DNA of 64,000 nt from Brachynemurus nebulosus (lineage: Eukaryota > Arthropoda > Insecta > Neuroptera > Myrmeleontidae), in NCBI GenBank assembly GCA_035578155.1, contig JAPWDM010000033.1, positions 2,067,001 through 2,131,000 on the forward strand. The letters are read 5' to 3'. The notes under the pieces are model-generated. The model did not search any database. It was not told where the DNA came from and saw nothing but the letters and a program-made list of their open reading frames with translations. The translations under genes and the position numbers were made by a program. Positions 1 to 64,000 of this stretch are shown one piece after another; position 1 is the stretch's first letter; the number at the start of each line of letters is the position of its first letter.

Positions 1-828
1 TCGAGCGTCAAACGTTCGCATTTGGTCGTGTCCCGTTCGATGTCGGTATTTTTGCACCGAGTCAAAGGGATGCTTCGAACGTTTGAAGGTCAATGTTGGT
101 TGCGTTGGTTGGTTCGACTCAGCAGCTGCACGACTCGTTCATGTGAAGAGAGACAACATCAGTGTATAACATTAGAGATAACATCAGACAGATAACAGCG
201 TCGTCCACTGAGTACCAACACATCATCATTCGTATTGGATCAAACATTCGATTCACCGTGTAGCAGATACATTCGTCGCACCAACTATCGAACTTAATTG
301 CCTCAAACGTTCGATCGAACGTTGGAAGGAATGTTCGTAGCATCGTGTAGAACCCGCTTTAGATAAGACGTTGCGTCTGGACCGGCTTTTATGTACACCA
401 AGGATTCTTTTTATAATACGCGTGCGAGAAAGAAAGAAACATATTTCGTAATCTTTTTAAGAAAGAACGAAATATATTTTTTATTCCTTTTAAACATGTA
501 GTACAAATATATAATTTGTATACAGGATGTTTCATGTATTAAATATGAAATGCATTTTTAATACGAAATACATTCATTTCTTATAATAGTATAAATTTTT
601 AATTAATTATTAAATATTTTGCACTAAAATGTATTGCAAACAATTATCACATACATTTGTATTCTATACACATCGAAATCACAAGTCATAGTTATTAACC
701 TGTATATTCTGAATTTGTATTTAAAAAAGAGATAGAAAGATAATTGCATTTCTATCTGATCCGGGTTTATTATAAAAAGAATCGTCGCTGTATGTACAAT
801 ATTATATTTAAGTAGGAAAACAAACTAG
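1..828. other. AT-rich DNA without a recognisable gene
   Basis: No open reading frame here has a recognisable domain. The first ~350 bases are less AT-rich and repeat short words such as aacgttcg and gaacgttt; the rest is AT-rich. I see no RNA gene or transposon end. Confidence 0.5.
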
Positions 829-829
829 G

Positions 830-1157
830 GTTCGGAATTTATAGTTCAAGAAATGAATATTTTTACAAAAATTTGATGTAGGTAACAATTTTAAAATTTA
901 ACTTTTTACATTATTTAACCTAGGAATTACTTATAAGTTGTGACATTCCAATTGCATATAATATGAAACGGCTGTAAAACTTGTTAACATATTGACGGTC
1001 ATTGCGACGCTGTACGACGTCAAGTGAAACTTGGCTAACTGCGACACCATGCTGTATCGCGTGAATAATTCAATATAAAGTGTGTTAACTGTCAAAACAG
1101 TATACTATTTGGGCGTTTTGTCATTATGATTTATTACCCAAACTATAAATTCCGAAC
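830..1157. mobile_element. Candidate short TIR element (MITE)
   Basis: A perfect 17-bp inverted repeat (GTTCGGAATTTATAGTT at 830-846, its complement at 1141-1157) bounds ~330 bases with no ORF of note. A second partial copy of the terminal word (aattccgaacc) follows at about 1162-1172. No clean target-site duplication could be assigned, so the exact ends and superfamily are open. Confidence 0.4.
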
Positions 1158-1926
1158 ACTAATAATTCCGAACCAGTTTATGAAGGAGAATAGGAACAAA
1201 GACGACAATTCTTTTTGCTTTTTCCTCAGTGGCGCAATGTGTACACACGTTGTACAAACACGTGCACAACGTGTACAATATAGCAAGTCTATTTATTTAA
1301 GGGATATAAGGTCAATTAAACGGACAAAGAACGGCTGTTCTTTGTTATACGTATTAATTAGCAGTATTATAACAAAAATACGAAACGCGTATGGTGTAAA
1401 AAATTAAACTAAAAAAAATACCAAAAACGGATGATTAGGGCGGAAGTTATTCTAAGTATTAAATTTTTTGTTTAAAGATGAATGAAAGTTTATTTTTTTT
1501 TTACAAAGTAGAGCTAAAAGCCAAAAAATAAGGTATGTAATCATATTACTGTTTAGATTTTCCGATTTTGAAAGTTAATTTAACATAAAATAATTAGTGA
1601 GGTTAGAATCCAAATTGGAAGAGTATATAATAAGCCAGTAGGTTTGATGACTGAAGAAAGACAGACAGTACGGTTTGGTAATTGGCAAAACGCACTTGGC
1701 TAATAATACCTATCGCCATTATAGATTACTTATGTTTTTTTATTTTATGCTTCAACACAATTTGTCAATTTTGAATTGATATAAATAAGTGTTTTTATTT
1801 TTTATTTTATTAACTCCCCATTGGAAGTTATTGTAATGGGTCCGATTTTACGAATCGCTAATTTTGACATATCTCCACGTTTCAAGGTCACTAGAATCCG
1901 AATCCATCGTTTTTAGCGTGATGTCT

Positions 1927-1990
1927 GTGTGTGCGTTCGTTAGTTCGTTCGTTTGTTCGTTCGTTCGTTTGTTCGTTCGTTCGTTCGTGA
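1927..1990. repeat. (TTCG)n microsatellite
   Basis: Runs of ttcg/tttg tetranucleotides. The short serine/phenylalanine-rich frame through it is a product of the repeat and not a gene. A ~45-bp direct duplication (tctcgcatatctcgagaacaa-like) flanks it at about 1992-2035 and 2152-2195. Confidence 0.8.
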
Positions 1991-2198
1991 ATTTTTTTTC
2001 GTCTCGCATATCTCGAGAACAAATGATGATATCAACTCCGGACTAATTTCATTAGATGCGTAATCAAAAAATGAAGACCGAACAGAAAAAACAGAAAAAA
2101 AGCAGAAAGAAAACTACACGGAAAAACGAAATAAGAAATTTTTTGTGAAATATTTTTTGTCTCGCGTATCTTGAGAACAAATGATGTTATCATCTGTT

Positions 2199-2300
2199 TG
2201 ATAAGGGTGTAGCCCCCACCCTTAGGTACAGAAGGCGAAGCCCCCGGTGTGGTGCAAGGGGCAAAGCCTCTATCAGGGGTCCAGAGGAGGAGTCCTCTGA
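2199..2300. repeat. GC-rich island with internal inverted words
   Basis: An isolated GC-rich stretch in AT-rich surroundings with several short self-complementary words (gggtgtagcccccaccc, gaggaggagtcctc). It looks like a piece of a dispersed repeat, but no second copy lies in this window. Confidence 0.3.
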
Positions 2301-4056
2301 ATTAAAAAAAAAGTTATTCATTTGCAATAGTCTTTAAGGGCATCCAATGGGAAGTTGACAGTGTGGGTAGACCTGTCCCCCAAATTTTTTAGTTATATAT
2401 TTTTAACATATTTAAACTATTAATTTCGCTCTGACCTTTTACATCAGATTAAATTAAAGAAAGAAAAAGAGAACTTGTGTTGTTTCAATTTACTTTCTCG
2501 ACATATGAGAAATATACTATACCCTTCATTTTTTTGGAAATAGTTTGTACAGACTAAATTTAATTTAGCTAATATTAGCTAAATGTAATATAGATTTAAT
2601 ATCTTTTTTATTTCTCTTTTTCTTTCTCTTATTTTTATGTATTGACGCATTTCATATCAAGATGCAATTAGAACTCTAAATAAAATGGTATTAGTAAAAT
2701 AAAAATTGTCTTTTTATTTTAAAATGAAATACCATAAAGTAACGCTCAAATCTATCAAATATAAAATGAAATTAATTTTATGAAATTTATTTAGTTTCAG
2801 TAAATTTGATATTTTAATACTTTTTTTTTTTTATCGATATATCTATAAACAATGTATTAACTATAAATAATAAAATAAAAAATAAATAACTAAAAAAATA
2901 TTTACATTTTATAATGGAGAAGTTTACCAATTTTTTTTTTTTATGAATGAAAATAAAAATTAAGGCAAAATTAAAGAAAAGTGTAAAAGAAAAATTAAGA
3001 TATCTCAACAACTAACAAAGTTATGGGACTTTGAAATTTCACTTTTCAATTTCATTTGGGACAGATGTGTGACGTTATTTATTCTACGGCATTGCAAATA
3101 GAACGAAGAGTCTTTTTTATATAATTTTTATAAAGCCGGTCAATACGTTAATTACTACGGATACTATATGGATTCGACCATTTTAAATCTTTTATCTTTT
3201 ACAAATTCAATATTTTGAATTTTGAAATGTCATTTTTTGAACTTTTGAAGATTTATAAATATATAATAGAAAGATGATTTTAAAAAAAATATTAAATCCA
3301 TGGTAATTTAATATAATTAATTAAAAAAATATTGTATAAAAGACACTCGGTGTCCGCTGTGCGGATGTTTGACGTCACAGGCGAATTGAAAATCTATCAT
3401 TGTGCCTTAAACTTTGATCTTCTATTTCTCTATTATTTGTTAATGGATTCCAAAAAATGTTTCACCAGTTTATTAGTTTTGATCTATATTTTAGTTAAAT
3501 GTAACTACATATTATATTATCTACACTACGATACTTCTCCATTCATTTTAAATAGCTATTTTCCATTTTCTATTTTAAATATGTTTAGTAAAATCAATTT
3601 CCATTTTATATTTTAAATCCATTTCTGAAAACCATTTTCCATCTTCTATTTTAATGGACTTTATAAACCATTTTGCTCAGCTCCAATTTCTTTTTAACGG
3701 TGATTGTACCTAAAATTAGTATAAAAAGATAAAATTAAATTGCCAAGAAGAAAGAAAAAGCCAATATTTTACGAAAACGTGTATTAAAAAAATAATACTT
3801 TAATTAACAAAGAAAACTAACAACTTCAGTAAATATTCAACAAATAATAATAACAGGTACTATAATATCATTTAATAACAATATAATATACGTATAAAAT
3901 ATCAGTACAAAAACTTTCAAAAAAGCCAATCTTTGGATGTTGTGACAAGTAGTTTTAAATATTTTAGCACCGTTTTGAATAACCATTAAAAAAGTAAACT
4001 CTGGCTTTCTCATATCAACAAAATTTTTGATCAGTCTCATTCATTTCAAATATTAG
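2301..4056. other. AT-rich DNA; includes probable 3' flank of the minus-strand exon
   Basis: No supported gene. The part just below 4057 is probably the 3' untranslated region of the Gln/Pro-rich gene; a 67-codon open frame there (3837-4040) has no recognisable feature. Poly(A)/poly(T) runs are frequent elsewhere. Confidence 0.4.
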
Positions 4057-4929
4057 TTAAAACCTAGGTTTGTAAGGAGTACGTAGTGGAAATGGAGCTA
4101 AAAATTGGGGACTAGCTGCTATCAATTTTTCTGGTTGTGGTAAATATTCTAACGCATTTAAGGATGGCGTAGATGCAGAAGTTGAAGGTGATTGTGATTG
4201 TTGTGGTGATGATTGTGGTGGTTGATATTGAATTGAAGCTTGGAAATTAGCCGGATTAGCAGCTATATTTAACGGCTGGGTTTGTTGATGATATAATGTT
4301 GCACTTGGTGCTAAATGTGTCGTTGCTCCGATTCCAGCAGGTTGTGCTGCACTTGGTACAATTTGATATTGTGGTTGATAGCCTTGCAACAACTGAAGTC
4401 TGGCCTGAGGATGCGTTTGATAATAATGCAGTAACTGTTGTGCCGCTTGATTAAATAACATATTTGCGTGTGGTGTTAAGATTAATGGAGTTGGGTTACT
4501 ACTATATGAAATGGGCACTATTGAAGGACTACCACCATGATGCGCCATAGGATGAGGGACTAGAATCATTTGTACTGGTTGTTGATGGTATTGCTGAGGA
4601 ATCTGATAGGGAATATTTGGTCTCAAATTAGATGGTTGATGAAGAGTTTGGGGTGTATACTGAGCAGGAATTGCAAACTGAGGTTGTGGTTGCTGTTGGG
4701 AAATTTGAGATATCTGAGGCTGTAAATTTGCATTTGGATTTTGTGATTCAATGTCATTTAATGTGTAAGTGGATCCATCAGACGATGGCTGTTTTCCACT
4801 ATTTTGAAATTCTTGTAAGGAGTTTAAATTCGCATTATTTGTTTTGGACGACTGCACTGGTGTCCTTTTCGATTTAGTGTCATTTATATCTTCTGCTAAA
4901 GCTATCACTGCTAAAGCTATTGTTGTAAC
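4057..4929 (-). CDS. Secreted Gln/Pro-rich protein, terminal exon (unrecognised)
   Basis: About 290 codons are open to a TAA at 4057-4059. The mature part is extremely rich in Gln, Pro, Ser and Ala (QP, QQ and PQ runs throughout), with a short less biased block around residues 150-180 (LLHYYQTHPQARLQLLQGYQ). The start is not an ATG: the frame enters through TTG-TTA-CAG, and the CAG at 4930-4932 is a good splice acceptor. The exon therefore opens with VTTIALAVIALAED, which looks like the C-terminal half of a signal peptide whose Met lies in an upstream exon (coordinates above 4938). Short first exons ending inside the signal peptide are common in insect cuticle and other secreted proteins. A donor-like GTAAGT after a short ATG exon near 6147-6160 does not fit the phase. 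Function unknown; a cuticle, egg-coat or silk-type structural protein is possible. This is the only convincing host-gene exon in the window. Confidence 0.6.
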   Translation of the reverse strand, partial: VTTIALAVIALAEDINDTKSKRTPVQSSKTNNANLNSLQEFQNSGKQPSSDGSTYTLNDIESQNPNANLQPQISQISQQQPQPQFAIPAQYTPQTLHQPSNLRPNIPYQIPQQYHQQPVQMILVPHPMAHHGGSPSIVPISYSSNPTPLILTPHANMLFNQAAQQLLHYYQTHPQARLQLLQGYQPQYQIVPSAAQPAGIGATTHLAPSATLYHQQTQPLNIAANPANFQASIQYQPPQSSPQQSQSPSTSASTPSLNALEYLPQPEKLIAASPQFLAPFPLRTPYKPRF

Positions 4930-4939
4930 CTGTAACAAA

Positions 4940-6475
4940 TTTTTATTAAAAATTAAAAATTGACAAAAAATTAATCATTAATAGAATTAAAAATTTTACT
5001 AAATACTATATGAATTAGGATGAATTAAACGCATTTAAGCAATGAATCTTTAGTCAATATTTTTAGTCATTTTAGACTCTAGTAATTTTTTTTGACATAT
5101 ATCTTGAAAGATAATTTAGTATCTCACTATTTTTATCCTACAAGCTAAGACAAAATGTAAATAAATGCAATAATGCTGATTAGCTCATTTGAATATATTA
5201 TTGCGTAGATAATTTTACTGATGGAACTGCCTATAATTAGGGTCATAATCCTAAAATCAGTCTTACTTAATTTTCATCGACCACCCTAGATTTCGTACCT
5301 TCAATAATTTTTTAGGCACGTATTTTTGTAGACTTCAAATCCTATTTTAAATTTTAATCATAGGGTGGTAGTTGCCACACAAACGTGGATGGCCAATTCG
5401 ATGCTATATATCTGCTTGTTCCGTATATATAACTAAAAAAAACTCATTTTTATCCTTTATAAATTTGTTACTATTCCCTATGATTTTATCATTTTTTTTT
5501 TTTTTTTGGATAAAAATATTTAAAGTTGCCCAATAAATTAAAGTAACAAATAAAACAATTTACTCTTTTTGCTAAAAAATCACATGAAGTAAAATTTAAA
5601 AATAATGAATACATTTTAAGAAACAACTTAAATTTGCACTCTGTGATTCAAAATTTTAAAAATTAAAATCACGGCTGTATTTAAACAAAATGTATTTCAT
5701 TTTAAACTTTTTAAAACAATTTCGCACAATTTTCATTCTATTAATTTTTAAATGAATCTCGGAGTGTTCGAAAAACGCACTAAAATTTTTCAAAAACTAT
5801 TACAAATTATTTATAATATTATAATAAATTATTTTATTGTACACACCAAAATTCGCATCGTTGCTATAAAAGTTTAAACACAATTATTTTTATTATTATT
5901 GTTTCTTGTAAATGATTGTAGCACCAATGTAAAAATGACCAGCCAGTTATCAATTACAATATATTTATATACGGCAATTCAAGCATTAAATTCAAATAAC
6001 TATAAAGATGAAAATCTCTCGCTCTAATTTTTCTATTCTATTGAATAAGTAATATCTTTACCCCACCAATCAGTAATATGATAGGTATAAATTTATTTCA
6101 GAATTATAAAAGGTATTGCAAGATTTAATATAAACAAAAATTTCACTTACTACATTTCATATTTAGTTATGTCTTATGATAATTTTTTTTTTACTTTAGT
6201 ATTGCCTTTTTAGTACTTATTTGACAATTTATGTACAAATGTTTAATTTCCCGTGTCATCATACAATTTAACATGTAAAATAAAAAACAATAATTTATAT
6301 ATATTATTCTAATTAGCTTCTAATTAAAATTCATAAATTTGTGTTACTTTAGTCTTGTTACATGAAAGAAATGGTATTTTTTTTATTATCGGCAAAACCG
6401 TGACTAACAATAAGAAAGGAAGTAAATATTGTGACTGATAATTACGGAAGCATTGTAAGTAAAATGAAAAAAAAA
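4940..6475. other. AT-rich DNA, probably intron or upstream region of the Gln/Pro-rich gene
   Basis: No ORF of note. If the gene at 4057-4929 has an upstream exon, this interval is its first intron or promoter region, but no exon could be matched in phase. A 9-bp inverted word (ACCACCCTA / TAGGGTGGT) flanks about 80 bases near 5281-5373. Confidence 0.35.
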
Positions 6476-6480
6476 AGAAC

Positions 6481-6925
6481 GCCGTGAGCAGCGGGGCCCC
6501 ATCACGGCAGTCGAATTTTTCGCTACATCTTCGGTATTTTCAAGATATCTAAATTTGATTGAAAGGCTGCAGACGAATTGCCATTTTTGTTGTTTTAAAA
6601 CTGATGATGAGTGTTCGACTGATGGGGACTTTAAAAAAAGGGTTTAAGTTTTTAAGAGCTGAATCTCAGTAAATTTCAATTTTATGTCGGTAGCAGTTAC
6701 AAGGAAAAAAACGCCGTGAGCAGCGGGGCCCCATCACGGTAGTCGAATTTTCCCCTTCATCTTCGGTATTGAATGTCTACAAGCGAAATGTGATTGAAAG
6801 TCTACAACCGAATTGTCATTTTGTTGGTTTCAAAACTGGTGATGAGTGTTCGGCTGATCGAGGCTTTAAAAAAAGGTTTTAAGTATTTAAGGGCTGTATC
6901 TCAGTAAATTTCAATTTTGTGCCGA
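6481..6925. repeat. Two direct copies of a ~232-bp repeat headed by a GC palindrome
   Basis: The 28-base hairpin at 6481-6508 (arms GCCGTGA/TCACGGC around the palindrome GGGGCCCC) recurs at 6713-6740 with the last base of its 3' arm changed. Each copy is followed by the same sequence: cttcggtatt, gatgagtgttcg, then ctcagtaaatttcaattttr. The period is about 232 bases. A more distant inverse copy lies near 53780-53860. Confidence 0.75.
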
Positions 6926-8209
6926 AAACAGGTAGCAGAAAAAAAGCCAACACAATTCGTACGAGGACATTCCTGCCCATGTTTATCCGCTAATTGCCTT
7001 TATGTTTTAGTTTTAAATATTAAAAAAGGACCTTCAATAGTAAACTGGAAGGCCTTTATAAAGATATTTTTTCTTTCCAAAAAAATCCAAAATTTCTGTT
7101 TTATAAATACTAAAAATCCAAAATTCCTAATTTATAAATAAACAGTGACTTTAATAACATTTTTAAATTACTTAATATGTATGTATTTCATTTGTCATAA
7201 AAGTAAGTTCACTTTTTTTTAAATTTTTTAAAATTACTATTCGCCTACTTGTATTTAGAATAAACATAATGCTTTTAAAACACATTTAACAATAGCATTC
7301 AATTCCGATGTAAAAATGGGAGAAGTGGGGGGAAAAGTGATGCGGACTCCCTACAAGGTACTAGCTGGATACTAACTGAATACACGTACAAAATTTCAGC
7401 CCTCTAGGTTTCCTTATGGAGTCTCTAGACGTGTTAGAAAACAAGCAAAAAAATTAAGGAAATATTGGCGTCAAAATCGTGGGGGTAAGGGTTAAAAGTT
7501 GAAACCTCCAAAAAACAGTGTCTGGCTATTAGCTTAACCTGTACACCAAATTTCAGCCCTCTAGGTTTATTTGGGGAGATTTTGACCCGAACGAAACTGT
7601 TAAAAAACAAGAAAAATCATGTTCTTTTGGGTATAAAAATGGTGGGGGTAGGGGTTAAAAGTCGAGACCCCCAAAAGGCACCCCCTTGATACTAACTCAA
7701 TCCGAATACAAAATTTCAGCCCTCTAGGTTTATTCGGGTGACCTGTGCGAGTGGTACAAACTTCGAAAACGTCGAAAATGCATGAAATTGTAGCTTAAAA
7801 ATGAGGGGGGTGGGGGTAAAATATTAAAACCTCCAAAAAGCACAACCTAGGTACGAACTTTATCAACACACCAAATTTCAACCCTCTACGTTAATTCTGG
7901 GGGGCTGGGGGCCTGTTAGATCCAGCGAAAATCGTTTTTCCCCCCTCTACTCCTACCATATCATCCTAGGAAGCTGAATTTTGGATATGTTGTAGATAAT
8001 TGACCGAAACATTATTTAAAACCGGTTTGAAAAAGTTTTATTGCTTTTCCGCCCCCCACCACCCCCTTAAAGGTCGGGTCAGAAAAAAAATTTGCCCAAA
8101 ATTTGACCCCACTTTGATAGTATGAGGTGCCTCGAAAATGAGCCCCATTTACCAAATTTCATCTCTTAACTTCCATAGGGGGGCCCTACACAAATTAAAA
8201 GGTGGCGGG

Positions 8210-8278
<69 letters not shown>

Positions 8279-9130
8279 CATTTTTTTTTCTACATATTCG
8301 TGTTCTACGGGTCCGAAAACGGATAGCGCCCCTACTCTCGCCTCTCGCAGCTCTTATCGTATAGACTGTATAAGTCTAATTTTTCGGAGAAAATTCGACT
8401 AAAAACTGACACAGTTAGTTTGGGAGGATTCCTACCCATGCTTATCCGCCAGTAGCCTCTCTGTTTTATTGTTAAATATTAAAAAAAAACAACCTTGTGA
8501 ATTGGAAGGATATTTTGAGGACATTTTTTCTTTCCAAAAAAATCAAAAATTCCTACTTTATAAATAAAATAAAAAATGACATCAATAACATTTTTTAAAT
8601 TACTTACATATTATGTATTGCATTTGTGATAAATTATAGTATTTAATTCATTTGTTTTTTTAAATTTAGTACGCCTACTGTATTATTATGAAAATAAATC
8701 ACATTTAAACACATATAACAACGCTATTGAATTCCGATGTAAAAATGGGAAAAGCGGGGGGCAAGGTATTGTGGAATCCCTAAAGGGCACACTCTCGATA
8801 TTAACTGAACACAGATACAAAATTGCAGCCCTCTAGGTTTACTGAGAGAGTCTCTAGGCGTGTTAGAAAAAAAAACAAAAAAATCAAGGAAATATTGGTG
8901 TAAAAATCGTGGGGGTAAGGGTTGAAAGTTGAAACCTCCAAAACGCAGTGGCTGGCTATTAACATAACCTATAGGTACACAAAATTTTAGCCCTCTAGGT
9001 TTATTTGGGGAGATTTTGACCCGAACAAAACTTTTAAAAAACAAGAAAAATCAAGTTTTTTTTTACTATAAAAGTGGTGCGGGTAAGGATTGAAACTTGA
9101 GACTCCCAAAAGATACACCCTTGATATTAA
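6926..9130. repeat. Diverged direct duplication, 6930-7700 and 8405-9125, with an internal (TA)n
   Basis: The segment from about 6930 (expanded aggacattcctgcccatg) to about 7700 recurs from about 8425 to 9125, including the word aaatgggaraagyggggg and the string caaaatttcagccctctagg. Inside the first block that string recurs about every 160 bases (near 7388, 7540, 7710, 7868, and weakly 8150), so the unit is itself internally repeated. A (TA)n microsatellite occupies about 8213-8274. The Tyr-Ile-rich frames through it are artefacts. No protein is recognisable. Confidence 0.7.
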
Positions 9131-9227
9131 CTTAAGGCTTAGGTTTAATTGAGCAGCAAAATAAATACAAATTGATCAGCAAATAAATTAAAGTAAAAAA
9201 AATGTTTTTTAAGAAAAAGCTTTTATT

Positions 9228-9463
9228 TAAAAATGGGCTAAAAAAATAACTTTTGAGTGAAGTTTGAAGCAATATGCAACATAATTTATAAAAGCTTGAG
9301 GCGTTATCATTAATTATTTCTGTTTTGGACGTTTTGGATATAAGTGTAGCTATTTTACTTTTCAATAGTTACCAAATTTAATTAAACCCCTCAAGTTTTT
9401 ATAAATTATGTTGCATATTGCTTCAAACTTCACACAAAAGTTATTTTTTTTTAGCCCATTTTG
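9228..9463. repeat. Inverted repeat, ~72-bp arms
   Basis: The left arm (about 9228-9300, containing gaagcaatatgcaacataat) is the near-exact complement of the right arm (about 9388-9463, containing attatgttgcatattgcttc). The spacer is about 90 bases. It could be a foldback remnant; ends and target duplication are unclear. Confidence 0.65.
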
Positions 9464-9814
9464 AAATAAATTGAAAATAAATCGTATATTTTGCGTTCGT
9501 TTAGACAAACCTTACCATGGATTTTGAAAATTAAAAGTTAAAAATGCAATTGCTCAAAAATATGAAATAAAATAATGAAAATTTTAGCATAATTAATTTG
9601 AAGTAATAAACTAATTTTTTTAAAACATCTCAACATATGTTTCCATTTGAAAAAAAATTTTTTTCCTATTCCAAAAAAACCGTAGGTCCTAGAAGTCTGG
9701 AACAATTTTTCATGAATGACCCCCTCTATTTTGAATATTTTTTGTATAAACTTTTTTTTGATTAGATGCATATTTTAGGAATAAATCGAATGGCAACTCT
9801 CGAAAAACTCAAAT

Positions 9815-9898
<84 letters not shown>

Positions 9899-9903
9899 TA
9901 TAC

Positions 9904-10555
9904 AGGTGGGTCTTTTTAATCTATGCATCTAAATATCTCGCCAGAGGTGCCACCTATCAAAAAATGACCGTTACAAAAGTTGCTAGGTACGAAGGGCGAC
10001 ATTCAATGGTGACCTTAAATTTAACCGTGACCTTCATTCTCATGGTCATTTTGAGGTCAAATCGTATTTTTCAAATGGAATGACCTATTTTTTATTTCGG
10101 ATTCTGAAAGAGCGTGAAATTTCACGTCGAAAATGCTATAAACGAATTTTTTTATTGACATTTAATTTTTTACTTTTTAGTTATGAAAAATTAATTTTCC
10201 ATAACTTTTTAGTGTCATTTTTTCTGGATTTTGACCTTAGAATGACTTTCAAAGGTCGTTAAAAGCGAACAGAAGCTTCTATTTTACGTCTCCAAAAGAT
10301 GCCAATCCTTTAAAGTTAGGTTTTTCCTTTAAAATCTAATATTTTATTGTTCTTTGGTGGGCTTTACACCTCTTAAGGCCAATAATTAAAAAATTCGTTT
10401 ATAGCATTTGCGACGTGAAATTTCACGCTCTTTCAGAATCAAATTTAAGGTCACCATTTAATGTCCCCCTTCGTACCTAAAAACTTTTGCAAAGGTCATT
10501 TTTTTATAGGTGGCACCTCTGGCGAGATATTTAGATGCATAGATTAAAATGGCCC

Positions 10556-10558
<3 letters not shown>
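9904..10558. mobile_element. Non-autonomous TIR element between two (TA)n tracts
   Basis: The left arm starts near 9904 (ggtgggtctttttaatctat) and the right arm ends near 10558 as its complement. Homology covers ~120 bases at each end (including atctcgccagaggtgccacc), then resumes in an inner block (10090-10150 versus 10388-10443, with gaaatttcac) after a left-arm insertion of about 70 bases. (TA)n lies directly outside both ends (about 9815-9896 and 10559-10648), as expected for a TA-targeting element. No transposase is present. Confidence 0.7.
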
Positions 10559-10652
<94 letters not shown>

Positions 10653-11815
10653 GGACTTTTTCTTTTAAAAGCAGCAAACATGAGAAAGTCAAGGTTTCAG
10701 ATTTGTTTCATATTCACGTTATTTTATCTATCAAGAGCCCTGAGTCGGAATATGACACCAGTTGTGTCAAATTAATACTCGCTCCCGAGATATTTAGGTC
10801 AGAAAATTGAAACAAATTACACAGTTTTTTGTACCTTTTTTGAAAAAATTATTGTAACTTTGTAACGGATGGCTTAAATTTTATGAAAATTGGTACGCGA
10901 AATGGAGAAATGTCGTAGTATAGGTTGAAACTAAAAAAATTTTTTTATTGTATAGTTTCACCCTCCCACCCCCTCAAAATAGTCCAACTTTGGACAGCCC
11001 TGGAAAAAAAGCTCCTTAACGTATTTGAGTGATTTTGATCTTATTTTATGCAAAAATTTATGCTCTTTCGATTTATGAAAAGAAACGCGTGGCCGTTTGA
11101 TGACATCATTGTGAAAATCAAGAAAAACTGACAGCATGTGTTAACAGAGTACTATATTATATAACGAATAATGCACTTACTACAAAAATGTGCTAAGAGA
11201 ACTTATTTAAGTTTTATTAATTTTCAGATATTAAGCCTTTAGTACAATTTAAATAACAATTGCTGTTTTTATTTGTCGGGAAATTATTCAAAGGGGTTTA
11301 ATCATCACTCAAAAAATTAAAGTAATAACAAAATTTCTCAAATTTTTTTCTAAATTAGTTAAAAATTTAGATTGGCTTTATAGTTAATTTTAGAAAATTA
11401 TCAGTCTTACCATTGTATCAACAGTGGTAGTGCAGGGGGTTAAATTTCAAGGGTAAAAATTATAACGGTGATTAAAAAAATTTCCAATTTCTGGGAATAG
11501 TTATGTAATCGGATATTTTTAGTTTCATATATCTATCTCCTGCAATTTTAGATGTGTCGAAATAATAATAACGTAAGTGGTAATAAATAAAACACTGTGT
11601 GACAATTATTTTAACAGGATGGTGTACGTTGACCCTTTATGATTTTCAAAATGTGTACAAAAAATATTATCCACTTATAAATGTCCTTTATCTTACAAAG
11701 TTATTTCCAGTTACAAAGAAATATTTTGGTCTCCCAAAGATTAATTTTTTCAGTTTATAAATAGCTGTTCTTTATATAGTTGTTTTAAAATTTTTAAAGT
11801 AATTGTTGCAGTTAA

Positions 11816-14171
11816 TTGTTAAAACAGTCTCATACGGTATTAAAAAAATACAAAATAGTTATTCGTATTCCTGCTGAAATTTTTTTAAATATATTTATAT
11901 TTTTGTCGGCAAATAATGTGTTCAGTCGGATTGTATTTCAAAGAAGCATTTTCAGCTTGTTCAGCAGACCAAAACTTTTAACAATAAGTGGATTGTGTTC
12001 TAGTGATCGTAAATTACTGCGTTTAAGACTAGATATAGACGATTTTGACGATTTGAGAACAATTTGCAAAAACCATTATGAAAAATATTTAACATGTTTT
12101 TCTAAAAAGAAAATTTTTTGTGCGGATCCGTTTACTATTCATAAAACCAAAATTAAACATGGTGTACGTGAAATTTCCTTAGATTTTGCTATTAAATATG
12201 GACATATTATCAAACTTATTCCGGGAAATAAACTTTGCTATAGGTGTCGTAATAAAATTTATATTTTAAACAAGAATAAGCAAGATACACAAGAAGATTT
12301 TCCAGAGCCTAGCACGTCAATACTTCCTGACGAAGATTATACTGAGGACGAGAAGGACATAAATAAAATCAATATAGCCTTGATGCCGTTAGGTTTGTCT
12401 CCTGTAAAATCCAGTAAACCTTTAAGCTATAAAATAGGCAAATATAAAACGATAAAAAAGAGTATAAAAAAGAAACTTTTAAAATCAGAAGAAGACTCTT
12501 CTGATGGTGATAGTTCTTCTTATTTTAAAGAAATTTTACAACAGCTGAAGGAAAAATATAACGACCCTTCAACTACTGAAAATCAAAAGTTAATTATATT
12601 ATCAATTTTACCCAAGAGTTGGAGTGTTGCCAAGATTCAGGAAGAGTTTGATGTTACAGTCCATACCGCAAAAAAGTGAAGAATTATGTTAAAGAAAATG
12701 AAATACTTTTTGAATCAAAACCTAAGAAAACAGGAAAACATTTGTCAGACGAAACTCTTCAAAAGGTTTCTGAATACTATAATTCTGACGAAGCGTCTCG
12801 CCCCATGCCCGGCTTCAAAGATTACAAAGTAGTAAAGATTGATAATAAGAAAACTAGAGTACAAAAGCGACTGTTGCTTGGCAGTTTAAAAGTATTATAT
12901 TTAAATTTTGTAAATGAAAATCCCGATTTAAAGATAGGTTTTACAAAATTTTGTTCTCTACGCCCATTAAATTGTGTGTCTGTTGGGACTAAAGGTACTC
13001 ATACTGTATGTGTATGTACTATCCATCAGAATGTAAAACTTTCTTTTATAGCTTCAAAATTAAAAGAAAAAAGTCGTTTTGAAACTTATAAACATTGCTT
13101 AAGTGCGTTAATGTGTAACCCTCCTAACGAAGACTGTTTTTTAAAAAAATGTGAAGTTTGTGCCGAGACACTGAATTTTAAAAATGAATTGGAAATAATT
13201 TACGAAGATTACGGAGACGATTTAATTGAAGTGAAACAGTGGGTTACTGTAGATCGTTGTAATTTAGAAATTATCATAAAATGTATCCCAGAGTTTATTG
13301 AATATTTTGTAGCACAGCTAGATAAATTACGGTTTCACGATTTTATTTCTAAAGCACAGTCAGCATTTTTAAAATTTGAAAAGATGGATTTAAAAGATAA
13401 GGAAATAATAGTGATAGCTGATTTTTCAGAAAATTATGGCTTTGTAATTCAAGAGTCAATTCAAGGATTTCATTGGACCAACAATCAATGTACAATTCAT
13501 CCGTTTGTGTGTTATTACAAAAACGAAGACAATTCCCTAAGTTTCTTTAATTATGTAATTTTAAGTGATTGTTTAAAACATGATACTGTATGTTTTTATA
13601 CTTTTCAAAAAAGTTTTATAAACTTTATTAAAAGTAAAATTAATAATATTTAAAAAATTTTTTATTTTTCGGACGGTGCATCTAGTCGCTACAAAAATAA
13701 AAGTAATTTTCACAACTTGTGCAACCACGAAACAGATTTTGGTGTTAAGGCCGAATGGTATTTTTTTGCCACATCACATGGCAAAGCCCATGTGATGGAC
13801 TTGGTGGAACTGTAAAAAGAAGTGCTTATAGGGCAAGCCTACAAAATAAGCTTATAAATTCGCCCAAATCACTCTACGAATTTTCAAAGAGTATAAAAAA
13901 TGTAAATTTTGATTTTGTTGAAATGACTACAGTAGAAAATAACAGAAATTTTTTACAAAATCGATGGAAATCCACAAAAACGATTGTTGGTACAAGAAAT
14001 TTCCATTTTTTTAAACCAGTGTCAAATACGGAGTTAATTGTGTCACAGTACTCTTCATCGTTATCATTTAAGGAGAGAGTAAGGTTAATTCGTACAAAAA
14101 AAGGCATGTTTTTGTTATTTTTTTGTGACGACACAGTTAAAATCTCTTTATTAAAACCAGTGGTACATTAA
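11816..14171 (+). pseudogene. Broken transposase-like gene of the 5.2-kb TIR element (family not identified)
   Basis: Three adjoining frames (11816-12679, 12676-13653, 13755-14171) read as one protein of roughly 780 residues with three lesions. These are a one-base slip in the A-run at about 12669-12675, an in-frame TAA at 13651-13653, and a one-base frameshift near 13785-13790. The N-terminal third has Cys pairs (LCYRCRNK) and a Lys/Ser/Asp-rich acidic linker. The middle has a Cys/His cluster (CVCTIHQNVKL, then CEVCAETL). Downstream come three blocks that look like an RNase-H-fold catalytic core: IVIADFSENY (about 13420-13440), FSDGASSRYKNK after the stop, and CDGLGGTVKR after the frameshift. 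I infer a DDD/E transposase. I recall similar uncharacterised proteins in aphid and Hydra genomes, and a Sola-like affiliation is only a guess. TTG is the nominal first codon, so the true start is uncertain. Confidence 0.6.
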
Positions 14172-14277
14172 AGTATAACACTCGAAGAATATTGTATAAA
14201 ATTTTCACGAAGAAATATTTAAAAATACAGTAATGGCAGCAATTATTCGAACGTGTCTCGGAAAAAATTAGAATTGC

Positions 14278-14592
14278 GGTGCCCCTCATAACTTGGTGCT
14301 GGATCATCCGAAATAAAAAAATTAAAGTTCATTCGTTAGATAATAGTTTTCCTCAGGTAACGCTGGGAGGGTCTTTCGAAATTTCAATTTTTCACTTTTT
14401 TAGAACACCTAGAAAGGAAAAACACGATTTTGGCGAAAAAAATCGGCTAATTTGTTATAGTAAAATAAAAATTATTAACAAATTTAAAAAAAAAAAAAAA
14501 CTTTCCAGCATTACCTCGTAAATTATGTACAGAAATAGTGTTCAAAATTTCAAATGGATCGGGGCTGTAGTTTTGAAGTTATGAGGGGCACC
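14278..14592. repeat. 17-bp perfect inverted repeat inside the 5.2-kb element
   Basis: GGTGCCCCTCATAACTT at 14278-14294 and its exact complement at 14576-14592 bound 315 bases, with the looser similarity ggatc/gatcc just inside. This could be a nested MITE or a regulatory stem downstream of the transposase. No target-site duplication was found. Confidence 0.5.
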
Positions 14593-15880
14593 GACTTTGA
14601 AAACGTGAGCTGTCGGAAAAACGTTTTAAAGTTTTGAACACTTAAAAATTCTTGTATAAAACTGATATAGAATACTTACTGCTAAACTAAATTTTTACCC
14701 TACACTGACAAAATACACAGTACAGGTATAAACATGTTAGTACTTCCATTGAAATTTCTATAATATAACTGACAGAGAGAGATATATAGAGAGCGAAACA
14801 TCTGCCAGGTAACAACAAAAATGCTTGTAACTTCGACAATTTTGCCCCAATCAACTTGAAATTTTGAGACAATATTCTCGAGATATTATGCATTCAGTTA
14901 AAAAAATAAAAAAAAAAAATGCAAAAAAAATTATTTTAATACCTTACCTTGCCCTTAAGAAATTGCAGTAACATAACGGTATATACCTACATATAATTTT
15001 ATATAATCATATTTATTGTTAATAAACTACAATAATAATTAGAAAAAAATTTAAATTTTTTTTTATCATTGCTATAATTTTTACCCTTGAAATTTAACCC
15101 CCTGCACTACCACTGTTGATACAATGGTAAGACTGATAATTTTCTAAAATTAACTATAAAGCGATTCTAAATTTTTAACTAATTTAGAAAAAAATTTGAG
15201 AAATTTTGTTATTACTTTAATTTTTTGGGTGATGATTAAGCCCCTTTGAATAATTTCCCGACAAATAAAAACGGCAATTGTTATTTAAATTGTACTAAAG
15301 GCTTAATATCTGAAAATTAATAAAACTTAAGTTCTCTTAGCACATTTTTGTAGTAAGTGCATTATTCATTATATAATATAGTACTTTGTTAACACATGCT
15401 GTCAATTTTTCTTGATTTTCACAATGATGCCATCAAAAGGCCACGCGTTTCTTTTCATAAATCGAAAGAGCATAAATTTTTGCATAAAATAAGATCAAAA
15501 TCACTCAAATACGTTAAGGAGCTTTTTTTCCAGGGCTGTCCAAAGTTGGATTATTTTGAGGGGGCGGGAGGGTGAAACTATACAATAAAAAATTTTTTTT
15601 TTAGTTTCAACCTATACTACGACATTTTCCCATTTCGCGTACCAATTTTCATAAAATTTGAGCCATCCGTTACAAAGTTACAATAATTTTTTCAAAAAAG
15701 GCACAAAAAACTGTGTAATTTGTTTTAATTTTCTGACCTAAATATCTCGGGAGCGAGTATTAATTTGACACAACTGGCGTCATATTTTGACTCAGGGCTC
15801 TTGATAGATAAAATAACGTGAATATGAAACAAATCTGAAACCTTGACTTTTTCATGTTTGCTGCTTTTAAATGAAAAAGT

Positions 15881-15884
<4 letters not shown>

Positions 15885-15956
<72 letters not shown>
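15885..15956. repeat. (TA)n microsatellite at the right end of the 5.2-kb element
   Basis: About 70 bases of uninterrupted TA. It mirrors the (TA)n at 10559-10648 outside the left TIR. Confidence 0.95.
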
Positions 15957-15960
<4 letters not shown>

Positions 15961-16075
15961 TTTAGAAATAATGCAGATACTTTATGCTTTATGGTACTTT
16001 TTATATATGTAGAAGTAATATAATATGTAGTACCGAACATGACATGCATTTATATTTAAATATTATTATGTTCTA

Positions 16076-16328
16076 CACGGAGAGAAAATTCCTATAAAAA
16101 TTACTGTGCTCATACTACAATCGACGTGTAACAGGCGAATATATCCAATTTTTGTACCGTAAAATTATAAAAATTATAATTATATTATTGTAATTTTTAT
16201 AATATAAAAATTATAATTATATTATTGTAATTTTTATAATTTTACCGTACAAAAATTGGATATGTTCGCCTGTTACACGTCGATTGTAGTATGAGCACAG
16301 TAATTTTTATAGGAATTTTCTCTCCGTG
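16076..16328. mobile_element. Palindromic MITE, TA target duplication
   Basis: The whole 253 bases form one hairpin: CACGGAGAGAAAATTCC at the left end is the complement of the right end, and the arms stay nearly perfect to an AT-rich centre (16150-16240). TA flanks both sides (16074-16075, 16329-16330), suggesting a Tc1/mariner-type target preference. There is no coding capacity. Confidence 0.85.
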
Positions 16329-16835
16329 TACCAACTAAAATCTTTCCATAAAACTATATCACAAGAATAAATAACAACCAGAAGAGTAACAGAAAGAGAA
16401 GAAACGATAGTCAGGTAAATTTTGATGCTCGAGGTTTGGAAGAAATTAGAAGAATATGATAATTCAAACCGATCAGTGTCGTAGTTCCAGGGCAGTAGTG
16501 TATTTTAAAATAAAATTTCGTTACAAATTTAAATTGTAAATTTTGCAAATTATATTATATTAACATAGAGAATATATCTAAATCACACAATGTTTATTTA
16601 GTGAAGACTTTTAATAAATAAATGCTAGCTAACAATAACAAATCATCTAATATATTGTATTACTTTTTTTCATAATTCAAATCCTATACCGGCTCTGTTA
16701 GATATAAGTAATATACCCGAGACCACCCCTTGCTTTTCACAAAACACAGGCAATCATTGGGGTCATAGCAGACAATATCGGACCTCTCATTCTGTTACTC
16801 TTCTGGTTGTTATCTATTCTGTGACTATATGTTAT

Positions 16836-18524
16836 GGATGTGGCTATTTATACATACAGTATGTATACGCAATTGGCTATTTATACATACAGTATGTATA
16901 CGGAATTGGCTATTTATACATACAGTATGTATACGAAATTGGCTATTTATACATACAGTATGTATATGAAATATTCTGTTTAAACATGCAATATGTATAC
17001 GCAGTTGGCTACTTACACATAATTGCCGTATTTTCCGGCGTATAACGCGCACCTTGAGCACCAAAAATATCATACAAATTTCGTGGTGCGCGTACTAAAA
17101 TGAACTTTTCCATTGGTGACAGTAAAATAACTTACAATAACGAATTTATCAATTCTAATAATAACGAATTTCTCGCGTACCACCGATTGAATTTTGCATA
17201 ATCTTTTTAGCTTAAGAAGTTATCCCTTAAACGGATTTTTGCGACGCGAACCGGAAGTTGCATAATCTGAGGGTTTAAATTAACAAGAATTAGTATATAA
17301 GAGATATAAATAGGCAAATGTACTTTCGGATATCCTCCGACTTAACTAAATGTTTTTCTTATATACTCTTTTCGATTTAAAATAAGAAATTATTTTCTAA
17401 ATTTATTATTTTCTAAATAAAAAATTATTTTCTAAGTGTATTTTTTAATCCTTTGAATACAGACACACCTAAAAAAAAGTTTCCGTTATTATGGTGATAA
17501 AACTAGAGGCAGATTCTTATAGAATTTGATCAGTGGAACAAAAAAGGAAGAACAGAATTTGATCAGTGGAACAAAAAAGGAAGAACAAAGTTTTTCGATA
17601 CCCTGTTTAGTTTTCAAGATAATACGTGTCTTATTTCTAAAACTTACTATAATGAGATAATGGATTGTAAATTATACACATACACATATACATAGTATCA
17701 ATTTTTATGAATTTAATTAAAATATTTTGATTTTTATTCACAGAAATAAGTGAAAAATGAACGGGATGTCACCAATGAAGCCTCATTCTTAGGCAAAGGG
17801 TAATTATTTACAAATAAGCCTCGGCGTGTAATCGCTTCAAAATTATTTAATTATCCTTTGCCTGAAAATGAAGTGTCAACGATGCCGTCCGGTCCATTTT
17901 CCACTTACTTCTATCAATAAATGCCGTAATATACCTACCGTAATTGTCTACTCAATATAGTAAGTTTTACAAATTTGACACGTAATATCACTAAGGAAAA
18001 TATCGAAAAAATTCATCCTTTCTTTTTTGTGCTACTCACCATGTTCCATAGGAATCTGTTTTTAATTTTTGTTGCTACGGTAACGGAAAACTTTTAGTAA
18101 CCCCTAAACTTAGACATTCGAAGGATTGAAAAATACGCTACCGGTCCGCGTCGGCAAAAATCCGTTTAGGGGATAACTTCTTAAGCCAAAATGATTATGT
18201 AAAAAAAGCAAAAATCAGCTCAATCGGAGGTATTGGATTATTATAATGGTGTAGTTATTATAAAAATATTAATTGTAATAATAGTCAGTATGTATAAGCA
18301 GCCATAACTGCGTATACATGCTTCATGTTTAAATAGCCAATTCAGTATACATATCATAATTATCATAACTATGTATAAACAGCCAACTTCATATACATAC
18401 TATATATGTATAAATAGCCAATTTTGTATACATACTGTATGTATAAATAGCCAATTGCGTATACATACTGTATGTATAAATAGCCAATTGATTATACATA
18501 CTGTATGTATAAATAGCCACATCC
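16836..18524. mobile_element. Foldback element with iterated TIRs and a 9-bp target duplication
   Basis: A 9-bp direct repeat ATATGTTAT lies at 16827-16835 and 18525-18533. Between them the element begins GGATGTGGCTATTTATACAT and ends with its complement. Each end carries a tandem array of ~36-bp iterons (ggctatttatacatac-agtatgtata), five on the left (16840-17020) and five or six on the right (18300-18520). Each iteron contains the palindrome TATACATAC-A-GTATGTATA. Inner blocks are also inverted pairs: 17197-17252 with 18140-18200, 17435-17520 with 18050-18160, and 17745-17815 with 17850-17915. The unit is thus one imperfect palindrome centred near 17830. Iterated TIRs plus 9-bp duplications are the hallmark of Drosophila FB elements; long TIRs and ~9-bp duplications also fit Mutator-like elements. 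No transposase ORF is present. Confidence 0.85.
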
Positions 18525-18769
18525 ATATGTTATAGAGTGCTAAGAGACATATCATTGAACAAAAAATGGTGAGTGTCGCTAACGCGCAAGTGCTAAAAAG
18601 AATTTATTAAAATTAAAATTTTAAAAAAATTAGTATAATAAAGGGATACAACGTTAATTTTTATTACTTTGCCTAAGGTGGGTACATAATTTGACAGGAA
18701 TTTATCTAGGGCTAAGAAGTATTATTTCCTATAAAAACAATCAATTTTGCGTCAAGGACCGTTTTCTCT

Positions 18770-19110
18770 ATCTTACCTGGCTATGCTCTTTTTGAAATTT
18801 TAATAAATTTAGAGTATATTCGAAGATATCCTTTATTTGCTTTTAATTTAACTTTGAGAATAAGTCCAGAAGAGCATTTCCAGTATTTGTATATTTTTTA
18901 ATATAGTTATTTCTAAAAGCGGATAAAATTGGACACCGTAGAAAGAAGTAGTATAGTGTTTCTAATTCCATTAAATTACACATTAAACAAGTGCTTCCCG
19001 TATGACATTAGTGTATACCTCCAGCTATACAGATTCTAACCTTGGAGCTATTCATTAGTCTAACAAGAAATGTTACGGAAGTGTTACCCTGTGATTTCGT
19101 TCATTTTAAG
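18770..19110 (-). pseudogene. C-terminal remnant of a non-LTR retrotransposon ORF2
   Basis: The minus strand reads, with stops, a Cys-rich tail: CLMCNLMELETLYYFFLRCP, then SAFRNNYIKKYTN, followed after a stop by KQIKDIFEYTLNLLKF. The order CxxC, aromatic-rich helix, RCP matches the zinc-binding C-terminus of Jockey/CR1-type ORF2 proteins (usually CxxCx7-8Hx4C; the His is replaced here). Nothing recognisable remains of the RT domain. The flanks up to 19548 hold no gene. Confidence 0.5.
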
Positions 19111-19548
19111 ATATATTGTAGTACTTGACAAAGTAACAAACATATTTTAATTGTACGTGTCCAATCCCACATTTAGGGGATAAAACACCCCTTCAAAAAT
19201 TTGCTGAAAAATAATATGTTGGAATTTTTCTCCTACTAGTCCTTAAGCAATTTTGATGAAAAGTGATCAAAAGAGTTAGACCGAGGTTACATTACTATAA
19301 AACTTTTTTAATTGGGGTCACTTAATTTCTAAGGGGTTAAACACCCGTAAGAATGGGTTTATTAAAAATATTTTAGGGAGATCTTAGCTGAAATTCTTTA
19401 AAATTCTGTACAAATGCTACAAGTTTTTAATCAGTAAATAATGCGTGTTATCCACTGTAACGGTGTGGCGGAAATGGGGGGTTATGGGGAGCTGTATATA
19501 AGAACGAAATTTTTAACAAAAATTAAATATTCAGGATTTAATGTCTGG

Positions 19549-20230
19549 CAGCTGGTCTGGCAGGGTACTTTTAGTGTTTCGTTATGCCACTAAGGGCCTT
19601 TTACACCCTTAGTGGTACTGTTGTTATTTATACTTTGTTATCTGTTTTCGTTATTGTTTTTTAATGATGTGCCACCGAAGGCCTTTTACACCCTAGGTGG
19701 CACATCAATTGTTTTTATCTGTGATATTTTGTTATGCCGCTGTAGGCCTGTTGTTATGGCTCTACAGCAGTATTGTTTTAACTCCTTATTGTTTCACTGG
19801 TTGGCCTGCGGCCTCCCAGTGACGCAATAAGTTTTATCTGTGATTCTTACCGTGATATTGATCTGTGATATTTATTTGTGTATTTCTAGTCGGTTCTCTC
19901 CACTCCAAGGCCTCTTACACCTCGGAGGGAGTCGCAGCGATGGTCTTCAGGCCTTGGTGACCGGACGCTCTGTCTAGTACTTACCGTACCGTCACCAAGG
20001 ACTGTCCGCTCTTCTTAAGCCCTGGGATGGCAGGGCCCATCGTTGGTTTTTATTATGTGTATGTCTGTCCGTTGTCTAGTGCATTTATGTGTCCTTGTCT
20101 TTACGTGTTGTTTTTATTTTTTTTCTACCGTGTTTGGCGGCGCATGCCCTTAGTAGGCGATGCCGCCGGGTGCTGCTGACCGCGCCCTCCACCGGCAGCA
20201 GTACCCCAATTTTAATCAAAAAAAAAAAAA
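19549..20230 (+). mobile_element. Hairpin-array retroposon, copy A (5'-truncated)
   Basis: Non-coding. It starts at CAGCTGGTCTGGCAGGG and ends with attttaatc plus an A-rich tail running into (TAA)n. It consists of consecutive hairpins joined by T-rich linkers that often contain ctgtgatatt. Stems include 19587-19596/19606-19615, 19666-19676/19696-19706, GCTGTAG/CTACAGC near 19740-19768, CACTGG/CCAGTG near 19795-19822, and GCCCTGGG/GGCAGGGC near 20020-20040. An H-type pseudoknot is possible: CCTTGGTGA 19952-19960 with 19992-20000, and CGGAC 19962-19966 with GTCCG 20004-20008. The last ~200 bases recur in copies B-F. Confidence 0.75.
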
Positions 20231-20263
20231 ATAAATAAATAATAATAATAATAATAATAATAA

Positions 20264-23200
20264 ACCCTCAGGGGCTTGTTGTAACACCTGGTTGCTTAGG
20301 TGGTCGGTTGCTACAACAACACGGGAAGTAGCGCTCCCGGGGTTCCCGAGCTAAGACCAGGTACTTTCTGGTACCTGGTGCGTGGAGTCAACCAGCGCTA
20401 AATGGTGGTCTCTGTTAACGGGCTAACTACCCCTAACAGGTTTTAACTAGTTCCCAACGGTAATAGAACTAGGAAGGCTGGTCGTGCCGCGGGTCTCTCG
20501 GATGGGCCCGCACAAAAAGGCGGAACCAGTCAAAATTCATCTTCTCGTCTCGTGCGCCTGGAGTGGACGGACAGCTTGAGGAGAGATTTGCTCACGTGCC
20601 GCACACAAAGTGAGCCAAATAAGAGAGGGTACATGGCAAGGATGCATGCCATATGGTGCCAGATGCATCCCGAACACTCTAATTTAACGCCACAAAATCT
20701 GCGTGACCATGTAGCCCGAATTATAAAATTAAACATACCTACCGGACATGACGATAATCGAGAAGCTCGCGAAGAAGCTAGGGTTGCAGAAACTACAGTG
20801 GTGGAAGCTGAACAGGATTCTGCGGTCAACGGTGAGAGCTCGACCAATAACATCATAGAGCGAGATCAACCGGTAACTTGCGGTGGCAGCGTAGTTACTG
20901 AGGCACAGACGGACTTGTTAAATCAAGCCAACACAGATACTGTGCTAGAGTCTAACACCAGAACAAGTTCAGCTCCCACACAGAATGATGCCGATCTAAA
21001 TAAATCCCTTTCTGTCTCAGACAATTTAAGAAAACAATTTCGCGATCTTCTCGATACCGATTTAGACTTTGACAAACGACCACGTCCCAAATACCGACGG
21101 ACGTATATAAAGGGCGAACAACTGACCCTACTAAACGAAATTTTGGACGATCATCTATCCCCATCCAGTGATCTCACCGACGTCGACAACGCAGTATATG
21201 CAGCGATGCGTGTCCTGACCCCTTGTACTAAGCAGCAAAAGACTGCAGAGGAGAAGGCACGTATTCGTATTAAACAAATTGACACCAAGGTGAGGACACT
21301 ACGACAGCTGGTATCGCGTATCCAATGTGTGATAGAATATATTCAGACCAATAGGCGCTTTACGCGAAAGGTACGGGCTTTTGCCAGAGAACTAAGGTAC
21401 CGCTATCACACGATAAATTTGGGCAATCTGTTGACCATCAAACAGACACATTTGGATAAGATACGCGCATTGGCCCTGGCCAAGAAGAAAGTAGCCCGGC
21501 GTGAACGGTGTATTCGGGAAAATAAGATCTTTAACTCGAACCCTTCACGCCTGTTCGCATCTAAAAGCCCTGTCGTGGAGCAACCACCGAGGGTCGACGC
21601 AATAGAAGATTATTGGCGGGGGATATATGAGACGACTAAAGAGACTGACTTGGACTGTATTCCCATCAGCCAGTTTAGATGGTACTGCAAACAACAGCTT
21701 GGCAAAGTGCCATCTCACACCAATATAACATCTGTTGATAAAGAGGAAGTCGAACTTGCTTTCAAAGGCAAGAAGAACTATTCGGCTCCGGGCATTGATG
21801 GAATAACGAATTTTTGGTGGAAGAAGCTCGCTAGTATCCACCGCCACCTTGCCCGTATATTTTCAAATTGGTTATTTAACTGTGAGCCAATACCATCGTG
21901 GCTCGCTGAGGGAAGAACGGTCCTAATACCGAAAAAAGGAGACCTATCACAACCACAGAACTACAGACCGATAACGTGCCTGAACACTGTGTATAAAGCG
22001 TTCACTTCCATTCTATATGAACGCATCTTGAAGGCGATTGAACCAGTGTGGAGTTCGATCTATGAACAACGAGGTTCAAAAAGAGGAATGTCGGGTTGCA
22101 AAGACAACTTGCTGGTCGACAGATGTATCTGTCAGGACGCTAGACAGCACAAACGCAACCTGAGCATGGCCTGGGTGGACTATCGGAAAGCATTTGACAC
22201 AACGTCGCATGAGCTCATTATCTATTTGCTCCATTGTCTGCGAGTCCACCCCGAGATTATTAAATGTATTGAACACCTGTTGCCGCTCTGGAAAACAAGG
22301 TTCACAATAACATCCGGTGAACACGTTGTGTCAACGGAGTTGGTGACATACAAACGAGGCGTATACCAAGAAGACAGCCTCAGCCCACTTTTGTTTTGCA
22401 TCTCGTTGTTGCCCCTGTCAATCAGCCTGAGAGAGGAACCCGGGTATTTGTGTGGCCCGGTAGGAAATCGCGAGCATAAAGTCACACATTTATTTTATAT
22501 GGATGACTTAAAACTGTATGCCTCGTCGGAGAGTGATCTCAACTGCGCTCTAAAATTAACACACAAATACACGCACGCGATCGGTATGGAGTTCGGACTG
22601 GACAAATGCGCGGTGGTGCACTGTAAGCATGGTGTAGTTCCGAATTTTGATTCACACGCCCAATTAGTGGATGGAAGCATCATAGAACATCTTGATGAAG
22701 GAGCGACCTATACGTACCTTGGTGTTGGCGAAAGTCACATCCAGGACGTGAAGAACATGAAGGCCGCCTTAAGTAATAGATATAAGCGCCTTCTCCGACA
22801 GATTTGGAGTTCCGAATTGTCGGCGAAGAACAAGACCAGCGCTACAAATATGTTAGCCATACCCATCCTTTTATATACTTTTGGCTCAATTAAGTGGAAT
22901 GTGAATGAATTGGAGGCACTAGACCGAGACACGCGAAAAATAATGAATATCAACCGTAGTTTGCACTCACGCGCATCGACACAACGACTTTACCTCACAC
23001 GAGACCAGGGGGGGAGGGGGCTCCTGTCAGTCGAACGTTTACATGATCGTATAGTCTTAGGTACAGCTTGTCGTGTACTTAACAGTTCAGACCCGCTATT
23101 GCAACTCGTCAGGGATCACGAGATTGCTGGCGTAGGCGCATTTTTATTCACAGCAGCGCAACGTGCCGCCGATATCTTGGGTTAAGCCTTCGATCCGCGT

Positions 23201-24355
23201 AATCGCGACGGTGATGATAACATTCTTTCACTATCACAGTCGCGCCAAAAGTCGGCAATCAAGAGAGCCGAGCAACAACATCTGCTCAATAAACATCGCG
23301 ACAAAGTTCACCAGGGTATGTTCTACCGTCATCTTGACAACCTTGGCCTTTCGAGCGAACTCACTTGGGCTTTCTTGAGAGCTAATGGACTTAAATCGGA
23401 AACGGAGGGCTTTATCATGGCAGCTCAAGATGGAGTGTGGAACACTTTAACACACCAAAAATATGTGATGGGTAATAAAGGGGTTTCGAGTACCTCGTGT
23501 CGGGCATGCAAAGCATACCCGGAAACCTTAATGCACCTGACTTCAGGTTGTTCTTATTATGCTAAATCCACCTATATCCATCGCCATAATGCAGCGTTGC
23601 GTGTGCTCTACTTTTATCTTCGTCATCATTACGAAGTTGACAAAACACCAGTCTTGCCCTACGATCCTGGGGAAGTAGAATCCTTTGTTGCCAACCAAAA
23701 GTGCAAGATCTTTTGGAATATGCCGGTTGCAACTACCAGGCAATTGAACGCCAATAAGCCTGATGTTGTGCTCCAAGATTTAACATCTCAGACTATGTAT
23801 GTTATCGAGTTCTCTGCTCCGGCGGAAACTAACATAGTCGAAAAGGAGGAGCAAAAAAGGATTAAATATCAAGATCTAATACATGAACTGCGACAACTGT
23901 ACCCGGGCTATACTATCCGCTTGGTCGTACTTATAATCGGATGTCTGGGGGGTATGCATAACTCCTTTGTGCGCAATCTTAACATCATTCCGGCTTGTAG
24001 ATCTCACGCCAACATGTTAGCGGCGTCAATGCAAAAAGCAGTTATTATCGGGACGCTCCGCACGCTCCGGTCGCACGAGACGACTTTCTCCGGGAGTTCA
24101 TGAACACCTTTGAACGCCCATGCCCCGTTTAGAGCGGGTCCTCGAACATCCATTGGACCTGCCCTCGAATCTCCCACTGCCATGGTTTTGCAGCGAGGTT
24201 CGGGGATTTATTAGGTAGGGAAGACCAGGAAGGGGATGCTGTATGACGGACATTACGTACCTGACCTAGAAGTACCTGACCTGGTACGCTGCACGGACAC
24301 TTTTTCCTCCGCCTGGGGGTTTTTGAAGTGCAGTCGCGTTTTTCGTTAATCTTTC
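20264..24355 (+). mobile_element. R4/Dong-like non-LTR retrotransposon in (TAA)n, near full length
   Basis: A 4.1-kb unit with (TAA)n directly on both sides (20231-20263 and 24356-24399). It has a ~200-base structured 5' leader, one long ORF with a single stop, and a ~250-base 3' UTR. Insertion into TAA repeats, and an RT followed by a CCHC finger and a restriction-like endonuclease, are the features of the Dong element of the R4 clade. Orientation is plus. Confidence 0.85.
20552..24103 (+). pseudogene. Dong-like RT plus restriction-like endonuclease, one nonsense codon
   Basis: The same frame runs from upstream of 20552 to 24103 (about 1,180 codons), interrupted only by TAA at 23183-23185. 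GTG at 20552 is merely the first start-like codon; the frame is open further 5'. The N-terminus has a Myb-like WTDSLRRDLL segment. RT motifs follow: NYRPITCL, GSKRGMSGCKDNLLVDR, WVDYRKAFDT, a GVYQEDSLSPLLFC block where QGDS is usual, and the catalytic YMDD near 22500. Past the stop come a CxxC...H...C finger (CRACKAYPETLMHLTSGC, ~23502-23555) and a PD-(D/E)XK core (KPDVVL...YVIEFS, ~23755-23815), the endonuclease used for target cleavage. The one stop and the QED variant suggest a recent but dead copy. Confidence 0.85.

Positions 24356-24399
<44 letters not shown>
24356..24399. repeat. (TAA)n tract between two Dong-like elements
   Basis: About 14 TAA units. It is the tail of the upstream Dong-like element or the shared target, and it directly abuts the 5' leader of the next copy. 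The Asn-run frames are artefacts of this repeat. Confidence 0.95.
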
Positions 24400-24400
<1 letters not shown>

Positions 24401-26735
24401 GCCCTGTGGGTGGGTGCTTCACTTTGCAGAATTTCCCCACAGTAAGTCCTGCTTGTCGTAAAAGGCGACTAAAAGGACAACCCATTAGGATGGAGAATTT
24501 AAGAAAAGAAAAGCCTCGGAAAAATGCCGCTGCCGGTGGAGCGACCGGGCGCATCAGGGTCACCACTGAATGTGACAGCTTAGATCGCGGTGAAGATAGG
24601 GTGGGTTCTAGACAGCCACCTGTCAGCTGTAACAACACCTTCAGCCAAAATTCTACTGCCCTACTTACGGAGCCCCCAACACCTTTGGCTCAGCCGACTT
24701 TAAGAGTTTCCTCGGAGCATCCTTTGGGGACCACTAAAGCTGGTTAGAAGCGTGTGCGTATGCAATGGACAGATGAACTGAATGAATTCATCGTACGCAC
24801 ATACTTCAAAGTTACTAGACTTGAAACGGACAAAACTGGTTACCGTACAAAATTACATCAAGAGTTCGCGCGCAGCTACCCTCACCTAAGTCGCGTTACT
24901 GAACAGAGACTGGCAGACCAAAAACGTGTCATTTTTACCAATAACCTTATCCCTTCCTCCCTCATAAACACCATTAAAGTCGCACATCAATTTGCTCAAA
25001 ATGAAGAAACTCAGGCTGACGGCCCACCAGAAATGAGAAGCCCCACACCAAACGACATTCAACAACTTGTCGAGAATGAGCCTAGCCACTATGAGACAGC
25101 AGTAAATGACACCCTACTGCAAGAGATCGAACTGGAATTTAACACAGCGCTTACTGAATTGAATAAACGCATCAAGAACATCCGATGCAACCTCGGCAGG
25201 ATCACCCAATACCAACAGGGTACGAGGTCCAAACGGCTCAACAAATACATACACGACATATTACACAAACACACAGTACACACACAATACGACGAACCCA
25301 ATAAAACACTCACAGAGATCAGAGATACGCTTCATCAAAAATTAACAGCATTAGCGAAGCGCTTACGAAGGTATAAGACCAGTACTGAACGCAAACGACA
25401 AAACCAAGCGTTCAGCAGAAACGAGAGACGATTTTATCAGTCTCTAACGAACACGGTAACTGACAGTAATGGTCTACTGGAGAAGAACGCACTCCATAGT
25501 TTTTGGGCGAATATATGGTCCAACACCATTGACCATAATGACAAAGCCAGCTGGATCGATACAGAGTACAGGAATAACGAACATCTTCCGGAGATGTCCT
25601 ATACGGACATTACTACAGAGGACGTCTCCAGAGCTTTACAGAGATCGCATAACTGGAAGGCACCTGGCATCGACAACATACAAAACTACTGGCTCAAACA
25701 CTTTACATCAACACACAAGTATCTCGCTGAACAATTTACACTATTTATAAGAACACAAAACCTGACACCGAAGTTCCTAACGCAGGGTATCACATATATG
25801 AAATCAAAAAACAGTGATACAAAAAATCCTGCTAATTATAGGCCTATCACCTGCTTACCTACTGTGTATAAGACTTTGACGTCCTGTCTGGCAGAAAAGA
25901 TCAATGAACATTGTCAGATTAACACCATACTGACAGAAGAACAAAAGGGATGTCGAAAGAGGTCAGAAGGTTGCAAAGAGCAGCTTCTGATTGACTCCGT
26001 AGTACTGGAACAAGCGAAAGGAAGACAACGTAACCTGTACACAGCGTTTATTGATTACAAAAAGGCATTTGATTCGGTGCGGCACTCCTGGTTACGGAGA
26101 GTATTGGAGTTGTATAAAATACACCCAAGTATCGTGAACTTCCTTGGAACGATCATGTCCGAATGGCGAACGAGCTTACATTTGAGTATTGGTAACGAAA
26201 AAACAACAAGCGATCTTATTCAAGTAAGACGCGACATATTCCAAGGCGACTCATTGAGTCCATTATGGTTTTGTCTCGCAATGAATCCACTTTCACGCCT
26301 GTTGAATGAAACCAAATACGGTTATAATGTGGGGACAAAAATGAATTCGCGCCATACTATTTCACATCTAATGTACATGGATGATATAAAGATCTACGCA
26401 GCAACTAAACATCAATTACAGAAGCTGCTGGGACTTTCCAGGGAAGTTTCGCGAGACCTCTGCATGGAGTTCGGGATTGACAAATGTCGGACACAGTGTC
26501 GTTCTGGGGGAAAACGAGATGCGGTCGCATTTGAACTCGAACCGGAGTCTGTTATGCAGCCAATGGACGCGGGAGAGTCGTATCGGTATCTCGGATTCAA
26601 CCAGGATGAACGTATAGATCACAGCGCTGTAAAACAACACCTAATGCAGCAATACCTAGCGCGTGTACAGAAATTACTGAACACCCACCTTGATGGAAAA
26701 AAAACCATCAAAGCAATTAACACCTACGCAGTTCC
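24400..26735 (+). mobile_element. R4/Dong-like element, copy 2 (5' half through RT)
   Basis: It begins directly after (TAA)n with the leader gccctgtgggtgggtgcttc. It shows the Myb-like domain and a full RT but lacks finger and endonuclease, because it joins errantivirus sequence near 26736. Its 5' 300 bases match the fragment at 38122-38702. In-frame TAG at 24745-24747 replaces an AAG seen there and in copy 3, so it is a nonsense mutation. Relative to copies 1 and 3 it lacks about 270 bases near 25150. Confidence 0.85.
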
Positions 26736-27618
26736 ATGGATTTCCATGGATTTCGTGGGCCCGTTACCAGTAACAAAAAATGGAAACAAATTTATTTTAA
26801 CTATTCAAGATAATCTTACCAAACATCTGCAAGCGTACCCTATGCAAGATAGGAAAGCTGAAACAACGGCCATCTACTTTCTCAAATACGCAAGTACATT
26901 TGGATTTCCAAAATTTATCTTGACAGATCAAGATCACGTTTTTACAAGTGCTGTAATAAAAGAAGTTAATAAATTATTCAATATTAAACAGAAATTAACA
27001 TCCCCGTACCATCCACAAACTAATGGTTCATTGGAAAGAACCCACTCATACATTGAAAATTATCTCCGAGCGTACATAAACAACGATTTGGATGATTGGG
27101 ACGAAATGCTCTATTTGGCAACATTTTCATTTAATACACACGAAAATCGTTCTACATGTGAGACACCGTATAAATTAGTATTCGGGATTGAACCAAATAT
27201 TCCATCATCATTCGATAAAAATGTACCAGGACGCACGTATCAAGAACTTTCAACAGAAGTACAAGAAAAATTAAAAAATTTAAGAGTCGCAGCACGAGAA
27301 AATTTAAAGAAGAGTAAAACAAAAAATAAAGAACAATACGATAGAAAAACAAAAACAAGAAATTTTAAAATAGGAGACTTAGTGCTAGTTAAAGAAGGAC
27401 AATCAGCACCCGGCAAATTAGCCAATAGGTACAAAGGTCCCTACAAAATAATTTCTGTAAACCCCATAACACACACCGTTAAAATAAAAATGCAACGATC
27501 TATCAAAACGTACCACGAAAATAACTTAAAGCATTATCTTTCAGATGCTGAAGACGTTCTTCATTACACTGATGTTACACCACACGATAGCCGAACTACT
27601 GGTGGAACACATCAATAA
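24754..27618 (+). CDS. Chimeric ORF: Dong-like RT fused in frame to errantivirus integrase
   Basis: This is 954 uninterrupted codons. Residues 1-~660 are the Dong-like Myb segment (MQWTDELNEFIVRTYF) and RT: NYRPITCLPT, FIDYKKAFDSV, DIFQGDSLSP, and YMDD at ~26380. From about residue 662 it becomes an LTR-retrotransposon integrase core. The first catalytic Asp is in MDFVGPL, the second in LTDQDHVF and the Glu in NGSLERTH, a D,D-35-E arrangement. A C-terminal chromatin/DNA-binding tail follows (GDLVLVKEG, LANRYKGPYKI). The integrase HHCC domain is missing. The join lies in a tandem ccatggattt repeat at about 26735-26755. A TAG at 24745 separates the frame from the Dong N-terminus. No evidence of expression can be seen; chance maintenance of an open frame is likelier than a functional fusion. 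Confidence 0.85.
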   Translation: MRMQWTDELNEFIVRTYFKVTRLETDKTGYRTKLHQEFARSYPHLSRVTEQRLADQKRVIFTNNLIPSSLINTIKVAHQFAQNEETQADGPPEMRSPTPNDIQQLVENEPSHYETAVNDTLLQEIELEFNTALTELNKRIKNIRCNLGRITQYQQGTRSKRLNKYIHDILHKHTVHTQYDEPNKTLTEIRDTLHQKLTALAKRLRRYKTSTERKRQNQAFSRNERRFYQSLTNTVTDSNGLLEKNALHSFWANIWSNTIDHNDKASWIDTEYRNNEHLPEMSYTDITTEDVSRALQRSHNWKAPGIDNIQNYWLKHFTSTHKYLAEQFTLFIRTQNLTPKFLTQGITYMKSKNSDTKNPANYRPITCLPTVYKTLTSCLAEKINEHCQINTILTEEQKGCRKRSEGCKEQLLIDSVVLEQAKGRQRNLYTAFIDYKKAFDSVRHSWLRRVLELYKIHPSIVNFLGTIMSEWRTSLHLSIGNEKTTSDLIQVRRDIFQGDSLSPLWFCLAMNPLSRLLNETKYGYNVGTKMNSRHTISHLMYMDDIKIYAATKHQLQKLLGLSREVSRDLCMEFGIDKCRTQCRSGGKRDAVAFELEPESVMQPMDAGESYRYLGFNQDERIDHSAVKQHLMQQYLARVQKLLNTHLDGKKTIKAINTYAVPWISMDFVGPLPVTKNGNKFILTIQDNLTKHLQAYPMQDRKAETTAIYFLKYASTFGFPKFILTDQDHVFTSAVIKEVNKLFNIKQKLTSPYHPQTNGSLERTHSYIENYLRAYINNDLDDWDEMLYLATFSFNTHENRSTCETPYKLVFGIEPNIPSSFDKNVPGRTYQELSTEVQEKLKNLRVAARENLKKSKTKNKEQYDRKTKTRNFKIGDLVLVKEGQSAPGKLANRYKGPYKIISVNPITHTVKIKMQRSIKTYHENNLKHYLSDAEDVLHYTDVTPHDSRTTGGTHQ

Positions 27619-29545
27619 ATCTCCGGGAATATTTTTCCATAAACTCGGGAATACAAAAATTTGCAATCAAGAACTGACCCTCATACATTACATAAACACT
27701 ACAACATTTGAAGAAACTTTAAACATCGCCACTAACTACTACCATAAATCGTATGTATTTTGTAAAACATTACCAAACGATCACTCCAGTTATTCAACAT
27801 GTAAACTTCAACAAAAACTCTTAGTTCAACAAATGGAAGAAATTAAATCATTATTAAAAAATGTTCAAGCACACCATATAAGAAGACGCAGAGGACTCAT
27901 CAATGCAGGTTCAAAAATAATTAAATGGCTTATCGGTACACCGGATTCAAATGACGCTACCTTTTATGAAAATTCCATTAATTCCCTCATCGAAGACCGA
28001 AAAACCACCCACCTTATGATGAAAGACCAAATCAAAATCCTTTCTGAGACCATGAACACCTTAAACAAAATACTAACAACAATACAAGACGCTGAACAAG
28101 AACTAAATGCAAATATTAAATTATTTAATCGTTACATTAATAATTCTTCTAAAATAATTAATGATAATTCATTTGAAATAAATCTTTTAGATCACCTCTT
28201 ACTCATTAAACAATTAAATGATTTAAACTTTAGACAATTACAATCGTATAGCACAACCTTAACTTTAATTAGACATGGTATCATAGTATCATATTATAAT
28301 GTAGTATCATATGGTATCATGGTATCATATTATAATGTAGTTAATCCAACCAATTTATTAAACGAATTGAAGCAAGTTTCTTCTTTAGAACTGCCAATCA
28401 AAGTAGATGCTGAAGATATAGAAAGTTATTATAAAATAATGCAAGTTAAAGCTTTCATGAAAGAAAACGTACTAGTAATTTTATTAAAGGTGCCCATTGC
28501 ACAAATAACCGATTACAGCTTATACCAAGCTTTTCCTCTTCCTACACCATTAAATAATTCTAATCAAGTTTCTTACATTACTACTGACTACCCTTATATC
28601 ATATCCAGCAGAGGTAAATCTCAATTCGCTTTACTGAAACAACTCGATAACTGTAAATCAATAAATAATCTTTACATATGCCAAAACATCGATACGATGC
28701 AAAGACATACGGACGACATTTGTGAATTGGAACTATTCGATCTACAAGAAACGTCAATTCCAAAATCATGTAAAACAACGACGATTTACGCGCAGCCTGA
28801 AATATGGCAGAAAATTTCAACAAACCAATGGCTTTTCATTCTATCCAAACCCACAAGAGGAAGCTCACTATGCACCAATGGAGAAGATGAAGAAAAATTA
28901 CTTCAAGGAATTGGTTTACTAAAAATTACAAACGAATGTCGATTCATGACAAATAACATTTTACTCCAACCCGAAGTTTCACTGAAGAACATTTCCACTT
29001 ACCTGCACATATCAAGCATCAATATATTAGAAGACGACTGTTGCAAATACCTACATCGGGAAGAAAAATTAACACCAAATTACATGAAACCCATCAAGCT
29101 GACAAATTTGGACTTAAATGAAGTAAAATACACGCAACACCAGCTACTGAAGATGGATGAAAACTTACAAAGTCAAATCAACAAACCGTTCATCATCAAA
29201 TACGAAAGCACAATTTATAATTGGTTGTGTTACATTGGAGTTACCGCTCTATCAACGCTCGCACTCTACTACCTATATAAATATGGAGTCTTCAAAACAA
29301 TACTAACGATTTTTTCAAAAATATTCAATTGTCTAATGCCATGTAAGAAGAATGGTGGTGATACCTTCAACTTCTACAACTGTCTATTTGGGGACAACAG
29401 AAAAAATCAAGTTCAACCCTACAACGCACAAACGGTCATCGAACCAGCCAATCATGAAACAATTGTACTACGTGAACGAAAGAAATCATATTCAACTTCA
29501 TCAAGCGTCACCGGGCGAAGATCAATCTGTCCAGTTCAACTTTAA
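27545..29545 (+). CDS. env: Errantivirus envelope (baculovirus F-like fusion protein)
   Basis: This is 666 codons from an ATG overlapping the last 74 bases of the integrase frame, the usual errantivirus arrangement. An N-terminal hydrophobic stretch (MLKTFFITLML) can serve as signal peptide. A furin-type site RRRR (~residues 113-116) precedes a GLINAGSKIIKWLIG fusion-peptide-like segment; then come long helical regions and a C-terminal membrane span (~residues 560-580, ALSTLALYYLYKYGVF) with a cytoplasmic tail. This matches F-type fusion proteins, which mediate membrane fusion during entry. A 36-bp in-frame tandem duplication (28277-28340) repeats the HGIIVSYYNVV-like segment and may disturb the fold. 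No stop or frameshift is seen in the frame. Confidence 0.85.
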   Translation: MLKTFFITLMLHHTIAELLVEHINKSPGIFFHKLGNTKICNQELTLIHYINTTTFEETLNIATNYYHKSYVFCKTLPNDHSSYSTCKLQQKLLVQQMEEIKSLLKNVQAHHIRRRRGLINAGSKIIKWLIGTPDSNDATFYENSINSLIEDRKTTHLMMKDQIKILSETMNTLNKILTTIQDAEQELNANIKLFNRYINNSSKIINDNSFEINLLDHLLLIKQLNDLNFRQLQSYSTTLTLIRHGIIVSYYNVVSYGIMVSYYNVVNPTNLLNELKQVSSLELPIKVDAEDIESYYKIMQVKAFMKENVLVILLKVPIAQITDYSLYQAFPLPTPLNNSNQVSYITTDYPYIISSRGKSQFALLKQLDNCKSINNLYICQNIDTMQRHTDDICELELFDLQETSIPKSCKTTTIYAQPEIWQKISTNQWLFILSKPTRGSSLCTNGEDEEKLLQGIGLLKITNECRFMTNNILLQPEVSLKNISTYLHISSINILEDDCCKYLHREEKLTPNYMKPIKLTNLDLNEVKYTQHQLLKMDENLQSQINKPFIIKYESTIYNWLCYIGVTALSTLALYYLYKYGVFKTILTIFSKIFNCLMPCKKNGGDTFNFYNCLFGDNRKNQVQPYNAQTVIEPANHETIVLRERKKSYSTSSSVTGRRSICPVQL

Positions 29546-29599
29546 GGATCCACATCAAGGATTCCCATAACCATGGAAACCCTTCTTCCAAGGGAGGAG

Positions 29600-29740
29600 T
29601 GTCGTGTACTGTACCTCGTACACTTTACAATATAAAAATACTTAATCAACAATTTCGTATTAAATTACATTTTTAAATCTTATTTTTTCTAGAAAAATAT
29701 TAAAACAAAATTTATTAGTATTCTCTGTATTTTTCCTACA
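29600..29740 (+). repeat. Truncated 3' LTR of the errantivirus
   Basis: It starts TGTCGTG after the purine tract, is AT-rich, and breaks where I-like endonuclease coding sequence begins (about 29740). No second LTR is present in the window, so LTR ends cannot be confirmed. Confidence 0.55.
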
Positions 29741-29741
29741 A

Positions 29742-32700
29742 GCCCTACAAGCTATAGCAGTACAATTTTTAAAACCGCCGCAGTTCACAGTATGCTCGGT
29801 CTACTTACCAGACTTCGACTGGAATGTCGAATCCCTGACCGAGCTTACATTGCAGTTACCACGTCCATTTTTGTTACTAGGAGATTTTAATGCTTACAGC
29901 CCCATGTGGGGCTGTAGCACAAGAGACGCCCGTGGAAGACTCATAGAACGGTTTCTAGACGAGTCTGAAGCGGTTTTGTTAAATTCCGGTGAAGGTACTT
30001 ACATCAATGCAAGAACCGGTGAGTTGTCGGCTATCGACTTATCACTTGGCTCACCGGTCATGGCGCACCGTTATGAGTGGACGCTGGCGTCAGACTCATA
30101 CGGTAGCGACCATATACCCATTATTTTGAATAGTACCATGCCGATGACTCCACAATCGTCTTCGCCGAGATGGCGTCTCCGTCAAGCTGACTGGGACATG
30201 TACGTCGATTCATTCCGTACACCCGAGCTGACTGGAGACGTAGAAGATGATGTGGAGCAAATGTCCTCCAGTGTCATTGAAACAGCACATAAGAGTATAC
30301 CTATGTCGTCCAACATTCCACCTAAACGTCGCTTGCCATGGTGGAATGAAGTCGTGAGAGTAGCAGTTGCCGAGAAAACGCGGGCGTACCACGAACTCAG
30401 ACGTCGCCCCACGCAGGAAAATGTGATAGCCTACAAACGTGCGCAAGCACGCTGTAAACGCACTATAAAAGAACAAAAGAGGCTGTCCTGGGAGCAATAT
30501 GTTTCGGCCATTAATACCTCCACTACAACTTCGGAGGTATGGAGAAGAGTGAGGGCCATTACAGGGAAATCCTCCCGTTCACCAATGCCCTCCCTTCTCA
30601 TCGTCGACGGTCGGAACATCACTGAACGCGCAGAAATAGCTAATTGCTTAGCTAAGCACTTTGAGCGCGTCAGTGGCTCCCAGAATTATGACCCGGACTT
30701 CCTGCGGATCAAGATCGAACATGAACAAAATGATCTTGATTTTTTCTCAGATGAATCCCTCCAGTATAACCAACCGTTTTCTATGCAAGAATTACTGGAG
30801 GCGCTTCGGGGATCTGGGGACACTTCCCCTGGACCTGATGAGATCCCCTACGCCATGATCCGGAACCTGCCTTATCCTGGTAAGTGTAGGTTACTGGATT
30901 TTTACAACGAAATATTTAGGCAAGGCGTTTACCCTCCGCAGTGGCGAGAAGCTACCATCATTCCGCTGCTTAAAGAGGGAAAGATTCATCGCAACTAACG
31001 AGCTACCGTCCAATATCCTTGACTTGCTGTTTCAGCAAGGTGTTGGAAAAAATGGTGAACAACTGTCTCGTCTGGTGGCTGGAATCCCACAATCTCATTC
31101 CTAAACATCAATGTGGGTTCCGCCGATACCATTCGACTACGGACCATCTTGTTCGCCTCGAGAATGCTATTCAAGACGCCTTTCTCCAACGAAAACACCT
31201 TGTGGCCGTGTTTTTCGATTTGGAGAAAGCTTATGATATGACCTGGAGGTATGGCATTCTCAAGAAGCTGCACGACTGGGGTTTAAGAGGTAACCTCCCT
31301 CAGTTCGTAAAAAGTTTTCTGACTGACCGCACGTTTCGTGTCCGGGTAGGTGACACTGAGTCTGAGGCCCACTCCCAGGAGAATGGTGTTCCTCAAGGCT
31401 CCACCATTAGTGTCACCTTCTTTTCCATCGCAGTCAGTCATATTGCAGCTTCAGCGCCAATTCGTCGTTGCTTGTACGTTGATGACCTCACTATATTCTA
31501 TGCAGCCGATTCCATCGAGGATATTCAACAACGGCTGCAACTAGGCATCAACGAAGTGGTGACTTCTGCAGAAGCTCTTGGTTTTCGATTTTCACCCCAA
31601 AAGACATCGGTGGTACACTTCTGCAGAAAGCGCAACGCACATCCGGATCCTGTCCTCACTTTAAAAGGATCCAATCTCCAGTGCGTTGATAGCGTCAGGT
31701 TTCTAGGACTCATATTCGATAAACAACTTACGTGGCGCCCACACCTCCAAGCCTTAGCTGCGAGTTGTCGCAGGACAATAAACATGCTTAAATGCTTGGC
31801 AGGTGCATCGTGGGGTGCGGGCCGGGAGTCGTTGCTTCGCCTGTATCAGTCGCTAGTTCTGACTAGGATTGATTACGGCAGCATTGCTTACTCCTCCGCC
31901 CGGGCGTCTGCGCTTCTACTCCTAGATCCTGTTCACCATGCAGGCATACGACTGGCTACGGGAGCATTTCGAACGAGCCCTTCTATGAGCCTCTGCGTAG
32001 AGTCGAGTCTTCCTCCGCTGCGACTGAGACGTGAACGTCTCTTGCTCAATTATGCACCGGGGATATATGCAACACCTTCACATATAAACCACCCGACTCT
32101 ATTCAGATACCGTTTACAGGGGCTCTATGGTCGACGTCCCACCATCAGTCGACCAGTGGCCGTTCAAACGCAGGAGTTATTAGAGAGTCTCAACTTACAG
32201 TTCGCCAGGGTACTTCCCAAATGTCCTATGGAAGTACCTCCTTGGCTGATCCCTAACGTAAGGTGTCGTTTCGACCTGACTGGTCTCAACAAGGAGGAGA
32301 CCAGTTCATTCGAATATCGATCCCGCTTTTATGAGATCATTAGCGAACTTGACTCTCTCTGCATATACACAGATGGTTCCAAAACAGCTACGGGTGTTGG
32401 AAGTGCCATCGTCATTCGTGACGATCCTCACGCTTGGTCACTTCCTCCCCAGGCCATTGTGTATAGTGCAGAATTATTTGCTATTTTGCAAGCCCTGCGA
32501 TTCTGTCAAACATCCGAAGACAGCGCATTCCTCATTTGTTCCGACTCTTTGAGCGCGTTGCAAGCGATCTGCCACTCTCATACCATATAGCCGAAGTCGG
32601 TGAGCGACAGGACATTGCCATACGCCCAGAGGATCTGAGAGTGAGCATACGATCCGCGATCGAACATAAATGGCAACGTGAGTGGAACAACCTCACGGCA

Positions 32701-32872
32701 AAGCTCAGACAGGTGAAACCTGAGGTCCGAAGAACTCCGGCACCTGTAAATCTGAGCCGGCGAGAGAGTGTGGCCCTGACGCGTTTACACTTGGGCCACA
32801 CGGCGTTAGCACATCGTCATCTTCTCGCCGGCTTTAGGGGCATACCATCTCTGATTTTACAAGTCGTCTCTT
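29742..32872 (+). pseudogene. I-like non-LTR retrotransposon ORF2 (APE, RT, RNase H), 5'-truncated
   Basis: The frame enters in the middle of an apurinic-type endonuclease (LLLGDFNAYSPMWG; SDHIPIIL at the end). It continues through the linker and RT: GPDEIPYAMI, SYRPISLTCC, FFDLEKAYDMTW, NGVPQGSTIS, and catalytic YVDD near 31480. It then enters an RNase H domain (YTDGSKTATGVGSA, AELFAIL, SDSLSAL). A one-base frameshift near 30985 separates 29850-30998 from 31019-32590. Another lesion after SDSLSALQAI (about 32560) shifts to the C-terminal frame 32536-32872 and removes part of the RNase H. APE+RT+RNase H suggests the I group (I, LOA, Outcast). The hairpin-array copy B follows ~110 bases after the stop and ends in (TAA)n, as the Drosophila I factor does, so copy B could be this element's 3' UTR. 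Confidence 0.75.
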
Positions 32873-32980
32873 GATTCTCCCCCGATAGTTCAGAATTTTA
32901 TTCCAGTTACGTTTTTAATCTATGTGTTAAAATGATTTTGTGAGTGTCCTAATTTATTTATTTATTAACGATATCCTGTT

Positions 32981-33212
32981 CCAGCTGGTCTGGCAGGGTA
33001 CTTTTAGTCTTATCGTTATGCCACTAAGGGCCTTTTACACCCTTGGTGGTACTGTTTGTTATTTATACTTGTTGTCTTGTTTTGTTATTGTTTTTTATCG
33101 ATGTACCACCGAAGGCCTTTTACACTCGAGGTGGTACATCACTTGTTTTAATTTATCTGTTATATTTTGTTATGCCGCTGTGGGCCTGTTGTTATGGCTC
33201 CACAGCGGTATT
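32981..33212 (+). mobile_element. Hairpin-array retroposon, copy B, part 1
   Basis: It starts at the same CAGCTGGTCTGGCAGGG word as copy A and runs through three hairpins. Against copy A the stems change on both sides: GATGTACCACC/GGTGGTACATC instead of GATGTGCCACC/GGTGGCACATC, and GCTGTGG/CCACAGC instead of GCTGTAG/CTACAGC. It is interrupted at 33212 by the minus-strand element and resumes at 35149. Confidence 0.75.
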
Positions 33213-35148
33213 ATAATAATAATAATAATAATAATCTTTATTCAATAAAGTACAGAGTACATAGAATAAGTCATTCCATAAATTCCTTAATATTATAAAA
33301 ATTCTTTGTCAACAAAAAACTTTTTAATTCATTCTTAAATTGCCTATTATTTAAATTTTTTAAATGTGTTGGAATGTTATTAAAAATTTTAATACACATG
33401 TTTAGCACTCCAATATTTATATACGTCTTTGTTGACTGAATAGTTACAAGTTTATCCGCGCCTCGTGTATTGTATGAATGATCGTACTGATATTTCTCAA
33501 ATAATTGATAGTTATTTTTCACAAATATTGCACACTCCATAATATAAGTATCAATCACTGTAAGTATCTTTAAATCCCTGAAAATTGGACGAGCGTGTTC
33601 CGTAGATTTGGCATTTACCATGATTCTTAGACATCTCTTTTGTGCAACTAACACTTTTTCTACTAACACTGAATTTCCCCAAAATAAAATCCCATATTTT
33701 ATATTCGAATGAATCTGTGCATAATAGGTTTGTATCAAAATATCAAATGACACAAGATCTCTTAATTTATATAGCGCAAAACTAAGTTTAGCTAACTTAT
33801 TGGTTAAAAATCCAATATGTTTTTTCCCATCCAATTTGTTATCAAGATAAATGCCAAGAAACTTTGCATAGTCAAATGATTCAATTTTTTGATCCTTAAT
33901 CTGAATGTTGCCTATATTGTTCCTGAAACAGACCAACTGTGTTTTGTCAATGTTTAGTTTCAATGTATTATTTTCAAACCAGTTTTGCAAATCACAAAGA
34001 GTTTGCACAATGTTTTCTCTAAGTAGATGTATATTACTGTTACGGAAAAAAACAGTTGTATCATCAGCAAAGAGGATAACCTTATTTTGGATTATGCTAG
34101 GTAGTTCATTAATATATAAAATAAAAAGCAACGGCCCTTAAATGGACCCTTGTGGGACCCCCCTGGTTATTGGCTTGTAGTCTGAATACAGATAGTTAAT
34201 CACATCGTTCTTTTGATATGTTATTTTGACACACTGTTCACGCTGGCTAACGTATGATGCAATGAGTTTCAGTGCTGTACCTCTGATACCGTAGCAGTTA
34301 AGTTTATGAATGAGCAAATCTATATCTATGCAGTCAAATGCTTTGCTTAAGTCTAAAAAAGCAGCGGCTGTTATTTCATTATTGTTAAGCGCGTCGAAAA
34401 TTTCAATGTAACTCTTAAAAACAGCTTGGTCAATGGATCGTTTACGCACAAAACCGTGTTGTTCTTGTTTAATAATGTCGTATTTAGTAAAAAAATTTAC
34501 TAACCTATTATATATTACTTTTTCAAAAATTTTGGAAAATACTGTTAGTAGGGATATAGGTCTGTAATTTTTTATTTCACAAGGATTGTCTTTTTTAAAT
34601 ACTGGAACAACTACAGCTTTCTTGAGCATTTCAGGAAAGATTCCTTGTTGTAAGCTCTCATTGATAATGTACGCCAACGGCACAATAATAAAATCTGCGC
34701 TTTGCTTTATAACTGGACTGGGAATGTCATCCCAACCACATGAGTTTTTGTTTTTTAATTCTTGTATTATTCCAAATATTTCCAGTTCATCACAAGGATA
34801 AAGGAAAATACATTGGTCTAATTTATTTATATGAAGATCGAAGTTTGCACTGTTTAAATTTAAGTTTTTTGCAATATTTGTGAAAAAATCATTAAAAATT
34901 TCAGCAATTTCTTTTTGGTCGGTTATTATTTGTCCAGATTGATTCTTGATTTCTATAATTTTTTGTTTAACCTGATTTGGTTTAACTAAGTTGTTTATAA
35001 CATTCCAACATGCTTTCATTTTATTATCTGATGATTGAATTTTATTATCATAATACGACTGCTTAGCGGCTTTAACTAATGTCTTAATATGATTACACAA
35101 TTCTTTATAGTAAGTTCTAAGTTCTGATATTTCCATTGAGTCATTTGA
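33213..35148 (-). mobile_element. Jockey/CR1-like non-LTR element, 5'-truncated, inside copy B
   Basis: Copy A shows the uninterrupted sequence (cagtattgttttaac), proving the insertion. The tetranucleotide TATT is duplicated (33209-33212, 35149-35152). Read on the minus strand, the element ends in a 3' UTR with AATAAAG and an (ATT)n tail. The 5' end is truncated just upstream of 35136. Confidence 0.8.
33271..35136 (-). pseudogene. Jockey/CR1-like reverse transcriptase, one nonsense codon
   Basis: This is a single frame of about 620 codons, broken only by TAA at about 34138-34140 (a TTA-to-TAA change inside the canonical GVPQGSxLGPLLF motif). It starts in the linker between endonuclease and RT. 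RT motifs are NYRPISLLTVFSKIFEK, FLDLSKAFDCID, GVPQGSI, and the catalytic FADDT, followed by the thumb (LNIDKTQLVCF, KFLGIYLD). The C-terminus (LKSFLLTKNFYNIKEFME) ends without a Cys finger. No endonuclease domain is left. Confidence 0.85.
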
Positions 35149-35611
35149 TATTGTTTTAACTCCTTATTGCGTCGCTGGTCGGCCTGTGGCCTCCCAGCGA
35201 CGTAATAAGTTTTTTCTGTGATAACACTGTGATTTTTTCTAGTCTTGTTTTTTGAGTGTTTCTAGTCGGTTCTCTCCACTCCGGGGTCCTTTACACCTCG
35301 GAGGGAGTTCTAGCGATGGCTTCCAGGCCTTGGTGACCGGACGCTCTGTCTAGTACTTATCGTACCGTCACCAAGGACTGTCCGCTCTTTTTAAGCCCTG
35401 GGATGGCAGGGCTCATCGATGGATTTTATTATGTGTATGTTTTGTCCCTTGTCTATCGCATTTATGTGTTCCTGTCTGTTTTGTGTATGTTTTTTATCTT
35501 TATCGTGTTTGGCGGCGCATGCCCTTAGTTGGCGATGCCGCCGGGTGCTGCTGACCGCGCCATCCACCGGCAGCAGTACCCCAATTTTAATCAAAAAAAA
35601 AAAAAAAAAAA

Positions 35612-35612
<1 letters not shown>
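35149..35612 (+). mobile_element. Hairpin-array retroposon, copy B, part 2
   Basis: Resumes at tattgttttaac and contains the long stem TTATTGCGTCGCTGG/CCAGCGACGTAATAA (about 35161-35211). Copy A has CACTGG/CCAGTG at its core, another two-sided change. It then carries the pseudoknot segment and the 3' module ending in attttaatc, poly(A) and (TAA)n (35613-35646). Confidence 0.75.
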
Positions 35613-35646
<34 letters not shown>

Positions 35647-35647
<1 letters not shown>

Positions 35648-35901
35648 GCTCCCACAAAAGTCTCGTCGTACGAACCAGTGTACACCAAAATAGACGCATA
35701 ACACCTCGTTTCAAGCAACAACAACAACAATATAAGGAGTGATGTGACAAACCCGTCCGTGAATGTACTACGGTACTTTTACGGATTGGTTTGGCACATT
35801 ACCCTTCCACAGAGCCTAATACCTTGCATAATGCCGGTATAGGTGAATGTTACCCAGTACTGTTCTACTGAGTAGTGAGCGCCAGGTTGGCGTAAAAGTC
35901 T
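35647..35901 (+). other. Anonymous segment between two (TAA)n tracts
   Basis: 255 bases with no ORF of value, flanked by (TAA)n on both sides. The position suggests the 3' end of another TAA-targeting retroelement, but it matches none of the other 3' ends in this window. Confidence 0.4.
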
Positions 35902-35927
35902 ATAATAATAATAATAATAATAATAAT

Positions 35928-37217
35928 GGTGGTGAGGACACCTATAGCAGCTGCCCTTGGCACCCGTGAGGGATATTTATCCCCCATTGGTGTCAAGGAG
36001 GCTAAGGGTTCCCGGGGTAGTTTATGCGCAATACAGTAATCTTCGGATTCCATTAGCCTCTGACTACTCAAGATCGGCACCGTTCCTTCTCGAGGTACCA
36101 CTGTTTCCACAAAAGATGCCGGATCAAAATTTTCGACGAGGACGACCGTCGTAGGATCGACAGAGGTTTCCACCGTATGTGAGAAATACCATCGTCTGCT
36201 AAATGCTTGTAATTCTCGCCCTGATGTCTGGCTGTAGCGTCGAATGTGTTTAGTATCCACATGTGTGTGAATACCGAAATCGTGACTCGAATTCGGAGGA
36301 GTCGAAAAGTGATATCGTCTGTGATTTGTGGAATTCTCGTCTGTGATAGCCTTGTACCTGTGTTTTTATTTTATCTTTTACTCTGCATCCACTGGTTGGT
36401 GCACACCGGTGTTGCATTTCTGTGATAGAGAGCCGTGTTTTGTTCTCATCATATCGATGGGTAGGAGCGCGGCCCTCGACGCACTGGTTCTCCTTTGTGA
36501 GCGACGTCTGTCTGAACGGTTCGAGCATGCTCACCTAGTAAGCAGAAACGTCGGTCGTTCCTCACATGGATGCATTCTATGGGGTCGATGTGGCCGCTTC
36601 CGCCCCCTCGGTGTGATGGGAACAAAATGGGAATTTCTGTGATACTCCGTGGGACTGTCCTGTTCTCTGTAGCCTCGACTCGGACGAATGTGGCCTAGTT
36701 AAGTACCGGTCTCCCGTGTAAGTTGAACCCCGACGTCTGACTGAACGGTTGTAAGTTATTCACTTAGTAAGCAGACGTCATTTGTTCCTTACACGGACGA
36801 GTTCCTATGAGTTGACGGAGCCGTTTCGGAATTGTCGAGAGTATGGAGAGCAGGATCTTGCCACGGGGCAGTTATTTGTGTTTTTTTGTGCTGTGATAGT
36901 TATGTAACCAGAGCTGTGATATTTCTTGTTTTGTCTTTTTTAACTAAGTCTTGCGTTGTTGCTTCTTTTTTAACCATTCTTGTTTTTGTGTTCATCCCTT
37001 TTAACTTTGTTATGGCACCAGAGGCTCTTTACACCCCTGGTGTTATTGTTTTAATTCGTTTTTTTTTTTATACTTTCAGGCAGAATGCACCTAGTCAGCT
37101 GGTCTGACTGGTATTTGTTATCTCCTTTTTAAGCCTGTATTTGTTATGCCACTGGATGACTTCAGGCCACTTGTATATAAAAGAAAAAAAATTAAAAATT
37201 TTGAAATAAATGAGTAG

Positions 37218-37294
<77 letters not shown>

Positions 37295-37645
37295 TGTGGA
37301 ATTGCTCTGCATCGCTGGGTGGTTCATCCATTCAGCGTTGCAAAGATCTCATAATACCCATTTGAGGCAGGGCACTTCGTTGGTTTCGGCGTTATACGCT
37401 ATGCCCTGTCCTTACAGAGCATTTCCCTAGACCCTGGGATGGCAGGGTCTGCTTGTTATTCTATTTTTATTGTATTTGTTTATCCGTTGTCTAGTGCATT
37501 TATGTGTCCCTGTCTGTTTTATGTATGTTTTTTATTTACTATCGTTTGTATGGCGGCGCATGCCCTCCGCTGGCGATGCCGCCGGACACTGCTGACCGCG
37601 CCATTCACCGGCAGCAGTGCTTCAATTTTAATTTAAAAAAAAATA
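35928..37645 (+). mobile_element. Hairpin-array retroposon, copy C (long, with different 5' end)
   Basis: It is bounded by (TAA)n on both sides. The 5' ~90 bases form stems (GACACC/GGTGTC around GGGATATTTATCCC, or TTGGCACC/GGTGTCAA) followed by gctaaggg. The middle is collinear with copy E (gtcgaaaagtgatat, cctcgactcggacgaa, ccggtctcccgtgta). The 3' module is standard, but its stem reads ACCCTGGG/GGCAGGGT where A, B, D, E and F have GCCCTGGG/GGCAGGGC. A (TA)n tract at about 37219-37291 expands one linker. No coding frame is supported. Confidence 0.7.
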
Positions 37646-37650
37646 AAATA

Positions 37651-37697
<47 letters not shown>

Positions 37698-37953
37698 GCG
37701 GATGCTCTGGCTAGCACTTAGCGTACCGCCACCAAGGACTGTCCGCTCTGTATGATGCCCTGGGATGGCAGGGCCCATCGATGGATTTTATTATGTGTAT
37801 GTCTTGTCCCTTGTCTATTGCATTTATGTGTTCCTGTCTTTGTTGTTTTTATCGTTCTTTTCGTTGTGGTGGCGCATGCCTATAGATGGCGATGCCGCCG
37901 GGCACTGCTGACCGCGCCATCCACCGGCAGCAGTGCCCCAATTTTAATAAAAA
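37698..37953 (+). mobile_element. Hairpin-array retroposon, copy D (3' 250 bases only)
   Basis: It begins directly after (TAA)n at gcggatgctctggc, inside the pseudoknot region, and ends in attttaat plus (TAA)n. Its terminal stem GGGCACTGCTG/CAGCAGTGCCC is perfect. Copy A has GGGTGCTGCTG/CAGCAGTACCC, so the T-A pair becomes C-G. Confidence 0.75.
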
Positions 37954-37973
37954 ATAATAATAATAATAATAAT

Positions 37974-38093
37974 ACTGTATTTGAATCAATAGTTCATTAC
38001 AGGAGGGTTGGTATTACAATTATTATCTACACAAACACAAGAAAGATAAAATGGTTATTTCTAATAATCACCTAAATAACAATAATAAATCTA
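37974..38093. other. 120-base spacer between (TAA)n tracts
   Basis: AT-rich; no feature recognised. Confidence 0.4.
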
Positions 38094-38121
38094 AATAATA
38101 ATAATAATAATAATAATAATA

Positions 38122-38702
38122 AACGCCCTGTGGGTGGGGGCTTCACTTTGCAGAATTTGCCCACAGTAAGTCCTGCTTGTCGTAAAAGGCGACTAAAAGG
38201 ACAACCCATTAGGATGGAGAAAATAAGAAAAAGGCCTCGGAAAACTGCCGCTGCCGGTGGAGCGACCGGGCGCATCAGGGTCACCACTGAATGTGACAGC
38301 TCAGATCACGGTGACGACAGGTTGGGTTCTAGGCAGCCACCTGTCAGCTGTAACAACACCTTCAGCCAAAATGCTACTGCCCTACTTACGGAGCCCCCAA
38401 CACCTTTGGCTCAGCCGACTTTAAGTGTTTCCTCAGAGCATCCTTTGGGGACCACTAAAGCTGGTAAGAAGCGTGTGCGTATGCAATGGACAAATGAACT
38501 GAATGAATTCATCGTACGCACATACTTCCAAGTTACTAGACTTGAAACGGACAAAACTGGTTACCGTACGAAATTACATCAAGAGTTCGCGCGCACCTAC
38601 CCTCACCTTAGTCGCGTCACTGAACAGAGACTGGCAGACCAAAAACGTGTCATTTTTACCAATAACCTTATCCCTTCCTCCCTCATAAACACGATTAAAA
38701 CA
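38122..38702 (+). mobile_element. R4/Dong-like element, 5' fragment
   Basis: It has the same leader and N-terminal coding sequence as copy 2 (24400 onward), with an open frame through AGKKRVRMQWTNELNEF. It retains AAG where copy 2 has a stop. It ends abruptly at gattaaaaca, where (TAA)n and copy E begin. The leader contains CTGTGGG/CCCACAG and a two-part stem GTCCT...AGGAC enclosing GTCG...CGAC, conserved with copy 2. Confidence 0.8.
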
Positions 38703-38727
38703 TAATAATAATAATAATAATAATAAT

Positions 38728-38812
38728 GCTGGGCTAAAATCCAACCTTCACGTCCCCGTTCGTGCCCGGCGGGCAACTGTTAGCTTCGGCTAGCAGGCTG
38801 ACGAGGCTCTGG
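38728..38812 (+). ncRNA. Candidate HDV-like self-cleaving ribozyme (copy E)
   Basis: Hand fold: P1 38728-38734 (GCTGGGC) with 38764-38770 (GCCCGGC), 7 bp with one G-U. P2 CCT 38745-38747 with AGG 38804-38806, extended by CCA/TGG past an internal loop. P3 ACG 38750-38752 with CGT 38761-38763, enclosing the pyrimidine-rich L3 tccccgtt that can form P1.1 with GG of J1/4 (GGGCAA, 38771-38776). P4 CTGTTAGC 38777-38784 with GCTAGCAG 38789-38796 and a TTCG loop. J4/2 is GCTGACG with CTGA fitting the CNRA motif, C38798 as putative catalytic cytosine. Cleavage would occur 5' of G38728, exactly at the (TAA)n boundary. The double-pseudoknot order P1-P2-P3-P1'-P4-P2' is the HDV topology. Such ribozymes are known at 5' ends of R2, RTE and other non-LTR elements. 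Confidence 0.75.
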
Positions 38813-40240
38813 TACCGTGTTTCGACAAGGATGATCGTGTGGAGGGGACGATGTCGTATCCCCCGAGTGAGTGTTATGCCTGCGTCAGCTTGAGTTTCAT
38901 TAATAGTACCTTGACCGGAATTCAACGCGTCTCCAGTGCTGCATACTCCAGTGGGCGTGATCTTCGGAGTCCGACGATACCGTTCGGATGCGTCGAAAAG
39001 GTGATATTGCGTCTGTGATTTATGTAAAAATTGTGATCTGTGTCTGTGATGGTTGTTATGCCACCTTGGGTTCTCATGCCTGCGGTGGTACTTTTTAATT
39101 GTTACTGTGATGTTTCCCTGGCCTTGTTCTTGTCATTTCGATGGGTAAGAATGCGGCTCCCGACGCACTAGTTCTCATCGGCCACACGTACGAGTCGACG
39201 TCTTCCCGAACAGCTTGAGCGAGCTCGCCCAGTAAGGAGACGTCGTCGTCCCTCGTACGGATGCGTTCGTGGGCGTTGAAATGGCGGCTTCCGCCCCGTC
39301 GAAGTGATACGGACACAGGTCAGATGTTGGCTCTGTGATACTCTGTGGCATTGTCCCGTTCTCTGTAGCCTCGACTCGGACGAACGTGGCCTAGTCATCG
39401 TACCGGTCTCCCGTGTAGGTTGACCCCGATATCTGACAGAACGGCACATGTACCCAGTAATCAGTTATCTGACAGAACAGTACATGTTGCTCAGTAATCA
39501 GATGTCACTGTCCCTACACATGTGAGTTCCTAGGTGTTGACGAAGCCATTTCGGAACTGTCGAGACTATGGGGAGCGGAATCGTGTCACAGAGCAAGAAA
39601 TTTTTGAAATCTGTGATATTGTTGTTTTTATTTTTTAATAAGATTGTGTTTAATCCGTTTTGTTTTAACGATGTACCACTGAGGGCCTTTTCCACCCGAG
39701 GTGGTACATCATTTTTTTTTTTATTCTTATCTGTGATATTTTATTGTGCCGCTGTGGGCTTGCTGTTGTAGCCCTTCAGCGGTTTTGTTTTTAACTACTT
39801 ATTGCGGCACTGGTCGGCCTGTGGCTCCCCAGTGACGTAATAAGATTTTCCTCTTATATTTTTTTTTCTTTCCTTGTGATATTATTGTGATGTTGTTATC
39901 TGTGATATTTTTACTCAGTATTCTCCACTTCGAGGCCCTTTACACCTCGGAGTTTCATCGTTGGTTTTCAGTCCTTGGTGACCGGACGTTCTGGCTAGTA
40001 CTTAGCGTACCGCCACCAAGGACTGTCCGCTCGTTATGAAGCCCTGGGATGGCAGGGCTCATCGGTGAATTTTATCATGTGTATGTTTGTCCGTTGTCTA
40101 ATGCATTTATGTGTTCCTGTCTATATGTGTCGTTTTTATCATTTTTCCGTTTTGGCGGCGCATGCCCTTCGATGGCGATGCCGCCGGATACTGCTGACCG
40201 CGCCATCCACCGGCAGCAGTGTCCCAATTTTAATTAAAAA
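38728..40240 (+). mobile_element. Hairpin-array retroposon, copy E (full length)
   Basis: A 1.5-kb non-coding unit between (TAA)n tracts. It opens with the HDV-like ribozyme fold (38728-38812), continues with the copy C-like middle region, and then carries the chain of hairpins: GATGTACCAC/GTGGTACATC, CCGCTG/CAGCGG, GCACTGG/CCAGTGA, the pseudoknot near 39970-40030, and the GCCCTGGG/GGCAGGGC and GGCGGC/GCCGCC stems. It ends attttaatt plus A/(TAA)n. The repeated linker tctgtgatatt occurs several times. Confidence 0.8.
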
Positions 40241-40241
40241 A

Positions 40242-40275
<34 letters not shown>

Positions 40276-40286
<11 letters not shown>

Positions 40287-40816
40287 CATAATAATGAGAA
40301 CATATATAAATACAAACAAATAACATATTTTATAGCTTTCGCAACATATACAAGAAAACTCGCTCCTTTAAAAACATAATTACTTTATTTGGTTGGTAGC
40401 TATGTAAATAATACAATTTGTGTTCCCTCACCTCAGTTTCTCGAGGTCTTTTGAGCTCGCACTCATAATACTTGGTAGACTTATAGGTTTTATGGGTGGT
40501 TTTTTTTTAGTAGGATAACTTTTTATAGGTATATCTGTGACGAGGGTTACCACCGTTTTTTAAGAAAATAAAGTATTTTTAAAATTTTGTGCAAAAGAAT
40601 AAAACACAATTAACTAAACAAAAGTACGCGTTCCCATATTTTTAAGATTTTGTAGTACAAGAAATAATAATATTATAAATTCATTATATCTGTCATTGCA
40701 TTTACTAGCTTACTCCCACTTGACCACTTTTAAAGCCAGTGTCAGTCTTACGCAATTTAATAAACAGTATCGTTTTGATTTTTTTAAGTTCATTTAAGAT
40801 ATTTATTGTTAGTGAG
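40276..40816. other. AT-rich DNA, nothing recognised
   Basis: No ORF, RNA or transposon end identified between the (TAA)n tail of copy E and the TIR element. Confidence 0.5.
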
Positions 40817-42413
40817 AGGGTACGTTCGTGTAAGATGGCGCGGTCGGTAAGAGTGCGCACTCCTGTTTTCTCGAAACAGGAACGAAATTTGTAATAAACT
40901 TTAATTTAATAAACTTTAATTGTGTTTTGAAGTATCCGTAATTGCTCACTAAAAAATATTTGGTTACGAGATAATCCCAATATTCTAGATAAGTTTAAAA
41001 TTTTTACTACGATTTGATATTATTTTTCTCGAATTTGAATGTGTTACTACGGTTTATGTCGAAACAAGTTAAGAGTTATATACGTTCGTGAGGCTAGTAA
41101 AGTTAGTCACGAACTAGCTTTGATCACCTTAATTCGCGTCAGTACGCGTGGATGGTTCCCACAGGATGATTTTGTTGATAATAGACAGGCGTGTAAGATG
41201 GCGCAGTACAAAGCCGTGTAAAACGGCGCACTCATTCTTACACGATAGTTTCTTTTATAATGTTTTTCTTTAACTTTTCTAAGGAATTCTATACAGCAAA
41301 CTTTCGTACAACGTAAATTCGTGTAACTCAAGTTCAAAAGTTTACGATTACGAAAACTAGCGATAACGAAATGTAGTTTTTTTTTTTAAATATTCTATTG
41401 CTAATAAAATCAGTGGAATATTATTAACAATAGAATTAGTTAGTGGAACCTAAAATTTACCAATTATAACTAATTTATAAGAAGTAATTCGATATCGATA
41501 ATTCTCGATAACGAAAACTACATTTTAATAGTCGCAAAATGTTTGGAATACCCACAACTTGCTTCGCTTAAGCTTTCAAAAATTTCGTTATTTTTCGCTG
41601 TGATGCATCGTTTACGACATATTTACGATCAAAACTTTTCCATTACGAAAAGTTACGAAAATTAATTTTTTTTAAAATGTGTTATTGCTGACTCAATTAA
41701 CTGAACTAACAGAGACTAAATTAACCAGTTATAATCAATTTATGATAAGTAATTCGGTATCGATAAGTTTCGATAACGAAAAGTAGGTTTTAAGAATCGT
41801 AATACGTTTGAGTAGGAGAGTTATGACAGTACGGCGGCACACTACATCGTCAAAAGTATGGGGACACCCTGGCCCAAGGTGTACCCACATTTTTGACACG
41901 GTAGTGTACTAGAGCATTTAGTACGGCGTTAAAAGTGTAGGCACACCTTTGGTCAAGGGGTTCCCATACTTTTGACGGCGTAGTGTGCCGCCGTACTGTC
42001 GTAGCTCTTCTATTCGTTTGGAATACCCATAAATTAAACGTTCAAAATTTTCGTTATTTTTGACTATGACCAACCGTTACTTACGATCAAAGTTTAGAAT
42101 AACGAAAAATATGAAGTGCTAACATAAGAAATTCTACTGTTACGTAAGTGCAGCATTGTTTAAAGTTCCAAGCTTTTTAATAAGTGCGCCGTCTTACACA
42201 CCTCAATGCGCACTCTTACACGACCGGTCGTGTAATTTCCCATTTGGGAATTTTTTTTGATAACTCGATCGGCATTGAGTTTATAATAAAAATCCTTTAT
42301 CATAACTAATCATTAAGATACTAGAATAAATACAATTTACTTCTATAACATTTTCCGTTATTTTTTTATAGCCACCTAAACGTTCAGTGCGCCATCTTAC
42401 ACGACACTACCCT
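40817..42413. mobile_element. TIR element without transposase, copy 1
   Basis: It begins AGGGTACGTTCGTGTAAGAT and ends with the imperfect complement (ATCTTACACGACACTACCCT). The core word CGTGTAAGATGGCGC or its complement recurs inside: near 41192, 41212-41245, 42187-42230 and 42390. These iterons may be transposase-binding sites. The interior is rich in cgataacgaaaact. It is collinear with copy 2 (51535-53286). A MITE is nested at 41812-42011. No transposase frame is present. Confidence 0.75.
41812..42011. mobile_element. Palindromic MITE nested in TIR element copy 1
   Basis: The arms ACAGTACGGCGGCACACTAC and its complement are nearly perfect over ~50 bases, and the centre is diverged. TA flanks the outermost gagag/ctctt words, suggesting TA target duplication. 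Absent from copy 2 at the corresponding place. Confidence 0.75.
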
Positions 42414-42486
42414 ATTTGAATTGTTTATCTAACTAATAAATTGAATTCTGTAGATTGATGATTTTGTAGGTAAAAAAAATAATTCT

Positions 42487-42560
42487 AAGTGGCGTCCGTA
42501 TTAGACAAAAGTCTGAAAAACGGACGTAGAATTTCACTGTTATTAACTATTATGTCTTGT
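42487..42560 (+). repeat. 3'-tail remnant of the SINE family
   Basis: gtggcgtccgtattagac...gtctgaaaaacggacgta matches the last part of the SINE at 53145-53195, including its stem (GCGTCCGT/ACGGACGT), and is followed by an ATTA-rich tail. It is either a 5'-truncated SINE or the tail of the partner LINE. Confidence 0.6.
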
Positions 42561-42671
42561 AGTCTTTTGAAAAATTATTTTTTGAACTAAGTTAATGGGA
42601 GGAAATTCGCTATGTTATGCAGATGCTGCGACAGGGGTATTTATAATTTTAAATTATCTGGAATTGCAAAA

Positions 42672-42751
<80 letters not shown>

Positions 42752-43039
42752 ACCAAAGGGCTAAAATGGTTTTTTCTTTTTTTTATCTCTCATATGAAGT
42801 GTCCGGGTTTTTATAGGCCTATAAAACAAACTTCACACTCAGGGTTAAAAATCACACTTTAGTCCCTAGGGGTATAACATACTATTACCTTATTTGGTTT
42901 TTGTTAGGTATTTACTTATTTTTATTAGCGAATTTCGAAAACTCGAAAATCAGCTATTACGGCCGGTCTCATGGCAGAACCTGAGGCTGAGACTATAACA
43001 GAAATATGTTTTGAGGTCCCTAGAATACGAAAATGATAC

Positions 43040-43112
<73 letters not shown>

Positions 43113-44213
43113 AGGTATTTTAAAATTTTAATTTAAAATTAGACATCTGAAAAATAAAAAGGTTTAGGAAACTGAAAATCAAAAGACATAAAATCGTGTT
43201 AACAAATTTTATTTAACAAATGTTTAAGATTTTTACAAATTGGTGATTAGTCGAATATAAATTATTTATTTTATATTTTTGGTGGGGCGGCTAACTTTAT
43301 AAGAAACAATGTGTAAATTTTATTTAATCTCAAGGTTGGTTTTTTTGGAAGAAGAAAATTTTCAGACAAATGTTACATAAGCGAAACTTTTACAAAAAGA
43401 ATAGATAAAGCGTAATTTTACAAGAAGGCAAGTTAAAGTGAACTACAAAAATAAGCAAGTCAGTCAGTAAATTTTAAGAGAAATACGTAAATTTAAGAGA
43501 AATAGGTAAAAAAAGGTAATTACACAAACATTTACTGTCTAACATAGAAGGAATACAGCATTTAAAAGTTAAGTGAACAGGTAGCAGCCAGAAGTCCTTC
43601 ACACAAAGATAGAGATAAGAGAAGTTAGATTTAAAGGTAAAAAAATAATATTATTTAAACAAGAGCGTAATGAACGACTTCTTGCTAGAAAATGAATTAA
43701 ATTAAGTAAATTGATATAACGAGGCCGATACAAAAACAAACAAAAAGAAAAATAATATTAACTACGTTAATACAAATGAGTATAAACACTGTTGCTAAAT
43801 GTTCCAAGAAAATTTTAGTAAAAGTGAAAGTTAGTTCTAAAATCACAGAATTCAACGTGTTGATTTGCACTATAAGATAGCTTTAAAGTTAGTATAGCAC
43901 GTGGCGAAAGTGAGGTTAGAATTACTTAACTCAATTATTTTTGGAGAAAATTTGGTCAGCAAACATCCATGAAATTCAGGGCGACAGAATTCCATAAAAC
44001 TGTTCAGGAACGAGCCAGAGGGCAGAATTGCAGATGAATCGAATTGTAGCATGGTCACAGATGCCTTAGGTATAGAATGGGGTTAAGTGTATTCCATCCA
44101 AAATTTCGATGAAAATTCAACATGTACAAATCACTGTCCGACACATTTGGGTTACGTAATTAATAATGAAATTACAATACAAAGTAGAGAAATAAAAACC
44201 TATATGAAAAATT
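42561..44213. other. AT-rich DNA with two (TA)n tracts, no gene
   Basis: (TA)n at about 42678-42747 and 43044-43107. A ~45-base word (gctatgttatgcagatgctgc and flanks) at 42607 recurs at 50957. No coding frame is supported. Confidence 0.5.
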
Positions 44214-44225
44214 AATAATTCAAAT

Positions 44226-44310
44226 GTCGGGCATAAATCCAACCCCTCGCCCTCGTCGTGCTCGGCGGTAACTGCTAGCTGGCTAGCAGGCTAACGGGGC
44301 TCTGGTTGGT
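44226..44310 (+). ncRNA. Candidate HDV-like self-cleaving ribozyme (copy F)
   Basis: P1 GTCGGGC 44226-44232 with GCTCGGC 44260-44266 (7 bp, two G-U). P2 CCCC 44243-44246 with GGGG 44296-44299, plus CCA/TGG beyond an internal loop. P3 is weak (TCG 44247-44249 with CGT 44257-44259, one mismatch). L3 ccctcgt resembles the HDV L3. J1/4 GGTAA. P4 CTGCTAGC 44272-44279 with GCTAGCAG 44282-44289, with a very short loop so the inner pairs must open. J4/2 GCTAAC has CTAA (CNRA), C44291 putative catalytic. Compared with copy E, P2 changes CCT/AGG to CCC/GGG and P4 replaces a G-U pair. G44226 directly follows the target-site duplication, where an HDV-like ribozyme would generate the element's 5' end. Confidence 0.75.
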
Positions 44311-45397
44311 TAATAAATAAGACGAACACAAGATCTTTTAACACATAAATTGTTTTTTATTTATTGTTATTGTCTTTGTCCCACGTTTGTGTTTCTTGCC
44401 ACTGGAGGTCCTTGGGGCCTCCAACGGTGTTGTTGTAATCCCCACTGTACCCCTGGGTGGTTCTAGGCCCTCGGAGACGTAGTGGGTTGGCTGTGATATT
44501 TTGTTGTTGTTTTCTTGTTGTTGTATTTTGTTGAATTTTTGTTTGATTTGTTTTTTGCTAACGGAGGCTCTTGAAGCCTCCAGTAGTGTTGTTAGGATCC
44601 CCATTGCACCAGTGGGTGGTTCTAGGCCCCCACGAGTGCAGTGGGTTACTGTGATAACCATCTGTGATATTTTTTTTTTGTCTTGTTATGTTTTGAACTG
44701 TTTTTTGTTATACTACCGGATGTCTTTTGTTTATCAAGGGTGGTATTATTTTCTCCTTTTCAATTGTTTACTGTACCCGCTGGGTGGACGCCAACGAACC
44801 CCAGCGGGAGCTGTCTCGTCTTACAACTTTTTATTTTGATTTCATCTGGAAAGCTCGTATATATCCAAGCAACTCGTTCCGATTAGCTACTCTTTATGAG
44901 ACGGAGTACATATGCTCAGGGTATGCCATCGGCAGTTTTGCGCCGTTGGTCATATCAGTGCTGATCTTGTGCATGGTATCCACCGAGTGGTTTTAAACTC
45001 TCAATGGAATACCAATATAGCTAAATGAACCCTAACAAGCAGCAGTATTTCCACAGACAGCAATCATAATTCGTCCCGCAACATTGGAGTTGTTTTAGCC
45101 TCTATTGTTGCATGAGTGTCCGGTTGTACCTGAGGACAGGGTATTCACTGATTTGCAATGTCTTGTCCACACTGAGCATATTTATGGGCCCTGGGATGGC
45201 AGGGCCCCTCGTTGGCTTTTCTTTTAATGTGTAACTGTCCTTTGTCTATTGCATTTATGTGTCCCTGTCTTTGTGTGTGTTTAATAATTTTGTCGTGTTC
45301 TGGCGGCGCATGCCCATAGATGGCGATGCCGCCGGGCACTGCTGACCGCGCCATCCACCGGCAGCAGTGTCCCAATTTTAATCAAAAAAAATAAAAA
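44226..45397 (+). mobile_element. Hairpin-array retroposon, copy F (complete, with 12-bp target duplication)
   Basis: AATAATTCAAAT at 44214-44225 is repeated at 45398-45409, defining a 1,172-bp insertion outside a long (TAA)n tract. The first base inside is G of the ribozyme fold. The interior has its own hairpins (GGAGG...CCTCC near 44404-44425; CCCACTG...AGTGGG near 44440-44490; again near 44560-44650; CCGCTGGG/CCCAGCGG near 44778-44810) that differ from copy E. The 3' ~200 bases are the shared module, ending attttaatc and an A-rich tail. No coding frame is supported. Confidence 0.85.
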
Positions 45398-45409
45398 AAT
45401 AATTCAAAT

Positions 45410-45832
45410 ATACAATAGAATAATTAATTACAAAACTGCTCGAAAGCTATACAATTAAAATTGTTCAATGATCAAATTATAGAATCAACGAGCCAGTGCA
45501 ACAATAAATAAAATAAAAATTATTTTCATACCTATACCAAAACGAACTGAACCTGGTAAAGATGAAATTTTAAAAGGAACAAATTTCCAGCCGAACTGGT
45601 TAAATAGCAATGATTAGCGCGTAAAATCAGCTGCCAAACATAGGTACCAACCGCAAAAAAAATTAATCAAAAGGCAATAGACTCGCTTTGCAACTACAAC
45701 GCGTACTGTGCGTTCCAACTTACACAATGTACAAATTTCATTTACATTATGTAAATCACAATGTTTTTTTTTTATAAAATTTATAAATTAAATTTTCTTT
45801 TTTTTTCTTTTTAAAAAATTTGTTCAAGAATG

Positions 45833-45914
<82 letters not shown>

Positions 45915-46008
45915 CATTCTTATATATATAGTTACATTCTTTCATTCATATATATAGTTACATTCTTTCTTCATATATATAGTTACATTCTTTCATTCAT
46001 TATAAAAA

Positions 46009-46074
<66 letters not shown>

Positions 46075-47040
46075 TTTATATCGTTGAAACGGAGAAAAAA
46101 AATTATGAAGAAAATGTTTTTATAATTTTCTTTCTATGTTAAGTAGTTTTCGAGAAAATTGTAATTTTTCACTTTTGGGTCGCTTGGGTCATTTTGCTCT
46201 CTTTGTCAGTGTAATAAGTAATTTATACTTTTGTATCAATTCATTATAAAATATAGAAAGGTAGCTTTTTTTTACGAATTTTTACTTAACTCGGCAATTC
46301 CCATGCCGCGATCTATCGACAAAATATTCTTATTTCGTGCTAGTTTTTATCTTTAGGTACTCAACATATAAAAAATAAATAATTGAAAAATAAATACCCT
46401 TTAATTTTTTGTTAAATGGCGTGTCAATTATAGGTCATACGGGCCGTTATTTGTAATATGAACTGATAAAACGGTACGAAATTACCGGCAAAAAATCACT
46501 TTCATTATAAGCTTGATTCTTAAATGATAATTTGTTATAACAATAATAGCAGTACCTACTTTTTAGACATTTTTGTAACAGCGAAAATACTACAAGATAC
46601 ACTCACACGCAATAAAACAGCAAATCGTTTGAAACAACAGAATTAATTTGACCGTTAACATAACTTCAGTGTTGCGAAATTAAAACCATGAATACTACTA
46701 AGTATTAACATTTTAGTCGTAACACATTTATTTTTAAAGTTTGTTATATTGTCTGTAAAAAAAAAATCACAAATCACTGTCACCTAGAGGTGACACTGGG
46801 AATTCTCGAGTTAAAATAAGTGATCGCTATTCAACATGTATGTATTAATTGTATTATAATAAACATATTCTGTCTCATGTTAATTGTATTATAATTAACG
46901 TAGCTCTGTCTTAAATTGAAAAATTAAAATTAACCAGATTTTTTAAGCTTATGTAATGAAGATATTTTAGTTTTTTGTACTGAATTTTAAATGAACAAGA
47001 TATTGGAATTTACGTTATGATATAATATTACGAGTATTAT
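45410..47040. repeat. AT-rich DNA with (TA)n tracts and a short minisatellite
   Basis: (TA)n at about 45837-45909 and 46016-46071 brackets a minisatellite of three to four ~30-bp units (tatatatagttacattctttcattcat) at about 45905-46000. The remainder to 47040 has no recognisable gene. Confidence 0.75.
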
Positions 47041-47059
47041 ATTATAAAAAAATAACATA

Positions 47060-48309
47060 GGTAATATGTTTGTACGCACGGAAAAAAAATTTAAATGGAT
47101 CGATTTTGAAAATTTTTTCACTAATAATCATTAATGTTAGAAAATTAAACAAATTTAAATGGATTTAAGATATCTTACGTGAGATCCGTCAGGGTATTGG
47201 GGACCTAAAAACGCGGAAAATTAATTACCCAATCGATTTTGAAAATTTTTTCACAGTTAGTAAGTTAAAGTATTTGAATTAGTTAAGTAATTAAATGATG
47301 TCCGCAAGAACCTCACGGACTGCCATAAGTTATATGAGATCCATAGGACCCTTTTTTTACTGTTAGAGAGATAAAATTTTTACTAAAATTATTTTAGATG
47401 AATAAATATTATGTTGTATGAGTTCCGCCAGAGTTTACTGATCCCATAAATGTAAAAAATAAACTAACCGACCAATTTTGAAAATTTTGTCACTGATACA
47501 GAGCTAATCTATTTTAGATAGATATAGATTACGTTATGTAAGGTCCGCCAGGGTCCATAGAACCCAGAAGTATCAAAAATAAACTAACCGGCCGATTTTG
47601 AAAATTTTTTCACTGTTACGAACCTAAGCTATTTTAGATAGATATAGATTACGTTACATATAGAAATTTTTTCGCTATTAGAGAGCTAAACTATTTTAGA
47701 TGGATATAAATTACGTTATGAAAGGTCGGCCAGGGTCCGTGGGATCTAAAAGTGTCAAAAATAGAATAACCGACCGATTTTGAAAATTTTTTTACTGTTA
47801 GAGAAGTAAGCTATTTTAGATAGATATAGATTACGTTATGTAAGATCCGCCGGAGTCCATGGGACCCAAATGTGTCAAAAATGAAATAAGTCACCGATTT
47901 TGAAAATTTTTTCACTGTTACAGAGGTAAACAATTTTAGATGGATATAGCTTATATGTTGTATGAGGTCGGTCAGGATCCTGGGATCTTAAAAGCGCCAA
48001 AAATAAATTAACCGACCGATTTTGAAAATTTTTTCACTGTTACAGAGGTAAACAATTTTAGATGGATTTAGCTTATATATTGTATGAGGTCGGTCAGAAT
48101 CCTGGGATCTTAAAAGCGCCAAAAATAAACTAACCGACCGATTTTGAAAATTTTTTCACTGTTAGAGAGCTAAATTAGTTTAGATAGATATAGATTACGT
48201 TATGTAAGGTCCGACAGCGTCAGTGGGACCCAAAAGTATCAAAAATAAAATAACTGACCGATTTTGAAAATTTTTTCACTATTACAGAGGTAAATTTAGA
48301 TAAATACAG
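47060..48309. repeat. ~120-bp tandem satellite, left part
   Basis: About ten diverged units. The conserved word is gattttgaaaattttttcac, with starts near 47101, 47233, 47479, 47594, 47778, 47898, 48017, 48138 and 48259; the best-preserved spacing is 115-121 bases. Each unit also carries ttttagatrgatata and aggtccgccagggtcc. It is interrupted by the hAT-like element and resumes at 50649. Confidence 0.85.
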
Positions 48310-48317
48310 GTTGTGTT

Positions 48318-50640
48318 CAGGCCCGACGAGAGGGGGGGGACAGCTGTAGTCCCGGGGCGGGGCGGGTTCAAAGGGGGTCCGAGCCGGCCAAATAGGTCTT
48401 ATTTTTTACCAAATTTTAACTCATATAAATTGATTTTTAGCCAGTAAATATCGTGACGTTAAAAGTACAAAACCTTGTACTTAAGTCGATTTTTTTTCAT
48501 ACATACATACATACATACGCCTAATTCTGTTTTCATCTGATAGATTGGTTTCCGAAAGAATATTTATGGAAAAAATTGTAGATTAAATAAGAATTTCATT
48601 AGTCTTACCATTTTTATAGTTATGCTTGCACATTTTATTCCACAAACAATGGAAATTTAGTAATTTAGTAGATAAGGTAAGTTGTGCTTGAAAAAAAAAA
48701 AAAAAAAAAAAACTTGAAAACATTAAACAGAAAAATAATTGATTTGAACAACACAAAAAACAAAAGAACTCATTAAAAGCCCAATTATGACTGCAATTAT
48801 GTTAGGTACATTATTTTATAAAAGCAACCAAAAAATATTTCTGATTTCTAATTAACAAAACACAAAAATATTAATTACCAGTTATTACATTTCAGTAAAA
48901 TTTATATGAAAAAAATCATTTTAAAAGGAGTTTCTCATTTATAAAATTATAAAACCACTATGTAACAAAAGCATATTTAAATAAAGTTCCATTAGTTAAC
49001 TTTTTTAATTAATTATGAAATCAAAACATTTGTGTTAGAAGTTTTATGAATTATTAAGCACTGAAAAGAATGTCATCTCTGATTTTCAGTTATTTAAAAC
49101 AAAATCAAAATAACACGTGTGTTTTTTGTTTTGAAATCCAATTATTGAGTTCCAAGAAATATAAGAAAATTTTGTTTTTATTTTTGGGTAGTTAGTATAA
49201 AATTGAATTGAATCTTGTAAAAAGAGAACAAAATTTCGTGTTAGATCAAATTTATCTAAGAAAAGCTCATGTAAAAACAAAATTAGCTGGATTTAAATTA
49301 AAAGCAATAGATATTATTTCAAAATAAAGTAAAAAATAACATCTAAAATTCCTTATTATTATTTATATTTTTAGAATTATTACAATGCCACCAAGTTTTC
49401 TATATAAATTTAATTCTGTAAGTTTAAATGATCGTATAGGTTCATAAAACCGAAAAACCTACTAATGGTGCATTGAACGAAGCATCTTTTTATTACAAAG
49501 CTATTAAATATAGGAAAATTATTTTGATGACTTTTTGAAAAAAGAAATTTATTTTAGTCATGTTACCTTTTTTCTTCATTTAATAAAAAGATAAGATAAA
49601 AGATAATATATATCCTCTGCTAGCTCCGCAATTAAAGATATTATCAACATATTATCAACGCCTGCATATTTTTCGTCTTTGTTTATATTTCTAAGACATA
49701 AATTCATAACAATGAATTTAAAAAAATACTCTTATCACAGCATCCTGCGCATAGCGAATTTCCGATTACAAAAATTATTTTTTCTCGGAAACCATTTTAC
49801 ATATAATAATAAATTAAAACCTATCTTATGTGATTTTTGCCCCTCTTTTCGATGGTGCAAAATAAATTTATATCGATAGAATGGGAAAAAATAAAGCCAT
49901 TTAATTATGTCAAAACCTACTTTACATTCTATAAGAAAACAAAAGTTCGGGCTTATAACTCAAAAATGAGTAGTTATAGAAAAACTCAAAGAAAATATTT
50001 TGTCCGCTTATTTCATAGTAAATTATTGTCTGACATTAGAACTAATATTTAATTAAATATTTATTGCGTAATTTATTCATTTCTCAACCTAAATTTAAAT
50101 AACATTACAAAATATTTTTTTTAAATTTTCGAGATTATTTTTCAAGATAGACATACCACTTTATACATCAATAGAAAGAGGAGAAAAAATTCCATTATCT
50201 GTTCCAAAATGTATTTCATGTTTAGTAAGAAAAACAAGGCTCGGGGTCATACCTCAAAAATGGATAGTTACTGAAAAATTCTAAGAAAATATTCAAATTC
50301 TACGTAAAAAGTTGGTATTAGAATTTGCAGATGAAAATAACTTAATTCTTATCAGTAAGAAGTTAGGGAAGAAAAAGAAATTTGGAATTATGTCGATAGT
50401 TCCTAAACTATTGGAAAGTTTAGAGATAGCATTTGAGACATTCACTCTAACCAAATTAAACTTATTACATCACTCTACCGGGAAGGGCAAAATAACTTCT
50501 GCCGCGCCAGCTAGTATCTTTTATGTTTTTGTTACATAGATTTTAAAGGACAAGGTTGGATGTTAGTAGCAAATTTAATATTTGACAGGGGGCTCGGGAT
50601 AGTTTGTCCCTGGGGCCCTTGATTTCTCTCCACGGCCCTG
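48318..50640. mobile_element. hAT-like element inserted in the satellite
   Basis: Flanked by an 8-bp duplication GTTGTGTT (48310-48317) / GTTGTATT (50641-50648) with one mismatch. The ends start CAGGCCCGACGAGAGG and, on the other strand, CAGGGCCGTGGAGAGA, a typical short, imperfect hAT-type TIR followed by GC-rich subterminal sequence. The 2.3-kb interior is AT-rich with only short frames (49679-50052, 50312-50539), none recognisable as a transposase. Probably non-autonomous or decayed. Confidence 0.75.
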
Positions 50641-50648
50641 GTTGTATT

Positions 50649-50950
50649 ATCTGAAATCCAAAACTGTCCTGCGGATGCAAATGCGGCGTAAAATGCTACT
50701 TCTGAAAATACTTTTACTGTTAAAAAGGTTTCCGATTCTGAAAATTTTCTCACTCCTAGAGAACTAAATTATTTTAGATGGATACAACTATGCTGCACAA
50801 AGTCCGTTCGGGTTCTTGGGTCCCAAAAATACCAAAACTAATTACCCAACCGATTTTTAAAATTCTTTTACTCTTAGAATGCTAAACTATTTTAAATGGG
50901 TACAGATGAGATGGGTGCTAGATGAGATCCGCCAGTGCTCAATATTTGGA
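50649..50950. repeat. ~120-bp tandem satellite, right part
   Basis: At least two further diverged units (words near 50733 and 50853) after the hAT insertion, more degenerate than the left part. Confidence 0.7.
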
Positions 50951-51534
50951 AATTCGCTATGTTATGCAGATGCTGCGACAGGGGTATTATTTTAATAAAA
51001 ACAAAAAAGAAAAACAGTCCAATTTTTTAAAAAATTTATGATAACCATAAATGCCCTAACATAGTAGGTTAAAACCTTAATGGATATGGATATTTACTCT
51101 TTTAATCGATATGGATATTTACCTTATGTTGCCAAAACAAAACCTACGCATTATAAATATGTCATTTCGGTTATTTTTTAATCAACCTGTATGATAAAAA
51201 AGAAAAGAATGAAGAAAAGAAGCTAGGACTCTTATTAGAGAAACTTTCTAGAAATCCTAAATAATTGTTGTAGCATTATATTATTAAATATTGATTATAA
51301 CGGAAATACATGTGTATAAATTAAAAGTCATTTAGGTGGAAATAATAGTAAGTCTCTCTATAATCAACAATGAACACTCTAATTATTTGTTTTAATTCTG
51401 CGTAGGCAAATTATTACGTTATATATTATAAATATGCTGTTTATTTACTGTTATTTTTTAAGTGCATCCAACCTACAAAATTGAATATTTATATACAAAT
51501 CTACTATATATTATTATCGGTTCTAATTATCTGT
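50951..51534. other. AT-rich DNA, nothing recognised
   Basis: Starts with a copy of the word also found at 42607 (gctatgttatgcagatgctgc). No gene or transposon end supported. Confidence 0.45.
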
Positions 51535-51648
51535 AGGGTAGGGTCGTGTAAAATTCCACGGTCGGTAAGACTGCGCAATCTTGTTTTCTCGAAACAGGAA
51601 CAAATTTCGTAAATACCTAACTTCAACCATGTTTTGAAGTGTTAGGAT

Positions 51649-51809
51649 ATATGGAGGGATCAGTGTAAAAGTGAACCAAATCCATAAAAAAAATTTTTTC
51701 TAAAAATGCCTTTTTCGTTGAAGAGTTGTAATTTCTTAAACTTTAAACACATTTTTAGAAAAAAAAATTTTTATAGACTTGGTTCACTTTTACACTGACC
51801 CCTCCATAT
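51649..51809. mobile_element. Palindromic MITE in TIR element copy 2
   Basis: 161 bases. The left arm ATATGGAGGGATCAGTGTAA is nearly the complement of the right arm (ttacactgacccctccatat). The inner arms are A/T-rich. Copy 1 has uninterrupted sequence here. Confidence 0.8.
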
Positions 51810-52876
51810 GTAGTAGTTTCCCACAAAAATATTGGTTTACAACATAATTCTGATATTCTATGCTAGTTTAAAATTTTTAGAACTATTTAATATTATTTTT
51901 CTCAAATTTGAATGTGTTGCTACGTTTTATTTCGAAGCAAGTCAAAAGTTATAAATATTCCTGTGGCTAGTAAAGTTAGTCACGACCTAGCCTTAATGAC
52001 TTTAATTCGGGTCAGTACGGATGGATAGTTCCCACAAGATAATTTTTTTGATAATAGGCAGTCATGTAGGACTGCGCACAGCAGTTTCCGCCACAACGGT
52101 TTCTTTTATTGTTTATTTATTTATTTTTTTTTTTTCAAGGAATTCTATATGGCAAACCTTCGTACAAGAATTCTACGACCTCTTCATATAATGTGATTCT
52201 TCAAACAACATACAAAAAGATGTTTTGCCTGCACGTGGGTTAAAAATCATATGAGTGAAATTTCAGATTGACAAAATTTTGGAAAGTTTCAGTTTCACGT
52301 ATTCCATTTTTGAAAGAACAAGTTTCATGTATTCCAAACATATTGCGATGTTTGTGTATACTGTCAAAACCTACTTTTCGTCGAAAATTGTTAATCGCGA
52401 ATAACTTTTGAATAGCGTGTGTTCTAAAGAAAAAATAACAATTTTGAACTGAATAACGCTATTTCAACGAAAATATCGTTAAATATTTGTCATTGATAAC
52501 TTTCGATAACGAAAACTACATTTTAGTAGGCATAATATGTTCGTAATATCTGCAACTGACTTTGATTAAGCTTTTCAAATCGAATTTTTTTGCTACGACA
52601 AACCGTTTATGAAATCTACCGTTTAGAATAACAAAGGAGGACTGATGACATGACAAATTCACCTGGGTGCCGGATTGTTAAATGTAATTTTTGTTAAGTT
52701 CTAGGGTTTTTAATAAGATCGCACTCTTACACTATCGGTCGTGTAAGACTGTGCATTTACCATTTTGTGAATTTTCTTTAATAAGTCAGCTGGTATTGAA
52801 TTTGTCATAAAAATCCTTTACCATATCGTTAACTAAACATTAAGGTAGAAATAAATACAATTTACTTCTATAACAT

Positions 52877-53217
52877 ACCAGCGGAGTGGCCGAGCGTGCT
52901 TGTGCCCTAGCGCTTACCGCCTGGTAGGTCGGGGGTTCGAATGCCGCGGCCGGCTATGCTTGTGAAGGCTTTCTGCAGTTTCACTTCACAATTGCAGATG
53001 AATATCGGCATAGTGCCTTAAGGAGACGGCTGCAGACGCATACCTACCAAATCCTAGCTCTCACACCACTTTCCTTGTCCTCCACCCACATCATAAATGT
53101 ATAATGTAACGAATAAATAAAGTATACAAATAACGATGTGGGTGGCGTCTGTCATAGACTAAATAGTCTCAAAAACGGACGTTAAACACATTATTATTAT
53201 CATTATTATTATTATTA
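52877..53217 (+). mobile_element. tRNA-derived SINE with 15-bp target duplication
   Basis: TTACTTCTATAACAT flanks both sides (52862-52876, 53218-53232). The head carries a pol III promoter: box A-like TGGCCGAGCGTGC and box B-like GGTTCGAATGC, of the Leu/Ser tRNA kind. A ~200-base unrelated body follows, then a conserved tail hairpin (GGCGTCTGT...ACGGACGTT with an inner AGAC/GTCT) and an (ATT)n terminus. TIR element copy 1 preserves the empty site (caatttacttctataacatt near 42335). Confidence 0.9.
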
Positions 53218-53779
53218 TTACTTCTATAACATCTTCTGTTATTTTTTTATAGTCACCTAAATGTTAAGTTTTACACGACCTACCCTACTATGTGAATTAA
53301 AAATATATATTATGCGTTCTGGAATCTATAATAATCTAAAGGTATAATTTAAAACTGAAGATAATATCTTTGGCTTAAATTTTTATTAGATCTCTTGCTT
53401 CCTTATTGCTGACTTTGTTTTTGTATAAAGTAAAAGAAAATCGAAAAATGAGATGAAAATTTGAAGAAGCACTATGTTTTTTATCGCCTTACTTACAAAT
53501 TTGAAAAATTTATGAAGCTAGACAACAAAAAAAAAACTTTTCAAAAGATAGACTAAGATACAAATATTATTGTTCTCGTCATCACCAAGTCTGCTCGTAG
53601 AAAAATGTTTTTGGACACAAACTCGAAGTTTCTATCTGTAATAGCAACTGAAATTCATACTCAAACTGTAGTGAGAGCTTAAATTAATTTTCATCAAACG
53701 CAGCTAATATTATTCGCGCATTTGCTAGAAAAGTACGCTAGTATATATACAAAGGTTATTGGCTGATAAATATAGGTAG

Positions 53780-54250
53780 AAATGCCCCCGCACGAACTGT
53801 GTTGGCTTTTTTTCTGCTAACTGCTATCGATATAAGATTGCACATAAAATTTACTCAGTTTCAGTCCTTAAAAACTCACCCCTTGGGAGTAAAAAATTAT
53901 TTTTTGAAAATCGAAAAAATTTTTAACTTTTGAATGGCTTAACAGATTTGCCAGAATTTGGTATGTTTCAGATACCTCTATAGTGTATCTCAGAAAATAT
54001 TATTGGCTTTAAAAAAAATTATGACTGGTTCTATGGCTATAGCTATATGACTATGGGTATTACAACTCTAAAAACCGGAAAAAATCAGCAAAAAGCTCAT
54101 TTTTCAAATAAAAATTTGTAACTTTTTAAGTGCTCAACCAATTTTAAAATTTTTAACGGCGTTTTGAAGAGAAGACTTCAAGCTATGGAAAAAAATTACG
54201 GTCACTTTATTCTATGACAAAAGTGTATTTATTTAGACACTTCAAAAAGA
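53780..54250 (-). repeat. Inverse, diverged copy of the 6.7-kb repeat
   Basis: Read on the minus strand, 53780-53860 matches 6890-6975 (ctcagtaaatttyaatttt, tagcagaaaaaaagccaaca, then cacarttcgt). Similarity fades beyond. No gene is seen from 53287 to 54344 otherwise. Confidence 0.55.
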
Positions 54251-54344
54251 CGAAAATTAGTAAATTAAAAATTATATTTTAAAGGATTTTTTATTATAAA
54301 TTGATACAAAACATTGAAGTAACTCAACAGGATAAGCTATTATA

Positions 54345-54490
54345 CAAGAATTTTGTCAATTACCGCACAATAGGTGTAAAACAGGAGTTTGTGCTCTTCG
54401 CATATGGCTCGAAGATACTTAACACAATGAAAATGGCTTTTGCCATCTTTTGATCGTAGACACAAGCCGCACCTTGCCTGCCTCTTATCA
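54345..54490 (-). pseudogene. piggyBac-like transposase C-terminal Cys-rich domain (fragment)
   Basis: The minus strand reads KRQARCGLCLRSKDGKSHFH, then CVKYLRAICEEHKLLFYTYC. The spacing CxxC...CxxY...CxxH...C fits the RING-like Cys/His domain at the C-terminus of piggyBac transposases, with one Cys replaced by Tyr. A splice-acceptor-like ttgccag precedes it (about 54491). No DDD core is present upstream on this strand. A competing frame (54360-54650) is longer but has no recognisable content. It could be a transposon remnant or the last exon of a domesticated gene. Confidence 0.5.
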
Positions 54491-55911
54491 ACCTGGCAAT
54501 ACGTAAATAATTTATTTGAAAAGTATACATGAATTGGTGATTACATATAAAATATAAAATAAGCTTACTGTCACAAAAATTGAACGTAATCTCACTACTG
54601 GGATTCATACACGCCCCACACACAATATTTGTAAACACACTGCGTAACAACTAATCAACAACTAGAAGTGCGACCGATCTGACAATGCTCAGAGACCTTC
54701 GAACTAAATTATGGTTCACACCGGGAGTCGGTACTATTACTCGCTAGTTCAGGAGTTTAGTGCAAAGTTTGCCTGGGGTCCGTTGTAATCCCAATCATGA
54801 GCTTGAGGGTTAAGTGTTTCCTCGGATCATTCTTTGGGGACCACTAAAGCTGGTAAGAAGCATGTGTGTATACAATGGACAGATGAACTGAATGAATTCA
54901 TCGTACGCACATACTTCAAAGTTACTAGACTTGAAACAGACAAAACTGGTTACCGTACGAAATTACATCAAGATTTCACACGCACCTACCCTCACCTAAG
55001 TCGTCTCACTGAACAGAGACTGGCAGATCAAAAACGTGTCATTTGTACCAATAATGTCATCCCTTCTTTCCATATAAATACAATTAAAACACAAGTTATA
55101 CATAAATTTGCTCAAAATGAAGAAAGTCAGGCCGACGTTCCACCAGAAATGGGGAGGCTCCACATAAAACGACACTCAACAACTTGTCGATAATGAGCCT
55201 AACCACCATGAGACAGCAGTAAATGACACCTTACTACAAGAGATCGAGCTGGAATTTAACACAGCGCTTACTGAATTTGAAGGGACGGACCCAACACATT
55301 GGTACTTGTTACCTAAACAACACACCTCATGTAGACTGGCTGAGATTGTTGAGATATTAAATAATATAATACTGCCTAAACACCTGGAAACTTGTGATAA
55401 TTTTATGGAGTTACACACAGCTATCTACTGTGAAGCCGTTGAAGCTATTGTACCGAACGTTGTAACGGTTCCGATGTAACACCACCTGTAGCGCACAACT
55501 CGAAGGAGCACATTACTTCTGCCTGGGAAACACGATTGAATAAACGCATCAACAACATCCGATGAAACCTCGGTAGGATCACCCAATACCAACAGGGTCG
55601 GGATCCAGACGGCTCAACAAAAACATACACGAAATATAATACAAACAGACAGTACACACACAATACGAGGAACCCAATAAAACACTCACAGAGACCAAAG
55701 ATACGTTTCACCAAAAATTAACAGCACTAGCGAAGCGCTTACTAAGGTATAAGGTCAGTACTGGACCCAGACGACAAAACCAAGCGTTCAGCAGAAACGA
55801 GAGACCCAACGAAGTCTGACCCAATAATATAGTTCAACACCACTCACCATAATGGTAAAGTCAGCTGGATCGGTACAGAGATAACGAACATCTTCCGGAG
55901 ATGCCCTATAC

Positions 55912-56203
55912 CATAGATTCCCAATCTTTTCTAGACCACTGCCCTCTTTAGTATAGAACAGAAATTTCAACGCCCCCTAGTCCCTAACTCTAGCCCATAA
56001 TAATTAATTTTATATAAAATATTAAAATATTGTTGCATATTATCTATACCTAATTTATCTGTTTATTATATATAAAAATATGTTTATTATATTAATTGAT
56101 TTATTTGACGACCCCTCCTGATTACCTTGTCCGCTACCGCCCCCCATAGAAGGCTCCAGCGCCCAATGGGGGGGGGCGATATCGTCCCCGTTGGGAACCT
56201 ATG
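55912..56203. mobile_element. hAT-type MITE in Dong-like copy 3
   Basis: TIRs CATAGATTCCCAA / TTGGGAACCTATG. 8-bp flanks CCCTATAC (55904-55911) / CTCCATAC (56204-56211) are diverged copies of the Dong sequence cctatacgg. The subterminal accgccccccata/cgccccctag pattern is typical of hAT termini. The interior is AT-rich and non-coding. Confidence 0.75.
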
Positions 56204-56917
56204 CTCCATACGGTCATTAAGACAGAGGACGTCTCCAGGACTTTACAAAGATCACATAACTGGAAGGCACCCGGCATCGACAACATATAAAACTACTGGC
56301 TCAAACACTTTACATCGACACACAAGTATCTCGCTGAACGATTCACACTATTTATAACAAGATCAAACCTGACACCGAAGTTCCTAACGCAGAGTATCAC
56401 ATATATGAAATCTAAAAATTATGATACAAATAATCCGGCTAATTATAGGTCTACTATCTGCTTGCCTACAGTATATAAAATTTTGACGTCCTGTCTGGTA
56501 GAAAAGATCAATGAGCATTGTCAGATTAACACCATACTGACAGAAGAACAAAAAGGGTGTCGAAAGAGATCACATTGTTGCAAAGAGCAGGTTCTGATTG
56601 ACTCCGTAGTACTGGAGCAAGTGAAAGGGAGACAACGTAACCTGTACACGACGTTTATTGATTACAAAAAGACATTAGATTCGGTACCGCACTCCTGATT
56701 GCGGAGAGTATTGTAGCTGTAAAAAATACACCCCAGTATCATGAATTTCCTTGAAACAATCATGTTCGGCTGGCGACCTTACATCTGGGTATTGGTAACG
56801 AAAAACCAGCAAGCGATTTTATTCAAGTAAGACGCGGCAGGTTCCAGGGAGATTTATTGCGTCCACGCTGGTTTTGTCTCGCAATGAATCCACTTCCTCG
56901 CCTGTTAAATTTTTAGC

Positions 56918-57345
56918 ACGATTTAATATTGTTTTTCTCAAATTTGAATGTGTTGCCACGTTTTATTTCGAAGCAAGTCAAAAGTTATAAATATTCCTGT
57001 GGCTAGTAAAGTTAATCACGACCTAGCCTTAATCACTTTAATTCGGGTCAGTACGGATGGATATTTCCCACAAGATAATTTTTTTGATAATAGCCAGTCA
57101 TGTAGGACTGCGCACAGCAGTTTCCTACACAACAGTTTCTTTTATTGTTTTTTTTTTCAAGGAATTTTATATGGCAAACCTTTGTACAACGGAAATTCAT
57201 ATAATCAGAATTAGTATAAGGATTCTACGACCTCTTCATATAATTTGATTCTTCAAACAACATACAAAAAGATGTTTTGCCTGCACGTGTGTTAAAAATC
57301 ATATGAGTGATATTTCAGATTGACAAAATTTTTGAAAGTTTCAGT
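56918..57345 (+). repeat. TIR-element fragment inserted in Dong-like copy 3
   Basis: It matches 51883-52310 of TIR element copy 2 (gtagtcatg, tttcgaagcaagtc and surroundings) and lacks both TIRs. gttaaat lies at each junction (about 56910 and 57349). An internal fragment with an apparent short duplication suggests repair filler rather than transposition. Confidence 0.7.
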
Positions 57346-57599
57346 TTTGTTAAATGAAACCAAATACGGTTACAATGTAGGGACATAAACAAATTCGGGC
57401 CATGCGATTTCACATCTAATATATTATATGGATGGTATAAAGATCTATGCAGCAACTGAACATCAATTACAGCAGCTACTGGAACTTTCCACGGAAGTTT
57501 CGCGAAACCTCTGCATGGAGTTCGGGATTAACAAATGTCGAACAGAATGTTCTTCTGAGAGAAAACGAGATGCAGTCGGATTTGAACTCGAAATGATCG

Positions 57600-59640
57600 G
57601 TGAACCAAATAAAAGACTCATGGAAAAACATAAATGAATTCACGATGTATCATCCTACCGTGCCTAGTGCTTACTTTTTAATGAAAGCAACGAAGCCAAG
57701 TTCCCTTGCTGGTGGAATAACGAAATCAGAGACCTGCGAAAGGAATGCAGTAAATGGAGAAGAAGGGTCGCAAAACTAGCGAGGACAGAAAGAACAAAAG
57801 AGCATAGGCATGCCGAAGCATAGCCAAAAAAGAGCACTGCAAATTGATCTGCGATGAGCTCGATAGAGACGTGTGGCAAGGCTACAAAATTGTTATGAGT
57901 AGCCTTAAGGACAGCCAGTACGAGTTATCCTCGGATGCCATTAAAAGAATCATAACCGAAATTAAATTTGCGGTCAGTGCAATTAAAGTGAGGACGGTAC
58001 CAGGGAAAGATGGTATACCACCGGAATCTACCAAACAGGCATGGAAAAGTAGTTAAGGTGGTCCTTATCACAAAACCGGATAAGCCTTTGAAGCTTCCTA
58101 GCTCATATAGACCGATATGCTTACTGAGCATTCTTGGTAAATTGTACGAAAGGCTTATCAGATATCGAATGGTAGCTGAATTGGAAGAGAGAGGTGGTCT
58201 TCACAAATACAAATTCGGATTCACGAGAGGAAAGTCGACCACACAAGCACTGGATTTAGTCAATAAAGTTAGGGATGAAGCGGTGGGGAAAAGGTACGTA
58301 ATTACATTAGATGTGAGAGATGCCTTCAACACGGCCGCACATAGAATAATCATAAGACAGCTGAAAGAAAAAAAAATTTCTCCATATCTAATAATCGTTA
58401 TTGGTAATTATCTGGAAGGTAGATATATTGTAATTAAAGGGTTAAGAAGCGTGAACGCGGATGTATCACAGATATTGGTTCTTGGACCTACTCTGCGGAA
58501 TATCCTGTATGATGGCGTTCGACATTTGGACATGACAGGGAAAACCACTATAATAGGATAAGCAAATTATATTGCGCTTCTGGTAGAAGCCGAGAACAAG
58601 GATATGCTTGCCAAATATGCTAACAAGAATATGAGATCGATTAAAGTATAGCTGGCTAGACACAACCTGGAGCTTGTGCCGCACAAAACAGAAGCTATTT
58701 TATTAAGAGGGAGGAGGAAAAGGAATAACATTGTATTCCAGGTTATGGAGAACGAGATTGCTCCTTAAAAATGTATTAATTACTTAGGAGTCTGATGGGA
58801 TGAACGGGGCACTTTTAGGAACCATGTCGTAAAGACTGTTAATAAAGCCGATAAAAAATTGTTCAACTCAGCCGCATCATGCCGAATATTGGAGAACCTT
58901 CTGGAACAAAGAGACTGCTGTTGTGTGAAGTCGTGCACTTTATTCTGCTGTATACCGCATCTGTAGGGGGTATCGCTACTCAGATCAAGAGGATCGTGAA
59001 CATGATGAAGGGGACACAGAGGACAGTTCTGTTAAGGGTGGCCATGGCATATAAGACAGTATCGGCAAAGGCATTGCAGGCCATCACTGGTACAGTCTCG
59101 ATTGACTTAATGATCGAAGAGCGTCGGAGGATTTTCATTGACCCGGGGCATGATGAGCAAATAGAAAGAGTAGTGACCATGCAGAAATGGCAGAATGGGT
59201 GGGAAGAATGGGCAGAAATCACACAATGAACTGAGATTGATTCCAAACGTCACTGCTTGGAAAAAGTGCTGACACCGCAGTTTGAATTATTTCTTAGTCC
59301 AAGTATTCACTGGACATGGGTCCTTTAAAAAATACACCAAGAGAATTGGCAAGACCGAGCATGTACATGTATATATATTGGGGGTCCAAGGATACACCCG
59401 AACATACTATTTTTCATTGTGCGAAGTGGGAAGAGTGGAGAGTTACGCTATATTTGGAATTAGGCGGGCCTCCGATATCGGAGAACGTGGGATCAATTAT
59501 GACAGAAAATTGTGATGAAGGGAAAGCCATTAGTGCGACATGGACACGCATCATGCGCTGTAAAGAATGTGAGAAAATTAGATTCCAACAAGCTCAGCGA
59601 CCAGCGAATTAGACAATTTATAGTGTTTACGATGTCTTTT
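57600..59640 (+). pseudogene. Decayed R1-clade ORF2 (RT and C-terminus)
   Basis: Read across several frames: VSAIKVRTVPGKDGIP, SYRPICLLSILGKLYERLI (58090-58155), VITLDVRDAFNTAAH (~58300), VLGPTLRNILYD (PQGSxLGPxLW homologue), HKTEAILL (~58685), NYLGV (~58780), MAYKTVSAKALQAITG (~59045), and the tail FTGHGSFKKYTKRIGK with DTPEHTIFHCAKWEEWR (CxxC-type finger partly lost). This order is that of R1-clade elements. The YxDD motif is not recognisable. At least six stops or shifts. Confidence 0.75.
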
Positions 59641-60047
59641 TACGCAGATTTTGGTCATTGTTATATTGATTGTTTAGACGGTCCCTAGCAACACGCTTTT
59701 ATTTTGTTTTATTTATTTAATTATTTTACTTTATTTTATTTTATTTCATTGTTGAGTTTCGGTTTTGTTGATGTGACGCGGACAAAATTGTGGGTAAATG
59801 CTAGTATTATATACAGATAAAATTATCTAAACTTGGCCTGACGTCATTAACAAAATGCAACAATTTAATAAAAATTAGACCTACCAAAATTTTCCATCAC
59901 TTTTCCTTTTTGTTTTTTTTATATTAGAGTAACTATAGTAATATAAAATTGTACGCCTAGTTTTGTTTCATTTGTTAATGACCATTTTTAGCTAATTTCA
60001 CCTATAGTACGGTTAAACAGACTTGAAGTACACATGGCGCCATTAAA
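59641..60047. other. AT-rich spacer
   Basis: No gene recognised; may include the R1-like 3' UTR. Confidence 0.4.
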
Positions 60048-60428
60048 GGCCCTTTCTTTTTACAAATCGGAAGAGCATGGATTGTCACATAAAATAAGAT
60101 CAAAATCACTCAAATACGTTAAGGAATTTTTTGTCCAGGGCTGTCTAAAATTGGACTATTTTGAAGGTTTGAAAGGGTGAAACTATGCAAAAAAAGTTTT
60201 TTTCAGTTTCAACCTATACTACGAGATTTTTCCATTTCGCGTACCAATTTTCATGAAATTTGAGCTAGCCGTTATAATGTTATTACAATTTTTCAAAAAA
60301 GGTACAAAAAGTTATGTTATTTGCTATTTTTTCTATATCTGTTATTTGATAGATAAAACAACGTGAATATGAAGCAAATCTGAAACCTTGACTTTTGTAT
60401 GTTTGCTACTTTTAAATTAATAAGCCCA
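60048..60428 (-). repeat. Isolated TIR of the 5.2-kb element family
   Basis: It aligns with 15455-15882 (aaatcactcaaatacgttaa, ccagggctgtc, gaaaccttgactttt) through to the terminal ggactta/taagccc word. There is no partner TIR or transposase nearby, so it is a solo terminus or deletion remnant. Confidence 0.8.
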
Positions 60429-61484
60429 TATAGAGGTATCTCTCAGAAAGTACGGTACCGTCAAACGGGACTATTTGAAAAAAACAAAAAAAAAAGATTT
60501 AAACCCTTATATCTGTTTGATTTCTGAACGTATTCATATCGTTAATGCGTTTTTAATAGGGGATGTTAATGTAGTAGTATTTTGACCAGTACAAACTTGT
60601 TCAGTTGTTCCATTTCATTTGTGGAGTGTCAGTTGATAACAACATAAAAATTACAGAATATTATTGCAGTGCAAACTTTCGACTGGAGAATTTAAGTTAA
60701 GGTATTTATTTGAATGGTAAGTTGTTCACTAATTATTAGTTTTTCCCTTTTTACTTAAAAGTCATTAAAATTTGTTTATATTGACGCCTTAATATTTTAA
60801 AGCCCTTTTTCGGAAGTGGGGCTATTTGGAATACAAAAAGGGGCTATTTGGAATTAATTCAAAATTAATTATTATACACTATTAATTAAAAATTTTGCTA
60901 ATTTTAAAGTTGAATTTATTATTATATTTTATTGTCTCACGCTAAATTACTAAAAATTTTTTATATAACTATATATTATGAATATGTCGGATAGTAAAGA
61001 TAACGTTTCAAAAGTGCCAACAAATACTACACCTTGGTTTCCCAGCCCTTTGCATACTGAAAGCAGTACTACTAAAGACGCAAGCTGCGTGACTATATCT
61101 AACGAAAAAATCGATCCTTTTGGAAAAAGTCACAGGATGAAAAGAACACCGCCCAGAGCTCGATCTCTATCAGTGACTAGCAAAAGAGAAAGTAGGTACG
61201 ACGAATATGGGGACTGACTAACGAAAATAATCAGCAGACCCGCAGAGGCAATGATGACTCCTAAAGCAGCTGACAGAGGAAGCAGAACAGTAGTAGAAGG
61301 GTATGTCATTGTGCTAGATGAGGAAGTCCGGCCATCGGCTAAAAGAGCCAGACAGGCATCACCGGCTACAAGTCCGACAAAGGAAGCGATGTCAACCGAA
61401 GAAACTGAGAAACTGAAGAGACTACGGGAGACGGTGATGACACGTACAAAAGTGCTGCTAGATGCAGTTAAAACTGTTTTTCTT

Positions 61485-62645
61485 CTTCCACCACTTTAGT
61501 ATCTTTGTTAGTGAAATCTAAGGATTCGATTCCCAAATTTAACAAATCTGGTGTCTACAAATATGTCTGTCCCGTTTGTAAAATTTCTTACACAGGGCAA
61601 ACCGGGAGAAAATTCATGACAAGGTTTAACGAACATTTGGCAGCCATAAAATCAGCGAACACCAGAAATTATTCTGCCATAGCACAACATATCATAGATA
61701 CAGATCACGTTTTTAATGTTGATTCTGATTTCGAGGCCTTGCACATTTGTACAAAAAGTAACTTCATGAATTATCTATAAACTCTTAGAATAGCACAAGA
61801 AGTAAGCTTGGACAACCCTAGTTTGAATGAAACGAATCAGCTATTCGATTTCAACACGTCATTGGAGATAGTATGGCTCATGCGCGAACGATTTTAATGT
61901 TCCATCGATTTTCTTAGTTTAATCACAAACTGGCTTTTGTTAATTTGCAGTACATTTAATTTACGTTGTGTAACATATACTGTCGTAATGCTAAAAATTT
62001 TTTATCACAATCTTTTTGTTTCTGAATTATATATTTTAGTAATCAGTGATATTTGAGTTTAAAATGTGTTTTATCAGTGTTTTTCTTATAAATTATAACT
62101 TTCTTTTATCGTTCTAACGGTTTTTTGCATTTTATTTAAAATGTAATTCCTGGAAAAATTTTTTTGACTTTTAGATACTTTCTTTGTTTTTCTTTGGGCG
62201 TGGTATTTTCGTATTTCTTTGTGTCCACATCCCACTAAGATGTACAAAATTTTTTTAAAATCTAAAGTTTAATTCAATTAATTGTAAGCTGGTTTTTTAT
62301 CCAGACAGTTTCATTATGGTATATCAAAATTTGTTGTTTTTTACACTAGATACAAAAATTAATTTTTTATTCTTGACAATTTCTAAACGTTTTCTGAAAT
62401 GTGGAGTTTGATGACTGCGATTTTTAGGTCTGCTGTTTTTGAGAATGACTATTAAAATATGTCGAAACTAGTTAAACGTGACCTTTTATTTCTTCTTTTT
62501 AATTTCAATTTTCATTTTCTTTTTGATTTTTTGATAATGTTGATGTAGTGATTGTTATCACTTTATTTGCGGGTTTGTCGTCTTTTGTATTATTGATTGT
62601 AATTTTCCCGCAGTTGGTTTTGATTGTGTAAGTATTATGCTGATT
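61485..62645 (+). mobile_element. Penelope-like element, 3' fragment inside R1 ORF1
   Basis: It starts just before the GIY-YIG coding part and contains an AT-rich 3' region with the phrase atgtcgaaactagttaaacg, typical of Penelope-like 3' UTRs. ORF1-type sequence resumes at about 62650. 5'-truncated; RT absent. Confidence 0.65.
61505..61895 (+). pseudogene. GIY-YIG endonuclease domain of a Penelope-like element
   Basis: SGVYKYVCPVCKISYTGQTG (GIY and YIG equivalents VYK and YTG), then RKFMTRFNEHLAAIK (conserved Arg and His) and IAQHIIDTDHVF. The CxxC between GIY and YIG is the Penelope-type insertion. A TAA at about 61779 replaces the Glu codon of YLETLEI; the tail after it reads in frame to 61895. 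The domain nicks target DNA for priming. Confidence 0.8.
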
Positions 62646-63359
62646 TGCTTAAAAAAATAAAAGACTCGATTAACATAGATGACATCGGTGTCAAGGTCTA
62701 AAATGTTAAGAAAACTAGAGTCGGGGACCTGGTAGTGACAGTTTCTAGTTCGGAGATGGCGGGCAAACTCAGGCAAGAAATTGTCGATGGCATCAGAGGT
62801 GGCGATTCGTGGACCCATGACTGGGATACTTATTATGGGTATAAATGCAGATGCCACTGATCAAGAAATAGTGAAGGTTGTTAGCAACAAATGTAATATA
62901 CCAGAAAGACTTGTGAGGCCCAAAAATATAGTGAAAAATAGGAACGAAACTAGAACAGCCTCCGTTGAGCTTCCTAAGGAGGCAGCAAAGGGTATACTGT
63001 GCGAGGGAACACTGAGGATAGGGTGGTCGGACGCGGATGTAAAGGAGCGCCTAACCCTGCAAAGGTGCTTTAAGTGCCTAGACTTCGGCCACAGGACATC
63101 TAAGTGCGCTGTCAAAGAAAGCCGGAGCGACAAATCCCTAAGGTGCGGTGAGCAGGGCCACAAAGCAAAAGGGTGTGAAAAGGAGCCTTTTTGTAGTAAG
63201 TGCAATGTGCTTGGGCAGAGAGCAGACGTGATGAAGTGCCCGATTTATAGAAGGTTGGTGGAGGTACAGAGAGGGAGAGGAGGCGATTAAATTAAACTAA
63301 ACTTAAACTAAAATTAACAGCTAAGCATGGCGTAGTTAAAAATCCTACAGGTTAACGCA

Positions 63360-64000
63360 ATGAGGGCGAGAGCTGCAGTAGATAAAGCGCTAGCAACTGC
63401 AAGGGTGAAAGGTGCCGACATGATAATAATCAGCGAGCCAAACAAGAATTTGGTACAAAGTAATAAATAGTTTAAGGATCAACGAGTAGATGTAGCGATG
63501 ATTATTCTAAACAGACAATTAGAGGTTAAAAGGGTTAGAGCTAGAAGGGGGTATACATGCCTGCACCTGAAGGACCTATGTATCATCGGATACTATCTCT
63601 CGCCCAATATAAGCTTAACTGAGTATCAAGAACCTGTAAATGAGATCATGGAGGAAGTTAGGGTCCTAAGGGAGGACTGCATTGTGCTGGGGGATATGAA
63701 TGCAAAGTCCCCTCAATGGGGGTCACCGATGAAGGATGCGAAGGGGGAATATTGGGAAGAGTGGTGTGCTGAGCTCGACATAGTGATTTTAAATGAGGGA
63801 GACACTCCAACGTTCCAGAGAAGGGGGGCTACATCCCACATAGATATAAGTATTTGTAACGGACGATCTGCACCAAGGGTGAAGGGCTGGACTGTTTTAA
63901 ATGAAGAGACGCTTATTGACCACGCGTACATATGGTTTGAAGTTGATAACGCGGGTGCTAAGAGACCTAAAGACAGGGAGGGGGAGCAGATAGATTGGGA
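63360..64000 (+). pseudogene. R1-clade ORF2, endonuclease domain (runs off the window)
   Basis: ATG at 63360, frame open to the window edge except TAG at 63468-63470. APE signatures: MIIISEPNK, GDMNAKSPQWGS (~63690), SHIDISICNG (~63837), DHAYIWF (~63918). The order and the MRARAAVDKAL start fit R1-clade endonucleases. RT lies beyond 64000. It is the downstream partner of the ORF1 at 60978-63290. Confidence 0.8.

Follow-up and report, generated by a model that had tools for sequence, protein, structure and literature searches.

A predicted HDV-like ribozyme at the 5' end of a likely chimeric, non-coding retroposon in Brachynemurus nebulosus (Myrmeleontidae)

Positions 44226-44299 of the window (the whole stretch of 64,000 nucleotides of contig JAPWDM010000033.1 that was analysed) form the 5' end of a non-autonomous retroposon, which is likely a chimera: a predicted HDV-like ribozyme likely cuts its RNA between 44225 and 44226, and its 3' end is that of a LINE with APE endonuclease, reverse transcriptase (RT) and RNase H. 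We put the probability of this reading at about 0.77. The observations behind it are complementarity that is kept among copies, a uniform 5' end, target-site duplications, a 3' UTR shared with the LINE that runs into A and (TAA)n, and a body that shows no coding similarity. Because a ribozyme-type start is combined with the tail of another LINE, the element likely trims its own RNA from longer transcripts and borrows the machinery of the LINE.

Results and Discussion

Termini and predicted 5' fold of two copies in the window

Two copies of the retroposon that carry the predicted ribozyme, designated F and E, lie on the plus strand of the window.

44214..44225, plus strand: target-site duplication, upstream copy AATAATTCAAAT (12 bp; also met by the anchor-free repeat search)
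44226..45397, plus strand: copy F, non-coding retroposon (1172 bp)
44226..44299, plus strand: predicted HDV-like ribozyme of copy F (first 74 bases; P1, P2, P3 and P4 in HDV order)
45188..45397, plus strand: 3' ~210 nt of copy F, common to other copies and to the 3' UTR of the APE-type LINE, with an A-rich tail at its end
45398..45409, plus strand: target-site duplication, downstream copy of AATAATTCAAAT (12 bp, perfect match)
38702..38727, plus strand: (TAA)n array hosting the copy E insertion (sequence; flank-repeat search)
38728..40245, plus strand: copy E, non-coding retroposon (~1.5 kb, 1518 nt), ending in an A tail and (TAA)n
38728..38807, plus strand: predicted HDV-like ribozyme of copy E, better preserved than that of copy F (descriptor, Rfam)

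The first-pass annotation of this DNA had placed a 12-bp duplication around 44226-45397, with the first inside base as G1 of an HDV-like fold, and both were found as claimed, the duplication being perfect. The helices and joining segments that it listed were likewise each present in copy F: P1 (44226-44232/44260-44266) is paired at seven of seven positions, two of them G-U, P2 (44243-44246/44296-44299) at four of four, and P4 (44272-44278/44283-44289) at seven of seven; J1/2 occupies 44233-44242, J1/4 runs from 44267 and begins with GG, and J4/2 (44290-44295) holds a CTAA with the predicted catalytic C, C44291. P3 (44247-44249/44257-44259, UCG/CGU), which closes L3 at 44250-44256, has two of three pairs formed and a U-U mismatch at the first; a relaxed descriptor found an alternative register with a 6-bp P1 and a 3-bp P3 including a G-U pair. 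The weak P3 and the tiny P4 loop had been named as the doubtful parts of the fold. The former is indeed weak, its U-U mismatch being common to the F-type subfamily (43/47 rows), and relatives account for both doubts, P3 being 3 bp long and P4 ending in a UUCG loop in E-type copies. Copy E begins at the base homologous to G1 of copy F, and its fold comprises a 3-bp P3 (ACG/CGU), an 8-nt L3, a UUCG-capped P4 and a CTGA in J4/2.

Folded alone, the ribozyme of copy F gave a best nested structure of -25.3 kcal/mol from which P1 was absent, compared with -16.2 kcal/mol for the nested HDV helices (pseudoknot P2 uncounted), and the corresponding values for locus L057 were -26.5 (P1 absent) and -21.5 kcal/mol (P2 uncounted). 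The folding energy of copy F was no better than that of shuffled sequences (z -0.88). The minimum-energy fold of the whole copy E element (1518 nt) includes P1, P3 and P4, and with the helices in double-pseudoknot order (P2 closed after J4/2) the E-type keeps all of them, and the F-type P1, P2, P4 and two of three P3 pairs. With a changed first base of L3 (C; U in 45 of 47 rows) and a competing fold, copy F is a poorer witness than its relatives; it may be poorly active, to judge from its E value of 0.51 with RF02682, and is probably less active than the E-type copies.

Genomic copies and target-site duplications

The first 175 bases of copy F returned 772 first-look candidates from the genome and copy E returned 896, both figures counting candidates and not confirmed copies. 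For each query 40 were scored, the window copy included. All 39 further copies fetched with copy F start at the homologous base and are flanked by (TAA)n or unrelated sequence, their alignments beginning at query base 1, 3 or 4 and being extended back to base 1. A query of this kind returns only copies that possess the 5' end, 5'-truncated copies being outside its reach. Truncation at the 5' end is usual among LINE-type elements; the six copies of the 3' tail in the window comprise two with the ribozyme, one with a LINE 5' end (at 35927), and three that are truncated or uncertain in their start. The 40 scored matches of copy E were all 100% identical over 123 nt, and since only the best matches were scored, they show a large identical group and not the whole family. 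Judged by this identity, E-type copies look as if they spread recently.

The set of ribozyme copies assembled for comparison has 52 rows, a lower bound, as copies with identical flank and sequence were merged. Copies without P1/P2 complementarity, or starting elsewhere, had been named in the first-pass annotation as evidence against the ribozyme; those found through their 5' ends keep the pairing and share the same start. The kept pairing and uniform start lend support to the 5' processing by an HDV-like ribozyme that had been proposed, self-cleavage itself being predicted.

An anchor-free search for the longest repeat between both flanks was applied to 41 copies, three of which had no 3' tail in reach, and 15 showed only (TAA)n-like repeats, eight of these stopping just before G1. 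The other flank repeats (n = 23, copy F included) end just before G1 in 11 cases, one or two bases past that boundary in seven, perhaps extended by chance, fall short of it by one or two bases in three, and end elsewhere in two. Target-site duplications are 9-17 bp long, mostly 11-14 bp. In L033, the copy at about 200 has a duplication, AATAATGCCGGGC, that contains the first seven bases of the neighbouring copy, so that one element was inserted at the 5' end of another.

The retroposon body

Subfamilies of ~850, 1040, 1172 and 1520 bp have the 5' ribozyme and the 3' ~210 nt in common, and between these shared parts their interiors are different or rearranged. A tblastn search with 28 homologues and the proteins of two other LINEs of the window (LINE A and LINE B, below), directed at four types of the retroposon and at another non-coding element, which starts at 35927, found no coding similarity (best E 0.15, for the 35927 element), and APE-type endonuclease (EN) and RT sequences had no match in copies E and F at E 1e-5. 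The longest open stretch was 132 aa in the retroposon types and 146 aa in the 35927 element. The interiors of copy F (44390-44660), copy E, L032 and L046 contain repeated hairpin-forming segments and repeated TGTGAT motifs, with ten of the motifs in copy E (0.7 expected from shuffles) and three in copy F (0.5 expected).

A likely partner LINE and the probably chimeric make-up of the retroposon

A broken copy of the likely partner LINE spans 29664-33212, beside the retroposon copies, and a non-coding derivative lies downstream of it.

29664..30998, plus strand: APE endonuclease ORF of the likely partner LINE, broken copy (Pfam)
30974..32590, plus strand: RT/RNase H ORF of the likely partner LINE, broken copy (Pfam; relatives)
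33003..33212, plus strand: piece of the partner LINE 3' UTR, similar to positions 931-1059 of copy E, then (TAA)n
35927..37630, plus strand: non-coding derivative whose first ~199 nt are the partner LINE 5' end and which carries the shared 3' tail

The partner LINE shows features of the I type, namely an ORF2 that encodes APE, RT and RNase H, and TAA repeats at the 3' end, its RNase H scoring below the Pfam cut-off (20.7 and 25.6 versus 25.8 bits); an upstream open frame of 567 aa is a possible ORF1. Its 3' UTR, read at L053, L055, L059 and L061, is 78-82% identical to copy E from 886-936 to ~1512, and 82-84% identical to the last ~200 nt of copy F. The LINE-like 3' end amounts to ~200 nt in copy F and ~585 nt in copy E, and is followed by an A tail and (TAA)n. 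The LINE's own 5' end, seen together with EN and RT ORFs at L050:5544 and L053:4882, differs from that of the retroposon and is common to the 35927 element, which ends in the shared tail; descriptor and folding revealed no convincing HDV-like fold at the start of either the LINE or the 35927 element. Since the 3' UTR is shared and the 5' ends differ, the retroposon appears to join a LINE 3' end to a foreign 5' end, and from these alignments it looks chimeric, with an HDV-like 5' end and the 3' end of an APE-endonuclease/RT/RNase H LINE. The 5' end common to the partner LINE and its derivative (35927-36030) forms a strong hairpin (z -2.3) followed by CTAA, which is not HDV-like by the tests applied and is possibly another processing or promoter structure.

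Alternatively, the retroposon could be an internal-deletion derivative (SIDE) of a single LINE that carries the ribozyme at its own 5' end and is located outside the loci read. What was read of the 960-Mb genome comprised the window, 20 loci of 10 kb, 39 short loci and another 8 of ~3 kb that were put to little use, LINE families can change their 5' ends, and the APE-type LINE was seen end to end in no fetched locus, its 5' end coming from L050 and L053 and its 3' UTR from the four loci named above, the two being linked via the ORFs and the 35927 element. However, the LINE with the matching 3' UTR has another 5' end at L050:5544 and L053:4882, and the 35927 element, itself non-coding, unites that LINE 5' end with the shared 3' tail, which makes the derivation from one LINE unlikely.

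Other mobile elements in the window

Two further LINEs were considered as partners and rejected. Both LINE A (20447-24103) and LINE B (from 24748) have 5' and 3' ends that differ from those of the retroposon, and Rfam lists no HDV family at the 5' end of either. They are related to each other and lie in (TAA)n arrays (LINE B at 24748-26742). The RT of LINE A is R2-like, and its C-terminal part is reminiscent of a restriction-like endonuclease, Pfam giving no match there; the closest named relatives of LINE A include beetles (Callosobruchus) and a lacewing. LINE B is interrupted by the remnant of an LTR-type element (26743-29545; integrase core, then an envelope-like ORF). Inverted-repeat arms at 10579-11490 and 15047-15956, ~96-97% complementary, surround ORFs at 11816-13653, of which the one tested had no Pfam match; the arrangement may be a DNA transposon. 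A satellite-like array of ~120-nt repeats occupies 47170-48310.

Identification and conservation of the HDV-like fold

Narrow Rfam scans (131 bases each) placed the HDV-like families RF02682 (38728-38808, E 0.004) and RF00094 (E 0.0084) at the head of the table for copy E, and the same two families led among 4,227 for L057 (E 0.00044 and 0.0032, respectively). Copy F was matched by the whole RF02682 model at 44226-44301 (E 0.51, 15.9 bits; top of two rows), and the F-type copy L032 only by a truncated drz-agam-2-2 match (7.5 bits, E 5.7) that ranked after another family. In this covariance-model search, which the first-pass annotation had suggested, the RF02682 match starts at G1 in copy E, L057 and copy F, and all scores fall below the Rfam gathering scores of 44 and 50 bits, the best (L057) reaching 30.9 of 50 and 29.1 of 44. 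The whole-window scan at gathering scores gave no match. Around copy F, no HDV family appeared in a permissive scan over 1301 bases; this result and that for L032 speak against the weaker copies.

A descriptor written from copy F was run on both strands of the window and on 60 block shuffles of the plus strand. It matched two positions on the plus strand and none on the minus strand; the shuffles yielded 37 matches, about 0.6 per shuffled strand, with at least one in 26 of 60. This count is unremarkable, and we reject it, as well as the folding z-score, as proof. Both real matches (38728 and 44226) are exact 5' ends of retroposon copies. A relaxed descriptor gave six solutions inside the LINE A 5' region (starts 20276-20278) and two inside the 35927 element (starts 35955-35956), none beginning at the first base of its element, and no solution at two LINE B 5' ends.

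In the alignment of copies, P1 is paired at seven of seven positions, and P3 at two of three, in 43 of 47 rows each; the P2 counts over the 47 rows leave out L044:205. The catalytic C of HDV-like ribozymes, located in J4/2, sits in a C-N-R-A context. Here all 52 rows have the predicted catalytic C, and 51 of them have it in the C-N-R-A context. A conserved G in L3 is described as forming a reverse wobble pair with a U of the same loop (available part of PMC3774820); the G is kept in 46 of 47 rows and the first L3 base is U in 45, the pairing U having been assigned by position.

Over 21 distinct sequences, 95.0% of cells are standard-paired, compared with 29-52% for structures slid by one to three columns. 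P1, P2 and P4 are paired in 97.6-98.6% of cells, and the first P3 pair is formed in 6 of the 21 sequences. None of the 500 shuffles came up to the observed covariation score or to the observed number of cells with changes on both sides. The three pairs with a two-sided change do not stand out, as 28 of the 500 shuffles had at least as many, nor do the 12 further pair types, a number reached in 197 of the 500. The clearest covarying pair, in P2, is C-G in 15 sequences, U-A in 6 and broken in none, a change that may be one inherited event, because the six U-A sequences are the E-type group. Run over the window and 20 loci, a covariance model built from the same alignment recovered 38 full-length 5' ends, along with 11 short matches (E 0.62) that correspond to P4 hairpins on the opposite strand.

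A conserved promoter at the 5' end, or an RNA structure bound by RT or ORF1, with the HDV-like fold as an incidental feature or a dead relic, could account for the P3 mismatch of the F-type, for the competing folds, and for the conserved sequence of J1/2, which the ribozyme does not obviously need (in the alignment, L032 is entered one base late and L066 breaks off slightly early). In trypanosomatid L1Tc, the region that holds the ribozyme doubles as a promoter, according to the available part of PMC4035085, and both functions can therefore coexist. Pairing that is kept in both the E- and F-types with a two-sided change in P2, the catalytic C in 52 of 52 rows, and Rfam HDV models in register with G1 would, however, be unexpected of a promoter, and we regard this explanation as highly unlikely.

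Origin of the ribozyme

The 5' end of Dong from Bombyx mori is known from a printed primer, and its cleavage after the TAA repeats was confirmed co-transcriptionally (available part of PMC3774820). Compared with the letters of that primer, copy E agrees at 15 of 18 bases with one gap, which none of 30,000 shuffles equalled, and the F-type at 12 of 18 (92 of 30,000 shuffles as good). A pattern search for the Bombyx Dong 24-mer with up to three mismatches returned no match, and no Dong-type LINE with the 5' end of the retroposon was found, LINE A and LINE B having other ends. The agreement with Bombyx Dong lies in the 5' strand and J1/2 of the ribozyme, which therefore likely derives from a LINE of the Dong type, a donor that we infer from this similarity. 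The fold might be a fortuitous likeness at a repeat end, as the ~0.6 descriptor matches per shuffled strand and the lack of any Rfam match at gathering score could suggest, but this is hardly credible in view of the G1 register in two subtypes, the E value of 0.00044 in L057, the kept pairing and the similarity to the Dong 5' end.

Head-to-tail arrays

The arrangement of copies was examined in the window and 20 loci, a sample biased towards arrays, as these were the 20 of 40 matches picked for lying in or near TAA tracts. It contains 38 ribozyme 5' ends, 36 of them with a tail following, and in 22 cases of this array-biased sample a tail is followed by the next ribozyme within 150 nt; 18 of these 22 spacers consist of only A and T beyond the first four bases. 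L066 has five copies in a row. Since copies are often head to tail, the ribozymes could provide their upstream neighbours with UAA-ended RNAs. We tentatively suggest, as a possibility of rather low probability, that the head-to-tail (TAA)n arrays are self-processing multimers in which each ribozyme also trims the RNA of its upstream neighbour to (UAA)n. If so, arrays would yield unit-length RNAs ready for insertion, like viroid-like multimers, with (UAA)n as the 3' end needed for I-type reverse transcription.

A possible mode of propagation

The retroposon would be transcribed by read-through from host promoters, and its RNA would be cleaved co-transcriptionally before G1 by the J4/2 cytosine C44291. 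The 3' tail might then be bound or recognised by the RT of the LINE, and target-primed insertion with short duplications would follow, often into the (TAA)n of older copies; these steps are read here from marks in the sequence alone. The family suggests that the ribozyme is a transferable 5' module, coupled in this case, away from rDNA, to the 3' end of another LINE lineage. It raises the questions whether a non-autonomous element can do with a ribozyme in place of a promoter, and whether arrays of such elements are self-processing at both ends. The system should be testable, since E-type copies look recent.

Comparison with known systems

LINEs, and a few deletion derivatives, are already known to carry HDV-like ribozymes at their 5' ends. 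Our search turned up no previous description of a non-autonomous element with a Dong-type ribozyme, subscription literature, one key non-LTR ribozyme paper included, lying mostly outside that search. The sources compared below are cited from their available parts.

Like the retroposon described here, Dong of B. mori (R4 clade) has a ribozyme that begins at the junction of TAA and element, but Dong is a LINE (PMC3774820), whereas the retroposon is without coding similarity and takes its 3' end from another LINE. Membership of Dong/R4 is defined by the RT coding sequence of the clade, and in the non-coding retroposon only the ribozyme is Dong-like. The trypanosomatid NARTc/NARTco and SIDERs are also non-autonomous elements with 5' HDV-like ribozymes, several of which were shown to cleave; their ribozyme comes from the L1Tc/ingi lineage, and sequence and host are different (PMC4035085). 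The partner LINE resembles the Drosophila I element, which has APE, RT and RNase H in ORF2 and 3' TAA repeats (PMC3747384, PMC2881922), and is by these features a candidate member of the I clade; a search of its own 5' end revealed no HDV-like ribozyme. Precise initiation in the I element reportedly requires tandem UAA repeats (PMC3747384), and this requirement, with the TAA end, fits a mobilisation of the retroposon by the partner LINE.

The closest parallel in construction is provided by the R2/R1 hybrid SIDEs of Drosophila, whose ribozymes cleave in vitro: they too are non-coding and are interspersed as copies in tandem arrays, and they unite an HDV-like ribozyme and a 3' UTR that come from two LINE lineages (PMC3414825), as is likely for the retroposon. 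The size of their target-site duplication is typical of the 3' donor. They differ in residing at the R1 site of rDNA and in being composed of R2 and R1 parts (PMC3414825); the copies fetched here adjoin (TAA)n arrays or other, unrelated flanks and not rDNA with R2/R1 sequences. Further differences from the R2/R1 SIDEs are the Dong-like ribozyme, the 3' end from a TAA-ended APE/RT/RNase H LINE, the long modular interior, and first-look candidates that number in the hundreds. Taken together, these comparisons indicate that the retroposon would work like a hybrid SIDE, yet is not an R2/R1 SIDE.
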